A stretch of DNA of 64,000 nt, taken from contig JAIQFN010000012.1 of NCBI GenBank assembly GCA_020073265.1, positions 1-64,000 on the forward strand, given 5' to 3'. This document shows positions 1 through 64,000 of the stretch, piece by piece (the first letter of the stretch is position 1; each line of letters opens with the position of its first letter). This DNA comes from Terriglobia bacterium. Lineage in GTDB: Bacteria > Acidobacteriota > Terriglobia > Bryobacterales > Bryobacteraceae. The notes beneath the pieces are model-generated. The model did no database searches and was not told the DNA's origin. It saw nothing but the letters and a program-made list of their open reading frames with translations. Both the position numbers and the translations under genes were made by a program.

Positions 1-297
1 GGCAAAGCTTGGGGGCGACTACGGCTGCCGCCCCCACCCATCGTCTCGATGAGTTTCCAGCCGGCTATTCCTCGGCGAGTTGCTCTCCAGCAGTGCCCGC
101 TTCCGCTTCACCAGCCGGGCACCAGTATGCTGTAATGTCGTCTTGCCGGTCGAGCAGTTTTCATCGAACGGCGAACTGTGTCTTAACTATTTGTCCCAGC
201 TCAGGGGGCCACCGCACCTTGACCTTTCTTCAGGCCAGCGCCACAATCGAAGGGGACCTAGAAAATCCCTCGTCTTGGGCTTCGGCCTGAGGCTGAA
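1..297. other. No supported gene at left edge
   Basis: I cannot assign a gene here. The open frames on the plus strand (about 9-290 and 80-874) have low-complexity Ser/Ala/Arg composition and no recognisable domain, and the second runs antisense through the clearly coding gene at 338-862. The stretch could be the tail of a mobile element or a degraded gene whose remainder lies outside the window, but nothing in it proves that. Confidence 0.3.
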
Positions 298-327
298 CCC
301 CGCAGGTAGCGACAACTACCTGCGGGG
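298..327 (-). terminator. 12-bp perfect hairpin after the 338-862 gene
   Basis: CCCCGCAGGTAG (298-309) and its exact complement (316-327) flank a six-base loop. The hairpin begins 11 bases beyond the stop codon of the minus-strand gene ending at 338. No T-run follows, so it may act as a weak or Rho-assisted terminator or an mRNA 3'-end stabiliser. Confidence 0.5.
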
Positions 328-337
328 CGAGTCAATC

Positions 338-862
338 TTAAGTGCTCTGTTTGAGAGCACTCTTCTTTTTCAACCTGGTAATTGGACGGCTCGGCACAGC
401 GTAGGCGACGCCACGGCTGTACTTGTACAACGTTCCTGCTTCCGTCTCATGGGCTGTCACGTGCTCCTTGGTTCTCGCGGCAAGGCGCTTCAGCACCATG
501 TGAACTTCAGACAACGGGTTAGAGCGGCCTTCCAGGTTGAAACCTGTTTCCGCCACCATGTCCCGGATCTGCGGTGGCGAGAATTCTTGCCCAGCATTTG
601 CCTTGAGGATCGACCTGATACGTTGCGTCATTCCGGGGTCATCTTCAAGGAGTTCCTTCAAAGCAGGCGGAAGAGGCTTGTCTTCAGCGTAAACACCACT
701 CTGTTCGACAAGCGATCTCCATACTGCTCCGAGTGCATATCGCTCCTCTGTAATCTCTTTCAGGCGACGTTCGAGGCGTTCCTGTTCGGCTTTAAGCTCG
801 TCATCCGCGGAGCTAATCGCTCCCTCGATAAGTTGCCTGCGTTTGAGTCTGGCGTCGTCCAT
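338..862 (-). CDS. Hypothetical protein, possible winged-helix regulator (174 aa)
   Basis: Unrecognised family. The first half is a charged helix (many E/R/K, about residues 5-45) likely to form a coiled coil. The middle and C-terminal half reads like a winged-helix fold ('FSPPQIRDMVAETGF ... VHMVLKRLAA') and ends in a basic tail. I chose ATG 862 rather than the in-frame ATG at 898 because a good sigma70-type promoter (TTGACC at 905-900, 17-base spacer, TACAAT at 882-877) would place the transcript start just before 862, with the upstream ATG inside the promoter. A perfect palindrome covers that -10 region, which fits an autoregulated DNA-binding protein. The regulatory role is inference. Confidence 0.6.
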   Translation of the reverse strand: MDDARLKRRQLIEGAISSADDELKAEQERLERRLKEITEERYALGAVWRSLVEQSGVYAEDKPLPPALKELLEDDPGMTQRIRSILKANAGQEFSPPQIRDMVAETGFNLEGRSNPLSEVHMVLKRLAARTKEHVTAHETEAGTLYKYSRGVAYAVPSRPITRLKKKSALKQST

Positions 863-876
863 CTTTCTATATAAGG

Positions 877-905
877 ATTGTACAACATGTACAAACATAG
901 GTCAA
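877..905 (-). promoter_or_regulatory. Promoter with overlapping palindromic operator, divergent region
   Basis: On the minus strand, TTGACC (905-900) and TACAAT (882-877) are 17 bases apart, close to a consensus sigma70 promoter for the gene starting at 862. The perfect dyad TTGTAC-N5-GTACAA (878-894) covers the -10 and spacer. It also contains the start codon of the plus-strand gene at 887. A half-copy, ATGTACAAA, recurs at 921-929. A protein bound here could control both divergent genes. Confidence 0.55.
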
Positions 906-1087
906 GAGAAAAGAACCAGGATGTACAAATTAACTGGGAGTTCATTTTGCGGGAAGCCGAAGAGGCGCTTTCTGAAGCCAAGACTCGGGTTCGCCAACTC
1001 CGGTCAGCAGTGCGGACCATCAAGATGCGAATTGAGGGCGGGAAGCCATTCCCGACTGGGCATGCCAAAACATCAACGCAGACTTAG
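887..1087 (+). CDS. Small hypothetical protein (66 aa)
   Basis: A short protein with no recognised domain. Residues about 14-50 form a strongly amphipathic helix ('FILREAEEALSEAKTRVRQLRSAV'-like heptads), so it is probably helical or coiled-coil. AAGGA at 873-877 lies nine bases before ATG 887, which supports that start; an in-frame TTG at 878 is the alternative. It is divergent from the regulator-like gene at 338-862 and shares its palindromic operator. The two may form a functional pair, but no toxin or antitoxin signature is visible. Confidence 0.5.
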   Translation: MYKHRSREKNQDVQINWEFILREAEEALSEAKTRVRQLRSAVRTIKMRIEGGKPFPTGHAKTSTQT

Positions 1088-1151
1088 CGCACTACCCTTT
1101 CCTGGTGGCCCGCCGCTCGGACGGTACAATAGGTCTGAACCAGAATTCCGC

Positions 1152-1766
1152 ATGGAGAAAGACCAGTTCATCGATTTCTATGACCTGATGCAGATCAGCC
1201 CGCGGGCCGAGGCGGAGACCGTGCAACGCGTCTACCGCATGCTTTCGGCTCGCTACCATCCCGACAATCCTCGCACCGGCGATCGGGACCACTTCGTCCG
1301 GCTCAGCCAGGCGTACCAGGTGTTGTCCAATGGCGGAAAGCGAGCGGCCTACGATGTGCAGTATCAATTGCACAACACCCATCCGATCGCGGTCTTCGAG
1401 CAGAGCGAGTTCGCGGCGGGCATCGATGGCGAAGCCAACCGGCGCATGGGGATTCTGTGCCTGCTGTACAACCGCCGCCGCTCGAATCCCGACTATCCGG
1501 GGTACGCCATCCTGGAACTCGAGGCGGCTACGTTTTTCCCGCGCGAGCATTTGATGTTTCCGCTGTGGTACCTGAAGGACGCCGATCTGATTCAGCAGGA
1601 CGACAGCAGCAATTTCGTCATCACCAGCCGCGGCGCGGACTACGTCGAGAAGAACCTGTCCTCCTATGGGAGCCTGCACCAACTGCTCAAGGCCGCCGAG
1701 GCCGGCAATATAGAAAGGAGCGCCCCCGACCCCGAGCCCGGAGCCGGGCGGCGTGGCGATGCCTAG
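1152..1766 (+). CDS. J-domain (DnaJ-like) protein (204 aa)
   Basis: The N-terminal 65 residues are a J domain: helix II, then the invariant HPD tripeptide in 'RYHPDNP', then 'FVRLSQAYQVLSNGGKRAAYD', as in DnaJ co-chaperones that stimulate Hsp70 ATPase. There is no Gly/Phe linker and no CXXCXGXG zinc repeat, so this is a class C J-protein rather than DnaJ itself. The remaining roughly 135 residues are an unrecognised domain rich in aromatic residues. ATG 1152 starts exactly at the conserved domain; the longer frame upstream overlaps the small gene before it. The prepilin peptidase gene starts three bases after its stop, so the two are probably co-transcribed. Confidence 0.8.
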   Translation: MEKDQFIDFYDLMQISPRAEAETVQRVYRMLSARYHPDNPRTGDRDHFVRLSQAYQVLSNGGKRAAYDVQYQLHNTHPIAVFEQSEFAAGIDGEANRRMGILCLLYNRRRSNPDYPGYAILELEAATFFPREHLMFPLWYLKDADLIQQDDSSNFVITSRGADYVEKNLSSYGSLHQLLKAAEAGNIERSAPDPEPGAGRRGDA

Positions 1767-1768
1767 CA

Positions 1769-2317
1769 ATGACCTTCCCGCCTGTCGTCCTGCAGATCAT
1801 ACTGGTGCTTCTCGTGGTTCCCGCCGCCGTCTACGATCTCCGCTTTCGCCGGATACCGAACTGGCTGGTTCTGGCCGGGCTGTTGTTGGGCCTGGGCCTG
1901 AATTCGTTTTTATTTGAATGGACTGGGCTGCGGGCGTCGCTGCTGGGCTTGGGGGTCGGCTTGCTGGTGTATTTTCCCTTATATATGTTGCGGGGGATGG
2001 GAGCCGGCGATGTGAAGCTCATGGCGGCCGTGGGTTCCATCGTGGGCTGGGCGGACTGGCTGGGTATCTTCTTTCTCACCGCCCTGATCGGCGGAGTGGC
2101 GGCGATAGCTTTGCTGGTGAGCCGGCAGCAACTAGCCCGCGGCTTATCGAATGTCGGATACTTGCTGGTTGAAATACTTTGCTTGCGGCCCCCTTATGCA
2201 CGGAAAGAAGAGCTGGATCTTGGCAGCCCTAAGTCCGTGAAGCTGCCCCATGGCGTCGTAATCGCGTGGGGATCGGTCTTATTTCTGGGCGCCGCCTGGA
2301 TCTGGGCGCCGCGATAA
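1769..2317 (+). CDS. cpaA: Prepilin peptidase, CpaA/TadV type (A24 family)
   Basis: A 182-residue polytopic inner-membrane protein. It carries the A24 aspartyl-peptidase features: a first acidic site in 'YDLRFRRIPNWL' and the GxGD motif in 'GMGAGDVKLM'. It lacks the N-terminal methyltransferase domain of PilD, so it matches the short CpaA/TadV enzymes that cleave Flp and TadE/F prepilins. It lies about 16 kb from the tad genes and on the opposite strand, but is the only prepilin peptidase visible here and is the likely processing enzyme for the three Flp pilins. ATG 1769 follows closely on the upstream stop codon. Confidence 0.85.
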   Translation: MTFPPVVLQIILVLLVVPAAVYDLRFRRIPNWLVLAGLLLGLGLNSFLFEWTGLRASLLGLGVGLLVYFPLYMLRGMGAGDVKLMAAVGSIVGWADWLGIFFLTALIGGVAAIALLVSRQQLARGLSNVGYLLVEILCLRPPYARKEELDLGSPKSVKLPHGVVIAWGSVLFLGAAWIWAPR

Positions 2318-2347
2318 AGAAAACAGAGACTTTTGCCGATGAACGGG

Positions 2348-2370
2348 TACTTGCCTTTGCCAGGCAAGTA
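2348..2370 (+). terminator. 8-bp perfect hairpin between cpaA and the DUF5658-like gene
   Basis: TACTTGCC (2348-2355) and GGCAAGTA (2363-2370) enclose a seven-base loop. It lies 31 bases after the cpaA stop codon and just before the ribosome binding site of the next gene. There is no T-run, so attenuation or mRNA stabilisation is as likely as termination. Confidence 0.35.
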
Positions 2371-2391
2371 GTCCGGCCATTGGAGGGCTGA

Positions 2392-2673
2392 TTGTTGCTT
2401 CAGGTGTTCGTTTACTTGCAATTGCTGGATTTGATCACCACGCTTTTGGGCTTTCGTTTGGGTGCGTCCGAGGCTAGCCCTTTTATTCGTGCGCTTATTT
2501 ACTTGGGCCCCGCGGCGGGCGTCGCGCTGTCCAAATTCCTCGCGCTCGGCCTGGGGGGCGTGTGCGTGTGGTTGAAAAAGGACCGGATCATCGCCTGGAT
2601 CAATTACTGGTACGCCGGTTTGGTATTTTGGAACCTTTGCGTGATCCTGAGGGTCCTTACGGTCGCAAATTGA
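2392..2673 (+). CDS. Small membrane protein, DUF5658-like (93 aa)
   Basis: Three predicted membrane helices. The N-terminal pattern 'QLLDLITTLLGFRLGASEASPFI' with 'A..LSKFLAL' resembles the DUF5658 family of small bacterial integral membrane proteins, whose function is unknown. GGAGG at 2382-2386 fits a TTG start at 2392 or 2395; no ATG is available nearby. It is followed by a convergent ATPase gene. Confidence 0.65.
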   Translation: MLLQVFVYLQLLDLITTLLGFRLGASEASPFIRALIYLGPAAGVALSKFLALGLGGVCVWLKKDRIIAWINYWYAGLVFWNLCVILRVLTVAN

Positions 2674-2700
2674 AGTTGCTTGTACAGGACTGCTTCCCGG

Positions 2701-3939
2701 TCAATGCACGAAATATACCCGCAGCGCCCGGTCGATTTCGTCTTTTCCCAACTTCGGCGCGCGTCTTTCGAAGGTTGCGATTCCGCAGACTAGCGTGGTG
2801 ATATCTTCCGGGAAACACGCCCGGAGTCCGCTGGGTGCGTTCTTAGCACATTGCTGCGACAGATAATCTTCCGTTTCCGGCGTGCACTCCAGGCTCTTGT
2901 CGTGACACACCCGTCGCAACAGCTTCCTGAATATTTCGTCGCTCGGGGCGTCAATCTTGATTTTGTTCCTCACCCGGCGCATAAACGCTTCCTCGGCCAG
3001 GTCGCTCAACGGAAGATTAGTGGCAAACACCACCAGCAGCTCGAACGGAATCTCGAAGCTCACGCCGGTCGACAGAGATAGCACGTCGGTGCGGCGGTCC
3101 AGCGGCACAATCCAGCGATTCAGTAATTCGTGAGGCGAGATACGCTGCCGTCCGAAGTCATCGATCAGCAGTATTCCATTGTTGGCCTTCATCTGCAGCG
3201 GTCCCACGCAGATTCGCGTGCTTTCATCCACCTGCGGCTCCAGCATTTCGGCTCGCATCTCGCCGCCGGCTTTGACCATGGGCCGGCGGCAGAGCATCCA
3301 GCGCCGATCCATGGCCGGCGGCTGCTCCTTCTCCGGCCGGTGCACCAGGGGATCAAAGACGGTCACGATATGACCGGACACTTCCACCGCGTAGGGAATA
3401 TAGACGAGATCGTTGAACACCCGCTGCAGCCGTTCCGCGATGCTGGTTTTTCCGTTTCCGGTGGGACCATACAGGAAGATCGAGCCGCCGGTGACCAGCG
3501 CGGTGCCGATCTCCGCGATTACGTCGTCAGAAAGGACCAAATCGCCCAGGGCGGACTTCAGACTCTCGGCGGTTTCGTGGACCTGCACGGCTTGTTTGAG
3601 GATGGCGCGCTTGTATTGCGCCAGAGGAACCGGCGCCGGCCCGGCATACTGGCTCTTCTTCAGAGCCACTTCGGCCATGTTGCGTCCCCGGCTGGTCAGA
3701 GCGATCGCGTAGTCTTCGCCCAGCATGCCCCTGGTCTCGCATAGTTGCTCGGTTTGAAGGTGCCGGTACAGGGAATCAATGGTGGCGGGCGCCAGCTTCA
3801 TTCGTTCGGAAAGCGTGCTGAGGCTGATGGAGCCTTCAAAGAAAGCGTGTTTCAAAAGCAGATCAAACAGCAGGGGCTGCGGAAGGCCGGTTTCCTGAAC
3901 GCTGTGCACTTCCTGGCTGAAGAAGGGTGTACGATCCAC
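2701..3939 (-). CDS. AAA-family ATPase with N-terminal winged helix (412 aa)
   Basis: Residues about 20-90 look like a winged-helix DNA-binding module ('LSTLSERMKLAPATIDSLYRHL'). The ATPase core has Walker A GPTGNGKTS at 158-166 and Walker B GILLIDDF at 255-262. A sensor-1-like 'VVFATNL' and a basic 'RRVRNKI' segment follow. The order suggests a predicted ATPase of the AAA+/MoxR-like type that remodels a partner or acts at DNA. The target is not evident. It starts with GTG at 3939 and is divergent from the following membrane-protein gene, with 86 bases between them. Confidence 0.7.
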   Translation of the reverse strand: MDRTPFFSQEVHSVQETGLPQPLLFDLLLKHAFFEGSISLSTLSERMKLAPATIDSLYRHLQTEQLCETRGMLGEDYAIALTSRGRNMAEVALKKSQYAGPAPVPLAQYKRAILKQAVQVHETAESLKSALGDLVLSDDVIAEIGTALVTGGSIFLYGPTGNGKTSIAERLQRVFNDLVYIPYAVEVSGHIVTVFDPLVHRPEKEQPPAMDRRWMLCRRPMVKAGGEMRAEMLEPQVDESTRICVGPLQMKANNGILLIDDFGRQRISPHELLNRWIVPLDRRTDVLSLSTGVSFEIPFELLVVFATNLPLSDLAEEAFMRRVRNKIKIDAPSDEIFRKLLRRVCHDKSLECTPETEDYLSQQCAKNAPSGLRACFPEDITTLVCGIATFERRAPKLGKDEIDRALRVYFVH

Positions 3940-3986
3940 GGATATGTAATAAAGCTAGCAGCATTCGAGTGCCCGTGGCTTGGGCG

Positions 3987-4016
3987 GGCGGTTCCAGCTT
4001 TACGCGGGGAACCGCC
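3987..4016 (+). promoter_or_regulatory. Leader hairpin upstream of the 4026 gene
   Basis: GGCGGTTCC (3987-3995) and GGAACCGCC (4008-4016) form a nine-base stem with a 12-base loop, ending ten bases before ATG 4026. It could occlude or regulate translation start, or be the operator of the divergent pair. No known riboswitch class was recognised. Confidence 0.3.
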
Positions 4017-4025
4017 GGGCGTAAC

Positions 4026-6320
4026 ATGAAGGAGGTTGCGGATAGCAGGCTGCTCGAAAACAAGTACCCCATGAGCACAGACGCAGGCCCGAGCCAAACC
4101 GCGGCCCTTCAGGAACCGACGCGGCCTGGCCGCCCGACAAATTCCACAGCTCCTTATTACGTGCTGTTCTTCCTGTCCGGGTTTCCGGCGCTGACATACC
4201 AGATCGTGTGGCAGCGGGCGCTGTTCACGTTCTATGGAGTGAACATCGAGTCCGTCACGGTGATCGTTACCGCCTTCATGCTGGGGCTGGGCTGGGGGAG
4301 TCTGGCAGGAGGCAGGCTGTCTCGAATCGGGAATCTACCGCTGCTGGGCGTCTTTGGCGCGATCGAACTCGGCGTCGGACTCTACGGCGTCTTTTCGCTG
4401 CTCCTGTTCCATCGCGTTGCCTCGTTCACCGCCGGCGCATCCGCGCCCAAGACCGGGCTCATCACGATGGGCATGCTGTTGTTCCCTACGCTGCTGATGG
4501 GCGCGACTCTTCCTCTGCTCGTGGCCCACTTTGTCCGCGTGACCCGGAACGTAGGGGAATCGGTCGGGCGGCTGTATTCGCTGAACACGTGCGGATCGGC
4601 CGTCGCCTGCCTGTTAGCGGCGCTCTTCGTCATGCGGTTACTGGGAGAATCGGGCGCGGTGCGAATGGCCGCCGCGCTGAACACCATCGTGGGTTGCTCA
4701 GCGCTGTGGCTTCAAGTTGCCACGCGCAAGCACGCGTCTCTGCCCGACCTTCCACGCTCCGTGCCGGATCCCGCTCGGGCTATACCTTTCAAGCTAGGAC
4801 TGGCGTTATGCGCGGCGGCCGGTTTTGTTTCGCTCGCGTACGAAATCCTGTGGTACAGGCTGTACTCGTTTACCTCAGGCGCCTCAGCCGCGTCATTCGC
4901 GCTGGTCCTGGCGTGTTACCTGGGCGGTATTGCTTACGGATCTCTGCTGGTGGGCGATCTTTGCGCCCAGAAGCTGGCTGGCGATCCCAGCCAGACCATT
5001 TCATATCTCCGGAACTGGATCATATGGGCTGCGGTGGCAGGGTTTCTCATCGGGCCGGCTTTGGCACACGCGGTTCGACACGTTTCCTACCTGGCGACGT
5101 TTCCGCTGCTCTTTATTGCCGCGGCGCTGCTGGGATCGGTGTTTCCGTTGGTATCGCACGCCGCCATGACGCCGGCGGATGAGGCCGGTAGCAGATTGAG
5201 CTACCTCTATCTGGCGAACATTCTCGGAGCCGCCGGCGGCAGTCTGGCGGTGGGCTTCCTGATGATGGACTACTTTTCTTTGCGCACCATCGGACTGGTT
5301 CTGCTGGGATTGGGCGTGGCACCGGCGCTGCTGCTGTTGCGCGGCGGGACCGCCAGCGTGAACCGGTCGACGGCCGCCGGGCTTGCGGCGGCTGTGCTAA
5401 CCGCCCTGCTGTCGCCCCAACTCTTTTCCCAGATTTACGAGCGCCTTCTGTACAAGCACGATTTTTCGACGGCCGGGATGTTCCAGCATATCGTCGAGAC
5501 CCGCAGCGGCGTGATCACCATTGCCCAGGATGGAACGGTCTACGGCGGCGGCGCATACGATGGCCGATTCAATACCGATCCGGCCCATGATTCCAACGGC
5601 ATCTTTCGCGCCTACGCCATCAGCAGCTTCCATCCCCATCCAGCGGACGTGCTCATGATCGGTCTCTCGTCGGGATCCTGGGCCCAGGTGATCGCGAGCA
5701 ACCCCGATGTGTCGCGGCTTACCATCATCGAGATCAATCCCGGCTACCTTCAGGTCATCCCGCGATATCCCCAGGTCGCAAGCATTCTGCACAATCCCAA
5801 AGTAGAAATCATTATTGACGATGGCCGGCGCTGGCTGGTGCGAAACCAACGGCGCAAGTTCGACCTGATCGTGATGAACACAACTTTTAACTGGAGGGAG
5901 CATACTTCGAATTTGTTGTCAATGGAGTTTCTAAGGCTGGTTCGGCTGCATCTGAAGCCCGGCGGAATTCACTACTACAACACCACCGGATCCGGCGAAA
6001 CGCAGCTTACGGGCGCCAGCGTGTTCCCGTATGCGCTGCGTGTCTGGACCTTTCTCGCGGTCAGCGACAGTCCCATCCAGGTGGCCCAGCGCCGGTGGGA
6101 GAGCTGCCTGTCACGGTTCGAGATCGATGGGCGTCCTGTATTCGATCTTCGTGACGCGGCCGGGCGCGCCAGACTGGAGGAGATGTTGTCGCTTGTAGAT
6201 ACCTTGGCTGGCCAGCACGGCCCTGAGGACAAGGTCATGGAGACCGGAGAAAGGATTCGGGAACGCTGGAAAGGCCAGCGCCTGATCACGGACGACAACA
6301 TGGGCACGGAATGGAGATGA
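4026..6320 (+). CDS. Fused multi-pass membrane / spermidine-synthase-like protein
   Basis: The N-terminal roughly 480 residues contain at least a dozen hydrophobic helices resembling the MFS-like half of 'fused MFS/spermidine synthase' proteins. The C-terminal part is a Rossmann methyltransferase-like fold of the polyamine-synthase superfamily: 'IGLSSGSWAQ' at the cofactor loop, 'IIEINP', 'DDGRRWL', then 'FDLIVMNTTF'. In true aminopropyltransferases the last strand carries a catalytic Asp; here Asn/Thr occupy that place, so spermidine synthesis is doubtful. The substrate is unknown. Start codons at 4026 and 4071 are both possible, and neither has a convincing ribosome binding site. It is upstream of three membrane GT-like genes on the same strand. 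Confidence 0.75.
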   Translation: MKEVADSRLLENKYPMSTDAGPSQTAALQEPTRPGRPTNSTAPYYVLFFLSGFPALTYQIVWQRALFTFYGVNIESVTVIVTAFMLGLGWGSLAGGRLSRIGNLPLLGVFGAIELGVGLYGVFSLLLFHRVASFTAGASAPKTGLITMGMLLFPTLLMGATLPLLVAHFVRVTRNVGESVGRLYSLNTCGSAVACLLAALFVMRLLGESGAVRMAAALNTIVGCSALWLQVATRKHASLPDLPRSVPDPARAIPFKLGLALCAAAGFVSLAYEILWYRLYSFTSGASAASFALVLACYLGGIAYGSLLVGDLCAQKLAGDPSQTISYLRNWIIWAAVAGFLIGPALAHAVRHVSYLATFPLLFIAAALLGSVFPLVSHAAMTPADEAGSRLSYLYLANILGAAGGSLAVGFLMMDYFSLRTIGLVLLGLGVAPALLLLRGGTASVNRSTAAGLAAAVLTALLSPQLFSQIYERLLYKHDFSTAGMFQHIVETRSGVITIAQDGTVYGGGAYDGRFNTDPAHDSNGIFRAYAISSFHPHPADVLMIGLSSGSWAQVIASNPDVSRLTIIEINPGYLQVIPRYPQVASILHNPKVEIIIDDGRRWLVRNQRRKFDLIVMNTTFNWREHTSNLLSMEFLRLVRLHLKPGGIHYYNTTGSGETQLTGASVFPYALRVWTFLAVSDSPIQVAQRRWESCLSRFEIDGRPVFDLRDAAGRARLEEMLSLVDTLAGQHGPEDKVMETGERIRERWKGQRLITDDNMGTEWR

Positions 6321-6439
6321 TGGCCCGGAGCCGAGCCCGCAGGAGCCGTCCCGGGATTGGGGTATGCTCGTCATGATGGCGCACACATTCGAGAGCAGCG
6401 CACCGGCCAGCGCCTCATTCCCCTTCGGTCTCTGAACCA

Positions 6440-8143
6440 ATGCTGGTCTCATTGTTGGCCTGGCTGTGGGTGTACCTGCTGTTTGCGATCGAAGCCGCGC
6501 TGGTGCTGCTGTGCACCAAGCTTGCGTTCGATTTCCCCGAGCTTGGGTCACGCCGATTCACCGCGTTCGAGCGGAAGCTCAGCCGGTTTGCGAACCGTCG
6601 CGCGGCCGCGGTGCTGGCCGTGGCCACACTGGCATTCGTGCTTCGTGGATTGCTTCTTCCCGTGGAACCGGTCCCGGAGCCGACCGTCCACGACGAATTC
6701 AGCTACCTTCTCCAGGCGGATACCTTCAGGTCCGGCCGTTTGACGAATCCAACGCATCCGATGTGGGTCCACTTCGAGAGCATGCATATCGAGCACCAGC
6801 CCAGCTACGCGTCCATGTACCCTCCGGGGCAAGGCGTGGTGCTGGCGGCGGGCCAACTGTTCGGGAGCCCGTTCTACGGTGTTTGGATCATGGCGGCGGT
6901 GATGTGCGGCGCAATCTGCTGGATGCTGCAAGGCTGGTTCAATCCTGGATGGGCGGTGTTCGGCGCGAGCATCGCGGTCATACGTTTGTCTACTTTCAGC
7001 TATTGGGTCGACAGCTACATGTTGGGCGCGCTCCCTGCCACCGGTGGAGCGCTGATATTGGGAGCCATCCCGCGGATCCTTCGGACCAAGCGGGCCGCGA
7101 GCGTTTTTGTGCTCGGAATCGGGATCGCACTACTTGCGGACGCAAGGCCCTATGAGGGCGCGGCGTTGTCGGCGGCGAGCGTCTCGGTCGTTTTCTACAA
7201 GCTGATCCGGCAGCGCACTCCAGGGAGCATCCTGCTTTGGCGAATCGTCGCTCCATTGGCGCTGGTCTTGGTGCCCACCTTGGCGTTCATGGCCTACTAT
7301 GACTGGCGCGTGTTCGGGAGCCCGCTCACGTTGCCGTATCAGGTGAACCGGGCCACTTACGCGGTTGCAGGTGTGTACATATGGGACTCTCCCAGGCCGG
7401 TGCCGGTCTACAGACACGCGGCCATGGCCGACTTCTACTTGAAGCGGGAACTTCCGGACTTTCAGAAGGTGCGCAGCGTGCCTGGCTTCATCAACCTGTG
7501 CCTTTCGAAATTGACCCGCGCCTGGCAGTTTTATCTGGGGCCAGTGTTGATGCTCCCGATCCTGGTTCTGCCGGTCATTTTCCGGGACCAGAGGATTCGC
7601 GGCTTGCTATTCATTTGCGGCGTGTTCGCCCTGGCGCTTTTCGTCGAGGCCTGGTTTATGCCGCACTACGCCGCACCCATCACCGCGGCGGTGCTTGCGA
7701 TAGCGGTGCAGGCGCTGCGCCATGTTCGCGCGTGGCGCTGGAAAGGCCGGCCGGTGGGGAGGGCGCTGGTTCGGATGACGCCTTTGGTTTGTGCGCTCAT
7801 GCTGGCTATCCGAATCGGCATCGCGGTGTTTCATTTGCCGGTGAATCTCATCTGGCCGTTGACTTGGGGAACCATCGAGTGGCATCCCCTCGGCCGCGAG
7901 CGGATCATCGCGCAATTGGAGTCGCACCCGGGCCGGCATCTGGTCCTGGTTCGTTACGGCCCGAAGCACGATTCCTTTCGGGAGTTTGTATACAACGCAG
8001 CCGACATCGACCACGCGCGCATCGTCTGGGCGCGAGACATGGGCGCCGAGAAAAACCGCGAGCTCTTGAGTTACTTCAAGGACCGCCAGGTCTGGGAACT
8101 CGACGCGGACGACCAGCCACCGGCGTTGTCCCGATTGAACTGA
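6440..8143 (+). CDS. Multi-pass membrane protein, GT39/ArnT-like (567 aa)
   Basis: About 11-13 hydrophobic helices. After the first helices comes an acidic loop 'TVHDEFSYLLQADTF' followed by 'YPPGQG', the arrangement seen in GT-C glycosyltransferases of the GT39/ArnT/PMT_2 group, where the loop acid contacts the lipid-linked sugar. This implies transfer of a sugar from a polyprenyl-phosphate carrier on the periplasmic face, but donor and acceptor cannot be told. Eleven bases separate it from the next gene, which has the same architecture, so a three-gene operon is likely. Confidence 0.65.
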   Translation: MLVSLLAWLWVYLLFAIEAALVLLCTKLAFDFPELGSRRFTAFERKLSRFANRRAAAVLAVATLAFVLRGLLLPVEPVPEPTVHDEFSYLLQADTFRSGRLTNPTHPMWVHFESMHIEHQPSYASMYPPGQGVVLAAGQLFGSPFYGVWIMAAVMCGAICWMLQGWFNPGWAVFGASIAVIRLSTFSYWVDSYMLGALPATGGALILGAIPRILRTKRAASVFVLGIGIALLADARPYEGAALSAASVSVVFYKLIRQRTPGSILLWRIVAPLALVLVPTLAFMAYYDWRVFGSPLTLPYQVNRATYAVAGVYIWDSPRPVPVYRHAAMADFYLKRELPDFQKVRSVPGFINLCLSKLTRAWQFYLGPVLMLPILVLPVIFRDQRIRGLLFICGVFALALFVEAWFMPHYAAPITAAVLAIAVQALRHVRAWRWKGRPVGRALVRMTPLVCALMLAIRIGIAVFHLPVNLIWPLTWGTIEWHPLGRERIIAQLESHPGRHLVLVRYGPKHDSFREFVYNAADIDHARIVWARDMGAEKNRELLSYFKDRQVWELDADDQPPALSRLN

Positions 8144-8153
8144 ACTAATTGCC

Positions 8154-9728
8154 ATGATCAAGCGGCTCGCGGGACTCACATTGCTGGTTGCCGCCTGGCT
8201 CGTTTCCGCAAACCTGGTCTGGCAAGCGCGCGACATGCCGCACTTGGGCGCGGCCCACGATGACCAGTATTACTGGATCACGGCGAAATCGCTGGCCGAG
8301 GGCCAGGGTTATCGCACGCTCAGCGCGCCGGGCCGCCCCTACCACACCATGTATCCGCCGCTCTATCCGGCATTGCTGTCGGTGATCTGGCGGCTCGACC
8401 CTGCCTATCCCCACAACCTGGTTCTGGCTTCGCTTTTGAACTGGTGTGCTGTGCCGCTGCTGGGGTGGATCGGTTGGTGTTATTTCCGGAGGATCGGGCT
8501 GGGGTGGCTCGCGTGGCCGTCGGCTGCTGTGATGACCGTGCTCCCGATCGTGGTCATATCCGGATTGCGGCTGATGTCCGACTTGTTGTTTTGCTCGCTG
8601 CTGCTGCTGACATTGATGACACTGGAGCGGGCCGCCGACGCTGGAAGCACCTGGTGGACCGTGGGAGCGGGGCTGCTGGCCAGCGCCGCCTATCTGACGA
8701 GAAGCGCCGGCTTGGTGGTGGTGTTCTCGGGTGCGTTGGCGTTGGCGGTCTTGTATCGGCGATACCGCCACGCGATGATATTCGCAGCAATCTCGGCGCC
8801 GTCGATCGCGGCCTGGACCCTGTGGGTGCGCTTCCACTCCACGGCCGGATTTACCGGCGCCTCCGGCGCTTTCAGCAATTACACGGATGTTCTCTTCGAG
8901 AGTCTGAGTCTCAACGCCCGCATGGCGATGGCCTGGCAGAACGCGGTCGTTCTCTCGCGAGCTGCCGCCAGCACATTCATCTTCAGTGCGCCGGATTGGC
9001 TCGCCGGCGCTTTGGACATCGCCATTGTCGCAGGCGCCGCAGCGCTGATTCGTGTCCGCGGCGCACGAATCTACCTGATCGTTGCAGCCGCGTATGTAGC
9101 GGCCCTGATTGTGTGGCCGTTTCCTCCGGACCAGCGGCTGGTAATGCCGGTGTTGCCGCTGATGATCGCGGCCCTGGTGAGCTTAGCGCACACCGCTCTG
9201 CAGCGGATCAACGCGCCCAGGGGGAAAACCCGAACCAGGGCTACGCTGGCAGCCTCTCTGCTCTTGATCGCGTTCCTGGGAGGCGCGATTGTGTGGGGAG
9301 CCGCCGGTGACTATGTCTTAGTGCGCCTGGTCCTTCCCCGGTTTATCGCGGACACACGTCAAGAGCGCGTGAGCGATGAGCTGGCCACTCGATGGATCCT
9401 GGCGAACACGCCACCCACGGCCGGATTCGTCTCGGACCGGCCGGTAATTCTGTATCTTGACACCGGCCGCAACGGGAGCGCCCCCGACCTGAAGACCCCC
9501 GACTGGTATCTCAGCGAGGAACACCGGAAGGTGGACTGGGTGCGGTCGATACCCGCGTTTCTCAAAGACCGTGCTCTTCGATATGCCTTGGTTCGCGACA
9601 GAAATCTGACTGGTCTTTCGAAGGAACGGCGGGCTGAATTGCAACAGTCGTTGCTCCAGGCCGGTCTGGTTCCCCGGGCATCTCCGTGTGAGGGGTGCGT
9701 GATCTATGAGATGGCGGAGCACCGATGA
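8154..9728 (+). CDS. GT39-like membrane glycosyltransferase (524 aa)
   Basis: A multi-pass membrane protein with the first-loop motif 'AHDDQYYWITAKSLAEGQGY' then 'MYPPLYPALL', typical of dolichyl/polyprenyl-phosphate-mannose-type GT-C enzymes (ArnT/PMT_2 group). A soluble periplasmic tail of about 110 residues ends in 'CEGCVIYEM'. It overlaps the next gene by four bases (ATGA), so the two are translationally coupled. Acceptor and sugar are unknown. Confidence 0.7.
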   Translation: MIKRLAGLTLLVAAWLVSANLVWQARDMPHLGAAHDDQYYWITAKSLAEGQGYRTLSAPGRPYHTMYPPLYPALLSVIWRLDPAYPHNLVLASLLNWCAVPLLGWIGWCYFRRIGLGWLAWPSAAVMTVLPIVVISGLRLMSDLLFCSLLLLTLMTLERAADAGSTWWTVGAGLLASAAYLTRSAGLVVVFSGALALAVLYRRYRHAMIFAAISAPSIAAWTLWVRFHSTAGFTGASGAFSNYTDVLFESLSLNARMAMAWQNAVVLSRAAASTFIFSAPDWLAGALDIAIVAGAAALIRVRGARIYLIVAAAYVAALIVWPFPPDQRLVMPVLPLMIAALVSLAHTALQRINAPRGKTRTRATLAASLLLIAFLGGAIVWGAAGDYVLVRLVLPRFIADTRQERVSDELATRWILANTPPTAGFVSDRPVILYLDTGRNGSAPDLKTPDWYLSEEHRKVDWVRSIPAFLKDRALRYALVRDRNLTGLSKERRAELQQSLLQAGLVPRASPCEGCVIYEMAEHR

Positions 9729-11221
9729 ATGGGGCTGGGAGTTCGTCCGGAAGTAGCCGGGAACTGGGCGTCATCGCAGTCCTTGCGGCCGTTGCAGTCG
9801 TACGCTTGTGGCTCATGCCGCTGGGCAACAGCTTTTGGCTGGATGAGACTACGATAGCTTGGATCGTTAAGAATGGTTTCACTAATATTGTCGCTAACAC
9901 CCCTGTCAGTGTGGCTTCGATCGCATTTTGCTGGGTGGAGTGGTGCTTTGGCCGGGTTTTCGGACTAAATGAAGTCGCGCTCCGGCTGCCTTCGGTACTC
10001 GCCGGGATTGCGAGTCTGTACGTGCTTTACCGGCTCGGCGCAGAATTCATAGATCGAGAGACCGGGTTTATCTTCATTGGTTTCTACCTCTCGTTGCCGC
10101 ACGTTGCGTTCGAGACGCCGGACGCCAGGCCTTACTCGCTCGGAATATGGGCTGCGACGGTTGCAGTCCTATGGCTGCTCCGCTGGTTGCGTTCGGCGAG
10201 CATTAAGGCGGGACTGCTCTGGGTCGTTTGTTCTGTAATTGCATGCTACATGCACGATCTGTTCGTCATGCCGTTGGCGATAGAGGGCGCGTTCGTGGTG
10301 TGGATCGCGCTCCGGCGTACGTCGATCCCCGTGCGCCAGGTTTTCGGAGTTGAATTGTTGGGGGTCGTCATGCTTTTGCCCGCCCTTCCGCGAGCTCTGG
10401 CGTTAGCCCAACAGGCCGGCCAGCTCGGCTTTCTTGAAGTTCCCAAGCTCGCGGATCTCTTGCCGCTGATCTTACCGGTTTACATGTTGGCTCCGGCTGT
10501 GTTGATCGCGTTGCTAATGGCGATTGAAGGCCAAGTTTTGCACTGGACTGGAGTCAAACCGAACGCGAAGGCCGCGATTCTAGGCGCTCTTATACTGTTC
10601 ATTCCGGCATTCGGGCTTTTCGCGATTTCTCGACTGACCAGCATTCGACTCTTCGCTGACCGGTATCTAACGCCGGCTGTTCCGGGCTTCGTGTTGTTGT
10701 GGGGCCTTTTGCTGCGTGCGATTGAGCCGCGCTCCTTCCGGCGCCTTTCGGTGGCTTCGGGTCTGATCGTGTCGGTGATACTTATTGGAGGGTTTTCCGC
10801 CGTTCCGAAATACAGGATCGAGGACTGGAGAAGCGCGGTGAGAAGCATACCAGATGCAGGCGCCGCCCTGGTTTACAGCGGATACGTGGAAACGCGCCGG
10901 TTGGATTGGCTGCAACAACGGGAATGGTGGTTCCGTCTCATGGCTCCGATTCTGACGTATCGATCCTCGATGACACCGGAGAACGCATTCCTGATGCCGT
11001 TCGAATTCGGCTCGACAGAACAGGCCTATGTCAGGCGTTTGATGGAAGGTCCATTGCGCGATCGTGACACGGTCACGGTGATCGTGCGGCGCGTCTTCTG
11101 GGGGCCGGCGTGGCTACCCTGGATTTCTGAAGACCTGTCTGGCAGGGGCTTCCGCAGCGTGAGCGATGTCCGCTATGGCAGCGTGGAAGTCGCGGTCTTC
11201 CATCGCAGTGCAGCTAGGTGA
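9725..11221 (+). CDS. GT39-like membrane glycosyltransferase (498 aa)
   Basis: A third member of the run. After the first helix, 'SFWLDETTIAWIVKNG' gives the loop Asp-Glu of PMT_2-type GT-C enzymes, followed by 'EVALRLPSVLAGIASLYVLYRLG', a very common PMT_2 segment. About ten membrane helices precede a periplasmic C-terminal domain. Its start overlaps the previous stop. Its end overlaps by eight bases the end of a convergent gene (11214-12476), so the two transcripts are complementary at their 3' ends. Confidence 0.7.
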   Translation: MNGAGSSSGSSRELGVIAVLAAVAVVRLWLMPLGNSFWLDETTIAWIVKNGFTNIVANTPVSVASIAFCWVEWCFGRVFGLNEVALRLPSVLAGIASLYVLYRLGAEFIDRETGFIFIGFYLSLPHVAFETPDARPYSLGIWAATVAVLWLLRWLRSASIKAGLLWVVCSVIACYMHDLFVMPLAIEGAFVVWIALRRTSIPVRQVFGVELLGVVMLLPALPRALALAQQAGQLGFLEVPKLADLLPLILPVYMLAPAVLIALLMAIEGQVLHWTGVKPNAKAAILGALILFIPAFGLFAISRLTSIRLFADRYLTPAVPGFVLLWGLLLRAIEPRSFRRLSVASGLIVSVILIGGFSAVPKYRIEDWRSAVRSIPDAGAALVYSGYVETRRLDWLQQREWWFRLMAPILTYRSSMTPENAFLMPFEFGSTEQAYVRRLMEGPLRDRDTVTVIVRRVFWGPAWLPWISEDLSGRGFRSVSDVRYGSVEVAVFHRSAAR

Positions 11222-12476
11222 GGCGATGCCGGGCGATTCCACGCATGGCCGAATGCAAGGCGTAGCCGGCCAGCAGCAGAGAGATCCACAGCAGCGGCTC
11301 GCGATATCGTGCGTCGGACTGAAGGATGTAAAACGGAAGCGGCGCCAGGAGAAGCATCGCGAGCAACGCGCCTCCATAAGGGACACGTCGAACCGCCGCG
11401 AGCAACATCCCTGGAACCGATAGCATGGTCACGATCCAAATGCCGAAACCGGTGAGTATCCCCGCGTCCGTGCGGGGGAACCAGTACTCGAGCACTCTAC
11501 GGATCGACAATTCAGCGAAGCGGATGGGGTGACTCTGGATCCAAGCTGTGGCCTGGCGGAGCTTGTCGCGATTGTAAGCGAGCTCTCCACGCTGCCGGAC
11601 TTCGGCCGCTTGCCGGGAGTTGATGGACGGGTGAAACTGTTCCAACGACGTTGTATTCCGCACGATACTGGGCGCGGCGCCATCGTTGTTGGAGACCTGC
11701 AGTTCAAGACCGAAGTTATCCCGGATCGGGACCAGCCCACCCAAGGTCACATAGTTGCGGATGGTCCAAGGTAAGCACACGAGAATCGCCGACGCCAGGG
11801 CGAGAGCAGAGTGATGGAGCGGCCAACTGTTCCTGCGGGCCGCGTAAAGCGCCCAGATTCCGGTCGCTATCGCGAGCACGGGATTAAGAAGCAAGACCAG
11901 GCCCCACGACAGACCGAGACCCAGCATGCCACGACGCGATTGGGCATCGATGCGCGCGGCTACCAAGCAGAACCCGATGACCGCGAGACCGGAGACGGAT
12001 GAGTCCCACAGCGGCAGGACTCGGTAGCAGGGGATGACGATGGACAGCAGGCCTGCAATGAATCCAATCTCGGCTTCACCAAACATAGTTTCGGCGACTA
12101 GCGGCAGCAACGCGATCTCGAGACCATGGACGATGGCCGCGCCGAGACGCAGCACCAGGGCCTGCGTCGCGGCACCCTTGAAAATGAGGAGCACCGCCGC
12201 CAGGTAGAACGGAAATAGCGGGCCGGTGTGGGCGCTGGGTCCGGTCGCGACGCCGAATGGGTCGGCGAAGCGTCCCGATTCAGCCAGGTTCTTGGCGATG
12301 GCCATGGGCTCAATTCCGCCGCTGGACGCCGAATCGTTGAGGGTGTTCACCAGACCAAACAAAACGCCCATGACGAACAAGGCGATGGCATCTCGCCTGG
12401 CGAGCCCGGATGAAGAGCCGCCGGTCTTGGCGTGTTCAAGAGGAGCGGCCGCGTTGTGCGCAAGCAGGCTGTTCAT
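11214..12476 (-). CDS. Multi-pass membrane protein, GT-C-like (420 aa)
   Basis: About ten hydrophobic helices. The periplasmic loop after helix 1 reads 'GIEPMAIAKNLAESGRFADPFG', which parallels the loop that follows the catalytic acid in GT39-like proteins. A conserved 'PWTIRNY' segment, also common in such membrane glycosyltransferases, sits near the middle. A glycan-assembly role is inferred from these features and the neighbours. It is last in a minus-strand series starting at the two PAP2-like genes; 25 bases separate it from the gene upstream. Confidence 0.55.
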   Translation of the reverse strand: MNSLLAHNAAAPLEHAKTGGSSSGLARRDAIALFVMGVLFGLVNTLNDSASSGGIEPMAIAKNLAESGRFADPFGVATGPSAHTGPLFPFYLAAVLLIFKGAATQALVLRLGAAIVHGLEIALLPLVAETMFGEAEIGFIAGLLSIVIPCYRVLPLWDSSVSGLAVIGFCLVAARIDAQSRRGMLGLGLSWGLVLLLNPVLAIATGIWALYAARRNSWPLHHSALALASAILVCLPWTIRNYVTLGGLVPIRDNFGLELQVSNNDGAAPSIVRNTTSLEQFHPSINSRQAAEVRQRGELAYNRDKLRQATAWIQSHPIRFAELSIRRVLEYWFPRTDAGILTGFGIWIVTMLSVPGMLLAAVRRVPYGGALLAMLLLAPLPFYILQSDARYREPLLWISLLLAGYALHSAMRGIARHRLT

Positions 12477-12501
12477 TGTAGGCGGGCTAGATACCTGGCA
12501 T

Positions 12502-14019
12502 TTATTTCTCCAAAGGTTCGCTGCCAGGAGCGACTTGGTCTTTCGCCAGGCGGTCCCCTGGTTTCACTCGCGATACACAGATTTCGCCGGTCGGGCGGCA
12601 AGGGGAAAGCCGGTACAGGTCGATATCGGTTCGCTGGAAGATCAACTGCCCGCGTTCGAGGTCGACAAGATCCTGGTAGTCGGAGATGACGTATGCATTG
12701 CCTGGCTGCGCACGCAGGCGGAACTGGGTGGTAGACGGTTCGTAGTTGACGAAGTCGAAACAACGTCCGATACAGGCTCGGTCCAATACATGCTCTAGTG
12801 CCCAGGGGTTGAGGCGGGAGTCTTGCAGGGTTGAGACTGCGTGCGCGCCCGGCGGCAAAGTTGTCACGGCGCGAGCGACCCGCTGTTCAACCGAATTGAG
12901 CGTGCGCTCGTCCCAGTAAGAGCACCCGAAGAACAAAATCGAGAGCGCGACCGCGAGTAGCTTGTGTGGCGTCTTGACCGGGACACTCGCAATAACGCCA
13001 CAGAACAGGATGCCCGAGAGCAAAGACAGTCGCATCGTCAGGAAAGAAAGACCGCCAGCGTAAAAAGGCAACCAGACCGCGTCCGGTAAAACCAGGCAGG
13101 CCGCTGCATTGAGTACCCAGAGTTGAAATACCGTCTCGCCGGCCGGCGATGGCGGCTTTGCGAATCGCTGGAGCAGGAGCAGAATCCAGAAACACAGCAG
13201 GGCGGTGGCCAGGAACTTATACTTGAACCCGTATATAAGGACCTGGTCGGCGCCGAACATCGAATCCACGCGGAGGCCGCCTGTCCAGCGAGATGGGAAA
13301 CTACCGGCCAGCCAGAGCGCCAGACCAGGGAGAGCGATCAGACCACCGCCTGCCAGCCACCACCGTTGACCAGGTTTCAAGCGGCGGGCCACGAACACAT
13401 AGCCAATCACAGCCGCGGCCCAGGCGCAGGGCAGGGAATGCGCGGTCCAGGCCATCAGGAGCAACGGAATAGCGAGCAGACGAACACCCGGGCGGTTCCG
13501 CCAGATCAGCGCGACAGCCCACAAGCAGATCCCGGCGGAAATATAGAAATTGAAGAAACCCATCCTGAAAACGGACCCGTAAGCGAGCAGCGCTAGAAAC
13601 GGCGCGAGCGTCCAAGCGGGCCGCCCTCCCAGCGCCGAAGCGCACGCAAAACAACCCCAGAAGAAGACCTGGACAGCCAGCAGGACCGCGATGCGTTCGG
13701 TCCACACCAAGCTTCCCGTCCGCAGCAACAAGCTCAGCAGATGATCGAAGAGCACATTGGTGAACTGAGGCGCAAGGTAAAGCCCCTTCAGCTCGCCGGC
13801 GGAGACCTGGTTGGCGAGCCAGGCGTTGTACAAATGACTGGAGAGATCATTGGCCTGGATGTGCGGCTGCCAAACGCAAGGGATCGCAATCAGCAAGGCG
13901 ATGGCGAAATAGACCGCAGCGTTCCTCACCGGTGACGGCCGGGGCGGGAGCGTGTTTCCCGGGGCAGGCTCGTGCGATTCCGTTGCACCCTCGGCGGCCT
14001 GCGGATCCGAGATGGTCAT
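12502..14019 (-). CDS. Multi-pass membrane protein of unknown function (505 aa)
   Basis: Residues about 35-390 hold roughly ten membrane helices, with a soluble C-terminal domain of about 120 residues. An early loop 'HIQANDLSSHLYNAWLANQ' resembles GT-C first loops (Asp followed by His/Tyr), but I cannot place it in a family. The start ATG overlaps the stop of the DUF362 gene by four bases, which points to co-translation with it. Confidence 0.55.
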   Translation of the reverse strand: MTISDPQAAEGATESHEPAPGNTLPPRPSPVRNAAVYFAIALLIAIPCVWQPHIQANDLSSHLYNAWLANQVSAGELKGLYLAPQFTNVLFDHLLSLLLRTGSLVWTERIAVLLAVQVFFWGCFACASALGGRPAWTLAPFLALLAYGSVFRMGFFNFYISAGICLWAVALIWRNRPGVRLLAIPLLLMAWTAHSLPCAWAAAVIGYVFVARRLKPGQRWWLAGGGLIALPGLALWLAGSFPSRWTGGLRVDSMFGADQVLIYGFKYKFLATALLCFWILLLLQRFAKPPSPAGETVFQLWVLNAAACLVLPDAVWLPFYAGGLSFLTMRLSLLSGILFCGVIASVPVKTPHKLLAVALSILFFGCSYWDERTLNSVEQRVARAVTTLPPGAHAVSTLQDSRLNPWALEHVLDRACIGRCFDFVNYEPSTTQFRLRAQPGNAYVISDYQDLVDLERGQLIFQRTDIDLYRLSPCRPTGEICVSRVKPGDRLAKDQVAPGSEPLEK

Positions 14020-14987
14020 GCGGCACCGAGCCGAATAGCTTGGAAGTCAGGCAAGAGTTGGAAATCTGTTCGGACTGCGTTCACGTGCTGAGCCATTTGC
14101 CGGATGTTCTGCTCGGCTAATCCATCCGCGCCGGCGCTCATCCGCAGATACGCAATCTTGGAGGGATCGATGCCCATGATCCGGCAACAAGTGGCGTCGA
14201 CAGCTGCTAGATTCCTTCCCGCCACCAACACTCCCGCATGCTTGGAAGTGCCTTGAATGGGACCATTGCCCTCCATGCCATCGATGCCGTCGACGATGGC
14301 GAATGTTTTTGGAAAGGCGGCGTAGAGATCCGCGATGCACTCATTAATTCCCGCCCAATGCAGGATGTTTTTCGGCCATCCGTAAACGCCGCCGGGCACC
14401 AGGCCGAACAGGTTCTTCATGCTCAAGGTTGCGCCCACCCAGTGATGAGTCTTCAGCTTGGCCATGGAAACCAGCAGATCGCAGCGGAGGGCGGTGTTCG
14501 GAAGATACAGCGAACTCAGCTTTGAGAACGGACGCTGCAGGCGTACCCGGGTCAGCTCATCGAGATTCAGATCGGTGAAAACGTTTTCAAAGGACGGGAC
14601 GGTTCGGAAATAGCCGGCTGCCTCCGCCAGATCGAGAGTGATGCGCCGGTGCCCCGGCCCTTCCGCGATCCGGACCTCCGCCGCACCCAATGAGCGGAAG
14701 GCCTCCAATGCGGCGTGGACCAGCAGGGGGTGAGTGTTGATGGTCGTGGCGGAATCGAATTCGACCAAATTCGGTTTGAGCACCACGCGCTTGCCTTGAA
14801 CGTCTACCCGGTGATCGATCAGCAGCCGGCGCACCGAATCGTACAAGTTCTGATCGTAGCCATCCTGGCGCACGATCGATACCGCCTGCGGCGCGAGGGT
14901 CTTCTTTCGAGCACAGGAAGAGACTGCCAGGGCGGTTGATCCCGCGATCAGAAGTTCCCGGCGCGTCAGACTGTGCTTATGTCTCAC
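14016..14987 (-). CDS. DUF362 domain protein, Tat-exported lipoprotein candidate (323 aa)
   Basis: GTG 14987 gives an N-terminus with 'TRRELLIAG', a hydrophobic stretch, then a lipobox-like 'AVSSC'; this looks like a Tat signal with lipidation. The body is DUF362: 'KPNLVEF', 'EGPGHRR', 'SMAKLKTHHWVGATLSMKNLFGLVPG', 'DGIDGMEGNGP', 'AVDATCCRIMGI'. The family often accompanies iron-sulfur or redox enzymes, but its reaction is unproven. The longer upstream reading lies inside the preceding gene and is rejected. It overlaps the preceding PAP2-like gene by 11 bases. Confidence 0.8.
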   Translation of the reverse strand: MRHKHSLTRRELLIAGSTALAVSSCARKKTLAPQAVSIVRQDGYDQNLYDSVRRLLIDHRVDVQGKRVVLKPNLVEFDSATTINTHPLLVHAALEAFRSLGAAEVRIAEGPGHRRITLDLAEAAGYFRTVPSFENVFTDLNLDELTRVRLQRPFSKLSSLYLPNTALRCDLLVSMAKLKTHHWVGATLSMKNLFGLVPGGVYGWPKNILHWAGINECIADLYAAFPKTFAIVDGIDGMEGNGPIQGTSKHAGVLVAGRNLAAVDATCCRIMGIDPSKIAYLRMSAGADGLAEQNIRQMAQHVNAVRTDFQLLPDFQAIRLGAA

Positions 14988-16236
14988 TCCGGGCTCCCAG
15001 CAGCCCGAACGGCTGCGGCACCTCCTCGGCATGCGTTTCGGCCCGGCCGTCTGAAGCGGGCACCGACCGCGCGGCGGCTTGCGCGAGGCGGGCTTCCCAG
15101 ACGAAAGGCAGGGCAACCGTGAACAAGACCGAAGACCACGACAGTAGCGGCCTCTCGGCGAAAAGCGGAACGCCCACGCGGAGCAGCACGATCCATGCCA
15201 GCGTGAGCGAAGCTCCGCCCAGCAGGGGTGTCAGACGGGCCGGCGCACTCAACGGAACACTGCTAGTCGACCAGGCTACCGCGGCGACCACCAGGGGAAC
15301 CGCGACGGCGAGATCAATGAGATAGTGCTCACCGAAGCCCAGCGTTGCTAGCACAGTCAGAAACACGAGAGTAGCCGAGGCGATCCTCAACCAAGAGCTC
15401 CAGCCTCGCGAAGCAAACCAAATCACCAGCGCCATTCCCAGATGAAGCGACGGCATCGCGTTCCGCGACGCATCCGCCACAAAAGTCTTCTCCAGCAGAA
15501 CCGCTGCCGCTGGAAGAGGATGCCACGGGAACTGGCCTGGCCATACATACGTGGGGCCGGCCGCAGGATAGAGATGATACCCGATGTAACCCGACACACC
15601 GAGCGTGACAAACAGGGTCAAGAGGTTGGGAGACCATCGGAGCGATCGCTTGCGGTCCAGTGCGAACGCGATCGACATGGCTAACGGCAGGAACTCGTAC
15701 GCGTAGTAGCAAACCACTCGAAGAGGTGCATGCACAGCCATGAGCTGCCCGAGTGCGAAGCTCGGCGAGAAGCCCAGGCTGGCGTCGAAGACGTATAGAA
15801 AATGATCGTAGGTCTTCGAGTTCATCTGATCGAGCGCAGCCAGGCAGATTCCAGTGCAGAACAAGAAGGCCGGAAGGATCATTCCGATGAGCAGTCCCCG
15901 GCCATGGTCCGTGCGCTTTTGGGGTTGTCCCCAGGTCAATGCCAGCCCCTGTATAGCCAAGCTCCCGACTCCCAAGAAAGCGGCGGCGTAGATACTGAGC
16001 AAGGACTCATGACGCATCCACCCATAGGTGAGTGCAAAGCCCGCCGAGAGCAGGAGCGCGCCCGCGAGCTGCCGCTTACCGGGACTGCTCGAAGCGAACA
16101 GGACAAATGATCCCATCAAAGCCGCGGCCATGTATGGTTGCCCGAGGAGGTGATACCGGATCACGAATACACCGAGGTCGGCCAACAAAAACGCTGTGAC
16201 GAATCCCTTGATGCTGAGTATGACCAGCCGGTGCAT
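14977..16236 (-). CDS. PAP2_3 / AUR1-type membrane phosphatase or phosphotransferase (419 aa)
   Basis: A multi-pass membrane protein with the PAP2 superfamily active-site signatures of the AUR1/inositolphosphotransferase branch: 'NAMPSLHLGMALVIW' (phosphate-binding Ser-x-His) and 'LGFGEHYLIDLAVAVP' (catalytic His with Asp). 'YHLYPAAGPTYVWPG' lies between the helices as in that family. It should act on a lipid phosphate or exchange a phospho-headgroup at the outer face of the inner membrane. A full-length paralogue lies immediately upstream at 16251-17504. Confidence 0.75.
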   Translation of the reverse strand: MHRLVILSIKGFVTAFLLADLGVFVIRYHLLGQPYMAAALMGSFVLFASSSPGKRQLAGALLLSAGFALTYGWMRHESLLSIYAAAFLGVGSLAIQGLALTWGQPQKRTDHGRGLLIGMILPAFLFCTGICLAALDQMNSKTYDHFLYVFDASLGFSPSFALGQLMAVHAPLRVVCYYAYEFLPLAMSIAFALDRKRSLRWSPNLLTLFVTLGVSGYIGYHLYPAAGPTYVWPGQFPWHPLPAAAVLLEKTFVADASRNAMPSLHLGMALVIWFASRGWSSWLRIASATLVFLTVLATLGFGEHYLIDLAVAVPLVVAAVAWSTSSVPLSAPARLTPLLGGASLTLAWIVLLRVGVPLFAERPLLSWSSVLFTVALPFVWEARLAQAAARSVPASDGRAETHAEEVPQPFGLLGARSET

Positions 16237-16250
16237 GTGCCGTCAGCGCC

Positions 16251-17504
16251 TCACTCCGTTGCTCCTACGAGTCCAAACGGCGGCCTCACCTCCGGCTCCA
16301 GTGTTGCGTCGAAGGCGTCAAAACATCTTGCCGACCGGGCAGCGAATCGTGCCAGCCGGGCCTCCCACCAGAGCGGCAAACCAACCGTGAGGATAATGGA
16401 CATCCATGCCAGAAAGGGCCGATGCTCAAAAAGCGGAACGCCAACGCGAAGCAACACAAGCCAGCCGATAGTAAGCAGGGCCCCTCCAAAGGCCGGTAGT
16501 GAGCGGCTCGGCGAACCCCAGCGGACCGCCTGCGTACACCAGGCCCTCGCAGAAACAACGAACGGCACCGCCACCACGAGATCGATCAGATAGTGTTCAC
16601 CGAAGCCCAGGGTCGCCAGGGCTACCAGAACTACGAGCGCCGCCGAAAGGGCCCGCCACCAGATGCGCCAATTGCGGGACGCCAGCCAGATCACCAAGGC
16701 CATCCCCAGATGCAGCGACGGCATCGCATTTCTGGAAGCCGGCGGTACCAGAGATTTCTCAAGCAGGACCGTTCCCGGTTGCAAGGGGTGCCACGGAAAC
16801 TGATCCGGCCAGACGTGAATCGGACCAGTGGCGGGGTACAGGTGGTAACCGAGATAGCCCCACAATCCAACGGTGACGAATACAGACAGCAGGTTGGGCG
16901 ACCATCGGGAAGCGCTGTTCTTGTCCAGTACAAATGCCAGAGACATCGCGAGCGGCAGGAACTCGTAGGCGTAGTAGCAGATGTATGCCAGCGGAGTATA
17001 GCTTTCCAGTAATCGCCCCGCGGCGAAGCTTGGCACAAAACCCAGACTCTGATCGAAGACGTACAGAAAGTGGTCGTACGTTTTCGGATTCAATTGATCG
17101 ACTACTGCCAGACCGATTGCGGTGAAGAACAGGAACAACGGAAAGATCGCTCCGATCGCCAACGCCCTCGCGGCGCTCTTCCGCCCCGCGGGGTCGCTCC
17201 AAGTCAATACCAGGCCCTGCACGGCCAGACTGCCGACCCCCAGAAAGGCGGGCAGGTAAATACTGGAGAGTGTTTCCTGCTTAGTCAGGTGGTAGGCCAG
17301 CGCAAAGGCTGTCGCGAGCACGACGGCGCTCGCGAGGTGGAGTTTTTTCGGGCGATTGGAAAGGTGAATCACAAAAGACCCGATCAGCGCGGCTGCCAGG
17401 TAGGGATTGGTGAGCAGGTGATCCCAGACAGCGAAGGCACACAGGGCTGGCAACGTGAGGGCGGTGATGAATGCTCTAGCCAGGAAACTTAGTTGCCGGC
17501 GCAT
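16251..17504 (-). CDS. PAP2_3 / AUR1-type protein, tandem paralogue (417 aa)
   Basis: Nearly collinear with the next gene: 'NAMPSLHLGMALVIWLASR', 'LGFGEHYLIDLVVAVPF' and 'YHLYPATGPIHVWPDQFPWHPL' recur at matching places. Both copies keep the Ser-x-His and His/Asp active-site residues, so neither looks dead. The N-terminal helices and C-terminal tail differ most, which suggests divergence in partner or acceptor after duplication. Fourteen bases separate the two genes. Confidence 0.75.
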   Translation of the reverse strand: MRRQLSFLARAFITALTLPALCAFAVWDHLLTNPYLAAALIGSFVIHLSNRPKKLHLASAVVLATAFALAYHLTKQETLSSIYLPAFLGVGSLAVQGLVLTWSDPAGRKSAARALAIGAIFPLFLFFTAIGLAVVDQLNPKTYDHFLYVFDQSLGFVPSFAAGRLLESYTPLAYICYYAYEFLPLAMSLAFVLDKNSASRWSPNLLSVFVTVGLWGYLGYHLYPATGPIHVWPDQFPWHPLQPGTVLLEKSLVPPASRNAMPSLHLGMALVIWLASRNWRIWWRALSAALVVLVALATLGFGEHYLIDLVVAVPFVVSARAWCTQAVRWGSPSRSLPAFGGALLTIGWLVLLRVGVPLFEHRPFLAWMSIILTVGLPLWWEARLARFAARSARCFDAFDATLEPEVRPPFGLVGATE

Positions 17505-17513
17505 GGGGTGAAC

Positions 17514-18374
17514 TCAATCGTCCAAAATCTTGCGGCCGCGCCGGGCTTCTTGCGCCACAACGGCGACCGCCAGTTCTTGTGTCGTTAGGGCCCGATTCAA
17601 GGGAATCGTGCCTGCCTCTGACGGGCGGCCGTGCGCGAGTAAACCCATTTCGAGCCAGCTGGCCGCTTCGAGAGAGCGGCACACCGCCAGATGCTGCTCG
17701 GCCCGACCGATGCTCTTCACCAGGCGGTTCTCGGGCACGCCCTTCAATGCCAGCAGCGCCAGCCCCGTAGTTTCCGGATAAGACGGGCCATCATAACCCA
17801 GGGCTTTCGATGAGCCATGATTCCATCCGCCGTCCGCGCACATCCGGGATATCAGAAACTCCTGGCCCTGTTGAATCCTGTCCTGGATTTCCCGGCTGGG
17901 ATTCCGGCGGCCGGTTTTGCGAAGGGCCAAGACTCCCAGCGCCGTGGGAGTTACCCAGGCAGCCGTGTCCGGGAACCAAGGCCAGCCGTCGGGCGATCTG
18001 GGATCCACCCGTCCGCTGATCAGCATCGATCGCAGGCGCAGGGTCCAGGTTGACTCGCGACCTGTCTGGGCAAGAAGCCGGCGCAGAGCCGATCGAGTGT
18101 TGAAGCGGGCCAGCATCGCATCAGGCAGCAGCAGGACCAGGGCGGTTACCCAGGTGCTCTCATCCACGGACTGGCCAGGCGACCACCCGCCATCGGACCG
18201 CTGCGCGATTCGGAGCCATTGCAGCCCTCGATACACTACGTGCGCATCCCCCTCCCCGGAGGCGGACAGCGCCAAAAGGGCGTAAACGGTGGGCTCAGTC
18301 CATGAGCTGCCCCTGCTGTACGGCCAGCCGCCGTCTGGATTCTGACGGGACAGCAGGCTCGACAAATCGATCAC
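17514..18374 (-). CDS. Squalene-cyclase/prenyltransferase-repeat protein (286 aa)
   Basis: Contains QW-type alpha/alpha repeats: 'SRQNPDGGWPYSRGSSWTEPT', 'AQRSDGGWSPGQSVDES', 'SPDGWPWFPDT', 'MCADGGWNHGSS'. These resemble terpene cyclase and prenyltransferase barrels, but the protein is less than half the length of squalene-hopene cyclase and has no DxDD motif, so it is probably a non-catalytic or differently active barrel. The GTG start directly follows the stop codon of the 32-residue gene (TAG then GTG), so it is likely translated by coupling. It ends nine bases before the PAP2-like gene. Confidence 0.65.
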   Translation of the reverse strand: MIDLSSLLSRQNPDGGWPYSRGSSWTEPTVYALLALSASGEGDAHVVYRGLQWLRIAQRSDGGWSPGQSVDESTWVTALVLLLPDAMLARFNTRSALRRLLAQTGRESTWTLRLRSMLISGRVDPRSPDGWPWFPDTAAWVTPTALGVLALRKTGRRNPSREIQDRIQQGQEFLISRMCADGGWNHGSSKALGYDGPSYPETTGLALLALKGVPENRLVKSIGRAEQHLAVCRSLEAASWLEMGLLAHGRPSEAGTIPLNRALTTQELAVAVVAQEARRGRKILDD

Positions 18375-18473
18375 CTAGCGAAGAGACCTCCGCTTCCGGC
18401 GCCGCATGAGGTACAACACCAGAATGACTCCAGCAGCAATCCACAGGATTGCAGACAACGTCGTATTACTCAT
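18375..18473 (-). CDS. 32-residue single-pass membrane peptide
   Basis: A short frame preceded by AAGGA at good spacing before ATG 18473. The peptide has a polar N-terminus (MSNTT), one hydrophobic helix of about 18 residues ('AILWIAAGVILVLYLM'), then a strongly basic tail (RRRKRRSLR), so the positive-inside rule puts the C-terminus in the cytoplasm. It lies between tadC (20 bases upstream) and the cyclase-repeat gene, whose GTG start follows its stop immediately. Whether it belongs to the pilus or the lipid block is unknown. Confidence 0.6.
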   Translation of the reverse strand: MSNTTLSAILWIAAGVILVLYLMRRRKRRSLR

Positions 18474-18493
18474 CGATCATCATCCTTTCTTGG

Positions 18494-19429
18494 CTAGCCT
18501 CTAAATTCTCGCATCATCGGGAACAAGTGCTTGAAAACCTGCAATAGTCCTGGGCCGGCAGCCACCAGCAGCATGGACGGCAGAATGAAGAAGAAGATCG
18601 GAAACACCAGCTTGACGCCAACTTTCCCGGCGCGTTCCTCGGCGTCCTGGCGCCGGCGCACGCGCATGAAATCGGAATGCGTTCGCAGAGACTCGGCCAT
18701 GCTGGTGCCGAACCGGTCGGTCTGAATCAGAATCGCGACCAGTTTCCCGATCTCCCGTTCGCCGGTCCGGTCCGCCAGGTTCCGCAACGCGTCGGAACGG
18801 CGTTTGCCGGCGCGGATCTCCAGATTCACCAGTTCGAGTTCTTCGCTCAAGTGCGGGTGGGTCAACTTCAGCTCACGGGCCACGTACTGGATGGCCTGGT
18901 CGAGACCCAGACCCGCTTCCACGCTGACCACCATGAGGTCCAGGGCATCCGGCAGCGACAGGCGCAGCTCGTCCTGACGCTGGTCCACCAGGTGACCGAG
19001 ATAAAGCGTGGGACCAAAATACCCCAGCAGACCGGCCGCCACCACCACCACGTTGCGAAGAACAACATTGGACGTTATGTCGTTGCGGAAAATGAGAGCG
19101 AGAACCACCAGCGTCGCGCACAGCAGGATCTTGATTCCATAGTAAAGCGCGATGGCGCCTTCACCCCGGTAACCAGCCGCGATCAACTCGCGGCGTGACA
19201 AAAGGGCGTCCTGCGGCGAAATGGGAACTTTTCCGCCGACTTGCTGAATCACCTTGACTATCAGGCCAGGCTCATTTTCACTCAGCTTGTCCACGGCGGG
19301 ATTTGGAATATCCACCGGGGCGCCTAAGTGCTCATAGAGACGGCCTGGCCGCGCATACCGGCGATAGCCATAGACCGAGATCGCCGTCATGAGTATCGCG
19401 AAAAGCGCCAGAGAAATCAGAGTGGCCAT
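18494..19429 (-). CDS. tadC: Tad pilus inner-membrane platform protein TadC
   Basis: A 311-residue T2SSF-type membrane protein. It has an N-terminal helix, a second membrane pair near residues 95-140, a cytoplasmic domain with 'LPDALDLMVVSVEAGLGLDQAIQYVA' and 'RTHSDFMRVRRRQDAEERAGKVGVKLVFPIFFFILPSMLLV' at the C-terminus, all hallmarks of TadC. With TadB it forms the platform on which the TadA ATPase acts to assemble Flp pili. It is ten bases after tadB. Confidence 0.9.
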   Translation of the reverse strand: MATLISLALFAILMTAISVYGYRRYARPGRLYEHLGAPVDIPNPAVDKLSENEPGLIVKVIQQVGGKVPISPQDALLSRRELIAAGYRGEGAIALYYGIKILLCATLVVLALIFRNDITSNVVLRNVVVVAAGLLGYFGPTLYLGHLVDQRQDELRLSLPDALDLMVVSVEAGLGLDQAIQYVARELKLTHPHLSEELELVNLEIRAGKRRSDALRNLADRTGEREIGKLVAILIQTDRFGTSMAESLRTHSDFMRVRRRQDAEERAGKVGVKLVFPIFFFILPSMLLVAAGPGLLQVFKHLFPMMREFRG

Positions 19430-19438
19430 GACGTCCTC

Positions 19439-20422
19439 CTAGACCTTGATCCGGATGATCTTGCGGATGAAGAAATAACCGACCCCTTGCCCCACGATGG
19501 CCGCGACAATCAGCCACTTGCCGTCGGGATCCTTGGCCATCTCCTGCAGATAACCGGGAGCAACGATGAACATTCCGAACATGAGTGCGATGGGCATGAC
19601 GGTCAGAATAGCGGCGGTCAGCCGGCCATGGGCGCTAGCGGCCCGCACCTGGCCTTTCAAGCGAAATCGCTCGCGAATGACGTACGAAAGCCGGGTCAAT
19701 ATTTCGCTCAGATTCCCGCCGGTCTGCTTCTGCAGCAGCACGGACGACACGAAGAAGCGCACGTCTATCAGGGGCAGCCGCCGCACCATGTTCGCGAATG
19801 CGACTTCGAGCGGAGCGCCGAGATTCTGTTCATTGAACAAAGTGCGGAACTCCATCCCCAGCGGCTCGGGCGACTCGGCCCCCAGCATCTCCAGGCTGAC
19901 CGAGAAGGCGTGTCCGGCGCGCATCGATCGGGCCAAGAAATCCAAGGCTTCCGGAAACTCTTCTTCGAAATCAGCGAAGCGCCGGTGCCGTTTGACGCGG
20001 ACGAAGACATAGGGCAGGCAGGCGCCTGCTATGCCAAACGCAGCGACGCTGGCCGCCGAAAATACCAGGATATTGAATCTCCAGCCGGCTACCAGACCAA
20101 GCGCGAAGGTGATGACGGTAAGCACCAGGAACCTGGTCACGGTCCAGGTCAGCCCGGCCTGCTGCAGAGTGGTGTCCAGCGCGTAGGCCAGATTGAGCCT
20201 GGAAGCCAGGCGCGCCACCGGATTCTCGGTTCCTCTGGGCTCGTTCAAAATCTTGGTTTCGGACGGTTGTGCCACCTTGCCGTCTACGGTCAGCAATAGA
20301 CCCTTGACCTTCCTCTTGCGCTGGGCCTCGAGGAAGTTCAATCCCACGGCCGTAGCAACCAGGACCACGGCCAGTATGCAAAAGAACAGGAAGAACAATA
20401 GCGGCGACATAGGCTCCCTCAA
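19439..20422 (-). CDS. tadB: Tad pilus inner-membrane platform protein TadB
   Basis: A 327-residue T2SSF-domain protein with '[26 protein letters not shown]' and '[55 protein letters not shown]', the TadB signatures, and two C-terminal membrane helices. It partners with TadC. Its start overlaps the cpaF stop by four bases (ATGA). Confidence 0.9.
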
Positions 20423-21774
20423 GCGATCTCGACCACGGTCTGGAACACCGAGGCGGGAATTTGGAGGCCAGCGGCCTTGAGCCGGTCATAAAACCTGGGA
20501 CGGATGCCGGTGGCCCGGAATCGGCCGGTGACGCGTCCGGTTTCAGTGACGCCCGTCTTTTCGAAAACGAAAATATCCTGCATGGTAACCAGGTCGCCCT
20601 CCATCCCCACGCATTCGGTCACGTTGATGATGCGGCGGCTGCCGTCGCTGAAGCGGGCGATCTGAATGAACAGATCCACGGCCGAGCTGATCTGCTGCCG
20701 AATCGAATGCACGCTCATGTTCGCGTTCGCCATTCCCACCATCACTTCCAGGCGGCTGATGGCGTCGCGCGGCGAATTGGCGTGGATGGTGGTGAGGGAT
20801 CCATCGTGGCCGGTGTTCATGGCTTGCAACATGTCGAGCGCTTCCTCGCCGCGCACCTCGCCCACCACGATGCGGTCCGGCCGCATGCGCAACGCATTGA
20901 TGACCAGTTGGCGAATCCGGATGGCGCCCTGGCCTTCGATGTTCGGAGGGCGGGTCTCCATGCGCGCCACGTGGATCTGGTTGAGCTTCAGCTCGGCGGC
21001 ATCCTCGATGGTGACGATGCGCTCATCGTCCCGGATAAAGGTCGACAAGACGTTCAACAGCGTGGTTTTTCCGGCGCCGGTTCCTCCCGAAATCACAACG
21101 TTGAGCCGTGCCTTCACGCAGGCCTGAAGCAGTTCCAGCATTCCGGAGGTGAGGGTGAGATTCTTGACCAGGTCTTCGGCGGTCAGACGTTCGCGGCCGA
21201 AGCGGCGGATCGACAGCAGCGGGCCGTCCACGGCGACCGGCGGAATGGCGGCGTTGACACGCGAGCCGTCCGGAAGCCGGGCGTCCACCAGAGGCGACGA
21301 TTCGTCCACCCGCCGGCCGACGCGCGACACCACCTTCTCGATGATGCGCAACAGGTGCGCGTCGTCTTTGAACTCAACCGGAGTGCGGTACAGCTTTCCG
21401 CCCCGCTCTACGTACACCAGACGCGGCGTGGTGACCAGAATATCGGAGATAGTGGGATCCGCCAGAAGCGGCTCCAGGGGACCCAGGCCGAAAACCTCGT
21501 CCAGAACCTCTTCGACCACCCGGTCCTTCTCGATTACGCTGAGCGGCGTCTTCTCTTCCTCGACCAGCTTGGCCACCGCGGCGCGGACTTCACCGCGCAC
21601 ACGATCGCTGGCGACCGAAGAGAGGGCCTCCAGGTTGATGCGGTCCAGCAGCTTGCGGTGCAGCGTGAACTTCAGCTCCTGGTATTCGGGCGTGTAGGAC
21701 TGCGGGTTAAAGAGACGGCCGACCCAGCCGGCCTCCTGCCGCATCGCTTCTGATCGTGTTGCTGCTGTTGCCAT
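20419..21774 (-). CDS. cpaF: Tad pilus assembly ATPase CpaF/TadA
   Basis: A 451-residue secretion ATPase, the normal length. Walker A is [12 protein letters not shown], followed by '[16 protein letters not shown]' (Asp box), '[49 protein letters not shown]' (Walker B and His box). The N-terminal domain has the '[17 protein letters not shown]' segment of GspE-like TadA proteins. It powers pilus extension and possibly retraction at the cytoplasmic face. Nine bases separate it from cpaE. Confidence 0.93.
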
Positions 21775-21783
21775 AAGACCCCG

Positions 21784-22935
21784 CTATCCGAAAAGTGAAA
21801 ACTTCTTCTTGGACTCCGGCGCGCCCACGATCTTCATCGCGAGCCGGGAAAAATGCTTGCCCAGAGTGCTTCCCGGCGAAAGCAGTTTTCCCTCAGTGTA
21901 GGATTCGTTGAGCGCCTGATAATCGTCCGGCAGAGTGGCGTACACCGGGGCGCCCAGCATGCGTTCGAGTTCCTCGAGCGTAACGTCGAAGCGCTTCGGC
22001 GCGCGATTCAAAACCAGATGCAGGCGGTTGGCGCCATATCCGCTGTCCAGCAATTTTTGGATGATCAGTTTGGCCTGGTGCAGCGCCGGCACTTCCAGGG
22101 TGGTTACCAGAAAGAGATCGTCGACCTCGTCCAGCGCCGCCACCGACGAGGCGTTGAGGCTTCTGCCCAGGTCCAGGATGATCCAGTCATATTGCGTACG
22201 CAGGAAGCTCAGAACGAACCGTAACTGCTCGGGCTTGAGCGGTTGCCTGGCGCCGGGTCCGGGAGCGGTCACGATTTCCAGTCCGGGAACAAATCCATTG
22301 GTAACCAGCGCCTTCCAGTAGTTCTCATCCAGCCGCTGCGTGTTTCGCACTGCGTCGGCGATGCTGTAAGTCGCTTTGGACTTGAGCAGAAACCCGACCA
22401 TGCCGGCGTCGAAGTCCAGATCGGCCAGCAGGATCTTACCTTTGACCCGCTGCGGGAGCTCCACGGCGGTATGGCAGGCGATGGTGGTGGCGCCGCAGCC
22501 TCCTTTGGCGGAAATGAATCCGACCGTGTGGCCGCCGCGGCGAAAAGCCTGGTTGGCGGTCTTGCGCTCGTTGCCGATCCGCTCCAACGCCGCCCGAAGG
22601 TCGTTCATGGGCGGGAACAGAAACTCGGCCGCGCCGGCCCGCATGGCGTTGAGAATGGTGGCCGGCTCGGCGGTGCGATTAACGGCCAGTACGGCCGGCG
22701 AGCCCGGAAGCGCGCGAATCCCCCGAATCACCTGATCCAGAGGAACCCGCAGCGTCGAAATATCCAGGAAAATCACGTCCGGGCGGATTCGCTCGATCCT
22801 TTCAAGCAGCGAACTGAGCTCGCCGACTTCGGATTGTTCCAAGACAATTCGGACCGGGAGATCCTGCAGGGAGGACTGCAGGGCATCCCACAATTCCTTG
22901 GTCTCGATAACGATTCCGGCCGTCAGCGGATACAC
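21784..22935 (-). CDS. cpaE: Tad pilus localisation ATPase CpaE/TadZ
   Basis: A 383-residue ParA/MinD-like protein. Residues 1-120 form an atypical receiver-like domain ('RPDVIFLDISTL', 'AGAAEFLFPP'). The ATPase domain begins with a deviant Walker A, 'KGGCGATT', and continues with 'ILLADLDFDAGMVGFLL' and 'YDWIILDLGRSLN'. TadZ proteins mark the pole or site where the Tad machine assembles. It starts with GTG 22935, preceded by AGGAG. Confidence 0.9.
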   Translation of the reverse strand: MYPLTAGIVIETKELWDALQSSLQDLPVRIVLEQSEVGELSSLLERIERIRPDVIFLDISTLRVPLDQVIRGIRALPGSPAVLAVNRTAEPATILNAMRAGAAEFLFPPMNDLRAALERIGNERKTANQAFRRGGHTVGFISAKGGCGATTIACHTAVELPQRVKGKILLADLDFDAGMVGFLLKSKATYSIADAVRNTQRLDENYWKALVTNGFVPGLEIVTAPGPGARQPLKPEQLRFVLSFLRTQYDWIILDLGRSLNASSVAALDEVDDLFLVTTLEVPALHQAKLIIQKLLDSGYGANRLHLVLNRAPKRFDVTLEELERMLGAPVYATLPDDYQALNESYTEGKLLSPGSTLGKHFSRLAMKIVGAPESKKKFSLFG

Positions 22936-22960
22936 AGCACACTCCTGAGTGCAAACACCA

Positions 22961-24529
22961 TCATTGGTTTGGCGCCGCTGCAGGCTGAGCAGGGTTCTGC
23001 GCCGGGGTTGTGGCGGGCCTGGCTGGGGGAGCCGTTTCCTGGCCTGGCGGCACGATCATTGGCACGAATTGGATGGAGGGCTGCCCCTGTTGTTGAGCGC
23101 TGCCCGGGGGCTGCACGCTCTTCAGCAGATCCTCCATTGGGATTGTCTCCTGCGGTGGATGAACCGGTACCGGACCAGTGGCCTCCACGCCCGGCGTGCG
23201 CGGAGCCGTAGCCGCGGTATTGGGCTGCATGAACTGGCGCGGGAAGCTCAACTGCGGAAGCGGCTGGCCGGCCGGAATGGGACGCACGATCTCCGGCGTC
23301 ACGATGACCAGCAGTTCGGAGTTGTTTTTCTGCAAACTGCGCGAACGGAAGAGTTTTCCGAAGAACGGAATATCGCCCAGGCCCGGAATGCGGCTGAGCT
23401 GCTCGGTAACGCGATTGTCCAGCAGGCCGCCGATGGCGAAGCTTTGGCCGGACTCCAGTTCGATTTCGGTCTGCACGCGGCGCGTCGAGAGGCCCGGGAT
23501 GGTGAATCCCTGGAAGGTAAGGCCGTTGGCAAAGTCCAGCGCGCTCACTTCGGGCGTCACCTGCAGGCGGATGGTTCCGCGCGGGGTAACCGTGGGAGTG
23601 AAGTTGATGCGTACGCCGAACTCACGGAACTGAATGGTGACGGCGCCCAGGCCGGCTCCGCCGCCCTGCAGCGTCGGGAACGGAAATTCGCCGCCCGCCA
23701 GGAAGCTCGCGGTGTGGTTGTTGATGGTCAGCACGTTCGGTTCAGCCAGGATCTGAAGCCAGTTTCTGGACTGCAGAGCTTCGATGGTGGCGCCCAAGTT
23801 CAGGTCCGGGCGAAAGAGGAAGATATTCAGAGCGTTGGTTAATGAAAAAGTGTTGGCCCCGGCGTTGGTGCCGGTTGCCGCCGGGGGCGAAAACTGCTGA
23901 GTGCTGACCGAACCGACCGTGTTGGTCGCGCCGGTGCTGAAGAGGTTGAGTCCCAACTGCTGGGAGCGCGTTCGGTCTACATCCGCGAACCGGACTTTGA
24001 TCAGGATCTGCGCTTCGACGGGAGGCACGTTGACCCGCAGCAGGTTGATGGGCTTGCCCAACGTGCTGGCAATCATCACGGCGCGGTCGGCGCTGGTCAG
24101 ATCCTTGGCGGTGCCGCGCAGGAAGGGAACGCCTTCCTCCAGAGTGACGGAGACGCTATCTCCGGGAAGCTCGGTGTGCAGTTCGCGGTTGATGGCATCC
24201 AGCCGCGCAGGATTAGGCTGAACGATCAGATCGAAAATCAACCGATTGCCGCTCTCCTGCCAGACAATGAGGCTGGTTTCACCGGGCGCTTTGCCGTTTA
24301 CCAGAACCTCTCTGGGACTGGTGGCCAGGGCTTCCGCGATGGCGCCGTTGGCAATGGACACCCGCCGGATCACGCTCGGGCTGTCGACCAGCAGCGATTT
24401 TCCGACCGTCACAAACAGCTCTCGCGCCCCGGTGGCCGGGCTCTCCGGGTTGGGTGGTTGCGGATTCTGCGCCTGCAGAAGAAGAATCGCAACGGGAAGC
24501 GGTAGTAACCTCTGGATCAAGCGTTTCAC
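22961..24529 (-). CDS. cpaC: Tad secretin CpaC/RcpA
   Basis: A 522-residue outer-membrane secretin. It has a signal peptide, an N-terminal BON/pilus-secretin domain ('VTVGKSLLVDSPSVIRRVSIANGAIAEA', 'LVNGKAPGETSLIVWQ'), then the secretin core 'VEAQILIKVRFADVDRTRSQQLGLNLF' and 'FAIGGLLDNRVTEQLSRIPGLGDIPFFGKLFRSR'. A Pro/Gln-rich tail of about 90 residues follows the core and is longer than usual. The start overlaps the cpaB stop by four bases. Confidence 0.93.
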   Translation of the reverse strand: MKRLIQRLLPLPVAILLLQAQNPQPPNPESPATGARELFVTVGKSLLVDSPSVIRRVSIANGAIAEALATSPREVLVNGKAPGETSLIVWQESGNRLIFDLIVQPNPARLDAINRELHTELPGDSVSVTLEEGVPFLRGTAKDLTSADRAVMIASTLGKPINLLRVNVPPVEAQILIKVRFADVDRTRSQQLGLNLFSTGATNTVGSVSTQQFSPPAATGTNAGANTFSLTNALNIFLFRPDLNLGATIEALQSRNWLQILAEPNVLTINNHTASFLAGGEFPFPTLQGGGAGLGAVTIQFREFGVRINFTPTVTPRGTIRLQVTPEVSALDFANGLTFQGFTIPGLSTRRVQTEIELESGQSFAIGGLLDNRVTEQLSRIPGLGDIPFFGKLFRSRSLQKNNSELLVIVTPEIVRPIPAGQPLPQLSFPRQFMQPNTAATAPRTPGVEATGPVPVHPPQETIPMEDLLKSVQPPGSAQQQGQPSIQFVPMIVPPGQETAPPARPATTPAQNPAQPAAAPNQ

Positions 24530-25425
24530 TGTTGTTTTACCTCTTCGGGCTTAAATTTGGTCTCCGTGCGGCTGGTTCCGGTGATGACTTCCACGGTGAG
24601 GGGCACGATCACCTTGACCGGCTCTGCCGTTGCCACCGGAACCGGCTTAGCGGGCCCCGCTGCGGGCTTGAGCTTAGGCTTGGGAGGAGCGCTTGGGGGC
24701 GATGGCAAGCCGCTATTTCCCGAGAACAGGTTAGCCACGGCCGTTCCCGGCGTCTTGGCGGTATCGGTGTCGATCGGGTTGCGAAGGATGAGTTGGATGC
24801 GCGTTTCGCTGCTGGCCAGGCTCAGAGTCTCGGCCTGCTCGGGAGTAACCAGCAGGTTGACCACGGCGACGCTTACCGGTTTGCCCTCCGCGTCCTTCTG
24901 GATGTTCTGCCCGGCCGAGAGCACTTCAACGTTCTGCAGCAGCGTCTTGGTTTGCGTCCCCAGGTTGCCCGACGCCCCGGGAGGATTGCCGGCAATGAGA
25001 ATGTCGACGCGCATGCCTGGGACGACGAAGCCAGCCACCCCGACCACATCATTCACCCGCAGGGCCACGGCGCGCATGCCGCGCGGTATGGTTGCGGCCA
25101 TGCCCGCTCCGGCCCCCTTCATGGCCAAACGGGTGTCCAGTATCGGCTCGCCCTCATAGATCGCGGCAATGACTCCGCGACCGATGGCGTCGGCGGCATT
25201 CAGGATCGCGCCCTTCGGTTGCGGACCGCTCCAACCGACAATCTTCAAATCCGAATCCTTGACGAGGCTCCCGATATCGAGGTTGCGGTTAGCCACGATG
25301 ATTTGCGTCGTGGTCGGCTTGGCGCTGACAGCCAGCTTGGTGACAATGAGACGGTACAGCACCACGGTTGCGACAACGGAGACTACCAGGGCGAAGCCCA
25401 GAACGGATAACAGACGTTTATTCAT
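24526..25425 (-). CDS. cpaB: Tad pilus protein CpaB/RcpC
   Basis: 299 residues from ATG 25425. It has an N-terminal membrane anchor, then an SAF domain ('VANRNLDIGSLVKDSDLKIV', 'MRAVALRVNDVVGVAGFVVPGMRVDILI'), and ends in a Pro/Lys/Ala-rich linker with a short Val/Thr-rich tail. CpaB/RcpC is periplasmic and stabilises the secretin or modifies pilus assembly. The in-frame extension to 25485 overlaps the pilin upstream and lacks a ribosome site. Confidence 0.88.
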   Translation of the reverse strand: MNKRLLSVLGFALVVSVVATVVLYRLIVTKLAVSAKPTTTQIIVANRNLDIGSLVKDSDLKIVGWSGPQPKGAILNAADAIGRGVIAAIYEGEPILDTRLAMKGAGAGMAATIPRGMRAVALRVNDVVGVAGFVVPGMRVDILIAGNPPGASGNLGTQTKTLLQNVEVLSAGQNIQKDAEGKPVSVAVVNLLVTPEQAETLSLASSETRIQLILRNPIDTDTAKTPGTAVANLFSGNSGLPSPPSAPPKPKLKPAAGPAKPVPVATAEPVKVIVPLTVEVITGTSRTETKFKPEEVKQQ

Positions 25426-25429
25426 TTTG

Positions 25430-25633
25430 CTAACTCCCTGAGTTGGCGGCCGCCAGACCGCTGTTCGCCGCCGACCATAGGACATTGGCGCTCTGGCTCA
25501 TTCCCAGAAATGCCGCCGCCCCGGCCAAGGCGATAAATGCCAGCAGCAACCCGTACTCCACCAGGTCTTGTGCGGTCTCATCACGGATGAATCCGCCAAC
25601 ACTCCGGCCTCCTTGCTTCAAGTTCAACTGCAT
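25430..25633 (-). CDS. flp: Flp-type pilin, divergent copy (67 aa)
   Basis: The class IVb pilin core is present: 'RDETAQDLVEYGLLLAFIALAGAAAFLG', with the Glu-Tyr pair after the cleavage region and a hydrophobic helix. It differs from the two identical-length copies upstream: a longer N-terminus, no G-Q immediately before D-L-V/I-E, and a tail of 'AANSGLAAANSGS'. It may be a minor or specialised pilin. Its stop lies four bases before the cpaB start, so it is coupled to the assembly genes rather than to the pilins. Confidence 0.75.
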   Translation of the reverse strand: MQLNLKQGGRSVGGFIRDETAQDLVEYGLLLAFIALAGAAAFLGMSQSANVLWSAANSGLAAANSGS

Positions 25634-25679
25634 ACGCGTCGCAGCCAAGCGCGCGCCTGCGGAACCTGGCTGCGCCTAG

Positions 25680-25862
25680 TTAGCTTGCCGACACCGCACC
25701 GGCGCTCAACTCCGAGTTGGCCACCGACCAAATCAGATTCACGCTGGCGCCGCCGCCTATAAACAGGGCCGCGGAGGCCAACGCCACGAATGCCAGAAGC
25801 AGTGTGTATTCGATCAGGTCTTGGCCCTGATCATCGATTAGAAAGCGGTTCAAGATAGACAT
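25680..25862 (-). CDS. flp: Flp pilin, copy 2 (60 aa)
   Basis: Typical Flp prepilin: a short basic/polar leader, then 'DDQGQDLIEYTLLLAFVALASAALFIGGG'. CpaA should cleave before the hydrophobic segment to leave a mature pilin of about 45 residues. Very similar to the copy at 25936-26118; the differences are in the leader and the C-terminal 15 residues. Clearly a recent duplication. Confidence 0.88.
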   Translation of the reverse strand: MSILNRFLIDDQGQDLIEYTLLLAFVALASAALFIGGGASVNLIWSVANSELSAGAVSAS

Positions 25863-25894
25863 AGTTGTTCTCTGGGTTCCTCCGGGAAAGAATC

Positions 25895-25928
25895 GCAGTC
25901 AAGCGCCGCGCTTGCAGCGCCTGACTGC
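25895..25928 (-). terminator. Strong hairpin between the two near-identical flp genes
   Basis: On the minus strand GCAGTCAGGCGC (25928-25917) pairs with GCGCTTGACTGC (25906-25895), 12 positions with one G-T pair and a ten-base loop. It lies eight bases after the first flp stop codon. There is no T-run, so partial termination or 3'-end stabilisation of an abundant flp message is the likeliest role, as is common after major pilin genes. Confidence 0.55.
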
Positions 25929-25935
25929 AAGTCGT

Positions 25936-26118
25936 TTAACTGGCCGACACCGCAGCCGCGCTGAGGCGTGAGTTGGCTACTGACCAGATCACGTTGACGC
26001 TGGTCCCGGCGCTGATAAACAGAGCCGCGGATGCCAAGGCTACGAATGCGAGCAGCAATGTATATTCGATCAGGTCCTGGCCCTGATCGTCTCTGAGAAA
26101 GTTTTTTAGGATCGTCAT
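25936..26118 (-). CDS. flp: Flp pilin, copy 1 (60 aa)
   Basis: Flp prepilin with leader 'MTILKNFLRDDQGQ' followed by 'DLIEYTLLLAFVALASAALFI'. It is the first pilin of the cluster and is followed by a strong hairpin, so it is the best candidate for the major pilin. It starts eight bases after the stop of the membrane-protein gene at 26127-27800. Confidence 0.88.
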   Translation of the reverse strand: MTILKNFLRDDQGQDLIEYTLLLAFVALASAALFISAGTSVNVIWSVANSRLSAAAVSAS

Positions 26119-26126
26119 GTTCGATG

Positions 26127-27800
26127 CTACACTCCTTTTGTCTGCTTTATTAGGGTGCCCCTGGGGTTGCGTTGTTCTGCTTTCGTGACCCTGGGATCAC
26201 GCCCATTCCCACCAACTGCAGTGGAAAACCTTTGTTGTTCCGGCGCGCTTTTTGGAGCCGGTCTGAATACAATCGCGACCGTATCGTCATAGACCGCTCG
26301 CCAGTGGCTGGACTCTTTAATCGCGGTCGCGAGCGCGCTCGAGGTCGACAGGATGACCAGGTTGATCCGGTACTGGTTGAGCGTTTGCTCCCAGTCGTAC
26401 TTTACGTTCATCAGGCTGAGGTACTTTTCCTCGAAGTCCTGTCCGTAAAAGTCGCTTCTGCCGTCCACAAACACTTTCTGGGCCGGATACAACTGATATA
26501 TGAGATAGTCGCCCCATTCGTCGTCGGTGAAGATGCGCGCGTCCGGATTAGCCCTGAGCAGGCTGAGCGCCTTGGCCGGGTAACGCTGGGGATCGTATTC
26601 CGGCTTGAGCTTTCCGCTGGCGTCTGGGTTTAGCACCAACAGCGCGACGATGGCTGCCGCGGCCGCGCTCACCACATGCAACCTCCAGATCCGGTCTGTC
26701 TCGCCGAACTCCAGGGCTATGTTCCGGAAGCCGGAAACCAGGCGCTGCAACCATCCGGCCGTGCGAGCCTGCTGGAGACTCATCAGCATCTCGTTCACGG
26801 CCTGGGCGACGAAGGGAGCGGCGACGATGGCGAAGATCGGAATGTTGCGGGCGGAGAACAGAGCCAGATGCGCCCAGCCGGCCACCAGCACCAGTGGAAC
26901 GAAGTCCCGATGCTTCACCACGTACCAGCCCGCGCTCAGCGCCCCTAGCAGGAGCATGGATTCCAGATACAGCGCGACCGGCTGGTGAAAGCTGATGGAC
27001 TGGAATTCGACGACATTGGCGACGTGATAGGGTTCCGCAAAAAATTGATAGATGTGTACGTGCAGATGGTAGGTGTACGGATTCAGCAGGGTGGCCGCGG
27101 CGCAACCGGCGAACGTCAACGCGTACCATTTCGCCTTCCGCAGCGCGATCCGGCGCTCGCCGGTGTCTGCGACAAACAGCGCGCGCGCGCACTCACCCGC
27201 CAGGTAGCCGGCCAGGATGATGAGCCCGACAAAGAAACCGCCGTGTAAATTGGTCCACAGAACGAAGAACAACGGAAGCGCCAGCAGCAGTCGAAACCGG
27301 CCGGCGTTCACGCGGTCGAGAATCGACAGGAGAATCACGACGAACAGCAGTGTGAACAGGTGCGGCCGCGCCAGCCAATGGATCGCCGATCCGGCACAGG
27401 CCAAGAACGTCGCTCCCATCGCCAGGAAGGGGTTGTCGCAATTCCGGAGAACCAGGCGGTAAAGCAGGGCCATCGTGAGGCAGATGACGACGATGCTGGC
27501 AACTACTACGGTGGCCAGGCCCCCGTGATGGTACAGCCAGGCAAAACAGACATCCCACAACCATTCCCAGGCGTACCAGGGCTGGCCGGCTTTGGTGAAC
27601 GAGAACATGTCTTGGCGCGGAACGCGGCCGTTCGCCAGGATCCATTCGCCCGTCCGAATGTGCCAGCCGGTATCGCCGTCACCCAGCATGGTCTTGACGC
27701 CGTCCATACGTGCGAACAGGAAAACGATGGGCATCAAGAAAGCGAGATCCGTCAAGCAAGGAAACAGCCGCAACGCCGGGTTGGTTCGCGCCTGGCTCAT
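26127..27800 (-). CDS. Multi-pass membrane protein upstream of flp (557 aa)
   Basis: About 11 hydrophobic helices. The first periplasmic loop has 'GDGDTGWHIRTGEWILANGRVPRQDMFSFT', a pattern seen in GT-C-like membrane proteins of Acidobacteria and Planctomycetes. The soluble C-terminal domain includes 'RIFTDDEWGDYLIYQLYPAQKVFVDGRSDFYG'. A glycosyltransferase role, for example pilin or glycan decoration, is inference from architecture and position directly before the pilins. It follows the PilZ gene by 58 bases. Confidence 0.6.
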   Translation of the reverse strand: MSQARTNPALRLFPCLTDLAFLMPIVFLFARMDGVKTMLGDGDTGWHIRTGEWILANGRVPRQDMFSFTKAGQPWYAWEWLWDVCFAWLYHHGGLATVVVASIVVICLTMALLYRLVLRNCDNPFLAMGATFLACAGSAIHWLARPHLFTLLFVVILLSILDRVNAGRFRLLLALPLFFVLWTNLHGGFFVGLIILAGYLAGECARALFVADTGERRIALRKAKWYALTFAGCAAATLLNPYTYHLHVHIYQFFAEPYHVANVVEFQSISFHQPVALYLESMLLLGALSAGWYVVKHRDFVPLVLVAGWAHLALFSARNIPIFAIVAAPFVAQAVNEMLMSLQQARTAGWLQRLVSGFRNIALEFGETDRIWRLHVVSAAAAAIVALLVLNPDASGKLKPEYDPQRYPAKALSLLRANPDARIFTDDEWGDYLIYQLYPAQKVFVDGRSDFYGQDFEEKYLSLMNVKYDWEQTLNQYRINLVILSTSSALATAIKESSHWRAVYDDTVAIVFRPAPKSAPEQQRFSTAVGGNGRDPRVTKAEQRNPRGTLIKQTKGV

Positions 27801-27858
27801 CCGGAAACCTGCCTGCTTGGTTGCGTCCCGCTCATTTGTCTGACGTAAGTCATACAGC

Positions 27859-28215
27859 TCACATCACCGCCAGCGACGCCGCTGGTTGCGGCACGTTTAG
27901 TACTTTCCGAATCTCAACGTGTTCGAATCGAAGCGCGATGAAACACTTGCTGCCCTCCCTGGTCGCGCGAACGGCGACTGCGTCACAGGCCAGACATCGC
28001 TGTCCGAAATGTTGATGCGCGGGCAGTAGTACTTCTAGGTTGACTGCATCGCCGGGTTGCGGGACGGCCTGCAAACCGGGTGCAACACTACTGACGACGA
28101 GCGCGCCCAAGCGCCCTAGATTCAGCGTTGTTGCATCGAGTATCTCACGTACTCCGTCGCGCTTCAGGCGACAAGTCAGTTGAACTTCGAACCGCATGCC
28201 ACGCCTTCGTTCCAT
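27859..28215 (-). CDS. PilZ domain protein (118 aa)
   Basis: ATG 28215 begins 'MERRRGMRFEVQL', giving the arginine cluster of the PilZ c-di-GMP site. The second motif, normally (D/N)xSxxG, is 'NLGRLG', so the Ser is replaced by Gly; binding may be weakened but is not excluded. 'PGDAVNLEVLLPA' and 'FIALRFEHV' complete the fold. Its place at the head of the Tad operon suggests that c-di-GMP tunes pilus assembly. A TTG at 28236 is a less likely start. Confidence 0.75.
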   Translation of the reverse strand: MERRRGMRFEVQLTCRLKRDGVREILDATTLNLGRLGALVVSSVAPGLQAVPQPGDAVNLEVLLPAHQHFGQRCLACDAVAVRATREGSKCFIALRFEHVEIRKVLNVPQPAASLAVM

Positions 28216-28337
28216 TGAGACAGTTACAGTGTGCAAGGCAACGCGACAAGTAACAAGCTCTACCTGGTTAGCAGCGTACTGCTATCCAAAGTTAAGAACC
28301 TGGCGCTGATCTTACTCTTCGATTTCTTGCGTGGGAG

Positions 28338-28371
28338 CTTGATTTTGCTGCAGGCTCGGCTCACAATCAAG
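28338..28371. promoter_or_regulatory. Dyad in the Tad / LuxR divergent region
   Basis: CTTGATT (28338-28344) and AATCAAG (28365-28371) are inverted repeats 20 bases apart within the 226-base region between the PilZ gene and the LuxR-type gene. The region is AT-richer than its flanks and should hold both promoters. A binding site for the adjacent regulator is possible but unproven. Confidence 0.3.
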
Positions 28372-28441
28372 TTAGCAGGCCCCAGCCCTAAAATTTTTGC
28401 AGGGTCGAACTGAATTTCGATCTACGCGGGTGGAAGGTAAT

Positions 28442-29170
28442 GTGATCCGGCTGATCGTCTATACGAGTGAACCGTTAAGCTCTCTTGCGCTGACCACGTT
28501 ATTCCAATCTTGCGAGGACATCTGCCTGCTGCCGGTGGTGTCGGATCTGTCGCGCTTTACCGACCAGGTTGCCAACTCTGATCCGGACGTCGTCTTGCTG
28601 TCGGTGGATGGCGGCGTGGATTGGGGTTTGTTGAACGCGCTGCGCTTCCAAGCTCCCAAGTCCAGATTGGTTCTCTGGCTGCATGAGGTGGCGCCGGAGT
28701 TAGCCTACCAGGCTATCGAGTGCGGAGTCTGCGGAATTCTTCGCAAGAGCTTGCCTGCCGAAATGATTACCAAGTGTGTCCGGAAGGTGTACGCCGGAGA
28801 ATTGTGGTTGGAAAAAACCCTCACCCAAACGTTCTTGAGCGGCCGCAGGATCAGGGTTTCCCGGCGCGAGAACCAGCTCATCACTCTGGTGTCGCAAGGC
28901 TTGAAGAACAAGGAAATCGCTTCGGTGATGAACATTACGGAAGGGACAGTCAAGGTATACTTGTCCCGCCTGTTCGAGAAAGTCAGAGTGCGAGACCGGT
29001 TTGAACTGGCGCTTTTTGGTTTGCGGAACTCGCCGAACCAGGCCGACAGCCCTGGCAGCAACACTCCTGTATTCACGTCCATGTTCGTGGCTGCCGATCC
29101 ATTGGAGCCGACGCACTCAAGTCCCCAAACCCAGTCGGTGGGGTTGTTTCCCACGCGTGCCAAGCCTTAA
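28442..29170 (+). CDS. LuxR-family regulator with degenerate receiver (242 aa)
   Basis: The C-terminal HTH (residues about 138-195) is a clear LuxR/NarL type: 'SRRENQLITLVSQGLKNKEIASVMNITEGTVKVYLSRLFEKV'. The N-terminal domain has the receiver fold but lacks its chemistry. The N-terminal acidic pair is replaced ('IVYTSEPL') and the phospho-acceptor position is Ser54 in 'VVLLSVDGG', while a Lys is kept in 'ILRKSLP'. It is therefore likely an orphan, phosphorylation-independent regulator. A 45-residue unstructured tail follows the HTH. GTG 28442 has GGAAGG at good distance. It is divergent from the PilZ-Tad operon. Confidence 0.8.
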   Translation: MIRLIVYTSEPLSSLALTTLFQSCEDICLLPVVSDLSRFTDQVANSDPDVVLLSVDGGVDWGLLNALRFQAPKSRLVLWLHEVAPELAYQAIECGVCGILRKSLPAEMITKCVRKVYAGELWLEKTLTQTFLSGRRIRVSRRENQLITLVSQGLKNKEIASVMNITEGTVKVYLSRLFEKVRVRDRFELALFGLRNSPNQADSPGSNTPVFTSMFVAADPLEPTHSSPQTQSVGLFPTRAKP

Positions 29171-29185
29171 AGGTGTGGTCATTCT

Positions 29186-30973
29186 GTGCGAGCCAGGCTG
29201 AGATGGAAGAACGCGGCGGATCCGAACCAGCCTGCGCCGCTGTTTACGGGAATTCCCCAGGGGCCCCGGACCATTTGGGCGACGTTTCCCGGATCGGCCG
29301 TGGTTCAGTTCTTGGTGGTCTGGCTGGGAGCGTCGTATCTGCACTTTCTCGCAACCATGCCTCCGCTGCGCGAAGTGCGGATTCTGGAAGACCGTGTGTT
29401 GGAAATCGCTTTCGACCCGGCCCGGAAGCTGGAAGCTCCCGCGCCCCTGCCGGCCCAGGGTGGATCGCAGCCGGGGAAGCGCTCGCCGGCCAAGCGAGCG
29501 TCCCAAGCGCGGTCTGGCACGCCGTCCGAAGCCAGCCCCAGCGCCCCCGCACCCGCGCTCCAAGCTCTCCGGGAATTCCAGATGCCGGCGGTGCGATCCA
29601 AGCGGCCGGTGCCACAGACCCTGGTTCAATTGGACCTGCCGCCGACACTGGACCTGCATCAACAGTTGCGTGTGCCCGCCTTCATCCTGCTATCGGGCGT
29701 GACCCCGGCCAAACCACCTACGCGGCAGTTCCTGGCGCCTCCCGACCGTGCCAACACCACGCCGGTACCGGCACAGGTGGCCTTGGACCTGCGCCCTCCC
29801 ATTCTTGACGTCCAATCCGGCCGCACCAGGATTCCGGATGTGCTGAAAGAGAATCCGCGTCTGCCGGCGCCGGTGGGGGCCAAAGCCCCAGTCGCGATTT
29901 TTCACGAGCCGGCGCCGCCGGCGAAACATGCGGCCACCATCACCGCCGAGCTTCCGGCGCCCCCGGCTAACATCGTTTCGCTGCCCGACCGGCCGATCCC
30001 GCTCGGATCGGCCATCGTCTTACCGCCGATAAACCAGATTTCCCCGCGCGACAGCGGCTTCGGAGAGCCCGGCTCGCAAGGCGCTACGGGATTCAACACG
30101 CGGCCGAACGAGTCCGGCTCCGGCGGCGATGCCAGTGTTGTCTCGCAGAGCGAAGCTGGCAACGGAAACCAGCCGGGCTCGCCAGGGCGCAGCGGCGGTC
30201 AACGCGAGGCCCGCGGCTCGGGAACGGGCGCCAAAACCAACGGAGCAGGGAACAGCGCCGACGCGCGGGCGGGTAACGCAGGTGGACCGGGCGGCGGCAG
30301 CGCAGGTGCCGGAAGCGGCGTGGGAGCAGCAGTGGCTGGCTTGGGTAGCGGTCCTGACGGGAAGGGATCGGGCCGCTCAACCGGACCGGGAGCCGGTGAC
30401 CGTACCGGCGGATCCGTTGGCGCCGGCGGATCCGGCGACGCCGCAAATGGCACCGGGGGCAACGGTACCTCGAATGTGCGCTCTGCCAGCGCTCCTTCCG
30501 CTGCGAGAGTGGTGAGGCCGATCGAAGGCAACTATGAGGTCGCGATTGTTCAGTCCTCCGGTTCGGTGCCTGGAAGTTCGGGGTTGCTGAACGGCCGCCC
30601 GGTCTACAGCGTCTACATTTCGGTTGGCGACGGCAAGGAGTGGATTCTTCAGTACTGCCTGCCGGCCGATGAAAAGCAACGCTCCGCCAGATCGCAGGTG
30701 GTTCAGCTGGGTGGCGTCACACCGCTCAGCGCGCCCTACGCGTTCGTCATTCTGCGCCCCAACGTGCGCTTCCGAAGCGGCTCCCGCTATGGCTTCGTGC
30801 ACGCCTATGTCAGCGCGGCGGGGCGGTTTGATCGCATGACGGAAGTGGGCGAACCCGCTATCGAGAACATCGAAGCAGTGCTGGAAAGCCTGCAGCAGTG
30901 GGAATTTCGCCCGGCTGCCAAGGACGGAGCGCCCGCTATCGTCGAGGTGCTGCTTTGCATACCGAATGCTTGA
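29186..30973 (+). CDS. TonB-like envelope-spanning protein (595 aa)
   Basis: The N-terminus is cytoplasmic, then one membrane helix lies at about residues 36-56 ('AVVQFLVVWLGASYLHFLA'). After this come a Pro/Ala-rich region to about 285 and a Gly/Ser/Asn/Ala low-complexity linker (about 285-435). The C-terminal domain (about 445-595) ends 'LESLQQWEFRPAAKDGAPAIVEVLLCIP', which resembles the TonB C-terminal 'W.F.PA..G.P..' signature. The long linker would span the periplasm. No ExbB/ExbD lies nearby, so energy coupling is not shown. It starts with GTG 29186, fifteen bases after the regulator. Confidence 0.6.
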   Translation: MRARLRWKNAADPNQPAPLFTGIPQGPRTIWATFPGSAVVQFLVVWLGASYLHFLATMPPLREVRILEDRVLEIAFDPARKLEAPAPLPAQGGSQPGKRSPAKRASQARSGTPSEASPSAPAPALQALREFQMPAVRSKRPVPQTLVQLDLPPTLDLHQQLRVPAFILLSGVTPAKPPTRQFLAPPDRANTTPVPAQVALDLRPPILDVQSGRTRIPDVLKENPRLPAPVGAKAPVAIFHEPAPPAKHAATITAELPAPPANIVSLPDRPIPLGSAIVLPPINQISPRDSGFGEPGSQGATGFNTRPNESGSGGDASVVSQSEAGNGNQPGSPGRSGGQREARGSGTGAKTNGAGNSADARAGNAGGPGGGSAGAGSGVGAAVAGLGSGPDGKGSGRSTGPGAGDRTGGSVGAGGSGDAANGTGGNGTSNVRSASAPSAARVVRPIEGNYEVAIVQSSGSVPGSSGLLNGRPVYSVYISVGDGKEWILQYCLPADEKQRSARSQVVQLGGVTPLSAPYAFVILRPNVRFRSGSRYGFVHAYVSAAGRFDRMTEVGEPAIENIEAVLESLQQWEFRPAAKDGAPAIVEVLLCIPNA

Positions 30974-30989
30974 GTGCCAGGGGAGATCG

Positions 30990-32171
30990 ATGAGCCGGAC
31001 GCCCAACCACATGTTCTGTTTTTCGCGTCGCGCCCCCGGCCAAGCGCTCACACGGCGTCGACGGCTCTTGATCGGTTTGCTCAGCCTGCTCGGGACCGCA
31101 AGCTGGGCGGCAGGTCCGCCGGCCGCGCCAGCCGGCTTGAAATTACAGGTCAGAAACGATGGCCAGCACTTCATCATCGAGTGGGACCGGTCAGCTCCGG
31201 AACTGGCCCATGCAACCGGGGCCAGGCTCCACATTGTGGAGCGAACGAATGCGCCGTTTTATCTGCTGCTGACGCCCGAACAATTGCGGGCCGGAAGCTT
31301 AACGTATGGTGCGTTTCCTTTTACGGATCAGGTGCAGTTCCGGATGGAGGTCATCGGTTCTTCCGGGGACTCGATTGGTGAACCGGTCGAATACAACCGC
31401 GATTCCGCCGAGGGCAGCGCGCCTCCGGCCGCGCCCCAGGTTGCGCCCCAATCGCCGGCGCGGCCAACCCGGACCTTCGTTCCTCCGGCTCCACCACCGG
31501 CGCGGCGAGAGACTCCTCGCGAGATCGTGATGCTCGATCCACCCGGCTCTGCCGTGCCGGCCCTTCCGGTCACGTCCAAAGATTTGCTCCCTTCGCCCGC
31601 AGCGCCGCACTGGACTTTCGCTCCTCCCAGTGCTCACGGCCGGATCGAGAGCCGCGATGAAACCGTCATGCTCGATCCTCCCAGAGCCGCGCCGGTTCCA
31701 GCCGAGCCCACGGATATACTCCGTTCGCCGGCTGCGGAACGCTGGGTTTTCACTCCGCCAAGGGATCTCAGCCGACCCCCGGTCCACGCTGACACCGTGA
31801 TGCTCGATCCTCCCTGGATCGCCGCCCGGATTCCGACTGCCGCGCGAACCGCCACGATGCTGCTCAAAATGCCGGCCGCACCGCCTTACACCGCTGGCGC
31901 TGCCGTCCCACCAATCTATGCCCGGCCGGTAATTCGCGGCGAAACATCCAATATTGGGATCTTGACAATCAGGTCGGAGCCGGCCGGCGCCTCCGTGGAG
32001 ATCAACGAGCATCCAGCCGGCACTACGCCTCTTACGATTCAAGTTTCTCCGCTGGGTATAGGATTTACCGTAACGCTCACCAAGCCCGGGTTCCGGAAGT
32101 GGGTGGTTCAGAGCCTGGTCACGACCCAAACAACATATTTGGAGGCGAAACTGCTGGAGAATCCCAGGTGA
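30990..32171 (+). CDS. Secreted PEGA-domain protein with VMLDPP repeats (393 aa)
   Basis: ATG 30990 has GGGGAG upstream and gives an N-terminal signal. Residues about 45-135 form a fibronectin-III-like beta module ('GLKLQVRNDGQHFIIEWDRSAPEL') that recurs in the 518-residue neighbour. Three Pro-rich repeats of about 45 residues follow, each built around '(T/I)VMLDPP' and 'APHW/AERWxFxPP'. The C-terminal PEGA domain ('ILTIRSEPAGASVEINEHPAGTTPL') is a surface or peptidoglycan-associated beta fold. Its function is unknown, but it is probably a periplasmic or envelope scaffold. Confidence 0.7.
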   Translation: MSRTPNHMFCFSRRAPGQALTRRRRLLIGLLSLLGTASWAAGPPAAPAGLKLQVRNDGQHFIIEWDRSAPELAHATGARLHIVERTNAPFYLLLTPEQLRAGSLTYGAFPFTDQVQFRMEVIGSSGDSIGEPVEYNRDSAEGSAPPAAPQVAPQSPARPTRTFVPPAPPPARRETPREIVMLDPPGSAVPALPVTSKDLLPSPAAPHWTFAPPSAHGRIESRDETVMLDPPRAAPVPAEPTDILRSPAAERWVFTPPRDLSRPPVHADTVMLDPPWIAARIPTAARTATMLLKMPAAPPYTAGAAVPPIYARPVIRGETSNIGILTIRSEPAGASVEINEHPAGTTPLTIQVSPLGIGFTVTLTKPGFRKWVVQSLVTTQTTYLEAKLLENPR

Positions 32172-32229
32172 AGGTGTGCGCTGCCGGCATGTGCGGTGAA
32201 TCGCGAGCGGCTTGCGCCGCGGAGGTACC

Positions 32230-32724
32230 ATGAGAGACTTTATACTGCTGTTTGCGGTCGGCCTGATTGTTGTGGTTGGAATCGGCTGGTTTCTATTGCC
32301 CGAGCGCGGGCGCGAGCTGTTTACCGGCTCGGACATAGAGGTGCAGCCCGCCGGTCCGGAAAAGCCTGCTGAAGAAGCCGCCGCCCCGGTCCGGCCGCGA
32401 AGAGTTCGTCCTCAACCGGTCGTGGAACAAGATGTTTCCGCCGTACGAGCTTCGGGCAACGTTGCCGCGGACCAGGTTGTTCCGATACTCGACCAAACCA
32501 CTCTCAATTTTCCGGCTCCCGGTGAGGTGACAACCGGAGAGGAAAGAGACGACATCATAGACGAGTATGGCGTCCCGCAGCTTTCGGCCTTCACTCAGGA
32601 CCGGGGGCATCTGTTTGAGACCTACGTGTACCGGCGGGAACGCTCGGAGGCAGTCATCAACCTGCAGGATGGCAGAGTCTCGGGAGTATTCCTCCGAGAT
32701 TCCGCGCAGCTGCGGCATCCTTAG
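32230..32724 (+). CDS. Membrane-anchored hypothetical protein (164 aa)
   Basis: GGAGG at 32221-32225 decides ATG 32230 rather than the upstream in-frame start. One N-terminal helix ('FILLFAVGLIVVVGIGWFLL') anchors it, followed by a Pro/Glu/Arg linker and a C-terminal domain with 'YGVPQLSAFTQDRGHLFETYVYRR...VINLQDGRVSGVFL', which resembles small SmpA/BamE-like or outer-membrane lipoprotein folds. No firm family. It sits between two PEGA genes. Confidence 0.6.
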   Translation: MRDFILLFAVGLIVVVGIGWFLLPERGRELFTGSDIEVQPAGPEKPAEEAAAPVRPRRVRPQPVVEQDVSAVRASGNVAADQVVPILDQTTLNFPAPGEVTTGEERDDIIDEYGVPQLSAFTQDRGHLFETYVYRRERSEAVINLQDGRVSGVFLRDSAQLRHP

Positions 32725-32751
32725 TGTTCGATCCTAATCGCGAGTAATTTC

Positions 32752-34308
32752 GTGCCCGCTCCCCCACATCACACGTCCAACGCCGGTGCCTACGTGTGGA
32801 CCTATCCTGGATGTCCCTGGCGGATTCTCCTAGACCTCGAGGTCGTGGAGCAGTTGCGGCGCGAAGTCCTGGAAAAACTGCCCCAGGGTCGCGAGGCCGG
32901 CGGACTGCTGGTCGGAACCAAGCGGCCGGGTAGTATCAAGATCATCGACTTCATCCCGCTGCCGGCGCAGCCGGACTCAGCGGGACCGCACTTCAGCCTG
33001 TCTTCCGATTGGCTGAGCGAGATCGTCGCGCGCTGCCCTTCAGACCGCAGGATCGTTGGATACTATCGCACCGACATCGATCAGCGCGTTCAGCTCGGAC
33101 AGGATGATCTGGACTCGATTCAACGGTGGTTCAAAGACCCTTCCGACGTTTTCCTGATCATCGCGCCAACGGACGGTCCGCGAGCCAGCGCTGGATTCTT
33201 CTGCTGGCAAGGTGAGTCGGTCTCCGCGAACCCCAGACTGACGTTTCCGTTTTCGGCCGCCGACCTGGCCTCTGGTGAATGGCCTATCGAGGCCGGTGAG
33301 CCTTTGCGGTTTGGCAACCTCTTTTCCCAAGCCACTGCCAGTGTGCGGGCAGGCGATACCAGAGTGCTGACCGGCATCGCGGTTTTGGCGATCGTCATGG
33401 CCGTGCTCATCACGGTCCTGTCGGGAGGGCGCATTGGCTCAACGTCCGCTGCTCCTCCCGGTCTGGGACTGCAGGTGAAGCGCGATGGCGCCGCCTTCCT
33501 GATCACCTGGAACCGGTCGGCACGTCCAATTGCGAACGCCAAGGAAGCGAACCTCGTCATTTCCGACCCCAGCCGGGAGCCTTTCGACGGCACCAAGGAC
33601 CCATTGTTCTTGCAGGTGGCGCCGGGGCGATTGCGCACCGGGAGCATGACCTACACTTCGTTTTCTCCGGTCGAGAAGGTCCAGTTCCGGCTGGATGTCG
33701 TCGGACCCTCGGGTGAACTGACCAGCGAGTCCCTGGCCTCCACGCCGGCGCCTGGGGATCGCTCCATCGTTCCGCCGTTGGAAGAACCCAAGTTGCCGGG
33801 GCGCTCCAGGCCCCAAACGGTCCGCTCATCGAGGGCGGTAGATCAGCCGCGAACCGCCAGCCGCACGTTCGTTCCGCCAATATCCGGCAAACCGCCGAAC
33901 CTGGCCCGGACGGTGATCCCCGCGCCTCCCGAGATTGCCGCCGACGCCCCGGCCGATCCAACGCCCGCTCCAACGCCGACCGCGCCGCTTTCGCTGCCGT
34001 TCTTCAACAATGCGTACGCCAACATGCCGGCGGCGGGTGTCAATCAGAATCGCGATGCGACGCCGGCAGTCCCGCAAGGTCAATTGCCGGCGGGAGTGCT
34101 GACCATCACGTCGGAGCCGAGCGGAGCCGAGGTTCAGATTAACGCCGTCCGCGCCGGCTACACGCCGCTGACCATCCAGATTTCGCCGGTAGGTCTGGGA
34201 TTCACTGTGACTGTGACCAAGAGCGGCTTCATGAAGTGGACGCTGCAAACTTCGGCGACCGCCCAGCCATACTCGCTGCACGCTCAATTGAGGCCGTCGC
34301 CCAGGTGA
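32752..34308 (+). CDS. Inactivated MPN/JAMM - TM - FN3-like - PEGA protein (518 aa)
   Basis: Residues about 25-155 resemble an MPN/JAMM domain: 'VLEKLPQGREAGGLLVG' has the conserved Glu48, but the metal-binding His-Ser-His is replaced by 'GYYRTDI' (103-109), with 'QDDLDSI' after it. A membrane helix follows at 204-225, then an FN3-like module ('GLGLQVKRDGAAFLITWNRSA') homologous to that in the 30990 gene, a Pro-rich linker and a C-terminal PEGA domain ('VLTITSEPSGAEVQINAVRAGYTPLTIQ'). A cytoplasmic pseudo-peptidase sensor joined to an envelope domain is a reasonable reading. It starts with GTG 32752 and its stop overlaps the next start (TGATG). Confidence 0.65.
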   Translation: MPAPPHHTSNAGAYVWTYPGCPWRILLDLEVVEQLRREVLEKLPQGREAGGLLVGTKRPGSIKIIDFIPLPAQPDSAGPHFSLSSDWLSEIVARCPSDRRIVGYYRTDIDQRVQLGQDDLDSIQRWFKDPSDVFLIIAPTDGPRASAGFFCWQGESVSANPRLTFPFSAADLASGEWPIEAGEPLRFGNLFSQATASVRAGDTRVLTGIAVLAIVMAVLITVLSGGRIGSTSAAPPGLGLQVKRDGAAFLITWNRSARPIANAKEANLVISDPSREPFDGTKDPLFLQVAPGRLRTGSMTYTSFSPVEKVQFRLDVVGPSGELTSESLASTPAPGDRSIVPPLEEPKLPGRSRPQTVRSSRAVDQPRTASRTFVPPISGKPPNLARTVIPAPPEIAADAPADPTPAPTPTAPLSLPFFNNAYANMPAAGVNQNRDATPAVPQGQLPAGVLTITSEPSGAEVQINAVRAGYTPLTIQISPVGLGFTVTVTKSGFMKWTLQTSATAQPYSLHAQLRPSPR

Positions 34309-35087
34309 TGATGGAGCGCAGAGTCCTCGGCCGCACCGGCCTGGAAGCCGGACGCCTGGGCATGGCGGCGAGCTATGGCGTTCCGGCCCGGGCAGTCGAG
34401 CGAGCTTTCGAGCGCGGCGTCAACTACCTCTACTGGGGATCGTTTCGCAAGGCGGGGTTCGGCCAGGCGCTGCGCAATCTGAAACCGCAGCGCGACCGCA
34501 TGGTGCTGGTGCTGCAGTCGTATTCCAGAGTCGCCGCACTGCTCAGTCCCAGCGTTGAGATGGCGCTCGGCAAGCTGGACTATGACTTCGCCGACGTGCT
34601 GTTGCTGGGGTTGTGGAACCATAAACCTGCGCGGCGCATTCTGGATGCCGGCCGTGCGCTGCGCCAACGCGGCCTGATTCGCCACATCGCGGTCTCGACG
34701 CATCACCGGCCGCTGGTGGAGCAGTTGGCGGCCGATCCGGATGTCGGCATCGTGCACATTCGCTACAACGCCGCGCATACCGGCGCGGAGTGCGAAGTGT
34801 TTCCGGTACTGCGTTCCCAGGAAAAGCCTCCAGGCACGGTGGCATTCACAGCCACCAGTTGGAGACAGTTGCTGAACGCGCGGCGTGTTCCCACCGGCGA
34901 GAAGGTACCCAGCGCGGCCGATTGCTACCGCTTCGTGCTTTCCAATTCCGCTGTCGACGTTTGCATGACCGGCCCGGCCAACGAAGCGCAAGCTGATGAG
35001 GCGCTGCGGGCGATCGAGCAAGGGCCGATGAGCGAGGATGAGCTCCAATGGATGCGGCGCGTGGGCGATCACATCCACAAGAAGTGA
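34308..35087 (+). CDS. Aldo/keto reductase-like protein (259 aa)
   Basis: Opens with 'LGRTGLEAGRLGMAASYGVPARAVERAFERGVNYLYWGS', the AKR first strand and catalytic Tyr region, continues with 'KLDYDFADVLLLGLWNH', 'LRQRGLIRHIAVSTHHRP', and ends with 'VDVCMTGPANEAQADEALRAIEQGPMSEDEL'. At 259 residues it is shorter than the usual 300-330, and the N-terminal catalytic Asp is not obvious, so activity is uncertain. The start shares one base with the stop of the PEGA gene, so it is translated with that cluster. Confidence 0.75.
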   Translation: MMERRVLGRTGLEAGRLGMAASYGVPARAVERAFERGVNYLYWGSFRKAGFGQALRNLKPQRDRMVLVLQSYSRVAALLSPSVEMALGKLDYDFADVLLLGLWNHKPARRILDAGRALRQRGLIRHIAVSTHHRPLVEQLAADPDVGIVHIRYNAAHTGAECEVFPVLRSQEKPPGTVAFTATSWRQLLNARRVPTGEKVPSAADCYRFVLSNSAVDVCMTGPANEAQADEALRAIEQGPMSEDELQWMRRVGDHIHKK

Positions 35088-35163
35088 CGCGGCCCTGGCC
35101 CAGCTTCTGACAGAGTTGTTAGTTGGCCGCTCGAATCTCGTATTGAAACGGCACGCGGTTGTC

Positions 35164-36279
35164 TCAGGCGGCCTCTTCGGCTTCCTGAAACCAGTGCCTG
35201 GTGCGATTGCAGAACGAGCAGACCGACAGCATGACGGGGACCTCGATGAGGACGCCCACGACGGTAGCCAGTGCGGCTCCCGAGCCCGGACCGAATAGCG
35301 CGATCGCCGTAGCCACGGCAAGCTCAAAGAAATTGCTGGCGCCGATCAGCGCTCCCGGAGCGGCGACTGCATGCCGCACCTTGAACAATTTCATTAATCC
35401 ATAGGCCAGCGACGAGTTGAAATAGACCTGAATCAGGATCGGAACGGCGATGAGCAGTACGTGCAACGGCTTGCCGGTGATGTTGTCCGCCTGAAACGCG
35501 AAGATGAGCACCAGCGTGGCCAATAGCGCGAGCATGCTGACCGGGGCGAATCGCGGCAAAAGTTTTCCTTCGAACCATTGCCGTCCATGCGCGCGGACCA
35601 ACCAGGCGCGCAGCGCGGCGCCGACGGCGAGCGGAATCACGATGAAGATCGCCACGGCGTAGAGCAACACCTGGAATGGCACACGCAAAGAGGAAGCCCC
35701 ATTCACCAGAAAACGGACCACCGGCGCGAACAGAAAGAGCATGATGAGGTCGTTCAGTGAAACCTGCACCAGCGTGTACGCCGGGTCGCCGTCCGTGAGA
35801 TAGCTCCACACGAAGACCATCGCGGTGCACGGAGCCGCGGCCAGGATAATGCATCCGGCGATATACTGGCCGGCATCCGCGGGCGAAATCCAGGCGGCGA
35901 ACACGTAACGGAAAAACACCCACGCGATAAAGGCCATCGAGAACGGCTTGACCAGCCAGTTGACGAAAAGCGTAACCAGCAATCCGCGCGGCCTCTTGCC
36001 GACGTCCCGGATGGAGGCGAAATCCACTTTCATCATCATCGGGATGATCATCAGCCAGATCAGGACAGCGATCGGAATATTGATCTGGCTGCCGGCTCCG
36101 AATTGCATTTGGCGTAGAGAGCCGGCGACCTCTGGTAATGCTTTTCCGGCCAGCACTCCAACCAGCATGCAGAGGCCCACCCAGATGCTGAGATAGCGCT
36201 CGAAATAGTTCAGTCTTTTGGGCGCAGCACGCCCTGGTCTTGAATTTCGTGTATCGTCGAGTAACGATGGCCGCTGCAT
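35164..36279 (-). CDS. acr3: Arsenite efflux permease Acr3
   Basis: A 371-residue protein with ten predicted helices. 'YIAGCIILAAAPCTAMVFVWSYLTDGDPAYTLVQVSLNDLIML' holds the conserved Cys used for As(III) transport, followed by 'ALIGASNFFELAVATAIALFGPGSGAALATVVGVLIEVPVML', the Acr3 signature. It exports arsenite from the cytoplasm using the membrane potential. It lies nine bases after arsR in the same transcript. Its first codons contain a near-copy of the arsR operator (36253-36268). Confidence 0.95.
   Translation of the reverse strand: MQRPSLLDDTRNSRPGRAAPKRLNYFERYLSIWVGLCMLVGVLAGKALPEVAGSLRQMQFGAGSQINIPIAVLIWLMIIPMMMKVDFASIRDVGKRPRGLLVTLFVNWLVKPFSMAFIAWVFFRYVFAAWISPADAGQYIAGCIILAAAPCTAMVFVWSYLTDGDPAYTLVQVSLNDLIMLFLFAPVVRFLVNGASSLRVPFQVLLYAVAIFIVIPLAVGAALRAWLVRAHGRQWFEGKLLPRFAPVSMLALLATLVLIFAFQADNITGKPLHVLLIAVPILIQVYFNSSLAYGLMKLFKVRHAVAAPGALIGASNFFELAVATAIALFGPGSGAALATVVGVLIEVPVMLSVCSFCNRTRHWFQEAEEAA
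36253..36268. promoter_or_regulatory. ArsR operator-like site inside the acr3 5' coding region
   Basis: ATCGTCGAGTAACGAT matches the site upstream of arsR (36648-36663) at 15 of 16 positions and keeps its ATCGT...ACGAT dyad. It lies 11-26 bases into acr3. Such a match is unlikely by chance within 400 bases and suggests a second ArsR binding site that could block transcript elongation or loop with the first. Confidence 0.5.
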
Positions 36280-36288
36280 AAAAACACT

Positions 36289-36642
36289 TCAGACGATCGA
36301 CACCAGCGCCTTCAGTCTGCGCAGACCGTCGAAGTTGATGCAGTAGCCGACGCGGAGGCCATCCTGGGTGCTGCGAACCAAGCCGGCCTCCTTCAGAATT
36401 CTCAGATGCTCGGAAACAGTGGATTGCGCGAGGGGTAGTTCATCGACAATCTGGCTGCAGACCCGAGCCTCTTTTCGTGAAAGCATCCGGAGGATACGCA
36501 CTCGAGCCGGATGGCCAATCGCTTTCGCGAGCTTTGCCAATTCTTCGTCGGCCTCGGCTCCTTCCAGGGTCTGGAGACTCAATTCGGGTTGAGCCGGCTC
36601 CGGCGGGCAGCACAACTCGTTGGGCGAGGTCTTGGCAGCCAT
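36289..36642 (-). CDS. arsR: ArsR-family arsenic-responsive repressor (117 aa)
   Basis: A winged-helix repressor with '[52 protein letters not shown]'. The E. coli-type Cys-x-Cys pair in the recognition helix is reduced to a single Cys62, but an adjacent Cys11-Cys12 pair lies near the N-terminus. That spacing resembles the Corynebacterium ArsR1 site (Cys15, Cys16, Cys55). It is expected to repress the arsR-acr3 operon until arsenite binds. ATG 36642 is preferred over 36687, which would put the operator inside the coding sequence. Confidence 0.9.
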
Positions 36643-36647
36643 AGGCA

Positions 36648-36663
36648 ATCGTCGATTAACGAT
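36648..36663 (-). promoter_or_regulatory. arsR operator
   Basis: ATCGTCGATTAACGAT carries the inverted half-sites ATCGT and ACGAT around an AT-rich centre and lies five bases before the arsR start codon. Position and form fit ArsR autoregulation. The second copy within acr3 supports the assignment. Confidence 0.6.
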
Positions 36664-36712
36664 ACTAGGACTGGACGTAACCGTCAAGAACCAGCTGGGC
36701 GCGCTGCTCGCT

Positions 36713-39643
36713 TCAGGGCTTGATCGCTACCGTGACGCCGTCCTGGCTGCTCGCGTTCCCGATCTTGATTACCACTGGAACCGGGGCGCCCCGCGGCACG
36801 CTGGACGGAATTTTCGCGTTTACTTGTATGACTCCGGCCGGCTCGCCGGGTGCGGCGCCTGCATAGCTGACATCGGCGGTTTGCCCGCCGATTTGGACGG
36901 TCACCTGCTGGAGCGGCTTTCTGAGGACGGTTCCAGTAATGCTGCCGTCCACTCCGCCTGGGTCGGTCTGCCCTTCGCCAGTAGCAAATATGCTGATGAC
37001 GGATCCCGGATCGGCCCCGTTGTTGGTCGAATTGACGCTAGTGTCCTGATTCAGAATCGCGCCTTGACCGGCGGTGTCGAGCGTGAAGATGCCGGGCGCC
37101 GAAGCAGCCACGGGAATGGTCATGGAATTCGATCGCTGGCCCAGGTACTGAACGAACACGGTAGTGGTCGGATTGCCGGCCACCTCGTAGGGCACGATGA
37201 CCGACACCTTGTCCGCGGAAGTGTACACCAGCGGCGCCGCGAAGCCGTCGAAGAAGACCTGGGTATCGGCGAGCGAGGTGTCCAACCTTCCGAATTCGGT
37301 GATGTGGAAGGTCACCAGAGTAGTCGGGCCGATGGTCGAGCCGAAAAGTGTTACGATTTCGCCGCCCGAGACCGGTCCGGAGGCAAAGCTGGCGGCGTTG
37401 GTAACCGCGGTAAGCGCAGGCTGAGGCTGAGTGACGTTGAGCGTGATGCTGACGCTCAGCGACCCGCCCAAGAGCGGCGTAATGACAACCGTGCCAGTGT
37501 AGTTGCCCACAGCCAACCCACCCGAGTTGATGGTCGCGGTCAAAGTCGCGGGCGTGTCGCCCTGCGTCGGTCCGACGCTGAGCCAGGATCCTCCCTTGGT
37601 GGTGGTCGCTTGAGCGGTGAAGTGTTGCGGAACGCCGCCGCTCGCGAGCACGATCGACTCGTTGGTGAGATTCGATGTGGTGGATGCGACGGCGTTGATG
37701 GTGAAGCTGGTGGGGCTCGCAATGGTGATGGCCGGCGCGGCCAGTACGGTCAGCGTCACATTCACCAGCACCGGACTATTGGAAGCTTGGGCGGCGATGG
37801 TGATCGATCCGCTGTACGGGCCCGGTTTCAGGCTGGAGAAGCTGGTCACTCCGATGGTGATCTGGCCGGGCGTATTTCCGGTGGCAGCGGTTTTGGCGAT
37901 CAGCCAGCTTCCGCCGGTGGTGGTCGCAAGCGAGGCCGAATAACTGAGCGTGCCGCTATCGGAGCTGATGGTGAGGGTCTGATCGGCGGGAGCGTTGGTT
38001 GCTCCGAGCTGCACGGTGAACGCGAGCGATGCCGGGCTGACGAGCAACTGCTGGGTGCCCGGCGCACCCGTCACGAGAATGGTGAAGCTGCGGGTGGCGA
38101 CGTTGGCGCAAGCGTCTTTGGCGGAAAGAGTGAAATTGGAGGTGCCGGTAGCCGTGGGCGTTCCCGCGATGGACTGCGTGTTGTCGGAATTCGGCTGGAT
38201 GCTCAGTCCACTCGGAAAATTTCCGGAAGCGAGCGCGAACACCGGCCGGGGCGCGAAGGGCGTGACGCACCCGCCGCTCGAGGTCAACAACTGCTTATAC
38301 ACCAGGTTGACCACTCCATTCGGAAACGATGCATTGGTGATGCTGAATCCGGACGGTGCGGCGCTGTTGATGATGATGGTGAAATTCTGCGACTGCGTCG
38401 CGCCGGCGTTATCCCTGACCGTCACGCTGAATGGGTACGAGCCCGGACTGGACGGCGTGCCGCTGATGAGTCCCGTAGACGGCGTCAATGTCAGACCGCT
38501 GGGCAGCGATCCGGCAACGGACCAGGTGACAGGCGGCTGGCCGCCGGTGGCCGTGAGCGTAGCTGAATACGGAACGCTCACGGTGCCTACCGGCAGGTTC
38601 TGCGTTGTAATCGCAAGACCGCCGGGAGCCGCGGCGCCTTGATTGACGGTGTAGGTTTGTCCGGCGATGGTCAACGTTCCGCTGCGCGCCGCGCCAATAT
38701 TCGCCGCCACCGAATAAGAAACCGAGCCTGGGCCGGTACCGCTGGCGCCGGCCGTGATGCCGATAAAGCCCGAGTTGCTGGTGGCTGTCCATCCACAACC
38801 GGCGGAAGTGTTGACGTTGACGGTTCCAGCTCCGCCGGCCGAGCTGAAGGACTGGCTGGACGCTGAAAGCGTGAAGGTGCAACTGACGCCGGGAGTGATT
38901 TGCAGATTGAACACCGGGTTCTGCACCAGTTCGCCGAAGATTCCGACCAGTTGCGTGGTGCCTGGCGGTCCACTGACCACCAGATCGCACGTCGCTGTGC
39001 CGCTTGCGTCCGTGAGCACGACCCCGTTGGGACCCTTGCACGCGGCCGGTGGCGTCGCCGTCAGGTTCTGGTTGTTGGCCACGCGAAGGCCGATGTTGGG
39101 GATCGGCGCGCCGTTCTGGAATCCGGTGGTTGCGAAGATGTGCATTACCACCGCTCCTGGCAGCGTGGTGCCGGATTGAGCTGTCAGCGTAGAGCCAATG
39201 TCGGGACGATCGAACGAGATGATCACGCTGCTGGTACTGCTGCCCTTCGCCGGTATTGTGGTGACGACAAAGCTCACGGTTCCCGAAGCCGTGCTGGCGA
39301 TCACCGTCGAGGGAAGGAAGGAAGCCAGGGGCTGCAGGCTGGTGGCTTGAAACGACGCGCTGGCCAGACCGTTGGCATCCGTGTTCGGCGCGGAGGAGAT
39401 GATGGAGCCAGCGCCGTCGGTGAGCGTCCACGTGACCGCGACGCCCGAGGCCGGGTGTCCGGCTGAATCCTTGGTCTGGACCACCAGCGGTGCGGTGGAA
39501 GGAAATTGTTCGTCGACCAGTTGCCCGTTGCCGGACACCATGACCAGGCTTTGCGCGCCCAGAGCGCCGGCAAAGAGGCCAAGAACGACCGGAAGGATTG
39601 CTACGAGAGTCGGTATGCGCTTCAGTAAAGTATGTCCAGGCAC
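36713..39643 (-). CDS. Large secreted Ig-like/BACON protein with Solibacter C-terminal domain (976 aa)
   Basis: Signal peptide (cleavage near 'GALGAQS'), a bacterial Ig-like domain ('[20 protein letters not shown]'), then a BACON domain ('[20 protein letters not shown]', '[19 protein letters not shown]'). Two or more putative Ig (He_PIG) repeats follow ('[26 protein letters not shown]'), then further beta repeats ('[13 protein letters not shown]', '[13 protein letters not shown]'). The last roughly 230 residues are the TIGR03437-type domain ('[20 protein letters not shown]', '[17 protein letters not shown]'). No catalytic motif is visible, so it is probably a cell-surface adhesion or binding protein. 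Confidence 0.85.
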
Positions 39644-39699
39644 GATTACTTCTCGAGTGGGGGAGATACTGCGATGAAGGACGCGAAACTATCCTAAGC

Positions 39700-40941
39700 T
39701 TACCATCTCCCGAGGACCGGCTGGCCACTGATGTAAACTTCGCGCGCGGCCTGGATGCCGAAGAAGTAGGGGATCTCGCGGTAGTCTTCGCAATCGTGGA
39801 TGACGAAGTCGGCCAGCTTTCCGGTCTCGAGCGATCCGATTTCACGCTGGCGGCCGAGACTGCAGGCTGCGTTGAATGTGGCGGCGGCGAGGGCTTCGGC
39901 CGGGGTCATCTTCATTTGCGTGCAGGCCAGCGACAGGATCATCGGCATCGACGGAGTGGGTGAGGAGCCGGGATTGAAGTCGGTGGCCAGCACCACAGCC
40001 AGGCCGGCTTCGATCATCGCGCGAGCCGCCGGGTAGCGCGTGCTGCCGAGCGCATAGACCGAACCGGGGAGCAGCACCGGCTGGACTCCCGCGGCTCGCA
40101 GCGCGGCGATGCCTCGTGCATCGGTGTGTTCCAGGTGGTCCGCCGTTGCGGCACCCAGTTCGGCAGCCAGCGCGGCGGCGCCGGAGTTGGAGAGCTGGTC
40201 GGCGTGCATTCTCAGGCCGAAGCCTAGCGAGCGCGCGACGGTCAGTATGGCTCGGCTCTCTTCGACGCTGAAGACTCCGGGTTCGCAGAAAACGTCGCAG
40301 TATTCAGCGAGCTTTTCGGCGGCCACGCGAGGCAGCATCTGCTCGGTGACCACGCGCATGTAGTCGTGCTTGCGGCCGCGATATTCGTCCGGGACCTCGT
40401 GCGCTCCGAGAAACGTGGCGACGCACCTGAGCGGCTGGATGCGCGCGATCGCGCGCAGCAGTTTGCATTCGTCCTCGACAGAGAGGCCGTAACCGGATTT
40501 CGCCTCGATGGTTGTGGTGCCGCTCGCGAGAAACCAACGAACGTATCTTTGGACGGCGGCGAGCAGATCATCTTCACTGGCGGCGCGCGTTTGCCGGACC
40601 GTCGAACGGATGCCACCGCCGGCGGCGGCGATTTCGGCGTAGCTGGTGCCGGCGACGCGCTGCTCGAACTCGCCGGCTCGATTCCCGGCGAATACCGGAT
40701 GCGTGTGCGCGTCCACGAAGCCAGGCAGCACCACTCGGCCGCCGGCGTCGATCACGGTGGAGTCCGCATCCAGCAATGGCTCGATCTCGGACGGCGACCC
40801 AGCCCGCAGGATACGATCGCCCTCGATCAGCATCGCGCCATCGGCGATGATGGCGAGATCGCGGAGTTCAGCGCCGGTTCGCGGACGCGCGGGACCGGCC
40901 AGCGTAACCAGTTGAGAGCAGCCCAGGATCGCGATCTTCAC
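39700..40941 (-). CDS. hutI: Imidazolonepropionase HutI
   Basis: Amidohydrolase-fold enzyme of histidine degradation that opens 4-imidazolone-5-propanoate to N-formimino-L-glutamate. Seen are the metal site '[20 protein letters not shown]', '[21 protein letters not shown]', '[19 protein letters not shown]', '[29 protein letters not shown]' and '[38 protein letters not shown]'. 413 residues is the usual length. The GTG 40941 start overlaps the hutU stop by four bases, which rejects the longer upstream reading. Confidence 0.95.
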
Positions 40942-42602
40942 CGCGCCGGGTCCATGGGCATGCGGATGCCGCGAGCGTGCGCCACTTCGATCGCTTTGGC
41001 GTATCCGGCGTCGGCGTGTCGAATGACGCCCAGGCCGGGGTCGGTGGTGAGCACTCGCTCCAGGCGCCGCGCGCACGGCTCAGTCCCGTCGGCGACCACC
41101 ACCATGCCGGCATGCTGCGCGTATCCGATGCCCACGCCGCCGCCGTTGTGAATCGAAACCCAAGATGCGCCCGCGGCGGTGTTTACCAGCGCGTTCAGCA
41201 GCGGCCAATCGGCGATGGCGTCCGAGCCGTCCAGCATGGCTTCGGTCTCGCGATAGGGCGAGGCAACGGATCCGGCGTCCAGATGGTCGCGGCCGATCAC
41301 GATGGGAGCCTCCAGCTTTCCACGCCGCACATAGTCGTTCATGGCGAGTCCGAACTCGGCGCGCTCGCCGTAGCCCAGCCAGCAAATGCGGGCGGGCAAT
41401 CCTTGAAAATGGATGCGCTCTTTGGCCAGCCGCATCCAGCGTTCGAGCACCGGATTGTCGGGGAATAGTTCCAGCGCCAGCCGGTCCGTGGTGTGGATAT
41501 CTTCGGGCGACCCCGACAGGGCGGCCCAGCGGAACGGCCCGCGGCCTTCGCAGAACAGCGGGCGAATATATTCCGGCACGAAGCCAGGAATCTCGAATGC
41601 GTCCTCGACGCCGGCAGTCTTGGCTTGTGCGCGGATGTTGTTACCGTAGTCGAACGTGACCGCGCCCATGCGTTTCAACGCCAGCATGGCGCGGACGTGC
41701 TGTCCCATGGCGTCCATGGATCGCCGCACGTATTCGTCCGGGTTCGAACATCGCAGCGCCAGGGCGTCGGCAAGGCTCATGCCATTCGGAACGTAGCCGT
41801 TGAGCGCATCGTGAGCGCTGGTCTGATCGGTCAGGATGTCGGGCACGACGCCGCGGCGGAGCAGCTCGGGCACAACGTCGGCGCAGTTGCCGACCAACCC
41901 GACCGATAACGCATCGCCGCGCCGGCGCGCGTCGTCGACCGTCGCCAGCGCTTCATCCAAGGTCCGGGACATGCGGTCGCAATAGCCGGTCTTCAGGCGC
42001 TTCTCAATGCGCGCCGGATCGACATCGACGCCAAGAAAGCAGGCGCCGTTCAGCGTGGCGGCCAACGGCTGCGCGCCGCCCATTCCACCCATGCCGCCCG
42101 AAACGATCAGCTTGCCGCGCAGCGATCCGCCGAAATGTCTGGCCCCTGCTGCCGCGAACGTTTCGAAAGTGCCTTGGATGATTCCCTGGCTGCCGATGTA
42201 GATCCACGATCCGGCGGTCATCTGCCCGTACATGATGAGGCCGAGCCGCTCCAGCCGGTGAAACTCCTGGTAATTCGACCAGCGGCCCACCAGATTGGAA
42301 TTGGCGATCAGGACGCGCGGCGCATCCGGATGCGTGCGAAAGATGCCGACCGGTTTGCCGGACTGCACCAGCAGCGTTTCGTCATTTTCGAGCGAGCGCA
42401 GGGAACGCACGATGGCTTCGAAGCTAGGCCAGTCGCGCGCGGCCCGGCCTGTGCCGCCGTAGACGATCAGCTCATCGGGTTTCTCGGCGACCTCGGGATC
42501 GAGGTTGTTCATGAGCATCCGAAGCGCAGCTTCCTGATGCCAGCCCTTGCAGGAAATCTCGCGCCCTCTCGGCGCGCGTACGACCGGCCGATGTTCGCTC
42601 AC
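40938..42602 (-). CDS. hutU: Urocanate hydratase HutU
   Basis: 554 residues, normal for the family, converting urocanate to imidazolonepropionate with tightly bound NAD. Signature parts are '[18 protein letters not shown]', '[44 protein letters not shown]', '[19 protein letters not shown]' and '[37 protein letters not shown]'. GTG 42602 is the start. hutH (histidine ammonia-lyase) and the final formiminoglutamate enzyme are not in the window, so this is a partial hut cluster. Confidence 0.96.
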
Positions 42603-42623
42603 ACCTCGATCCTACGACAACGC

Positions 42624-45600
42624 TCACTGCACCGGAAGCCGCACGGGTATGTCCACGGTGGTGGAAAGCTGCGTTGCTTGCACCGAGATCTTGATCTGAA
42701 TCGGGGTAGGATCGTTGGCCGCGAACGTTGCCTTGGCCTGTCCTGTGGCGTCCGTCGTAATGGTGACTTGGCCGGCTGTCGACGAGCCGGTGAACGACAG
42801 ATGTCCCTTTACAACCTCGAAGACCAGCTTCGCTCCGGGGAATGGGTTCGATCCGGCCACGGCCACCGCGGTGATGCTGGCTTGCTGGCCGATGTCGACG
42901 AAATCGGGAGCACTCAGCACACCGACTCCGGTGGGCGCCGAGGGAGCTGTCCCCGTCACAGTCAGGTTGACCGGACCGAAAGCCGCTCCCACGGATACGA
43001 TGATCTGCTCGGCGCCTGCGCTGACGCCTTGCAGCTGAAATTGTGCCGTGCCAGTGCCGTCGGTAAGCAATTCGGAGCCCAATCCGCGCGCCCACAGCGT
43101 GCCGTTCAAGAACTTCACGTTGCCGTATACGGAGAGCAGATGCACTGGCACATTCACAGCAGGCTGGCCGTTATTGGAGGGTTTTATCGTGAACGTCCCA
43201 GTGCCGTTCACCGGTAGTTGAGCACCCGGAGGCGTGGTGATTCCAACGTTGGTGAGTTGCACAGCCGGCCCAACGGTGAACGAAAGAGTTTGTGTTGGCC
43301 CGCCGGGCGCCTTCACCGTGATGCGGGCAGGTCCCGGCGCCGTAGGCCTCACTTGCAAGGAAAAGGAGCCGGATAAATCCGTATAGATGGTCGCGGAACT
43401 GCCGGGTGGAATCGCGGTGCCGCTGGCGGTGATCGGCGGCGATCCAGCCGAGGTAGAGACCACCAACGGGTAGTTGGGAATCGACGGACCCGAGCTCGTA
43501 TCCCGAGGCGAGAGCCGGCGGCGCATCGACAGCGAGTTCGCGCTGCCGGCGGTACCCGGCGCTGCCTTCAAATCTCCGACCAGATCCTGGTTCTCGTTGG
43601 CCGACTCGGTAGGTTGCGGTTCATCGATCAGGATCGTGTACGGCAGCGGGGCGCATTTGATGACCGACTGGTGGCTGTCGGTCTGCGGATGCACGTAGTT
43701 GGCGTCGGGGAGCGTGCGATGAAACGGCTGGAGGTGGTTGTCGTCCCAAGGAATCAGAGTGGTGATGATGGGGTCGAGCGTGTCGCACTTACGCGTGACG
43801 GAAGGGCCGGAGGCGTCTTTTTCGTCCCAGGTGGTGTTGCCGATGTCACGATCGGCGTCCATGTTGTCGTTCGCGGCCGCGCCTGCGTCGCTGCCCGGCG
43901 GGACGGTGAAGGGTTGGATGCAATTGGAAGTGCACCCCACGGACGCATCCAGATCCCAGAAATAGTAAGTCGGAAAGACGAAGGGCACAGGCGGGATGAA
44001 CCGTGCCAGCTGAAAGCCTGGTTGATCCGCGTCCGACGAGCCGGCGCCGGAGAGGGTGATGATCGATCCCAGAGGCGCCGTGATCTCATCCATCGGATTC
44101 TGGCAGTCTCCGCCGCCCACGGGCTTCGGGAGAATCGTGTCGCCATTCGGCGCTGTCGCCATGACAATGCGGTTGTCGGCCACCGGATGATAGAAGCGTT
44201 CCAGAAACCGCGCCCAGCGAGCGTGCTGCACGAACATCAGGTTGGGTGAAGGCGGTTCGGGCCATTCGGTGCGAGGGTTCAGATCGCCGTGATCTTCCTG
44301 GTCCATGGCCTTCAGCGGAAGCTGATCGTTGTTGGAGGCATAGATCGCCAGCCGCGAGTTGCCGTCTGATTGGCGCGTGGTCGGAAAGTCGTAGTCTTCG
44401 TCGGCGCGGAAGGATCCGGTGCGCTTTCGATTGGTGGGGAAATAAATGTGCAAGCCGTGGGCGTTCAAGCCCGGGCTGTGCTGCTCGGCCAGCACCACCG
44501 GGCCGGAGATCGAGGCCAGGATCGGGGGAATGGGCGCCTTGACGCAGCCCGGGATCTGCGGATCGTCGTTGATTCGCTTGGCCAGATCGTAAAGATCCAC
44601 GAAGTTGGTGTCGCCGAAAACCTGCGAGGCGATGCGGTCGAACTTGATGAGAACCTGGACGTTGTCCCAGGGGTTATCGCGTCCCAGAAACACGCCCGAG
44701 CCGGTTCGCAGAGCGGCGGACCAGGTATCCACTTGCGAGATGAGCGCGCCCAGTTGCTTTTCGTCGGTCAGCGACAGGGTCCATTTGCCGGCGCTGACCT
44801 GATATCGAGCGGCGAACAGATCGACGATCTTGGAACCCAAGTCGCGGGGCGAAATATCCGGATTGAGCGTCAGCGCGTTGCGAAGCGTGTTGTAGGGAAA
44901 CCCGCGCCCCGGCACGAGTTCTTCCGAGGCAAGGAAGTAGTCGGTGAAATCGCGGACTTGATCGGCGACTTCAATGCCGCCCATCAGGCAGGCGTCGAAA
45001 GCGAGCAGATCGAAATGCTGCCCGGCCAGGGCGGTGGTGAACTCGCCCATGTACAAGTAGTCTCCTTTGGCGCGGGTTCCGGGGACCGTCTGGTCGGGAC
45101 CCCAGCGTTTCCAGCCGTTGCCGTGCGAGGAGAGGATGATGGCGTAGTGCTGGGCGGGGTAGTTGGACTTTGCCCAATTGATGAAGGTCTGCAGGACGAA
45201 CGGGTTTCCCATATCTTGGGCCCCGGCGTCGATGGTATCGTCGGGAGCGGCTGCGAGCTGCACTTTGTCGCTCTCCTCGGAGGCATCGATGCGTCCGCGA
45301 ACGGCAGAGCCGTTGCGAAATTTCGTTCCTTTGAACATGGCGACAAAGTTCACGTTGTTGTCCGAGCCGCCGAGCGCGGAGATTTCCACCATGTTGTCGA
45401 AGATGTAACTCTCGAGCGAATTGGCGCCGTTCAGGTACAACATCACGGTCCATTTCTTGGGACTTGCGGCGCGTGGTGTGACCGTACTGGCGGCAGGCGC
45501 CGGGCCGAACACGAACGGAAGCTGATCCAGATTGCGGCGGTTGGGCGAGTTGTCCAGCGCGGCCACGCCGCCGTGCGGCTCGAAATCGGCGGTGGTGTCG

Positions 45601-46184
45601 GTATCGGTGGAATTTTCGTCGCGGCCGATGGACATGCCGGGATCCACGCGCCGGGGCTTCTCGAAGCTCTCCGCCTGGATGCCGTCGCTAGAAAGCGCTG
45701 CGTTGCGTGTCCAGATTCCGGCGCGAACCGCGTCGTTGTGAGCCGTGCCTGGGTTGTAGTAGTCGGCCTGCGTGGCCCACGAGATGAAGTCGACGATTCC
45801 CGCCGGCGAGTACAGTGCGGCTTCGTCCATGTCCTGGCTCCACAGCGGGCCAGTGTCCTGGGTATAGGCGTCGCCGGTGTTGTCGCGAAAATCGGTCCGA
45901 TTGGCGCCCTGCGTGAAGTGGACTACTAGATAGGCTTGCGGCGGAAGCAGGATCGAAGGCAGGTTACGAGCAGACGATCCGAGCGAACCATCCCGGCCGG
46001 CGACGATCCAGCCGGTCAGATCCACTGGTGCCGCCCCGGCGTTGAACAGTTCAACCCATTGATGGGTCTTGAGCGCATTGGAGTTGGCCGGATCGATGCG
46101 ATACAAGACTTCGTTGATCAGCGCTTGGCCGGATGCCAGAGACGACAGCGCAAGCGCAAGAAGCAGGCGCGACCCGTTAGCCAT
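42624..46184 (-). CDS. Secreted lamin-tail / clostripain (C11) peptidase fusion (1186 aa)
   Basis: Signal peptide, then a lamin-tail domain (about residues 20-150; 'LINEVLYRIDPANSNALKTHQWVELFNAG'). Next is a C11 clostripain-type peptidase: 'KKWTVMLYLNGANSLESYIFDNM', the catalytic His in 'IILSSHGNGW' (about residue 354) and catalytic Cys in 'LLAFDACLMGGIEVADQ' (about 398). The C-terminal half carries beta/Ig-like repeats, including a Big_1-type pair ('GVLSAPDFVDIGQQASITAVAVAGSNPFPGAKL'). It is probably a surface or secreted endopeptidase with Arg specificity typical of the family; the substrate is unknown. Confidence 0.85.
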   Translation of the reverse strand: MANGSRLLLALALSSLASGQALINEVLYRIDPANSNALKTHQWVELFNAGAAPVDLTGWIVAGRDGSLGSSARNLPSILLPPQAYLVVHFTQGANRTDFRDNTGDAYTQDTGPLWSQDMDEAALYSPAGIVDFISWATQADYYNPGTAHNDAVRAGIWTRNAALSSDGIQAESFEKPRRVDPGMSIGRDENSTDTDTTADFEPHGGVAALDNSPNRRNLDQLPFVFGPAPAASTVTPRAASPKKWTVMLYLNGANSLESYIFDNMVEISALGGSDNNVNFVAMFKGTKFRNGSAVRGRIDASEESDKVQLAAAPDDTIDAGAQDMGNPFVLQTFINWAKSNYPAQHYAIILSSHGNGWKRWGPDQTVPGTRAKGDYLYMGEFTTALAGQHFDLLAFDACLMGGIEVADQVRDFTDYFLASEELVPGRGFPYNTLRNALTLNPDISPRDLGSKIVDLFAARYQVSAGKWTLSLTDEKQLGALISQVDTWSAALRTGSGVFLGRDNPWDNVQVLIKFDRIASQVFGDTNFVDLYDLAKRINDDPQIPGCVKAPIPPILASISGPVVLAEQHSPGLNAHGLHIYFPTNRKRTGSFRADEDYDFPTTRQSDGNSRLAIYASNNDQLPLKAMDQEDHGDLNPRTEWPEPPSPNLMFVQHARWARFLERFYHPVADNRIVMATAPNGDTILPKPVGGGDCQNPMDEITAPLGSIITLSGAGSSDADQPGFQLARFIPPVPFVFPTYYFWDLDASVGCTSNCIQPFTVPPGSDAGAAANDNMDADRDIGNTTWDEKDASGPSVTRKCDTLDPIITTLIPWDDNHLQPFHRTLPDANYVHPQTDSHQSVIKCAPLPYTILIDEPQPTESANENQDLVGDLKAAPGTAGSANSLSMRRRLSPRDTSSGPSIPNYPLVVSTSAGSPPITASGTAIPPGSSATIYTDLSGSFSLQVRPTAPGPARITVKAPGGPTQTLSFTVGPAVQLTNVGITTPPGAQLPVNGTGTFTIKPSNNGQPAVNVPVHLLSVYGNVKFLNGTLWARGLGSELLTDGTGTAQFQLQGVSAGAEQIIVSVGAAFGPVNLTVTGTAPSAPTGVGVLSAPDFVDIGQQASITAVAVAGSNPFPGAKLVFEVVKGHLSFTGSSTAGQVTITTDATGQAKATFAANDPTPIQIKISVQATQLSTTVDIPVRLPVQ

Positions 46185-46213
46185 ACGCGCAACCTCCGTG
46201 ACCTATCCCCGAA

Positions 46214-46242
46214 TTGCAAAGGTCAGTTGGATCGATTATATC
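46214..46242 (+). promoter_or_regulatory. Candidate recA promoter
   Basis: TTGCAA (46214-46219) and TATATC (46237-46242) are 17 bases apart and lie 38 bases before the recA start. I see no clear LexA-type palindrome in the 95-base intergenic region, so SOS control cannot be claimed. Confidence 0.4.
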
Positions 46243-46279
46243 CCTGAGACGATCGGCCCATCGGTCGCACTAAAATGGC

Positions 46280-47344
46280 GTGAAAGATCAAGCTCTCCCC
46301 ATTGATACCGCCGCGCGCCAGCGCGCTATTGACGCTGCCCTGAGCCAGATGGACAAGCAGTTCGGAAAGGGCACCGTGCTACGCCTCGGCTCGCGCAACG
46401 TTCTGCCGGTGACGGTGATCCCGAGCGGCTCCATTTCGCTGGACGCGGCTCTGGGCGTGGGCGGTTTTCCGCGGGGCAGGGTAGTGGAGATATTCGGTCC
46501 TGAATCGTCCGGCAAGACCACTCTCGCATTGCAAGTTATCGCCCAGGCGCAAAAGGCCGGCGGCACTGCCGCTTTCATCGATGCCGAGCACGCTTTGGAT
46601 GCCGGCTATGCTCGCAAACTCGGTGTGGACGTGGACAACTTGATCGTGTCGCAGCCGGACTACGGCGAACAGGCGCTCGAGATCACAGGCGCGCTGATCG
46701 GCTCGGGCGGCGTCGACATCGCGGTGATCGATTCGGTGGCCGCTCTGGTCCCCAAGGCCGAGCTGGACGGAGAAATGGGTGACAGCCATATGGGCCTGCA
46801 CGCGCGGCTGATGTCCCAGGCTCTGCGCAAGCTCACGGGCACGGTGGCCCGCACCAACACGCTGCTCGTTTTCATCAACCAGGTGCGCGAGAAGATCGGA
46901 GTGATGTTCGGGAATCCGGAAACCACCACCGGAGGCCGGGCGCTTAAGTTCTACTGCTCGGTGCGCGCCGAGGTGCGCCGCATCGCTTCGCTCAAGGACG
47001 GCGACGCGGTGATCGGCAATCGAACCAAGATCAAGGTGGTCAAGAACAAGGTCGCGGCTCCGTTCCGCGAGGCCGAAGTCGACATCCTGTATGGCGTAGG
47101 CATCTCGCAGGAAGGCGACCTGCTGGACCTGGGTGTGACGCAAGGGCTGGTGGAAAAGAGCGGATCCTGGTTCAGCTTTGGCGGCGAACGCATTGGCCAG
47201 GGCCGCGACAACGCCCGCACGTTCCTGGTTGCGAATCCCGAGCTGCGCGATCGGTTGGACGGCGAGCTGCGCCGCCAGCTCGGACTGACGTCTGGGAGCG
47301 ATCCCGATCAAGCGGACCTGAGCAAGACCGCCAAGACCGCGTAA
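46280..47344 (+). CDS. recA: Recombinase RecA
   Basis: 354 residues. Walker A is '[13 protein letters not shown]', preceded by '[22 protein letters not shown]'. '[91 protein letters not shown]' is diagnostic for loops L1/L2. It catalyses strand exchange and LexA cleavage. GTG 46280 begins at the conserved N-terminus. A small number of motif changes (for example '[11 protein letters not shown]') are within family variation. A perfect hairpin follows. Confidence 0.97.
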
Positions 47345-47415
47345 ATTCAGCTTTGGAAGCCTGCTGTGGGCGCCAAAAGCCCGTTCCATCGGCTTTCGGG
47401 GCGCCCCTCTCTCAA

Positions 47416-47439
47416 AAAACTGAGGAAAACCTCAGTTTT
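47416..47439 (+). terminator. Rho-independent-type terminator after recA
   Basis: AAAACTGAGG (47416-47425), AAAA loop, and CCTCAGTTTT (47430-47439) form a perfect ten-base stem whose 3' arm ends in TTTT. It lies 72 bases after the recA stop and just before the HU promoter. Confidence 0.65.
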
Positions 47440-47453
47440 GTGCTACTCTTCTC

Positions 47454-47482
47454 TTTACATCGGCCTTTCCTTCCCGTATGAT
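47454..47482 (+). promoter_or_regulatory. Promoter of the HU gene
   Basis: TTTACA (47454-47459), a 17-base spacer and TATGAT (47477-47482) match the sigma70 consensus at 10 of 12 positions. The predicted start near 47490 leaves a leader of about 70 bases before ATG 47562, with AAGGAG ahead of the start codon. It is the strongest promoter seen by eye in the window and suits an abundant nucleoid protein. Confidence 0.65.
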
Positions 47483-47561
47483 TTGGTAGGAAACAATTTG
47501 GTGCGGTTATGTTTTATGTAGGCGCACTGGAGAGTGGAAGAATACCTACAAGGAGAAGTAC

Positions 47562-47861
47562 ATGGCAGCAGCGAAAATGACGCAGTCTCAGATCATGAAG
47601 GAACTGGCAGCCGCCACCGGAAGCAGCACCAAGGCAGCCAAGCAGTTCGTCGCGACGTTCGCGGAAATGGCCGTTCGTGAAACCAAGAAGAACGGGATGT
47701 TCGTGATACCGGGCATCGGCCGCCTGGTCCGCGTGGATCGCAAAGCGCGCATGGGCCGCAATCCAGCTACCGGCGAGGCCATCAAGATCCCGGCCAAGAA
47801 GGTGGTGAAGTTCCGGGTTGCGAAGGCCGTAAAAGACGCGATCGTTCCGAAGAAGAAATAG
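47562..47861 (+). CDS. HU-family DNA-binding protein (99 aa)
   Basis: A short HU/IHF-fold protein: 'KMTQSQIMKELAAATGSSTKAAKQFVATFAEMAVRETKKNGMFVIPGIGRLVRVDRKARMGRNPATGEAIKIPAKKVVKFRVAKAVKDAI'. The DNA-binding arm carries 'RKARMGRNPATGEAI' with the Pro expected at the tip. It bends and compacts DNA as a dimer. AAGGAG precedes the start, and a strong terminator follows. Confidence 0.93.
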   Translation: MAAAKMTQSQIMKELAAATGSSTKAAKQFVATFAEMAVRETKKNGMFVIPGIGRLVRVDRKARMGRNPATGEAIKIPAKKVVKFRVAKAVKDAIVPKKK

Positions 47862-47886
47862 GGCGACGTCCCCAAATAGAAGCAAA

Positions 47887-47914
47887 AACCCCCGCGACGG
47901 ACCTCGCGGGGGTT
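47887..47914. terminator. Bidirectional terminator between HU and tatA
   Basis: AACCCCCGCGA (47887-47897) and TCGCGGGGGTT (47904-47914) form an 11-base GC-rich stem with a six-base loop. A-rich sequence lies before it and T-rich sequence after it, so it can terminate both the HU transcript and the convergent tatA transcript. Confidence 0.75.
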
Positions 47915-47970
47915 CTGTATTTCGGAAGTCGATTAAGATCCGCTCAGATTGCGAGCGAACCCAGGAAGCC

Positions 47971-48144
47971 TCAGGCCTGCTTCTTTTCGTCGACCTTCTG
48001 TTCCTCGCTCTTCATAGCGTTCTTGAAATTCTTGATGCCTTCGCCTAGCCCCTTGGCCACTTCGGGAATCTTCTTTCCGCCAAATAGCAGAACGGCAACC
48101 ACCAAAATGACCAAAAGTTCAGGTAGGCCTATAGATCGGAACAT
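47971..48144 (-). CDS. tatA: Sec-independent protein translocase TatA (57 aa)
   Basis: A short gene with AAAGGAGG ideally placed before ATG 48144. The product has one membrane helix ('[24 protein letters not shown]'), the Phe-Gly hinge and the amphipathic helix '[15 protein letters not shown]' with an acidic/basic tail, as in TatA/TatE. It forms the twin-arginine translocation pore. tatB and tatC are not adjacent, which is common outside proteobacteria. At least one Tat-type signal (the DUF362 protein) is present in the window. Confidence 0.93.
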
Positions 48145-48170
48145 GCGGCCTCCTTTATGGACACACCTCT

Positions 48171-48200
48171 ATTGTAGGGAGCTTGGTTGAGCGCCGTCAA
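48171..48200 (-). promoter_or_regulatory. Candidate tatA promoter
   Basis: On the minus strand TTGACG (48200-48195), an 18-base spacer and TACAAT (48176-48171) precede tatA by 26 bases, giving a short leader that contains the AAAGGAGG ribosome site. Confidence 0.55.
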
Positions 48201-48256
48201 GGGACGGTCCTGCAAGGACTTTCCCGCGCCCCGGCCGGCTTGGCCAGGGCGGGCTG

Positions 48257-48580
48257 TCAGCGCCTTCCCTCTAAAGCCCGCAACAGGTCGCGAAAGCGGC
48301 GGCGGTTCACTTCCAGGCGCGGTCCGTTCTTGAGCAGAACCTCGCCCGATCCGCCTGGCATGGGGAACACTTCGGCGGCGGACTGGCCGTGCGTATGGTT
48401 CTGAGAATGAGTGTGCGGCTGCCGCTCGATCGCGGCGAGGCGTTCGGCGGAAAGAACGCTAGCGGCGGCTCGCAAACGCTCGATTCGTTCCGCATGTCCC
48501 TGGGCCTGCTTTTCCATTGAGACGAAATTCGCGGCGCGAGCGTTGGCGTCACTTGAGGGGGATGGCCCGGTCGGGGTCAA
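48257..48580 (-). CDS. Hypothetical protein with a His-rich motif (107 aa)
   Basis: Unrecognised. A helical N-terminal half ('AERIERLRAAASVLSAERLAAIER') is followed by 'PHTHSQNHTHG', a cluster of histidines that could bind metal, and a C-terminal 'EVLLKNGPRLEVNRRRFRDLLRAL'. The frame from 48580 overlaps the cupin gene by 32 bases; ATG 48517 would avoid the overlap and begin at the helix. The region may alternatively be non-coding, but codon use resembles neighbours. Confidence 0.45.
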   Translation of the reverse strand: MTPTGPSPSSDANARAANFVSMEKQAQGHAERIERLRAAASVLSAERLAAIERQPHTHSQNHTHGQSAAEVFPMPGGSGEVLLKNGPRLEVNRRRFRDLLRALEGRR

Positions 48581-49067
48581 TGCGCACGACCAGGTAGTCG
48601 ACCGTGGAATCGAGCGAGCTGAACCAGTGCGCGACGCCGGCGGGAATGATCACGGTGTCGCCTGGTCCGAAGCGCTGCCGGTGGCCATCTTGGATGGACG
48701 GGCCGCTGAGGCTGGGACCGGCGAGTTCTTTGACCACTCTGCCTTGCGGGTCCATGCGTTTGGGATCGTCCAGCTTGCGGCCAGTCACCAGTTCGCCGGT
48801 GCCCGAGAGGATGTGATAAACCTCCGTCAGTTGATCGTGCATGACGGCGCCTTGCTTGCCGGGCTGACGGCGCATCACCGCGACGCCGACGTCCATGCGG
48901 CCGACGTTCACCATGCGGAGGATCTGCTCGGTGCCCCGGCCCGCGGGTAGCGCTTTGAGAGTGGTGGTCACGTCTTCCTGAGTGATGTGAGAGCCCACGT
49001 CCATCGCATTCTCGGCCGCGAAGCACAGCGACGCCGCCGCCCAAATGCCCAGCAACACAGTACGCAT
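48549..49067 (-). CDS. Secreted cupin-domain protein (172 aa)
   Basis: Signal peptide (MRTVLLGIWAAASLCFAA), then a single cupin: 'GAVMHDQLTEVYHILSGTGELVTGG'-like first motif with His/Glu/His, and second motif 'FGPGDTVIIPAGVAHWFSSLD'. A periplasmic metal-dependent binding protein or enzyme is likely; cupin sequence alone does not fix a reaction. It is divergent from the lactate permease, with 89 bases between. Confidence 0.8.
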   Translation of the reverse strand: MRTVLLGIWAAASLCFAAENAMDVGSHITQEDVTTTLKALPAGRGTEQILRMVNVGRMDVGVAVMRRQPGKQGAVMHDQLTEVYHILSGTGELVTGRKLDDPKRMDPQGRVVKELAGPSLSGPSIQDGHRQRFGPGDTVIIPAGVAHWFSSLDSTVDYLVVRIDPDRAIPLK

Positions 49068-49084
49068 GAAACGTTTCTCCTTGC

Positions 49085-49097
49085 TGTAAAGTTTACA
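49085..49097. promoter_or_regulatory. Palindrome between cupin and lactate permease genes
   Basis: TGTAAAGTTTACA is a perfect 13-base dyad midway between the two divergent start codons. A TATACT element follows at 49140-49145, eleven bases before the permease start, so that transcript would have almost no leader. A repressor acting on one or both genes is possible. Confidence 0.4.
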
Positions 49098-49156
49098 TTA
49101 GCCGAGAAACAACTTGGGCGCGGGAGTGGAAGTCTGCTGTATACTGCCTTCTACCC

Positions 49157-50779
49157 ATGTGGCAGCACAATTACACACCTCTTCATGGAAGTTTGTTTCA
49201 GTCCGCCGCTGTAGCCTCGTTGCCGGTCCTCACGCTGCTGCTTCTGTTGGGCGTGCTCCGCAAGCCGGCCTGGTTCTCGGCGCTGTCGGGACTCGCGGCC
49301 ACAGTTTTAGTGGCGCTGCTGCTCTACGGGATGCCGGTCACGCAGGCTTTTTCCGCGGCCACGTTCGGAGCCGCATTCGGTTTGTTCCCCATTGGGTGGA
49401 TCGTGATCGGCGCCGTGTTCCTCTACCGCATCACGATCGAGACCGGGAAGTTCGAAGTCATCAAGTATTCGCTCGGAAGCCTGACCAAGGATCGCGCGCT
49501 GCAGGCCTTGCTGATTGGGTTTGCTTTCGGAGCATTTCTGGAGGGAGCCGCGGGATTCGGAACGCCAGTGGCCGTGGCCGCAGCCATGCTGACCGGACTC
49601 GGCTTCTCGCCGTTCTACGCGGCGGCTTTGTGCCTGCTGGCCAACACGGCTCCGGTGGCGTTCGGGTCGATCGGCATCCCCGCTGTCACGCTGGCCGGCA
49701 TCACGAATTTACCGCTCGACCGGTTGAGCGCGGGCATTGGCCGGATTTGCGCGCCGCTGTCCGTGATCGTGCCCGGATACATCGTGGTGGTGATGAGCGG
49801 CTTCGGCGGCCTCGCGCGGGTCTTCCCGGCGGCGCTGGTGTGCGGCGTGTCATTCGCGGGCATGCAGTTCATCATTTCCAATTTCGTCGGCCCGCAGCTC
49901 ACCGATATCGTCGCGTCGCTGACTGCGATGGGGGCGCTGGTTCTGCTGTTCCTGGTCTGGAAACCGAAGAATGAGGACCGGCATGCGGAGCCGGCCGAGT
50001 CGGGCAAGACGGTCCACTATTCGGGCGGCCAGATCTTCCTGGCCTGGAGCCCTTATCTATTGCTGGTGGCGTGCGTCCTGCTGTGGGGTTGGAAGCCGAT
50101 GCAGGGGCCGTTGAATTCGGTGAGCATTCCAATCCAGTGGCCGGGCCTGCACAACCAGATCGCGCGCGTTCCTCCGGTGACCAACAAAATCTCGGCATAC
50201 GCGGCGGTCTTCAACTTGAACTGGCTGTCGGCGGCTGGAACGTCCTGCCTGATTGCCTGCTTTCTCTCGGCACTGGTGCTGCGGGTTTCGCCGAGTCGTT
50301 TCTTGAAAATTTTCGCGGACACCATGCGCCAGCTCGCGCTCGCTCTGGTTACGCTGGCTGCGGTGCTCGGCCTGGCCTACCTGATGAACTATTCCGGCGC
50401 CACCGGCACGCTGGGGTTGGCGTTCGCGGCCACCGGGGCATCGTTCCCGTTCTTCGGCGCGATTCTGGGCTGGCTGGGCGTGTTTCTTACCGGGTCGGAC
50501 ACCTCGTCGAATGCGCTGTTCGGCAACCTGCAAGTGATCACCGCCACGCGTCTGGGTCTTAACCCGGTGCTCATGGCGGCGGCTAACTCGAGCGGCGGCG
50601 TGATGGGAAAAATGATCAGCCTGTCGAGCTTGGCGGTGGCGGTGGCGGCCACTGGAATGAAGCCGGAAGAGGAAGCCATGTTGTTCCGCTTTACGCTGCG
50701 GCACAGCGTGTTCCTGGCTTGTCTGATCGGGCTGGTGGTGCTGTTTTATGCCTACGTGGCGCCGGGACTGCAGCCTTGA
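49157..50779 (+). CDS. lldP: L-lactate permease (LldP/GlcA family)
   Basis: A 540-residue protein with about 13 helices. 'LLIGFAFGAFLEGAAGFGTPVAVAAAMLTGLGFSPFYAAALCLLANTAPVAFGSIGIPAVTLA' is the family hallmark, along with 'GWLGVFLTGSDTSSNALFGNLQVITATRLGLNPVLMAAANSSGGVMGKMISLSSLAVAVAATG'. It imports lactate (and glycolate) by proton symport. No lactate dehydrogenase is adjacent. The outer-membrane barrel gene of the redox locus starts 62 bases downstream, so lactate-derived electrons could feed that system, but this is only suggestive. Confidence 0.93.
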   Translation: MWQHNYTPLHGSLFQSAAVASLPVLTLLLLLGVLRKPAWFSALSGLAATVLVALLLYGMPVTQAFSAATFGAAFGLFPIGWIVIGAVFLYRITIETGKFEVIKYSLGSLTKDRALQALLIGFAFGAFLEGAAGFGTPVAVAAAMLTGLGFSPFYAAALCLLANTAPVAFGSIGIPAVTLAGITNLPLDRLSAGIGRICAPLSVIVPGYIVVVMSGFGGLARVFPAALVCGVSFAGMQFIISNFVGPQLTDIVASLTAMGALVLLFLVWKPKNEDRHAEPAESGKTVHYSGGQIFLAWSPYLLLVACVLLWGWKPMQGPLNSVSIPIQWPGLHNQIARVPPVTNKISAYAAVFNLNWLSAAGTSCLIACFLSALVLRVSPSRFLKIFADTMRQLALALVTLAAVLGLAYLMNYSGATGTLGLAFAATGASFPFFGAILGWLGVFLTGSDTSSNALFGNLQVITATRLGLNPVLMAAANSSGGVMGKMISLSSLAVAVAATGMKPEEEAMLFRFTLRHSVFLACLIGLVVLFYAYVAPGLQP

Positions 50780-50841
50780 CCGGCCGGCGCGGCGCCGGGT
50801 GAAGTAGCCCTGCCCGAATCGATTGTTGTACAAAGGGTCTT

Positions 50842-52947
50842 GTGCTGAGCGCGGCGCGAAGTCTTCTCCTGGCCCTTCTCGTGACCGGAGGAATCGCCGG
50901 ACAGAGCCAACGCATCCCGCGGCAAACCGCTCGCACCACCGCCGCCGTGGAAGGCATCGTGCGCACCGAGGCGGGACTCGGACTCGGCGGAGTCAGCGTC
51001 GTCCTCCAGAATCTTTCCACCGGCCGAAGCGTCACGACGTCGACGACGGGCGATGGCGTTTTCCGGTTTCTCAATCTGGCGCCCGGCCGCTATCAACTCA
51101 AGGCTACGCGCGACGGCTTCGAGGGGTTCGCGCGCGGCGAGATCGGACTCCAGGCCGGCGGCGTGTTTCCGGTTGAGTTCAACATGAAGGCTGTGCCGAG
51201 TGGAGTGGAAGGCGGCCGCGAGATTCCGCGTAAACCGGAGCTTGGGCCGAAGCCTCCGACGACTCCCGTTCAGCCGGGGCCATCCTCTCCGTATCGGAAC
51301 CTGCCGCAGGAGCCGCCGCCCGCCACCACCGGAGAACCGCGCCCGCTTGCGCCGCTGCCCACCGACAGTCAGCTCTTCGAAGTGATTCCAAACCGCTGGA
51401 ACTTTCCGTTCCCCACCGAATACCATCGCTACCCGCAGGGCGAGGTGCCCTTTGTCAAGGGACACTGGTACGACCCGTTCAATCGCAATAAGCTCAAGGG
51501 CGACTATCCGATCATCGGCAACCGCACCTTCTTCGACCTGACCTTGACCAGCGACACGTTCGTGGACGGTCGCCGTCTTCCGGTGCCGAGCGGATTGGGG
51601 TCGTCCAGTCCGGACAGCTCGCAGTTCTTCGGGCGCTTCGGCCAGTATTTCATGAGCGAGAACATCGCCATCTCGGCTACGCTGTTTCATGGCGACACAT
51701 CCTTCCGCCCCATCGACTGGCAGATCAGGTTTACGCCAGAGATCAACATCAACTATCTCAATGTGCAGGAAAACGGAATCGTGAACGTCGATGTGCGGAA
51801 AGGAACCACGCGGCTGGACACGCATGTCGGGCTACAGGAAGCATTTTTCGAAGCGAAGCTGAAAGACTTGAGCTCGAGCTACGATTTCGTCTCGGTCCGC
51901 GCGGGCATTCAATCGTTCAACAGCGATTTTCGCGGCTTCATTTTTTCCGACCAGGAGCCGGGCGTCCGCGTGTTCGGCAATTTCGACTCGAACCGCTACC
52001 AGTTCAACGCCGCCTACTTCGCCATGCTCGAGAAGGACACCAACAGCGGTTTGAACCGCTTGGAGTACCGCAACCAGCAGGTGTTCATCGCCAACCTGTA
52101 CCGTCAGGATTTCATCAAGCTGGGGTACACGATTCAGGCCAGCTTTCACTACAACAAGGACGATCCGTCCTTCCGATTCGACAACAACAATTTTCTGGCG
52201 CGGCCGGCGCCGATCGGCGTGGTGAAGCCGCATTCGATTCGCGCGTTTTACTACGGGCTCACCGGCGACGGACATATCGGGCGTCTGAACATCACGCATG
52301 CGTTCTATCAGGTGCTGGGTCACGACAATTTCAATGAGCTGGCGGGCCGGCGCGTGGACATCAACGCGCAGATGGCGGCGGCCGAGCTGTCGCTCGACAA
52401 GGACTGGCTGCGCTATCGCGTGTCTTTCTTCTATGCTTCCGGCGACAAGGACCCGAGGGATGGGACGGCCCGCGGCTTCGATACTATCTTCGACAACCCC
52501 AACTTCGGCGGAGGGTTTTTCAGCTTCTTTAATCGCGAAGGGATTCGTTTGACCGGGACCGGCGTAGCGCTGGTGAGTCCCGGGAGCCTGGTGCCGGACC
52601 TGCGCACCAGCAAGATCGAGGGACAGTCCAATTTCGTCAATCCGGGACTGTTCCTATACAATGCGGGGGTGGACATCGATGTCACGCCGAAGATCCGCGG
52701 CTTCGTGAACCTGAATCTGCTGCGCTTCGCGCGCACGGAGCCGCTCGAATTGCTGCTGTTTCAAAAGCCGATTCATTCCGGAATCGGCGCCGACTCGGGG
52801 ATCGGCGTATCGTACCGGCCGCCGCTTTCGGAAAACATTGTGATCACCGGTGGAGTGAGCGCGCTGCAGCCATTCCAGGGTTTCCGCGAGATCTCCACCA
52901 ATCGAACGCTATTCTCTGTGTTTACCAATGTCCGATTCCGTTTCTAA
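50842..52947 (+). CDS. Outer-membrane beta-barrel with carboxypeptidase-regulatory domain (701 aa)
   Basis: Signal peptide, then a CarboxypepD_reg-like beta sandwich (about 32-115; '[27 protein letters not shown]', '[18 protein letters not shown]') and a Pro-rich linker (about 120-170). The remaining roughly 520 residues alternate polar and aromatic/hydrophobic residues like a transmembrane barrel and end in '...VFTNVRFRF' with the C-terminal Phe of BAM substrates. There are no cysteines, so no haem and no MtrB-type CXXC. The gene overlaps the ten-heme cytochrome gene by 20 bases, which argues that the two products act together. Start GTG 50842. Confidence 0.7.
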
Positions 52948-55900
52948 GTACTTGCGGTTCGCCTGCGCCCTGTCCCTTGCGGCGGTCTGTGTGCTCATGT
53001 GCACCCTGCTGATGGCCCAGCAATCCGGCCGGACGCTGCTGGTTCAATCGCAAGACGAAGCCGACCACAAGAGCACCGGCTGCGTGGCCTGTCATGGCCA
53101 GACCGATTCGCCGTCCATGCACACCACCGGGACCGTGCGACTGGGCTGCACGGATTGCCACGGCGGAAAGGCCGACGTCCTGCCGCCCGCGGGAGCACAG
53201 AAAGGGTCCGCTTCTTACGAGCAGGCCAAGAAGCAGGCGCATCCCCAGCCGCGAATCGCGGATTTGTGGAAGAGTTCCGCCAATCCGGTGCGCCCCTACG
53301 CGCAGTGGCTCAAGGAAAGCAAGGAGTATATCCAGTTCGTCAACCCCGGCGATCTGCGCGTGGCCGACCAGACTTGCGGTTCGTCCGGCTGTCATGCGCG
53401 GGAAGTGGTGGCGGTTCGCACCAGCATGATGACGCACGGAGCTATGCTGTGGGAGGCGGCGCTCTACAACAACGGCGACTACCCGTACAAAGACGCGCGC
53501 TTCGGCGAGAGCTATTCGCCCGATGGCCTGCCTCAACGCGTGCAGACCTATCCGCCGCCATCGCAGGATCTGACGCGGACCAAGGGCGTTCTTCCGCATC
53601 TCGATCCGCTGGGACGCTGGGAAGTCTCGGAGCCGGGCAATATTCTTCGAGTGTTCGAACGCGGAGGCGGCCCGCGCGCCGAGATCGGAAATCCGAATCC
53701 GGAAGAAGATCCCGGCCGGCCGGACGACAAGTTGAGCGACCGCGGCCTCGGCACCGAGCTGCGCACCGACCCGGTCTTCATCGGTTTGCAAAAGACGCGC
53801 CTGCTCGACCCGATTCTCTCGCTGCCCGGCACGAACGATCATCCCGGCGACTATCGGGGCAGTGGTTGCACGGCCTGCCATGTGATTTACGCCAACGACC
53901 GCTCGCCCATCCATTCCGGCCCCTACGCCGCGTTCGGCAACCAGGCGCACAGCGCGCAGATCGATCCGACGATTCCGCACGACGAGCGGGGCCATCCTAT
54001 CAAGCACGAATTCACGCGCTCCATCCCAACCAGCCAATGCATTGTGTGCCACATTCATCCCGGCACCAACATGGTGGCGTCGTATCTCGGCTACATCTGG
54101 TGGGACAACGAAACCGATGGCGAGCACATGTACCCGCCCAAGCAGCACAACCCATCGGATGACGAGCGCTATCAGAGCTGGCTAGTTAATCCGGAGAGCG
54201 CGGCGGCCCGGGGACTGTGGAAGGATCTCTCATTTCTTGAGAAGGTTGGATCGCCAGAATTCAACCAACAGCTTAAGCACACGCAGTTCGCCGATTTCCA
54301 CGGTCACGGGTGGGTTTTCCGAGCTGTTTACAAGCGCGATCGCAAGGGCAACCTGCTGGATGCGATGAGCCACATCGTGCCGCCCGACGACCAAGACAAG
54401 TTCAAAAAAGCCGTGCAGCTTCGCGACATCCATCTCGACAAAGGCATGCACTGCGAGGATTGTCACTTCGCGCAGGACAACCACGGCAACGGCAATCTTT
54501 ACGGCGAGACACGCAACGCGGTGGAAGTGGATTGTGTGGATTGCCACGGCACGATTTCGAAGAAGGCGACGCTCAGGACTTCAGCGGCGGCCGCGCCTCC
54601 CGGCGGCACCGACATGTCGTTGCTGCGCACGCCCTGGGGAACGCGGCGGTTCTACTGGCAGGATGCCAAGCTTTACCAGCGATCCATGGTCGAAAAAGAC
54701 CGCGCGCCGTGGGAAGTGGTGCAGGTGGTGGACACGATCACGCCGGGCAATCCGCATTACAGCGAGAAATCGCGCGTCGCCAAGACGCTGCTGAAAGATG
54801 GGCAGACCTGGGGCGGGGCGCCGGCGGATGAATCCACGCTCGCACACGCCAACAGCCGCATGACCTGCTACACCTGCCACTCATCCTGGACCACCAGCTG
54901 CTTCGGTTGCCATCTGCCGATGGTCGCGAACAAGAAGCTGCCCATGCTGCACAACGAAGGCCTGACCACGCGCAACTATACTGCCTACAACTTTGAAGTG
55001 CTGCGCGACGACATCTACATGCTGGGGATCGACGGCACGGTGACCAAGCATCGCGTCGCGCCGACGCGCTCGACATGCGCGGTGGTGGTCAGCTCGCAGA
55101 ACGCGAATCGCGACTGGATCTACTACATGCAGCAGACCATCTCGGCTGAGGGGTTCAGCGGCTTCGGCTTCAGTCCTTACTATCCGCACACCGTGCGCGC
55201 CACCGAGACCAAGACGTGCACGGACTGCCATGTCTCGCGCGACGGCGACAACAATGCATGGATGGCGCAGATCCTGATGCAGGGAACCAACCTGGTGAAT
55301 TTCATGGGGCGGTACGTGTACGTCGCCGAGGGTTCCAAGGGGTACGACGCCGTCACGGTGGCCGAGCACGATGATCCGCCGGCTGTCTTCGGGAGCGACC
55401 TGCATAAGCTGGTTTATTCCGGCGACTACGCGAAGCTTCAGAAACATCACGGCGAGCTGGAGGAGGCCGACCACCACGCCGGCAATGTTCAGGATGTCCA
55501 GTTGCGCGGCGAATACCTGTATGCGGCTTTGGGCAAGGGCGGGTTCCGGATCTACGATGTGGCCAACATCGACAACAAGGATTTTTCCGAGAAGATGACC
55601 ACCGCGCCGGTGTCGCCGCTGGGGCAGCGCTTCTACGTCAAGACCAAAAACGCGACTGCGGTCGGGTCGCCGTCGACACTGGCGGTGGATCCGCTGCGCA
55701 CGCGCGTTCCCGCGAACGAAGAACAGCCTATCGCGCTGATGTACGGGTTCCTGTACGTGACCGATCTTGAAGAAGGCCTGGTGGTCATCGGCGATCCCAA
55801 CCTGAAGAGCAAGAGTCCGGGCGTGCTGACGTTGCTGGACGGCAATCCGGCCAACAATTTTCTCAAGCGCGCGACGACGTTCAATCCGAACGGCATCTTG

Positions 55901-56650
55901 AATGGCGCGCGACGCATCACCATCGCGGGGACGTACGCGTATATTCTGTGCAATCGCGGCCTGGTGGTGGTGAATATCGAGAATCCGCTGGCGCCGAAGG
56001 TGGAGTCGGAGATCGGCGCGCCGGAGCTGGTGGATCCCGAGGGGGTCGCGATCCAGTTCCGCTACGCGTTCGTGGTCGATAAGCAAGGGCTGAAGGTCTT
56101 GGATGTGACGTCGCTGGCGCATCCTCGGGTGGTGCCGGGCGCGACGGTGCCGCTAGAGGACGCGCGGAACATTTACGTAGCGCGAACTTATGCGTACGTG
56201 GCCGGTGGCAAGCAGGGTCTGCTGATCATCGACGTCGAGCGGCCCGAGCATCCACGCATCGAGCAGGCGTTCAATGCCGAAGGCGAGATCAACGACACGC
56301 GTGACGTGAAGCTGAGCATGACCGCCGCTAGCGCGTTCGCCTATCTGGCCGACGGCAAGAACGGTCTTAGAATCGTGCAGCTCTTCGCTCCGAACGACAC
56401 GCCGAACTACCTTGGCTTCAGCCCCAAGCCGACGCCGAAGCTGATCGCCACGTATCACACCAAGGGTCCGGCGCTGGCGGTGTCGAAGGGCATCGATCGC
56501 GACCGTGCGGTGGATGAAAGCGGCAATCAATTGGCGGTATTCAATCGCCGCGGATCGCGCCCGTTCAATCATCAGGAAGCCGAGCGGTTGTATTTGAAGA
56601 ACGGGCAACTATACACGGTGACCAACGATCCGCCTGGACCGGCCAAGTAA
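52928..56650 (+). CDS. Ten-heme cytochrome c with C-terminal LVIVD propeller (1240 aa)
   Basis: N-terminal signal/anchor (residues about 9-30). Nine CXXCH sites lie at residues 52, 74, 314, 371, 509, 536, 647, 658 and 764, and there is one CX4CH (CGSSGCH at 150), so up to ten haems. From about 780 to 1150 come some seven repeats of the type '[23 protein letters not shown]' and '[24 protein letters not shown]', the LVIVD beta-propeller family. The combination suggests a large extracytoplasmic electron carrier with a binding or docking propeller. Its stop is directly adjacent to the stop of the convergent ten-heme gene. Confidence 0.85.
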
Positions 56651-57970
56651 CTACTCGGTTAGCTGCTGAATGGTGCGCGGACCTGTGGCGGGCTTTTCTT
56701 TGGTCCAGTCGTGGTAGGTGTGGCATTCGAAGCATCGGGCTTCGGCGGCATCGCTACCTGAGTGGTGGCATTCGCGGCAGGACTGGACGCCCGGGATCAG
56801 GACGTCCGACGTCTCTTTGCTCGACATCGTTTTGCTGTGGCAGGACTCGCACGCGACCATGCGGTGCGCCTGGTGATCGAAGTTGGCGTGCGGCAGCCAG
56901 CGTGTAGTGAGGGTCGCCTTAGCCACTTCGGGCAAGGCATCGAATCCCGCCGGATAGTTGAGCGTGTGGCACTCCTTGCAGGCTTTGCGCCACAGCAGAA
57001 GTTGCGCGTCGGCCAGGCGCTGCTGGACCCACTCCTGAGCGTTGCGCGCCGGCGGCTGCGGCGGACGAGTGGGCAAGCGCTTGTCCGGCTCGTCCACCAG
57101 CGGGATCTCGGCTGGATGCGCGGCGATGTAGGCGGTGAGTTTCTGGACCACGAAATCGTAAACCACTTTCGGCTGTTTGTGCGGGACGGATTCGCTGAAG
57201 CGGCGGTCGAACTGGAGCGGATGGCAGGCCGAGCAATGCTTCTCGTAATTGACCGGTTCCATGTAGGAGCGGTCCGGCAAAGTGAATGACGCGGTGGTCG
57301 CAGTGACTTCGGCTGTTCCGAATGGCCAGGATTCGGTGAAGCCGGGCGGGCGATGGCAATCGGCGCATTTCAGTTGCGCCGGTCCGTGCGGACCGCGAAC
57401 CGGCCGCTTGGGATCGAGATGCACCTGATGATTGAACTTGATGGTCCCGGGATCCTGGTGGCCCGGGCGCAGCGCCAGGAATTCCGGATGCGTGCGATCG
57501 AAGCCTCGGATGTTAGCCACGAATTTGGGAGGCGCGTTCTTGTCTTTGGCAGCAAGATCGGCGTGGCATTGAGTGCAGGCTTCATCGCTGGTGCTGGCCA
57601 TACGGAGGAGACCCTTGTGTTCGACGTGGCAACTCGAACAAGACGGCGTGAAGGTCTGCTCGGTATGGTGCACGGGGCCATCGTGGCAGGCGAGACAGGC
57701 CTGGTCAGTGGCAGTACGCTGGAAACCGGCCTGAGCAACGTGGCAGGCGCTGCACTTTTTTCCGAGCAGGGCGTGGGAGTGCGCGAGCGGGCCCGCGTTG
57801 TACGGCTTGGGACTCCCCGCCAGCGCGTGCCAGCCGAGCCACGCCAGTCCGGCGAGCGTGAAAACGCCAGAGAGAATGCGCCGCCAGCGCGGGATGCCGT
57901 GCAGCGTCTTGAAGTAGTTCAGATTGATCCGCTGCGCCAGCTTTTTGGTGGTGCGTGTTCGTCCCGCCAT
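56651..57970 (-). CDS. Membrane-anchored ten-heme cytochrome c (439 aa)
   Basis: ATG 57970 gives one N-terminal membrane helix ('ILSGVFTLAGLAWLGWHAL'), then a periplasmic domain with ten CXXCH sites (CSACH, CLACH, CSSCH, CTQCH, CADCH, CSACH, CKECH, CESCH, CRECH, CFECH) and many distal histidines, as in cytochrome c3/c7- and NrfH-like proteins. It would take electrons from the b-type cytochrome encoded seven bases upstream and pass them into the periplasm. The in-frame region before 57970 lies inside that gene and is not part of this protein. Confidence 0.88.
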   Translation of the reverse strand: MAGRTRTTKKLAQRINLNYFKTLHGIPRWRRILSGVFTLAGLAWLGWHALAGSPKPYNAGPLAHSHALLGKKCSACHVAQAGFQRTATDQACLACHDGPVHHTEQTFTPSCSSCHVEHKGLLRMASTSDEACTQCHADLAAKDKNAPPKFVANIRGFDRTHPEFLALRPGHQDPGTIKFNHQVHLDPKRPVRGPHGPAQLKCADCHRPPGFTESWPFGTAEVTATTASFTLPDRSYMEPVNYEKHCSACHPLQFDRRFSESVPHKQPKVVYDFVVQKLTAYIAAHPAEIPLVDEPDKRLPTRPPQPPARNAQEWVQQRLADAQLLLWRKACKECHTLNYPAGFDALPEVAKATLTTRWLPHANFDHQAHRMVACESCHSKTMSSKETSDVLIPGVQSCRECHHSGSDAAEARCFECHTYHDWTKEKPATGPRTIQQLTE

Positions 57971-57977
57971 GGTGTCC

Positions 57978-58859
57978 CTAGTAGCGCAGCGCCATGATGG
58001 CGTGCACTCCTCCCAGAACCAGCAAGGCGATGGACAGCGGCACGTGCACCAGCAGCCAGCCGTGCAGCCAGCGGTAGATTCCAATCTGCCGGTTCATTTG
58101 CCGTTCCTCTTCGCAGATGTTTTCGAGATCGTCCAGCACGGCGTGCACCGGTGTGACGAGCAGTCTGCGAAGCGACTCGAAGACTTCGCGGGCGCGAGTG
58201 GCGTCGGCCAGCTCGGCGCGCGGCGCTTCGGGATCGGCCAGGTAGGGGCGAACTCTGCGCAGGTAGATGTCGCGGAAGCGGGCGCGGTCCTCCTGTTCGA
58301 TCTCGACCAGCGTGGTGACGGCCGCGGCCGGTTCGTCGGCGATGGCTTCGGTGTCCATCGGGCCGCAGACGCTCGAGACCAGCTTGTCGGCTTCCTCGCG
58401 AAGCTGAGCGCGGACGTGCGGGATCTCTTCGTAAATCGTTTCCATCGGGACGCGCTCGGTCATCAGGGTAGGTACGAAGTGCTGGATCAGCGCACCGACC
58501 CAGCCGCTCAGGATCACGATGAAGAACAGGATCATCAGCACCGCGGTCAGCGCGCCGCGAAACGCGAACCCGCCGTGATAGAGGATCAGCAGGAGGCTGA
58601 GCGTGCCGAGCCAGATGTGACCGCGCATCCAGGTCTGCGCGCGGCCGATGCGCCAGGTCGGGACTTTCTTGCGAGCGCCGATCAGGCCGGCGTACAGCAT
58701 GAGAGCGTAGCCGGTGATGCCAAAGGTCAGGCCGATGGCGCTGCCGCCGCGGGGGCCGGAGGGGGATTGGACGGCGTAGAGGATGTAGAGGATCGTGGAA
58801 ACCGCTGCTAGCACGGTGGCTGCGATCACCCAACCGCGGTGGGTTTTATCGATGCGCAT
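57978..58859 (-). CDS. b-type membrane cytochrome (293 aa)
   Basis: Five likely membrane helices: about 10-30, 43-62, 78-97, 102-124 and 268-290. Histidines sit at helix ends suited to haem ligation (81, 95, 127, 266, 272, 286), resembling the cytochrome b561 / NapC-partner type quinol-interacting subunits. Between helices 4 and 5 is an unusual hydrophilic insert of about 135 residues rich in Glu/Arg/Asp, probably cytoplasmic, which could dock the Fe-S/cNMP protein encoded upstream. No exact family name is claimed. Confidence 0.7.
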   Translation of the reverse strand: MRIDKTHRGWVIAATVLAAVSTILYILYAVQSPSGPRGGSAIGLTFGITGYALMLYAGLIGARKKVPTWRIGRAQTWMRGHIWLGTLSLLLILYHGGFAFRGALTAVLMILFFIVILSGWVGALIQHFVPTLMTERVPMETIYEEIPHVRAQLREEADKLVSSVCGPMDTEAIADEPAAAVTTLVEIEQEDRARFRDIYLRRVRPYLADPEAPRAELADATRAREVFESLRRLLVTPVHAVLDDLENICEEERQMNRQIGIYRWLHGWLLVHVPLSIALLVLGGVHAIMALRY

Positions 58860-58872
58860 AAAAGTCCACCTG

Positions 58873-58916
58873 GCGTTCACACGAGTGTGAACGCGGCACG
58901 CACGAGCGCGTGCGCC
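58873..58916. repeat. Two consecutive hairpins in the redox operon
   Basis: A perfect 22-base palindrome (58873-58894; arms GCGTTCACAC and GTGTGAACGC around GA) is followed directly by a second inverted repeat (GCACGC 58896-58901, GCGTGC 58908-58913). They fill the 60 bases between the Fe-S/cNMP gene and the b-cytochrome gene. The first arm shares GCGTTCACACGA with the palindrome at the operon promoter. They could be REP-like elements, operators, or a processing site that sets unequal subunit levels. Confidence 0.55.
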
Positions 58917-58919
58917 ACG

Positions 58920-61076
58920 TCATGTCAGCGATCTCCTGGTTTCGGTTTCGAGCGGCGTTCCGAGCCAGCGGAAAAATTCGTTCGGGTCCACGCGATGGCA
59001 GGCGTCGTGCGGGCAGGCGTAGACGCAGGTCGGCTCGGCGTGCTCGGTGCACAGGTCGCAGGAAGTGGCTTTCTGTTTGACCACTGCGATCTGGCGGCCC
59101 GGATTGGCTGGGTCGTCCTCGAGCACGTTGAACGGATGCAGATTGATGTTGCCGTACGGGCAATTCTTGGCGCACAGGCCGCAGCCGATGCACCAGTTCT
59201 CGATGATCACTTCGAGCGAATTGCGGCGGCGGATGGAGCCGACCGGACAGCCGACCATGCACAATGGGTCGCGGCAGTGCCGGCAGGACGTGGCCACCAG
59301 GTACTTGTCGAAGCGCTGGCCTTCACGGACCAGTCGCGTCACGCCCTCGTGGGCGTCGGCACAGGCTCGCACGCAGGCGTCGCAGCGCGTGCAACGCTCC
59401 AGATCCATCACCAGCAGGCTCTGCGCTTCCATGAGGCCCTGTGTCAGGAAGTCGTCGAGCGGCATGCTGGTTGCAGTGGCCAGGCGCTGCCGGTTTTGTT
59501 CCGTGCGCTCGTAGGCCAGCCGCTCCAGGTTCTGGCGGACATCCGGGAACTGCTCCACCATCTGATGGAACTCTTCGGCGTGGATGCGCACCAGTTCGAC
59601 GTGATCGAGCGCCGTGCAGGTAGCGGTGCGGCGGCCTTCGCCCAGGAGTCCGATTTCGCCGAAATATCCGCCGCGGCCGAGATACGCAAGCACCAGTTCG
59701 CCGCCCGGATGCGGCTCCGACACCTTCACGAAACCGAGACGAACCAGGTAGAAACTGTCGGCGATGTCGCCCTGCCGGCAAATCACGTCGCCCTTGGTGT
59801 GGCGAACCAGCTCCACCTTGTTTCGCAGCACATCGATGAACTCAGGCGTCAGCGACGCGAACATCGGCACGCTGCGCAGATGATCGTCGAGGGCGCGCTT
59901 GCGATAGTTGGCGTCGAGCTGAGCCTTGAGCGTCTTGTTGCGCTGGATGATGTCGAGGACGTTGCGCAGCATCTCGAACATCACGCAGTCGGTGGCCGCC
60001 CGTACCGTGGCCGAGCGCGGGTACAGGCTCATGCAGGTCATTTCGCCGAACAGATCGCCGGGGCCCAGCGTGGCGACGGGGTTGTCGTACGGCAGATCCA
60101 CGGGAGCATCGATGGGAATGCTGCGGCGAGCGCCTTCCTCCTCGCGGCGTTCCTGTTGCCGTCCCGCCAAACGGCTGGTCAATTTGCTGAAGAATCCGGT
60201 GGCGCCACCCTGCGTCTGCACGTGCGCGAGCGGCGTGGCAAGGAAGACCTGCGCCTGGCCCTCGAGAATGTAGAACGCTGTCGAACCATACTCGCCTTCG
60301 CGGCAGACGATCTCGCCCTTGCGGTAATGGCGGCGGACAACGGCGTTCTTGTTCAGCTCCAGGAACGTGCCCGAAACCTTCTGGAAGTAGGAGAGCTGCT
60401 GCAGCTCTTCGACGTCCACCGGCTCGCCCGGCAGGACGGTTTTCACCACGCTCTTGTTGGTGAGGGCGCCGGTGGGGCACGAGACCATGCACTCGCCGCA
60501 GGACACGCAGGAGGAATTGCCCATCGGCAGGTTGTAGTCGAAGGCGATGCCTGCCCAAAACCCCTTGCCGCGGCGGCCGAGCACATCGTTGTGGCGGATT
60601 TCGTCGCAGCCGCGGATGCAGCGGTCGCAGAGAATGCAGGCTTCGTGATCGACCGCGATGACGAGCGAGGAATTGTCCTGACCGCGCGGCGAGAGGCGCC
60701 GGGGAAAGCGCGGCTGCGTGATGCCTTCCAGGCGCGCCAGGGTCTCCAGCTCGCAGTCGTTGGATTGGCGCTGGCGGGCACAGGGGCTGGGATGATCGGC
60801 CATCAGCAGCTCGATGAGCGTTCGGCGAGCGCGCGTGACCTTCTCGGAATTCGTGGTCACCACCATCTTGTCCTCGGCCTGGCGCACGCACGCGGCGCTG
60901 AGGACGCGGCCGCCCGCCTCTACCACGCAAACTCGGCAGACGCCCACCGGAGTCTCGTTCTGCTGATGGCACAGCGTGGGGATCGGGATGCCGTGCATTC
61001 GGGCGGCGTCGAAGATGGTGGTGCCGGCCGGGACTGAGACTGCGGCGCCGTCGATGGTGAGGTGGACGTCGCTCAT
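58920..61076 (-). CDS. NuoG-N-like / double cNMP-binding / four-cluster ferredoxin fusion (718 aa)
   Basis: Residues 1-80 are a [2Fe-2S] domain (C36, C47, C50, C63). 95-108 resembles the NuoG His-Cys3 [4Fe-4S] loop, but the third ligand is missing (H95, C99, R102, C108). Two [4Fe-4S] motifs follow (C147/150/153/157 and C190/193/196/200), as in HoxU/NuoG N-termini. About 245-378 and 410-520 are two cyclic-nucleotide-binding domains, each with FGE and an R-x-A-T phosphate cassette; the first has a 45-residue insert. 560-690 holds four DmsB-like [4Fe-4S] motifs. The start overlaps the nuoEF stop by four bases. A gated electron wire from NADH dehydrogenase to the b-cytochrome is inferred. Confidence 0.82.
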   Translation of the reverse strand: MSDVHLTIDGAAVSVPAGTTIFDAARMHGIPIPTLCHQQNETPVGVCRVCVVEAGGRVLSAACVRQAEDKMVVTTNSEKVTRARRTLIELLMADHPSPCARQRQSNDCELETLARLEGITQPRFPRRLSPRGQDNSSLVIAVDHEACILCDRCIRGCDEIRHNDVLGRRGKGFWAGIAFDYNLPMGNSSCVSCGECMVSCPTGALTNKSVVKTVLPGEPVDVEELQQLSYFQKVSGTFLELNKNAVVRRHYRKGEIVCREGEYGSTAFYILEGQAQVFLATPLAHVQTQGGATGFFSKLTSRLAGRQQERREEEGARRSIPIDAPVDLPYDNPVATLGPGDLFGEMTCMSLYPRSATVRAATDCVMFEMLRNVLDIIQRNKTLKAQLDANYRKRALDDHLRSVPMFASLTPEFIDVLRNKVELVRHTKGDVICRQGDIADSFYLVRLGFVKVSEPHPGGELVLAYLGRGGYFGEIGLLGEGRRTATCTALDHVELVRIHAEEFHQMVEQFPDVRQNLERLAYERTEQNRQRLATATSMPLDDFLTQGLMEAQSLLVMDLERCTRCDACVRACADAHEGVTRLVREGQRFDKYLVATSCRHCRDPLCMVGCPVGSIRRRNSLEVIIENWCIGCGLCAKNCPYGNINLHPFNVLEDDPANPGRQIAVVKQKATSCDLCTEHAEPTCVYACPHDACHRVDPNEFFRWLGTPLETETRRSLT

Positions 61077-62752
61077 AGCGCCCTCTCGGGATGCATCGGA
61101 CAGACGCCTTCCGGACAGCGCTTGTCGTAAATGTGAGACTCGATCTCCGGGCGGAAGTGCTGCATCACGGAGCTTAACGGCGCGTGCGCGAATTGGCCTA
61201 GGCCGCAAATGGAAGCCAGCTTCAACGCTTCGGTGATGTCTTCGATCATCGGCAGATCAGCGGCAGAACCCTTTCCCTGCGTCCATCCGGTCAGGATGTC
61301 GACCAGTTTCTGCGATCCCATGCGGCATGGCACGCATTTCCCGCAGGACTCATTGCGGAAGAATTTCACCGCATTCAAAGCCATGTCGAGCATGCATCGG
61401 CCCTCGGCGCAGATCACGATAGCACCCGATCCTAGCATCGATCCGGCCGCAGCCAGGGATTTGAAGTCCAGGCGCACCTCGGCCATGGAGGCCGGCAGGT
61501 ATCCGGACGAAGGTCCCGACGGCGCGAAGGCCTTTAGCTTTCTGCCGCCCGTGATGCCGCCGGCCAGGTTGAAAATAACTTCCGACATCGGCAGGCCCAT
61601 GGGAATCTCGAAAATGCCCGGATTGCGAACGTCGCCGCTGATGCCGACGAACTTCAGTCCCGCCGCGCCGCCCTGGCCCTGCGCCTTGTACCAGTCCACG
61701 CCGTTGACCAGAATCTGCGGGACGTTGGCAAAAGTTTCGACGTTGTTGAGCGCGGTCGGCTTGTTGAAGACTCCGTGGGTCACCGGGAATGGCGGCTTGT
61801 TGCGCGGCTCGGCGCGTTTGCCTTCAATGGCCTCGATGAGAGCGCTCTCCTCGCCGCAGATATATCCGCCGGGACTGATGAACAGTTCCAGGTCGAACGC
61901 GAGACCGGAACCGGCCACGCTGGAGCCGAGCAGACCTTCCTGGTAACAGCGGTCGATCTCCTCGCGCAGCACGTGCTCGGGTCCTTCGTACTCGTGGCGC
62001 AGGTACAGGATGCCTTTCTGCGCCCCTGTTACCAGGCCGGCGAGAATCATGCCCTCGATCACCAGGTGCGGCAGGTTCTGCATGATGAAACGATCCTTGA
62101 TGGTGCCGGGTTCGCTCTCGTCGGCGTTGCAGACGACGTATTTCTCGGGACCGGGCGCCTTACGCACCGCTTCCCACTTGATTCCGGTGGGGAATCCGGC
62201 GCCGCCAAGTCCGCTCAGGCCGCTGGCTTTCAACTGCGCGATCACGCCGTCCCAGTCGCGGGTTTGGACGACCTTCCGAACGGCGCCATAGCGCTCCGCA
62301 TCGTGATAGGGATCCGAAGCCAGGCCATTGACTCGCGCGTCGGCAGGCATGTGTGGGAGGCTGCTGCCGCCCAGCGCCGTCAGCACCAGCGCCTCGGCTT
62401 GGGCGGGGGTTACGTTGCGGTAGATGTGGTCATTGATCGAAACCGCCGGACCGCCGTCGCACTGGCCCAGGCAGGACACTTCGCCGATTTTCAGATCGCT
62501 TTCGCTCATGCCCTGGAAGCGCTGCTTCAGCCCCACGCGCAGATCGTCGGCGCCGCACAGGTGGCAGGACATGTCCGCGCACACCCGTAGCGTCACCTTG
62601 GGCGGAGGCGCGAGATGGAAGTGAGGATAGAAGTCGGCCACACCGTGGATGCGGTAGAGCGGAACCTCGGTGCGCTTGGAGAGCGCCTCCAGTTGCTCGC
62701 CCGGCAGGTAGCCGTATTGTTCTTGGATCGCTCTCAGGTCGTCGAAAAGCAA
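61073..62752 (-). CDS. NuoE-NuoF fusion, NADH-oxidising flavoprotein (559 aa)
   Basis: Residues 1-125 are a thioredoxin-like NuoE domain with [2Fe-2S] ligands C58-x4-C63 and C94-x3-C98. About 160-559 is NuoF: FMN/NADH site 'GLGGAGFPTGIKWEAV' and 'YVVCNADESEPGTIKDR' (181-221), 'GGYICGEESALIEAIEGKRAEPRNKPPFP', and [4Fe-4S] ligands C470, C473, C476 and C516. It ends in a short 'CPEGVC' tail. The fusion resembles HoxF/FdsB diaphorases more than separate complex I subunits. The TTG 62752 start is the first after an in-frame stop and has GAGG upstream. It is the first gene of the redox operon. Confidence 0.9.
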   Translation of the reverse strand: MLFDDLRAIQEQYGYLPGEQLEALSKRTEVPLYRIHGVADFYPHFHLAPPPKVTLRVCADMSCHLCGADDLRVGLKQRFQGMSESDLKIGEVSCLGQCDGGPAVSINDHIYRNVTPAQAEALVLTALGGSSLPHMPADARVNGLASDPYHDAERYGAVRKVVQTRDWDGVIAQLKASGLSGLGGAGFPTGIKWEAVRKAPGPEKYVVCNADESEPGTIKDRFIMQNLPHLVIEGMILAGLVTGAQKGILYLRHEYEGPEHVLREEIDRCYQEGLLGSSVAGSGLAFDLELFISPGGYICGEESALIEAIEGKRAEPRNKPPFPVTHGVFNKPTALNNVETFANVPQILVNGVDWYKAQGQGGAAGLKFVGISGDVRNPGIFEIPMGLPMSEVIFNLAGGITGGRKLKAFAPSGPSSGYLPASMAEVRLDFKSLAAAGSMLGSGAIVICAEGRCMLDMALNAVKFFRNESCGKCVPCRMGSQKLVDILTGWTQGKGSAADLPMIEDITEALKLASICGLGQFAHAPLSSVMQHFRPEIESHIYDKRCPEGVCPMHPERAL

Positions 62753-62782
62753 CGCTCGCCTCGCGGGGTGTTACGAAGGTTC

Positions 62783-62810
62783 ATTATAGGCCAGGCGTTC
62801 GTGTGAACGC
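62783..62810 (-). promoter_or_regulatory. Promoter and operator of the redox operon
   Basis: A consensus TATAAT (minus strand 62788-62783) lies 31 bases before the TTG start. The perfect palindrome GCGTTC-N4-GAACGC (62795-62810) occupies the place of the -35 box, for which no good hexamer is visible; that arrangement is typical of activator-dependent or repressed promoters. The divergent cytochrome c gene begins 53 bases away and could share this control. Confidence 0.55.
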
Positions 62811-62863
62811 AGCAAGTGGATCGGGCCTCAGGTGTTAAACTGAGTCTTCTTCGGTGAGATCGA

Positions 62864-63292
62864 GTGGACGTTAGACAGATTGTGCTGGTGATGGCCGGGG
62901 CGGCGTTGCTATTGGCGGCCGGTTCCAAGTCCGTTTGGGACGGCGTCTATACCGAGCAGCAGGCCAAGCGCGGCCAACCGTTGTATCGCGAGCACTGCGA
63001 GGATTGTCACGGAGAAGAGCTGGAGGGTGACGCTGAGGCGCCTCCGCTTTCCGGCGGCGAGTTCCTCATCAATTGGGACGGGCAAGCGCTCGGCAGCCTG
63101 TACCTGAGAATCCATCGAGACATGCCGTTGAACAAGGATGCGGGCAGACTGAGCCCGTCCGTCAGCGCCGACCTGCTGGCGTTCATCCTGAGCGTCAACC
63201 ACTTTCCCCCCGGGAGGACGGAGCTGCCGCCGCGCGCCGAAGTCTTGAACGAGATTCGCTTCGAGTCGGCGAAACCGGACCAGAAGCGTTAA
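62864..63292 (+). CDS. Small monohaem cytochrome c (142 aa)
   Basis: N-terminal signal/anchor helix ('IVLVMAGAALLLAAG'), then a class I cytochrome c core: 'AKRGQPLYREHCEDCHGEELEGDAEAPPLSGGEFL' with one CXXCH (CEDCH), and a plausible axial Met in 'IHRDMPLNKDAGRLS'. It is divergent from the nuoEF operon, so a role as soluble or anchored electron carrier for that pathway is reasonable. GTG 62864 or the in-frame ATG at 62891 could start it. Confidence 0.82.
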   Translation: MDVRQIVLVMAGAALLLAAGSKSVWDGVYTEQQAKRGQPLYREHCEDCHGEELEGDAEAPPLSGGEFLINWDGQALGSLYLRIHRDMPLNKDAGRLSPSVSADLLAFILSVNHFPPGRTELPPRAEVLNEIRFESAKPDQKR

Positions 63293-63300
63293 GCGGCGGA

Positions 63301-64000
63301 CTAGCTGGCGGACTTGCCGGGGCCGGCGCCGACCAGCGGAAGGGAGGCGTCGGGTGTCAGCAGCCGGATATTGTTCCCACCCAATTCCCAGCCCGCCTCC
63401 ATCAAACGGTCGGGCGAGGCGCTGAACACGATCTGGAATACGTTGCGCTCATGGGAAGCGGGGAGCGCCGCCCCGGTTCTCGGAGAGACGATCGCCAGAT
63501 ATTTCAGAATGGTGTAAACGTTGGCCTCCTCCGGAAGTTGCCAGTCCACTTCCTGGGTGCGGAACCGGACTCTCGATCCACGCTGCGTCATGTTCCAGGC
63601 GAGGAACGCGCAACAGTCCACCATGGATTCGAACCAGGCGGCCTGGTCGGCGGGAACGTTGAGGTCCAGGAAAAAAGCGACGGCCTGTTCCTGGTCGCGC
63701 GCGAATTCGCGGACCTGCAGATCGCCGGTGTGGGCGGTCGCCTTCCAGTCGACGTGCCGCGCGCTCTCCGACAGTTCGTACGGACGGATGCGATAGAAGT
63801 CGTGGCCTTGGCCGCGATAAAAGGACGCGATCTCCCCTTGCAGCGAGATCAGCAGGTCCTCGAAGCCGGGTTGGGGATCGATGGATGGATAGACCAGCAC
63901 CTCGCGCGCCAGCAAAACGCTGACGCGGCGTTCGGCGAAACCAAACGGAAAGCGCGTGGAGAAGCGGAAGCTGTTTTGACGATACGAGCCGCGCCGCGCG
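63301..64000 (-). CDS. DUF58 domain protein, truncated by window edge
   Basis: The frame runs from the stop at 63301 to the right edge, so the N-terminus is missing. The visible part begins 'RRGSYRQNSFRFSTRFPFGF', then 'VLVYPSID', 'FYRIRPYELSESARHVDWKATAHTGDLQVREFARDQEQAVAFFLDL', the DUF58 signature. It is followed by a vWA-like segment with 'WFESMVDCCAFLAWNMTQRGSRVRF'. DUF58 proteins usually sit beside MoxR ATPases and vWA/TPR proteins; those would lie to the right. Apparent internal starts are not needed. Confidence 0.85.
   Translation of the reverse strand, partial: ARRGSYRQNSFRFSTRFPFGFAERRVSVLLAREVLVYPSIDPQPGFEDLLISLQGEIASFYRGQGHDFYRIRPYELSESARHVDWKATAHTGDLQVREFARDQEQAVAFFLDLNVPADQAAWFESMVDCCAFLAWNMTQRGSRVRFRTQEVDWQLPEEANVYTILKYLAIVSPRTGAALPASHERNVFQIVFSASPDRLMEAGWELGGNNIRLLTPDASLPLVGAGPGKSAS

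What the first reader, a model, noticed from the sequence alone, without database searches (positions are those of the whole stretch)
50842..56650. Cysteine-free barrel translationally coupled to a ten-heme LVIVD cytochrome
A 701-residue barrel ending in Phe overlaps by 20 bases the start of a 1240-residue cytochrome with ten haem sites and a beta-propeller. This resembles porin-cytochrome conduits in logic, but neither protein looks like MtrA/B/C or the Geobacter Omb/Oma/Omc sets. The CarboxypepD_reg domain on the barrel and the LVIVD propeller on the cytochrome are unusual additions.
Basis: partly seen in the sequence, partly recalled or inferred. Interest (0 to 1): 0.7.

Follow-up and report, generated by a model that had tools for sequence, protein, structure and literature searches.

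The report
Barrel paired with propeller-bearing ten-haem cytochrome
An outer-membrane barrel and a very large ten-haem cytochrome nearly always travel together in soil and water bacteria of many phyla and most likely carry electrons between the cell and its surroundings, a widespread but almost unstudied way for bacteria to "breathe" outside the cell.

Summary
In detail: a 701-aa barrel ORF (50842-52947) overlaps by 20 bases a 1240-aa cytochrome ORF (52928-56650) with nine CXXCH plus one CX4CH site and an LVIVD propeller. The pair is conserved. Of 297 Acidobacteriota genomes searched, 32 have the barrel and all 32 the cytochrome; one of the other 265 has a partial cytochrome. Relatives bear nine phylum labels and include four named Planctomycetota isolates. 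All ten haem sites and ten other histidines are near-invariant in 110 homologues. The barrel is predicted as 18-stranded and AlgE-like. In 4 of 93 barrels the N-terminal extension is itself a tetrahaem cytochrome, which favours an electron role. Neighbouring genes suggest an NAD(P)H-fed inner-membrane module with cyclic-nucleotide-binding domains. Best reading: a porin-cytochrome conduit of a distinct type, unproven biochemically. CarboxypepD_reg and lack of cysteine are not family traits. A 2026 cave metagenome paper (PMC13264449) probably noted this type in passing.

The parts
50842..52947 (+). AlgE-like outer-membrane barrel, 701 aa; N-terminal signal-like segment, CarboxypepD_reg domain (about 50947-51186), 18-strand core (about 51508-52944), C-terminal Phe
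   Evidence: CarboxypepD_reg in only 8 of 40 relatives
52928..56650 (+). Decahaem LVIVD cytochrome, 1240 aa, N-terminal hydrophobic (signal-like) segment without lipobox
   Evidence: single compact predicted fold, pTM 0.86
53081..55231 (+). Ten haem sites (residues 52, 74, 150, 314, 371, 509, 536, 647, 658, 764)
   Evidence: near-invariant in 110 homologues
55307..56500 (+). LVIVD beta-propeller (residues about 794-1191)
   Evidence: Z 20.0, 273 residues, rmsd 2.2, archaeal surface-layer YVTN propeller 1l0q
56651..58084 (-). Decahaem cytochrome, ORF 477 aa, 10 CXXCH; real start probably residue 39 (about 57970), giving 439 aa; hydrophobic anchor near N-terminus (by eye)
   Evidence: Met 39 nearly invariant in 28 homologues
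57978..58880 (-). Membrane b-type cytochrome, 300 aa, invariant His 88, 102, 279, 293
   Evidence: family found in all 32 barrel genomes of 297
58920..61208 (-). HoxU-like [2Fe-2S]/[4Fe-4S] protein with cyclic-nucleotide-binding domains, 762 aa
   Evidence: CNB in 38 of 38 homologues
61073..62752 (-). NuoE-NuoF fusion (NADH dehydrogenase flavin module), 559 aa

Best explanation
The two genes encode the outer-membrane end of a distinct type of porin-cytochrome electron conduit. The barrel (18 strands, AlgE-like fold) sits in the outer membrane; the ten-haem cytochrome docks on or partly into it, its haems probably all bis-histidine and so built for electron relay rather than for substrate binding; the propeller serves as a docking or capping domain. 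Electrons most likely come from NAD(P)H in the cytoplasm through the convergent operon next door: NuoEF flavin module, iron-sulphur protein with cyclic-nucleotide-binding domains, two-haem membrane cytochrome b, decahaem cytochrome, then the pair, then an extracellular acceptor such as iron or manganese oxide or humic matter. Shown: sequences, conservation, co-occurrence, neighbourhood, tetrahaem-barrel fusions. Predicted by model: barrel and propeller folds. Inferred: haem ligation, order and direction of electron flow, contact between the two proteins, the acceptor.
For: Co-occurrence: in 297 Acidobacteriota genomes the barrel is in 32, all 32 have the cytochrome; of the 265 others one (G296) has a partial copy near a contig start, and two (G188, G222) match in the propeller only (Fisher test). 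Linkage: of 68 named-genome loci with at least 1.5 kb upstream, 62 have the barrel within 1.5 kb upstream on the same strand by script and L129 is a 63rd on inspection; of four genomes without a near barrel that I checked whole or as held (L108, L113, L151, L156), three have it elsewhere. Haem sites and ten extra His near-invariant in 110 homologues. Barrel predicted as 18-stranded, AlgE Z 29.9 over 362 residues. Natural fusions: 4 of 93 barrels carry a four-haem domain at the N-terminus, class III cytochrome c by Pfam. The membrane cytochrome b family is in 32 of 32 barrel genomes and 31 of 265 others. The CNB/iron-sulphur protein has an NAD(P)H-type input part in 22 of 38: Fer2_4 (HoxU-like) in 13, Pyr_redox_3 in 9. 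Partial similarity of the haem region to Geobacter ExtM in 23 of 23 and ExtN in 22 of 23 members.
Against: I found no biochemical or genetic test of it. The barrel's nearest fold is an exporter, and an 18-strand pore is narrow for a 700-residue haem region, so how electrons cross is unexplained. Many carriers are presumably aerobes not known for extracellular respiration (recalled, not tested). Inner-module genes are not always beside the pair: at least one in 48 of 108 loci, many loci being short. The b-type family also occurs in 31 of 265 genomes without the barrel (5 at 100 bits or more). 16 of 38 CNB proteins match neither NAD(P)H-type part at E 1e-5. In L113's genome, as held, no barrel was found; in L108, L151 and L156 it lies away from the cytochrome, in L139 on the opposite strand. 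His 458 and 850 (101 of 110) and 675 (95 of 110) are also well kept, so 'ten' His depends on where the line is drawn.
Confidence: 0.62

Rival explanations
1. The cytochrome is a large periplasmic redox enzyme or electron store, and the barrel is a substrate or product channel of the AlgE/OprD type rather than an electron scaffold.
For: Best fold matches of the barrel are AlgE and OprD-type channels. Haem density is enzyme-like (10 haems in about 717 residues). Profile matches to eight-haem nitrite reductase (E 1.9e-5, best stretch 53 residues) and, not significantly, NrfA, and partial match to ExtM of a selenite/tellurite-linked Geobacter cluster.
Against: Ten haems with ten near-invariant extra His leave no obvious open site. 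Barrel-tetrahaem fusions put haems on the barrel itself. Matches to enzymes are short.
Confidence: 0.22
2. Same conduit, opposite direction: electrons are taken up from outside (for example Fe(II), reduced humics or a partner cell) and delivered to NAD(P)+ or the quinone pool.
For: The inner module has NADH-dehydrogenase-type subunits that could in principle run either way. Nitrospirota- and Binatota-labelled carriers.
Against: Uphill reduction of NAD+ from such donors would need energy input that no gene seen here supplies (inference).
Confidence: 0.12
3. The barrel chiefly secretes or anchors the cytochrome at the surface, the propeller acting as a lid on the barrel, in the manner of a BtuG-type propeller on a BtuB barrel.
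For: Structures of B12-transporter surface lipoproteins appear among the propeller matches (8bmx_D, 8bn0, 8bai_B); LVIVD repeats were described in cell-surface proteins (PMC2447325, search listing and start of abstract only).
Against: Propellers of many kinds match as well or better; no lipobox on the window cytochrome and a lipobox-like site in only 5 of 107 homologues.
Confidence: 0.04

Closest known systems
'Group 1' porin-cytochrome complexes of Sterkfontein cave MAGs (PMC13264449, 2026; sections 11 and 18 and passages read)
   Same: 11 clusters with a large decahaem cytochrome gene (4-5 kb by their text) beside a porin of about 20 strands, 7 of 11 with a ferredoxin-NADP reductase gene nearby; PCC-bearing MAGs of the study included Acidobacteriota and Planctomycetota. 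The Pyr_redox domain found here on 9 of 38 CNB/iron-sulphur proteins fits that annotation.
   Different: No sequences could be compared (supplements not readable), and which phyla make up group 1 is in a figure I could not see, so identity is probable, not shown. The sections read mention no propeller, AlgE fold, cyclic-nucleotide domains, GlcG partner, tetrahaem-barrel fusion or cross-phylum family. The window cytochrome gene is 3.7 kb, a little below their range.
Geobacter Pcc/Omb-Oma-Omc and Ext conduits (PMC4245776, results parts 1 and 2 of 3; PMC6148476 and PMC5877670, passages)
   Same: Porin with 18-22 predicted strands beside multihaem cytochromes; ExtB predicted with 18; partial ExtM/ExtN similarity of the haem region.
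   Different: Pcc periplasmic cytochromes are small and haem-dense (400 aa the largest in that paper); here one 1240-aa protein with a propeller. Score to ExtM 74.9 bits against a cut-off of 800.
MtrCAB / PioAB / MtoAB
   Same: Barrel plus ten-haem cytochrome logic.
   Different: No match of the barrel to MtrB_PioB, none in the own genome; 18 predicted strands rather than 26 (26 for MtrB from PMC12133095, passages); cytochrome nearly four times the 333 aa of MtrA.
AlgE / Alginate_exp porins
   Same: Predicted fold, 18 strands, Pfam match at E 0.01 in 4 of 40 relatives.
   Different: Partnered with a decahaem cytochrome; about 13% identity; window protein below the Pfam cut-off (13.5 against 25.2 bits).
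Verrucomicrobial porin-multihaem clusters (PMC5615132 and PMC6344600, passages)
   Same: Porin beside multihaem cytochromes in Verrucomicrobia such as Opitutus, proposed for electron transfer to humic matter.
   Different: Described in 2017 with at least 20 strands and an eight-haem periplasmic cytochrome; not comparable by sequence here.

Membership tests
MtrCAB/PioAB | Porin of the MtrB_PioB family | tested here: not met
   No PF11854 match listed for the window barrel at E 0.1 or for any of 40 barrels at E 0.01; none in own genome at E 0.001
MtrCAB/PioAB | MtrA/DmsE-type decahaem cytochrome | tested here: not met
   TIGR03508 E 0.047, 13.1 bits against cut-off 192.2
MtrCAB/PioAB | OmcA/MtrC-type outer cytochrome | tested here: not met
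   Window: MtrC/MtrF domain PF22113 19.3 bits against 30. Family: PF22113 in 6 of 23 members at E 0.01 (best 5.1e-6, whether over cut-off not shown); TIGR03507 in 1 of 23, E 0.0075
Porin-cytochrome conduit (broad, Pcc sense) | Outer-membrane porin gene adjacent to a multihaem c-cytochrome gene | tested here: met
Porin-cytochrome conduit (broad, Pcc sense) | Porin of 18-22 strands | tested here: met
   18 core strands by my count in the predicted model; range from PMC4245776
Porin-cytochrome conduit (broad, Pcc sense) | Small haem-dense periplasmic cytochrome able to thread the pore | tested here: not met
   1240 aa, about 72 residues per haem over the haem region
[quoted passage not shown]
   needs biochemistry or genetics
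Geobacter Omb/Oma/Omc by homology | Sequence relation to OmbB, OmaB or OmcB | tested here: inconclusive
   no match under these names in the scans; whether the libraries hold such models was not checked
Geobacter Ext (ExtM/ExtN) | Score above the curated ExtM or ExtN cut-off | tested here: not met
   74.9 of 800 and 31.4 of 200 bits; but partial match in 23 and 22 of 23 members
Alginate_exp (PF13372) | Pfam gathering score | tested here: not met
   13.5 against 25.2 bits; 4 of 40 relatives match at E 0.01, best 9.7e-9
AlgE-like fold | 18-stranded barrel superposable on AlgE | tested here: met
   Z 29.9, 362 residues, rmsd 3.0; fold only, no function implied
LVIVD repeat proteins | LVIVD repeats above Pfam cut-off | tested here: met
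   83.5 against 20.2 bits; matched in 23 of 23 members

The most novel reading that the evidence does not exclude
A separate, complete type of extracellular electron transfer system, common in Acidobacteriota, Planctomycetota, Verrucomicrobiota and others: NAD(P)H-fed, switched by cyclic nucleotides (CNB domains) and in some lineages by phosphothreonine binding (FHA domain), crossing the outer membrane through an AlgE-type barrel with one very large decahaem-propeller protein instead of the slim rod used by Mtr and Pcc, and letting soil bacteria regarded as aerobic heterotrophs discharge electrons outside the cell.
Probability: 0.35. Interest if true: 0.8.

Novelty: new variant of a known kind. 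Interest (0 to 1): 0.62.

Why it matters
If the reading is right, extracellular electron transfer is far more widespread in ordinary soil and freshwater bacteria than the Geobacter and Shewanella paradigm suggests. Named isolates carry both genes and could be tested directly: Roseiconus nitratireducens, Aporhodopirellula aestuarii and Planctomycetes bacterium Pan216 with the two side by side, Limnoglobus roseus with the barrel elsewhere on the chromosome. It would also show an outer-membrane crossing not based on a haem rod inside a wide barrel, and a link between second-messenger signalling and electron export.

Tried and rejected
Chance neighbours: rejected by the co-occurrence test and by linkage in genomes of several phyla.

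CX4CH as a spurious motif: rejected, since 52 of 110 relatives have CX2CH at the same place.

CarboxypepD_reg as a functional core: rejected; 8 of 40 relatives, and the N-terminal extension is otherwise variable.

Upstream lactate permease (49157-50779) as part of the system: its cluster was seen near the pair only in two loci of the same genus (L045, L079) and the window; not pursued.

MtrB-type porin or MtrA/MtrC cytochrome: not supported for the window proteins, though PF22113 matches 6 of 23 relatives weakly. PDB sequence search with the barrel profile gave nothing up to E 1; with the cytochrome profile eight-haem nitrite reductases and, at E 0.2 or worse, a cytochrome c7-like protein and NrfA. 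MtrB did not appear among the 50 rows listed for the barrel, which excludes nothing.

A prediction of the barrel-cytochrome complex and co-variation between the two proteins were not run.

Literature: LVIVD with multiheme cytochrome 0 papers, LVIVD with cytochrome 2 papers, unrelated by title; LVIVD alone 19 papers, listing only; other searches. In these searches of open-access papers I found no family-level description; PMC13264449 is the probable earlier sighting. PMC3669403 (passages) reports acidobacterial sequences among MtrA/MtrC-type decahaem cytochromes of peat soil; relation to this family not tested.

Loci L103, L134, L144 and L149 were lost to the simple ORF picker but are counted. 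The GlcG threshold was strict (1e-60) with a three-row profile, so 15 of 32 is a lower bound. That searches used the same 297 genomes is inferred from identical numbers and handles; the unmatched genomes are mostly not listed.
Full report
WHAT IS THERE. Two overlapping genes on the + strand: a 701-aa barrel protein at 50842-52947 and a 1240-aa cytochrome at 52928-56650, overlapping by 20 bases. The cytochrome has nine CXXCH sites and one CX4CH site, residues 52 to 764, and LVIVD repeats. Convergent with it, the two stop codons abutting at 56650/56651, lies a four-gene leftward run: a decahaem cytochrome, a membrane b-type protein, an iron-sulphur protein with cyclic-nucleotide-binding (CNB) domains, and a NuoE-NuoF fusion.

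IS IT REAL. The barrel was sought in 297 Acidobacteriota genomes and found in 32. The cytochrome profile over 297 genomes, the same ones as far as handles show, matched 35, two of them (G188, G222) only in the propeller. All 32 barrel genomes have the cytochrome. The one remaining, G296, has a partial copy (from about residue 473, in two pieces, a stop inside one) near a contig start. Fisher's test gives p about 4e-42 without the two propeller-only genomes and 7e-40 with them. Among the window's relatives the cytochrome is in 12 of 61 genomes, its own included, one of these (G023) propeller-only. In a tree of 81 sequences they bear nine phylum labels, with 11 label changes against 36.1 in shuffles. 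Titles of MAGs may be wrong, but four records are named isolates. Of 68 of the 80 loci with at least 1.5 kb upstream, 62 have the barrel within 1.5 kb upstream on the same strand by script, and L129 is a 63rd on inspection. Of the other five, L139 has it on the opposite strand; the genomes behind L108, L151 (Limnoglobus roseus) and L156 have it elsewhere, and only that behind L113 shows none as held.

ANATOMY OF THE CYTOCHROME. In 110 homologues (four of them duplicates) every haem Cys and His is conserved in 107 to 110 sequences, the shortfall being gaps at the N-terminus. Ten further His (65, 105, 356, 360, 377, 460, 502, 519, 640, 754) are kept in 107 to 110; the next are 458 and 850 (101) and 675 (95). 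Ten haems with ten spare near-invariant His suggest bis-His ligation throughout, hence electron relay; this is inference. The third site is CX4CH in 57 and CX2CH in 52 of the 110. The model of residues 36-1235 is one compact body (mean pLDDT 82.4, pTM 0.86). Residues about 794-1191 form a propeller (Z 20.0 to 1l0q, 273 residues). About 72 residues per haem over the haem region sets it apart from MtrA (25.1 residues per haem as stated in PMC7399161, section 18 read). The haem region matches part of Geobacter ExtM in 23 of 23 and ExtN in 22 of 23 members, far below cut-off in the window protein. A hydrophobic N-terminal segment is present in 104 of 107 members with enough sequence, a lipobox-like site in 5.

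ANATOMY OF THE BARREL. The model has 18 strands in residues about 229-700 (my count; mean pLDDT 79.5). AlgE is the best match by Foldseek (E 5.2e-16) and VIA-align (Z 29.9, 362 residues, 13% identity). All 40 aligned barrels end in Phe or Tyr (21 and 19). The N-terminal extension varies: CarboxypepD_reg in 8 of 40, Ig-like Big_13 in 3. In 4 of 93 distinct barrels (L058, L066, L071, L102) it carries four CXXCH sites and matches class III cytochrome c above the Pfam cut-off (33.3 to 37.3 bits against 22.9). A natural fusion of a tetrahaem cytochrome to this barrel is the best sequence evidence that the barrel handles electrons.

THE REST OF THE PATHWAY. Around the cytochrome (108 loci without the four duplicates, many short; 100-bit floor for named loci) are found a tandem GlcG/HbpS-like protein in 56, which in 45 of the 53 loci that also have a called barrel lies within 700 bases of it; the CNB/iron-sulphur protein in 38; the decahaem partner family (FHAcyt) in 35; the b-type protein in 24; NuoEF in 12; at least one of the last four in 48. 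In 297 genomes the b-type family at E 1e-10 is in all 32 barrel genomes and 31 of the other 265; at 100 bits or more, 30 of 32 and 5 of 265. The strict GlcG search gives 15 of 32 and 1 of 265, that one (G346) being a 75% complete genome. The window's genome keeps its GlcG tandem protein on another contig (C13). The b-type protein has four invariant His in two pairs 14 apart (88/102, 279/293; 19 sequences), as expected of two b haems (recalled rule). The CNB protein has CNB domains in 38 of 38 members; its N-terminal part differs: Fer2_4 (HoxU/NuoG-like) in 13, Pyr_redox_3 (FAD, NAD(P)H type) in 9, neither at E 1e-5 in the other 16. The first two point to NAD(P)H. FHA is on 8 of 28 of the decahaem partners, not on the window's.

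MECHANISM. The most economical reading is NAD(P)H, flavin, iron-sulphur clusters, b haems, anchored decahaem, barrel-bound decahaem-propeller protein, outside. Shown are the genes, their conservation, co-occurrence and fusions. The order, direction, contact and acceptor are inferred. The main gap is how a large haem region and a narrow barrel join electrically; the tetrahaem fusions suggest that haems sit at the periplasmic mouth, and the propeller may dock or cap.

COMPARISON WITH WHAT IS KNOWN. It works like a porin-cytochrome conduit, but the window proteins fail the tested sequence criteria for Mtr and the small-cytochrome criterion for Pcc (PMC4245776, results parts 1 and 2 of 3). ExtB is predicted with 18 strands (PMC6148476, passages), so 18 is within the known range. 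PMC5615132 and PMC6344600 (passages) report other porin-multihaem clusters in Verrucomicrobia. PMC7399161 (passages and one section) reported MtrB- and ExtB/E-type complexes in Holophaga as, to its authors' knowledge, the first likely one in Acidobacteria. PMC13264449 (passages and sections 11 and 18) describes a first group of 11 complexes with a large decahaem cytochrome beside a porin of about 20 strands, 7 with a ferredoxin-NADP reductase nearby. This probably is the same family: size, haem number and the Pyr_redox domain fit. I could not compare sequences. Hence 'new variant of a known kind', not 'categorically new'.

VERDICT.

Noticed in passing
L058:6990-9305, L066:10403-12763, L071:4690-7065, L102:5695-8016: Barrels whose N-terminal extension is a four-haem class III cytochrome domain: natural cytochrome-barrel fusions in four acidobacterial loci.
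   Followed up: yes
56648-56653: The stop codons of two convergent genes (cytochrome, +; decahaem cytochrome, -) abut with no base between them (TAA / TAG).
   Followed up: partly
58920-61208: Iron-sulphur protein with cyclic-nucleotide-binding domains inserted between a HoxU-like part and a ferredoxin-like part; the N-terminal part is exchanged for an FAD/NAD(P)H domain in some relatives.
   Followed up: partly
L060:5400-7160 and G000:C13:37631-39046: Tandem GlcG/HbpS-like (haem-binding type) protein next to the barrel in many genomes, unlinked in the window's own genome; role unknown.
   Followed up: partly
L060:3555-5354, L119:3614-5428: FHA domain and a multihaem cytochrome in one protein, suggesting phosphothreonine-dependent control of a cytochrome.
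   Followed up: partly
42624-46184 (-): 1186-aa protein that on reading looks like a lamin-tail domain followed by a clostripain-like peptidase and Ig-like repeats (recognised by eye, no search run).
   Followed up: no
L113, L151, L156, L108: Cytochrome homologues in Planctomycetota-titled records without a barrel close by; three of the four genomes have the barrel elsewhere, the one behind L113 shows none as held.
   Followed up: yes
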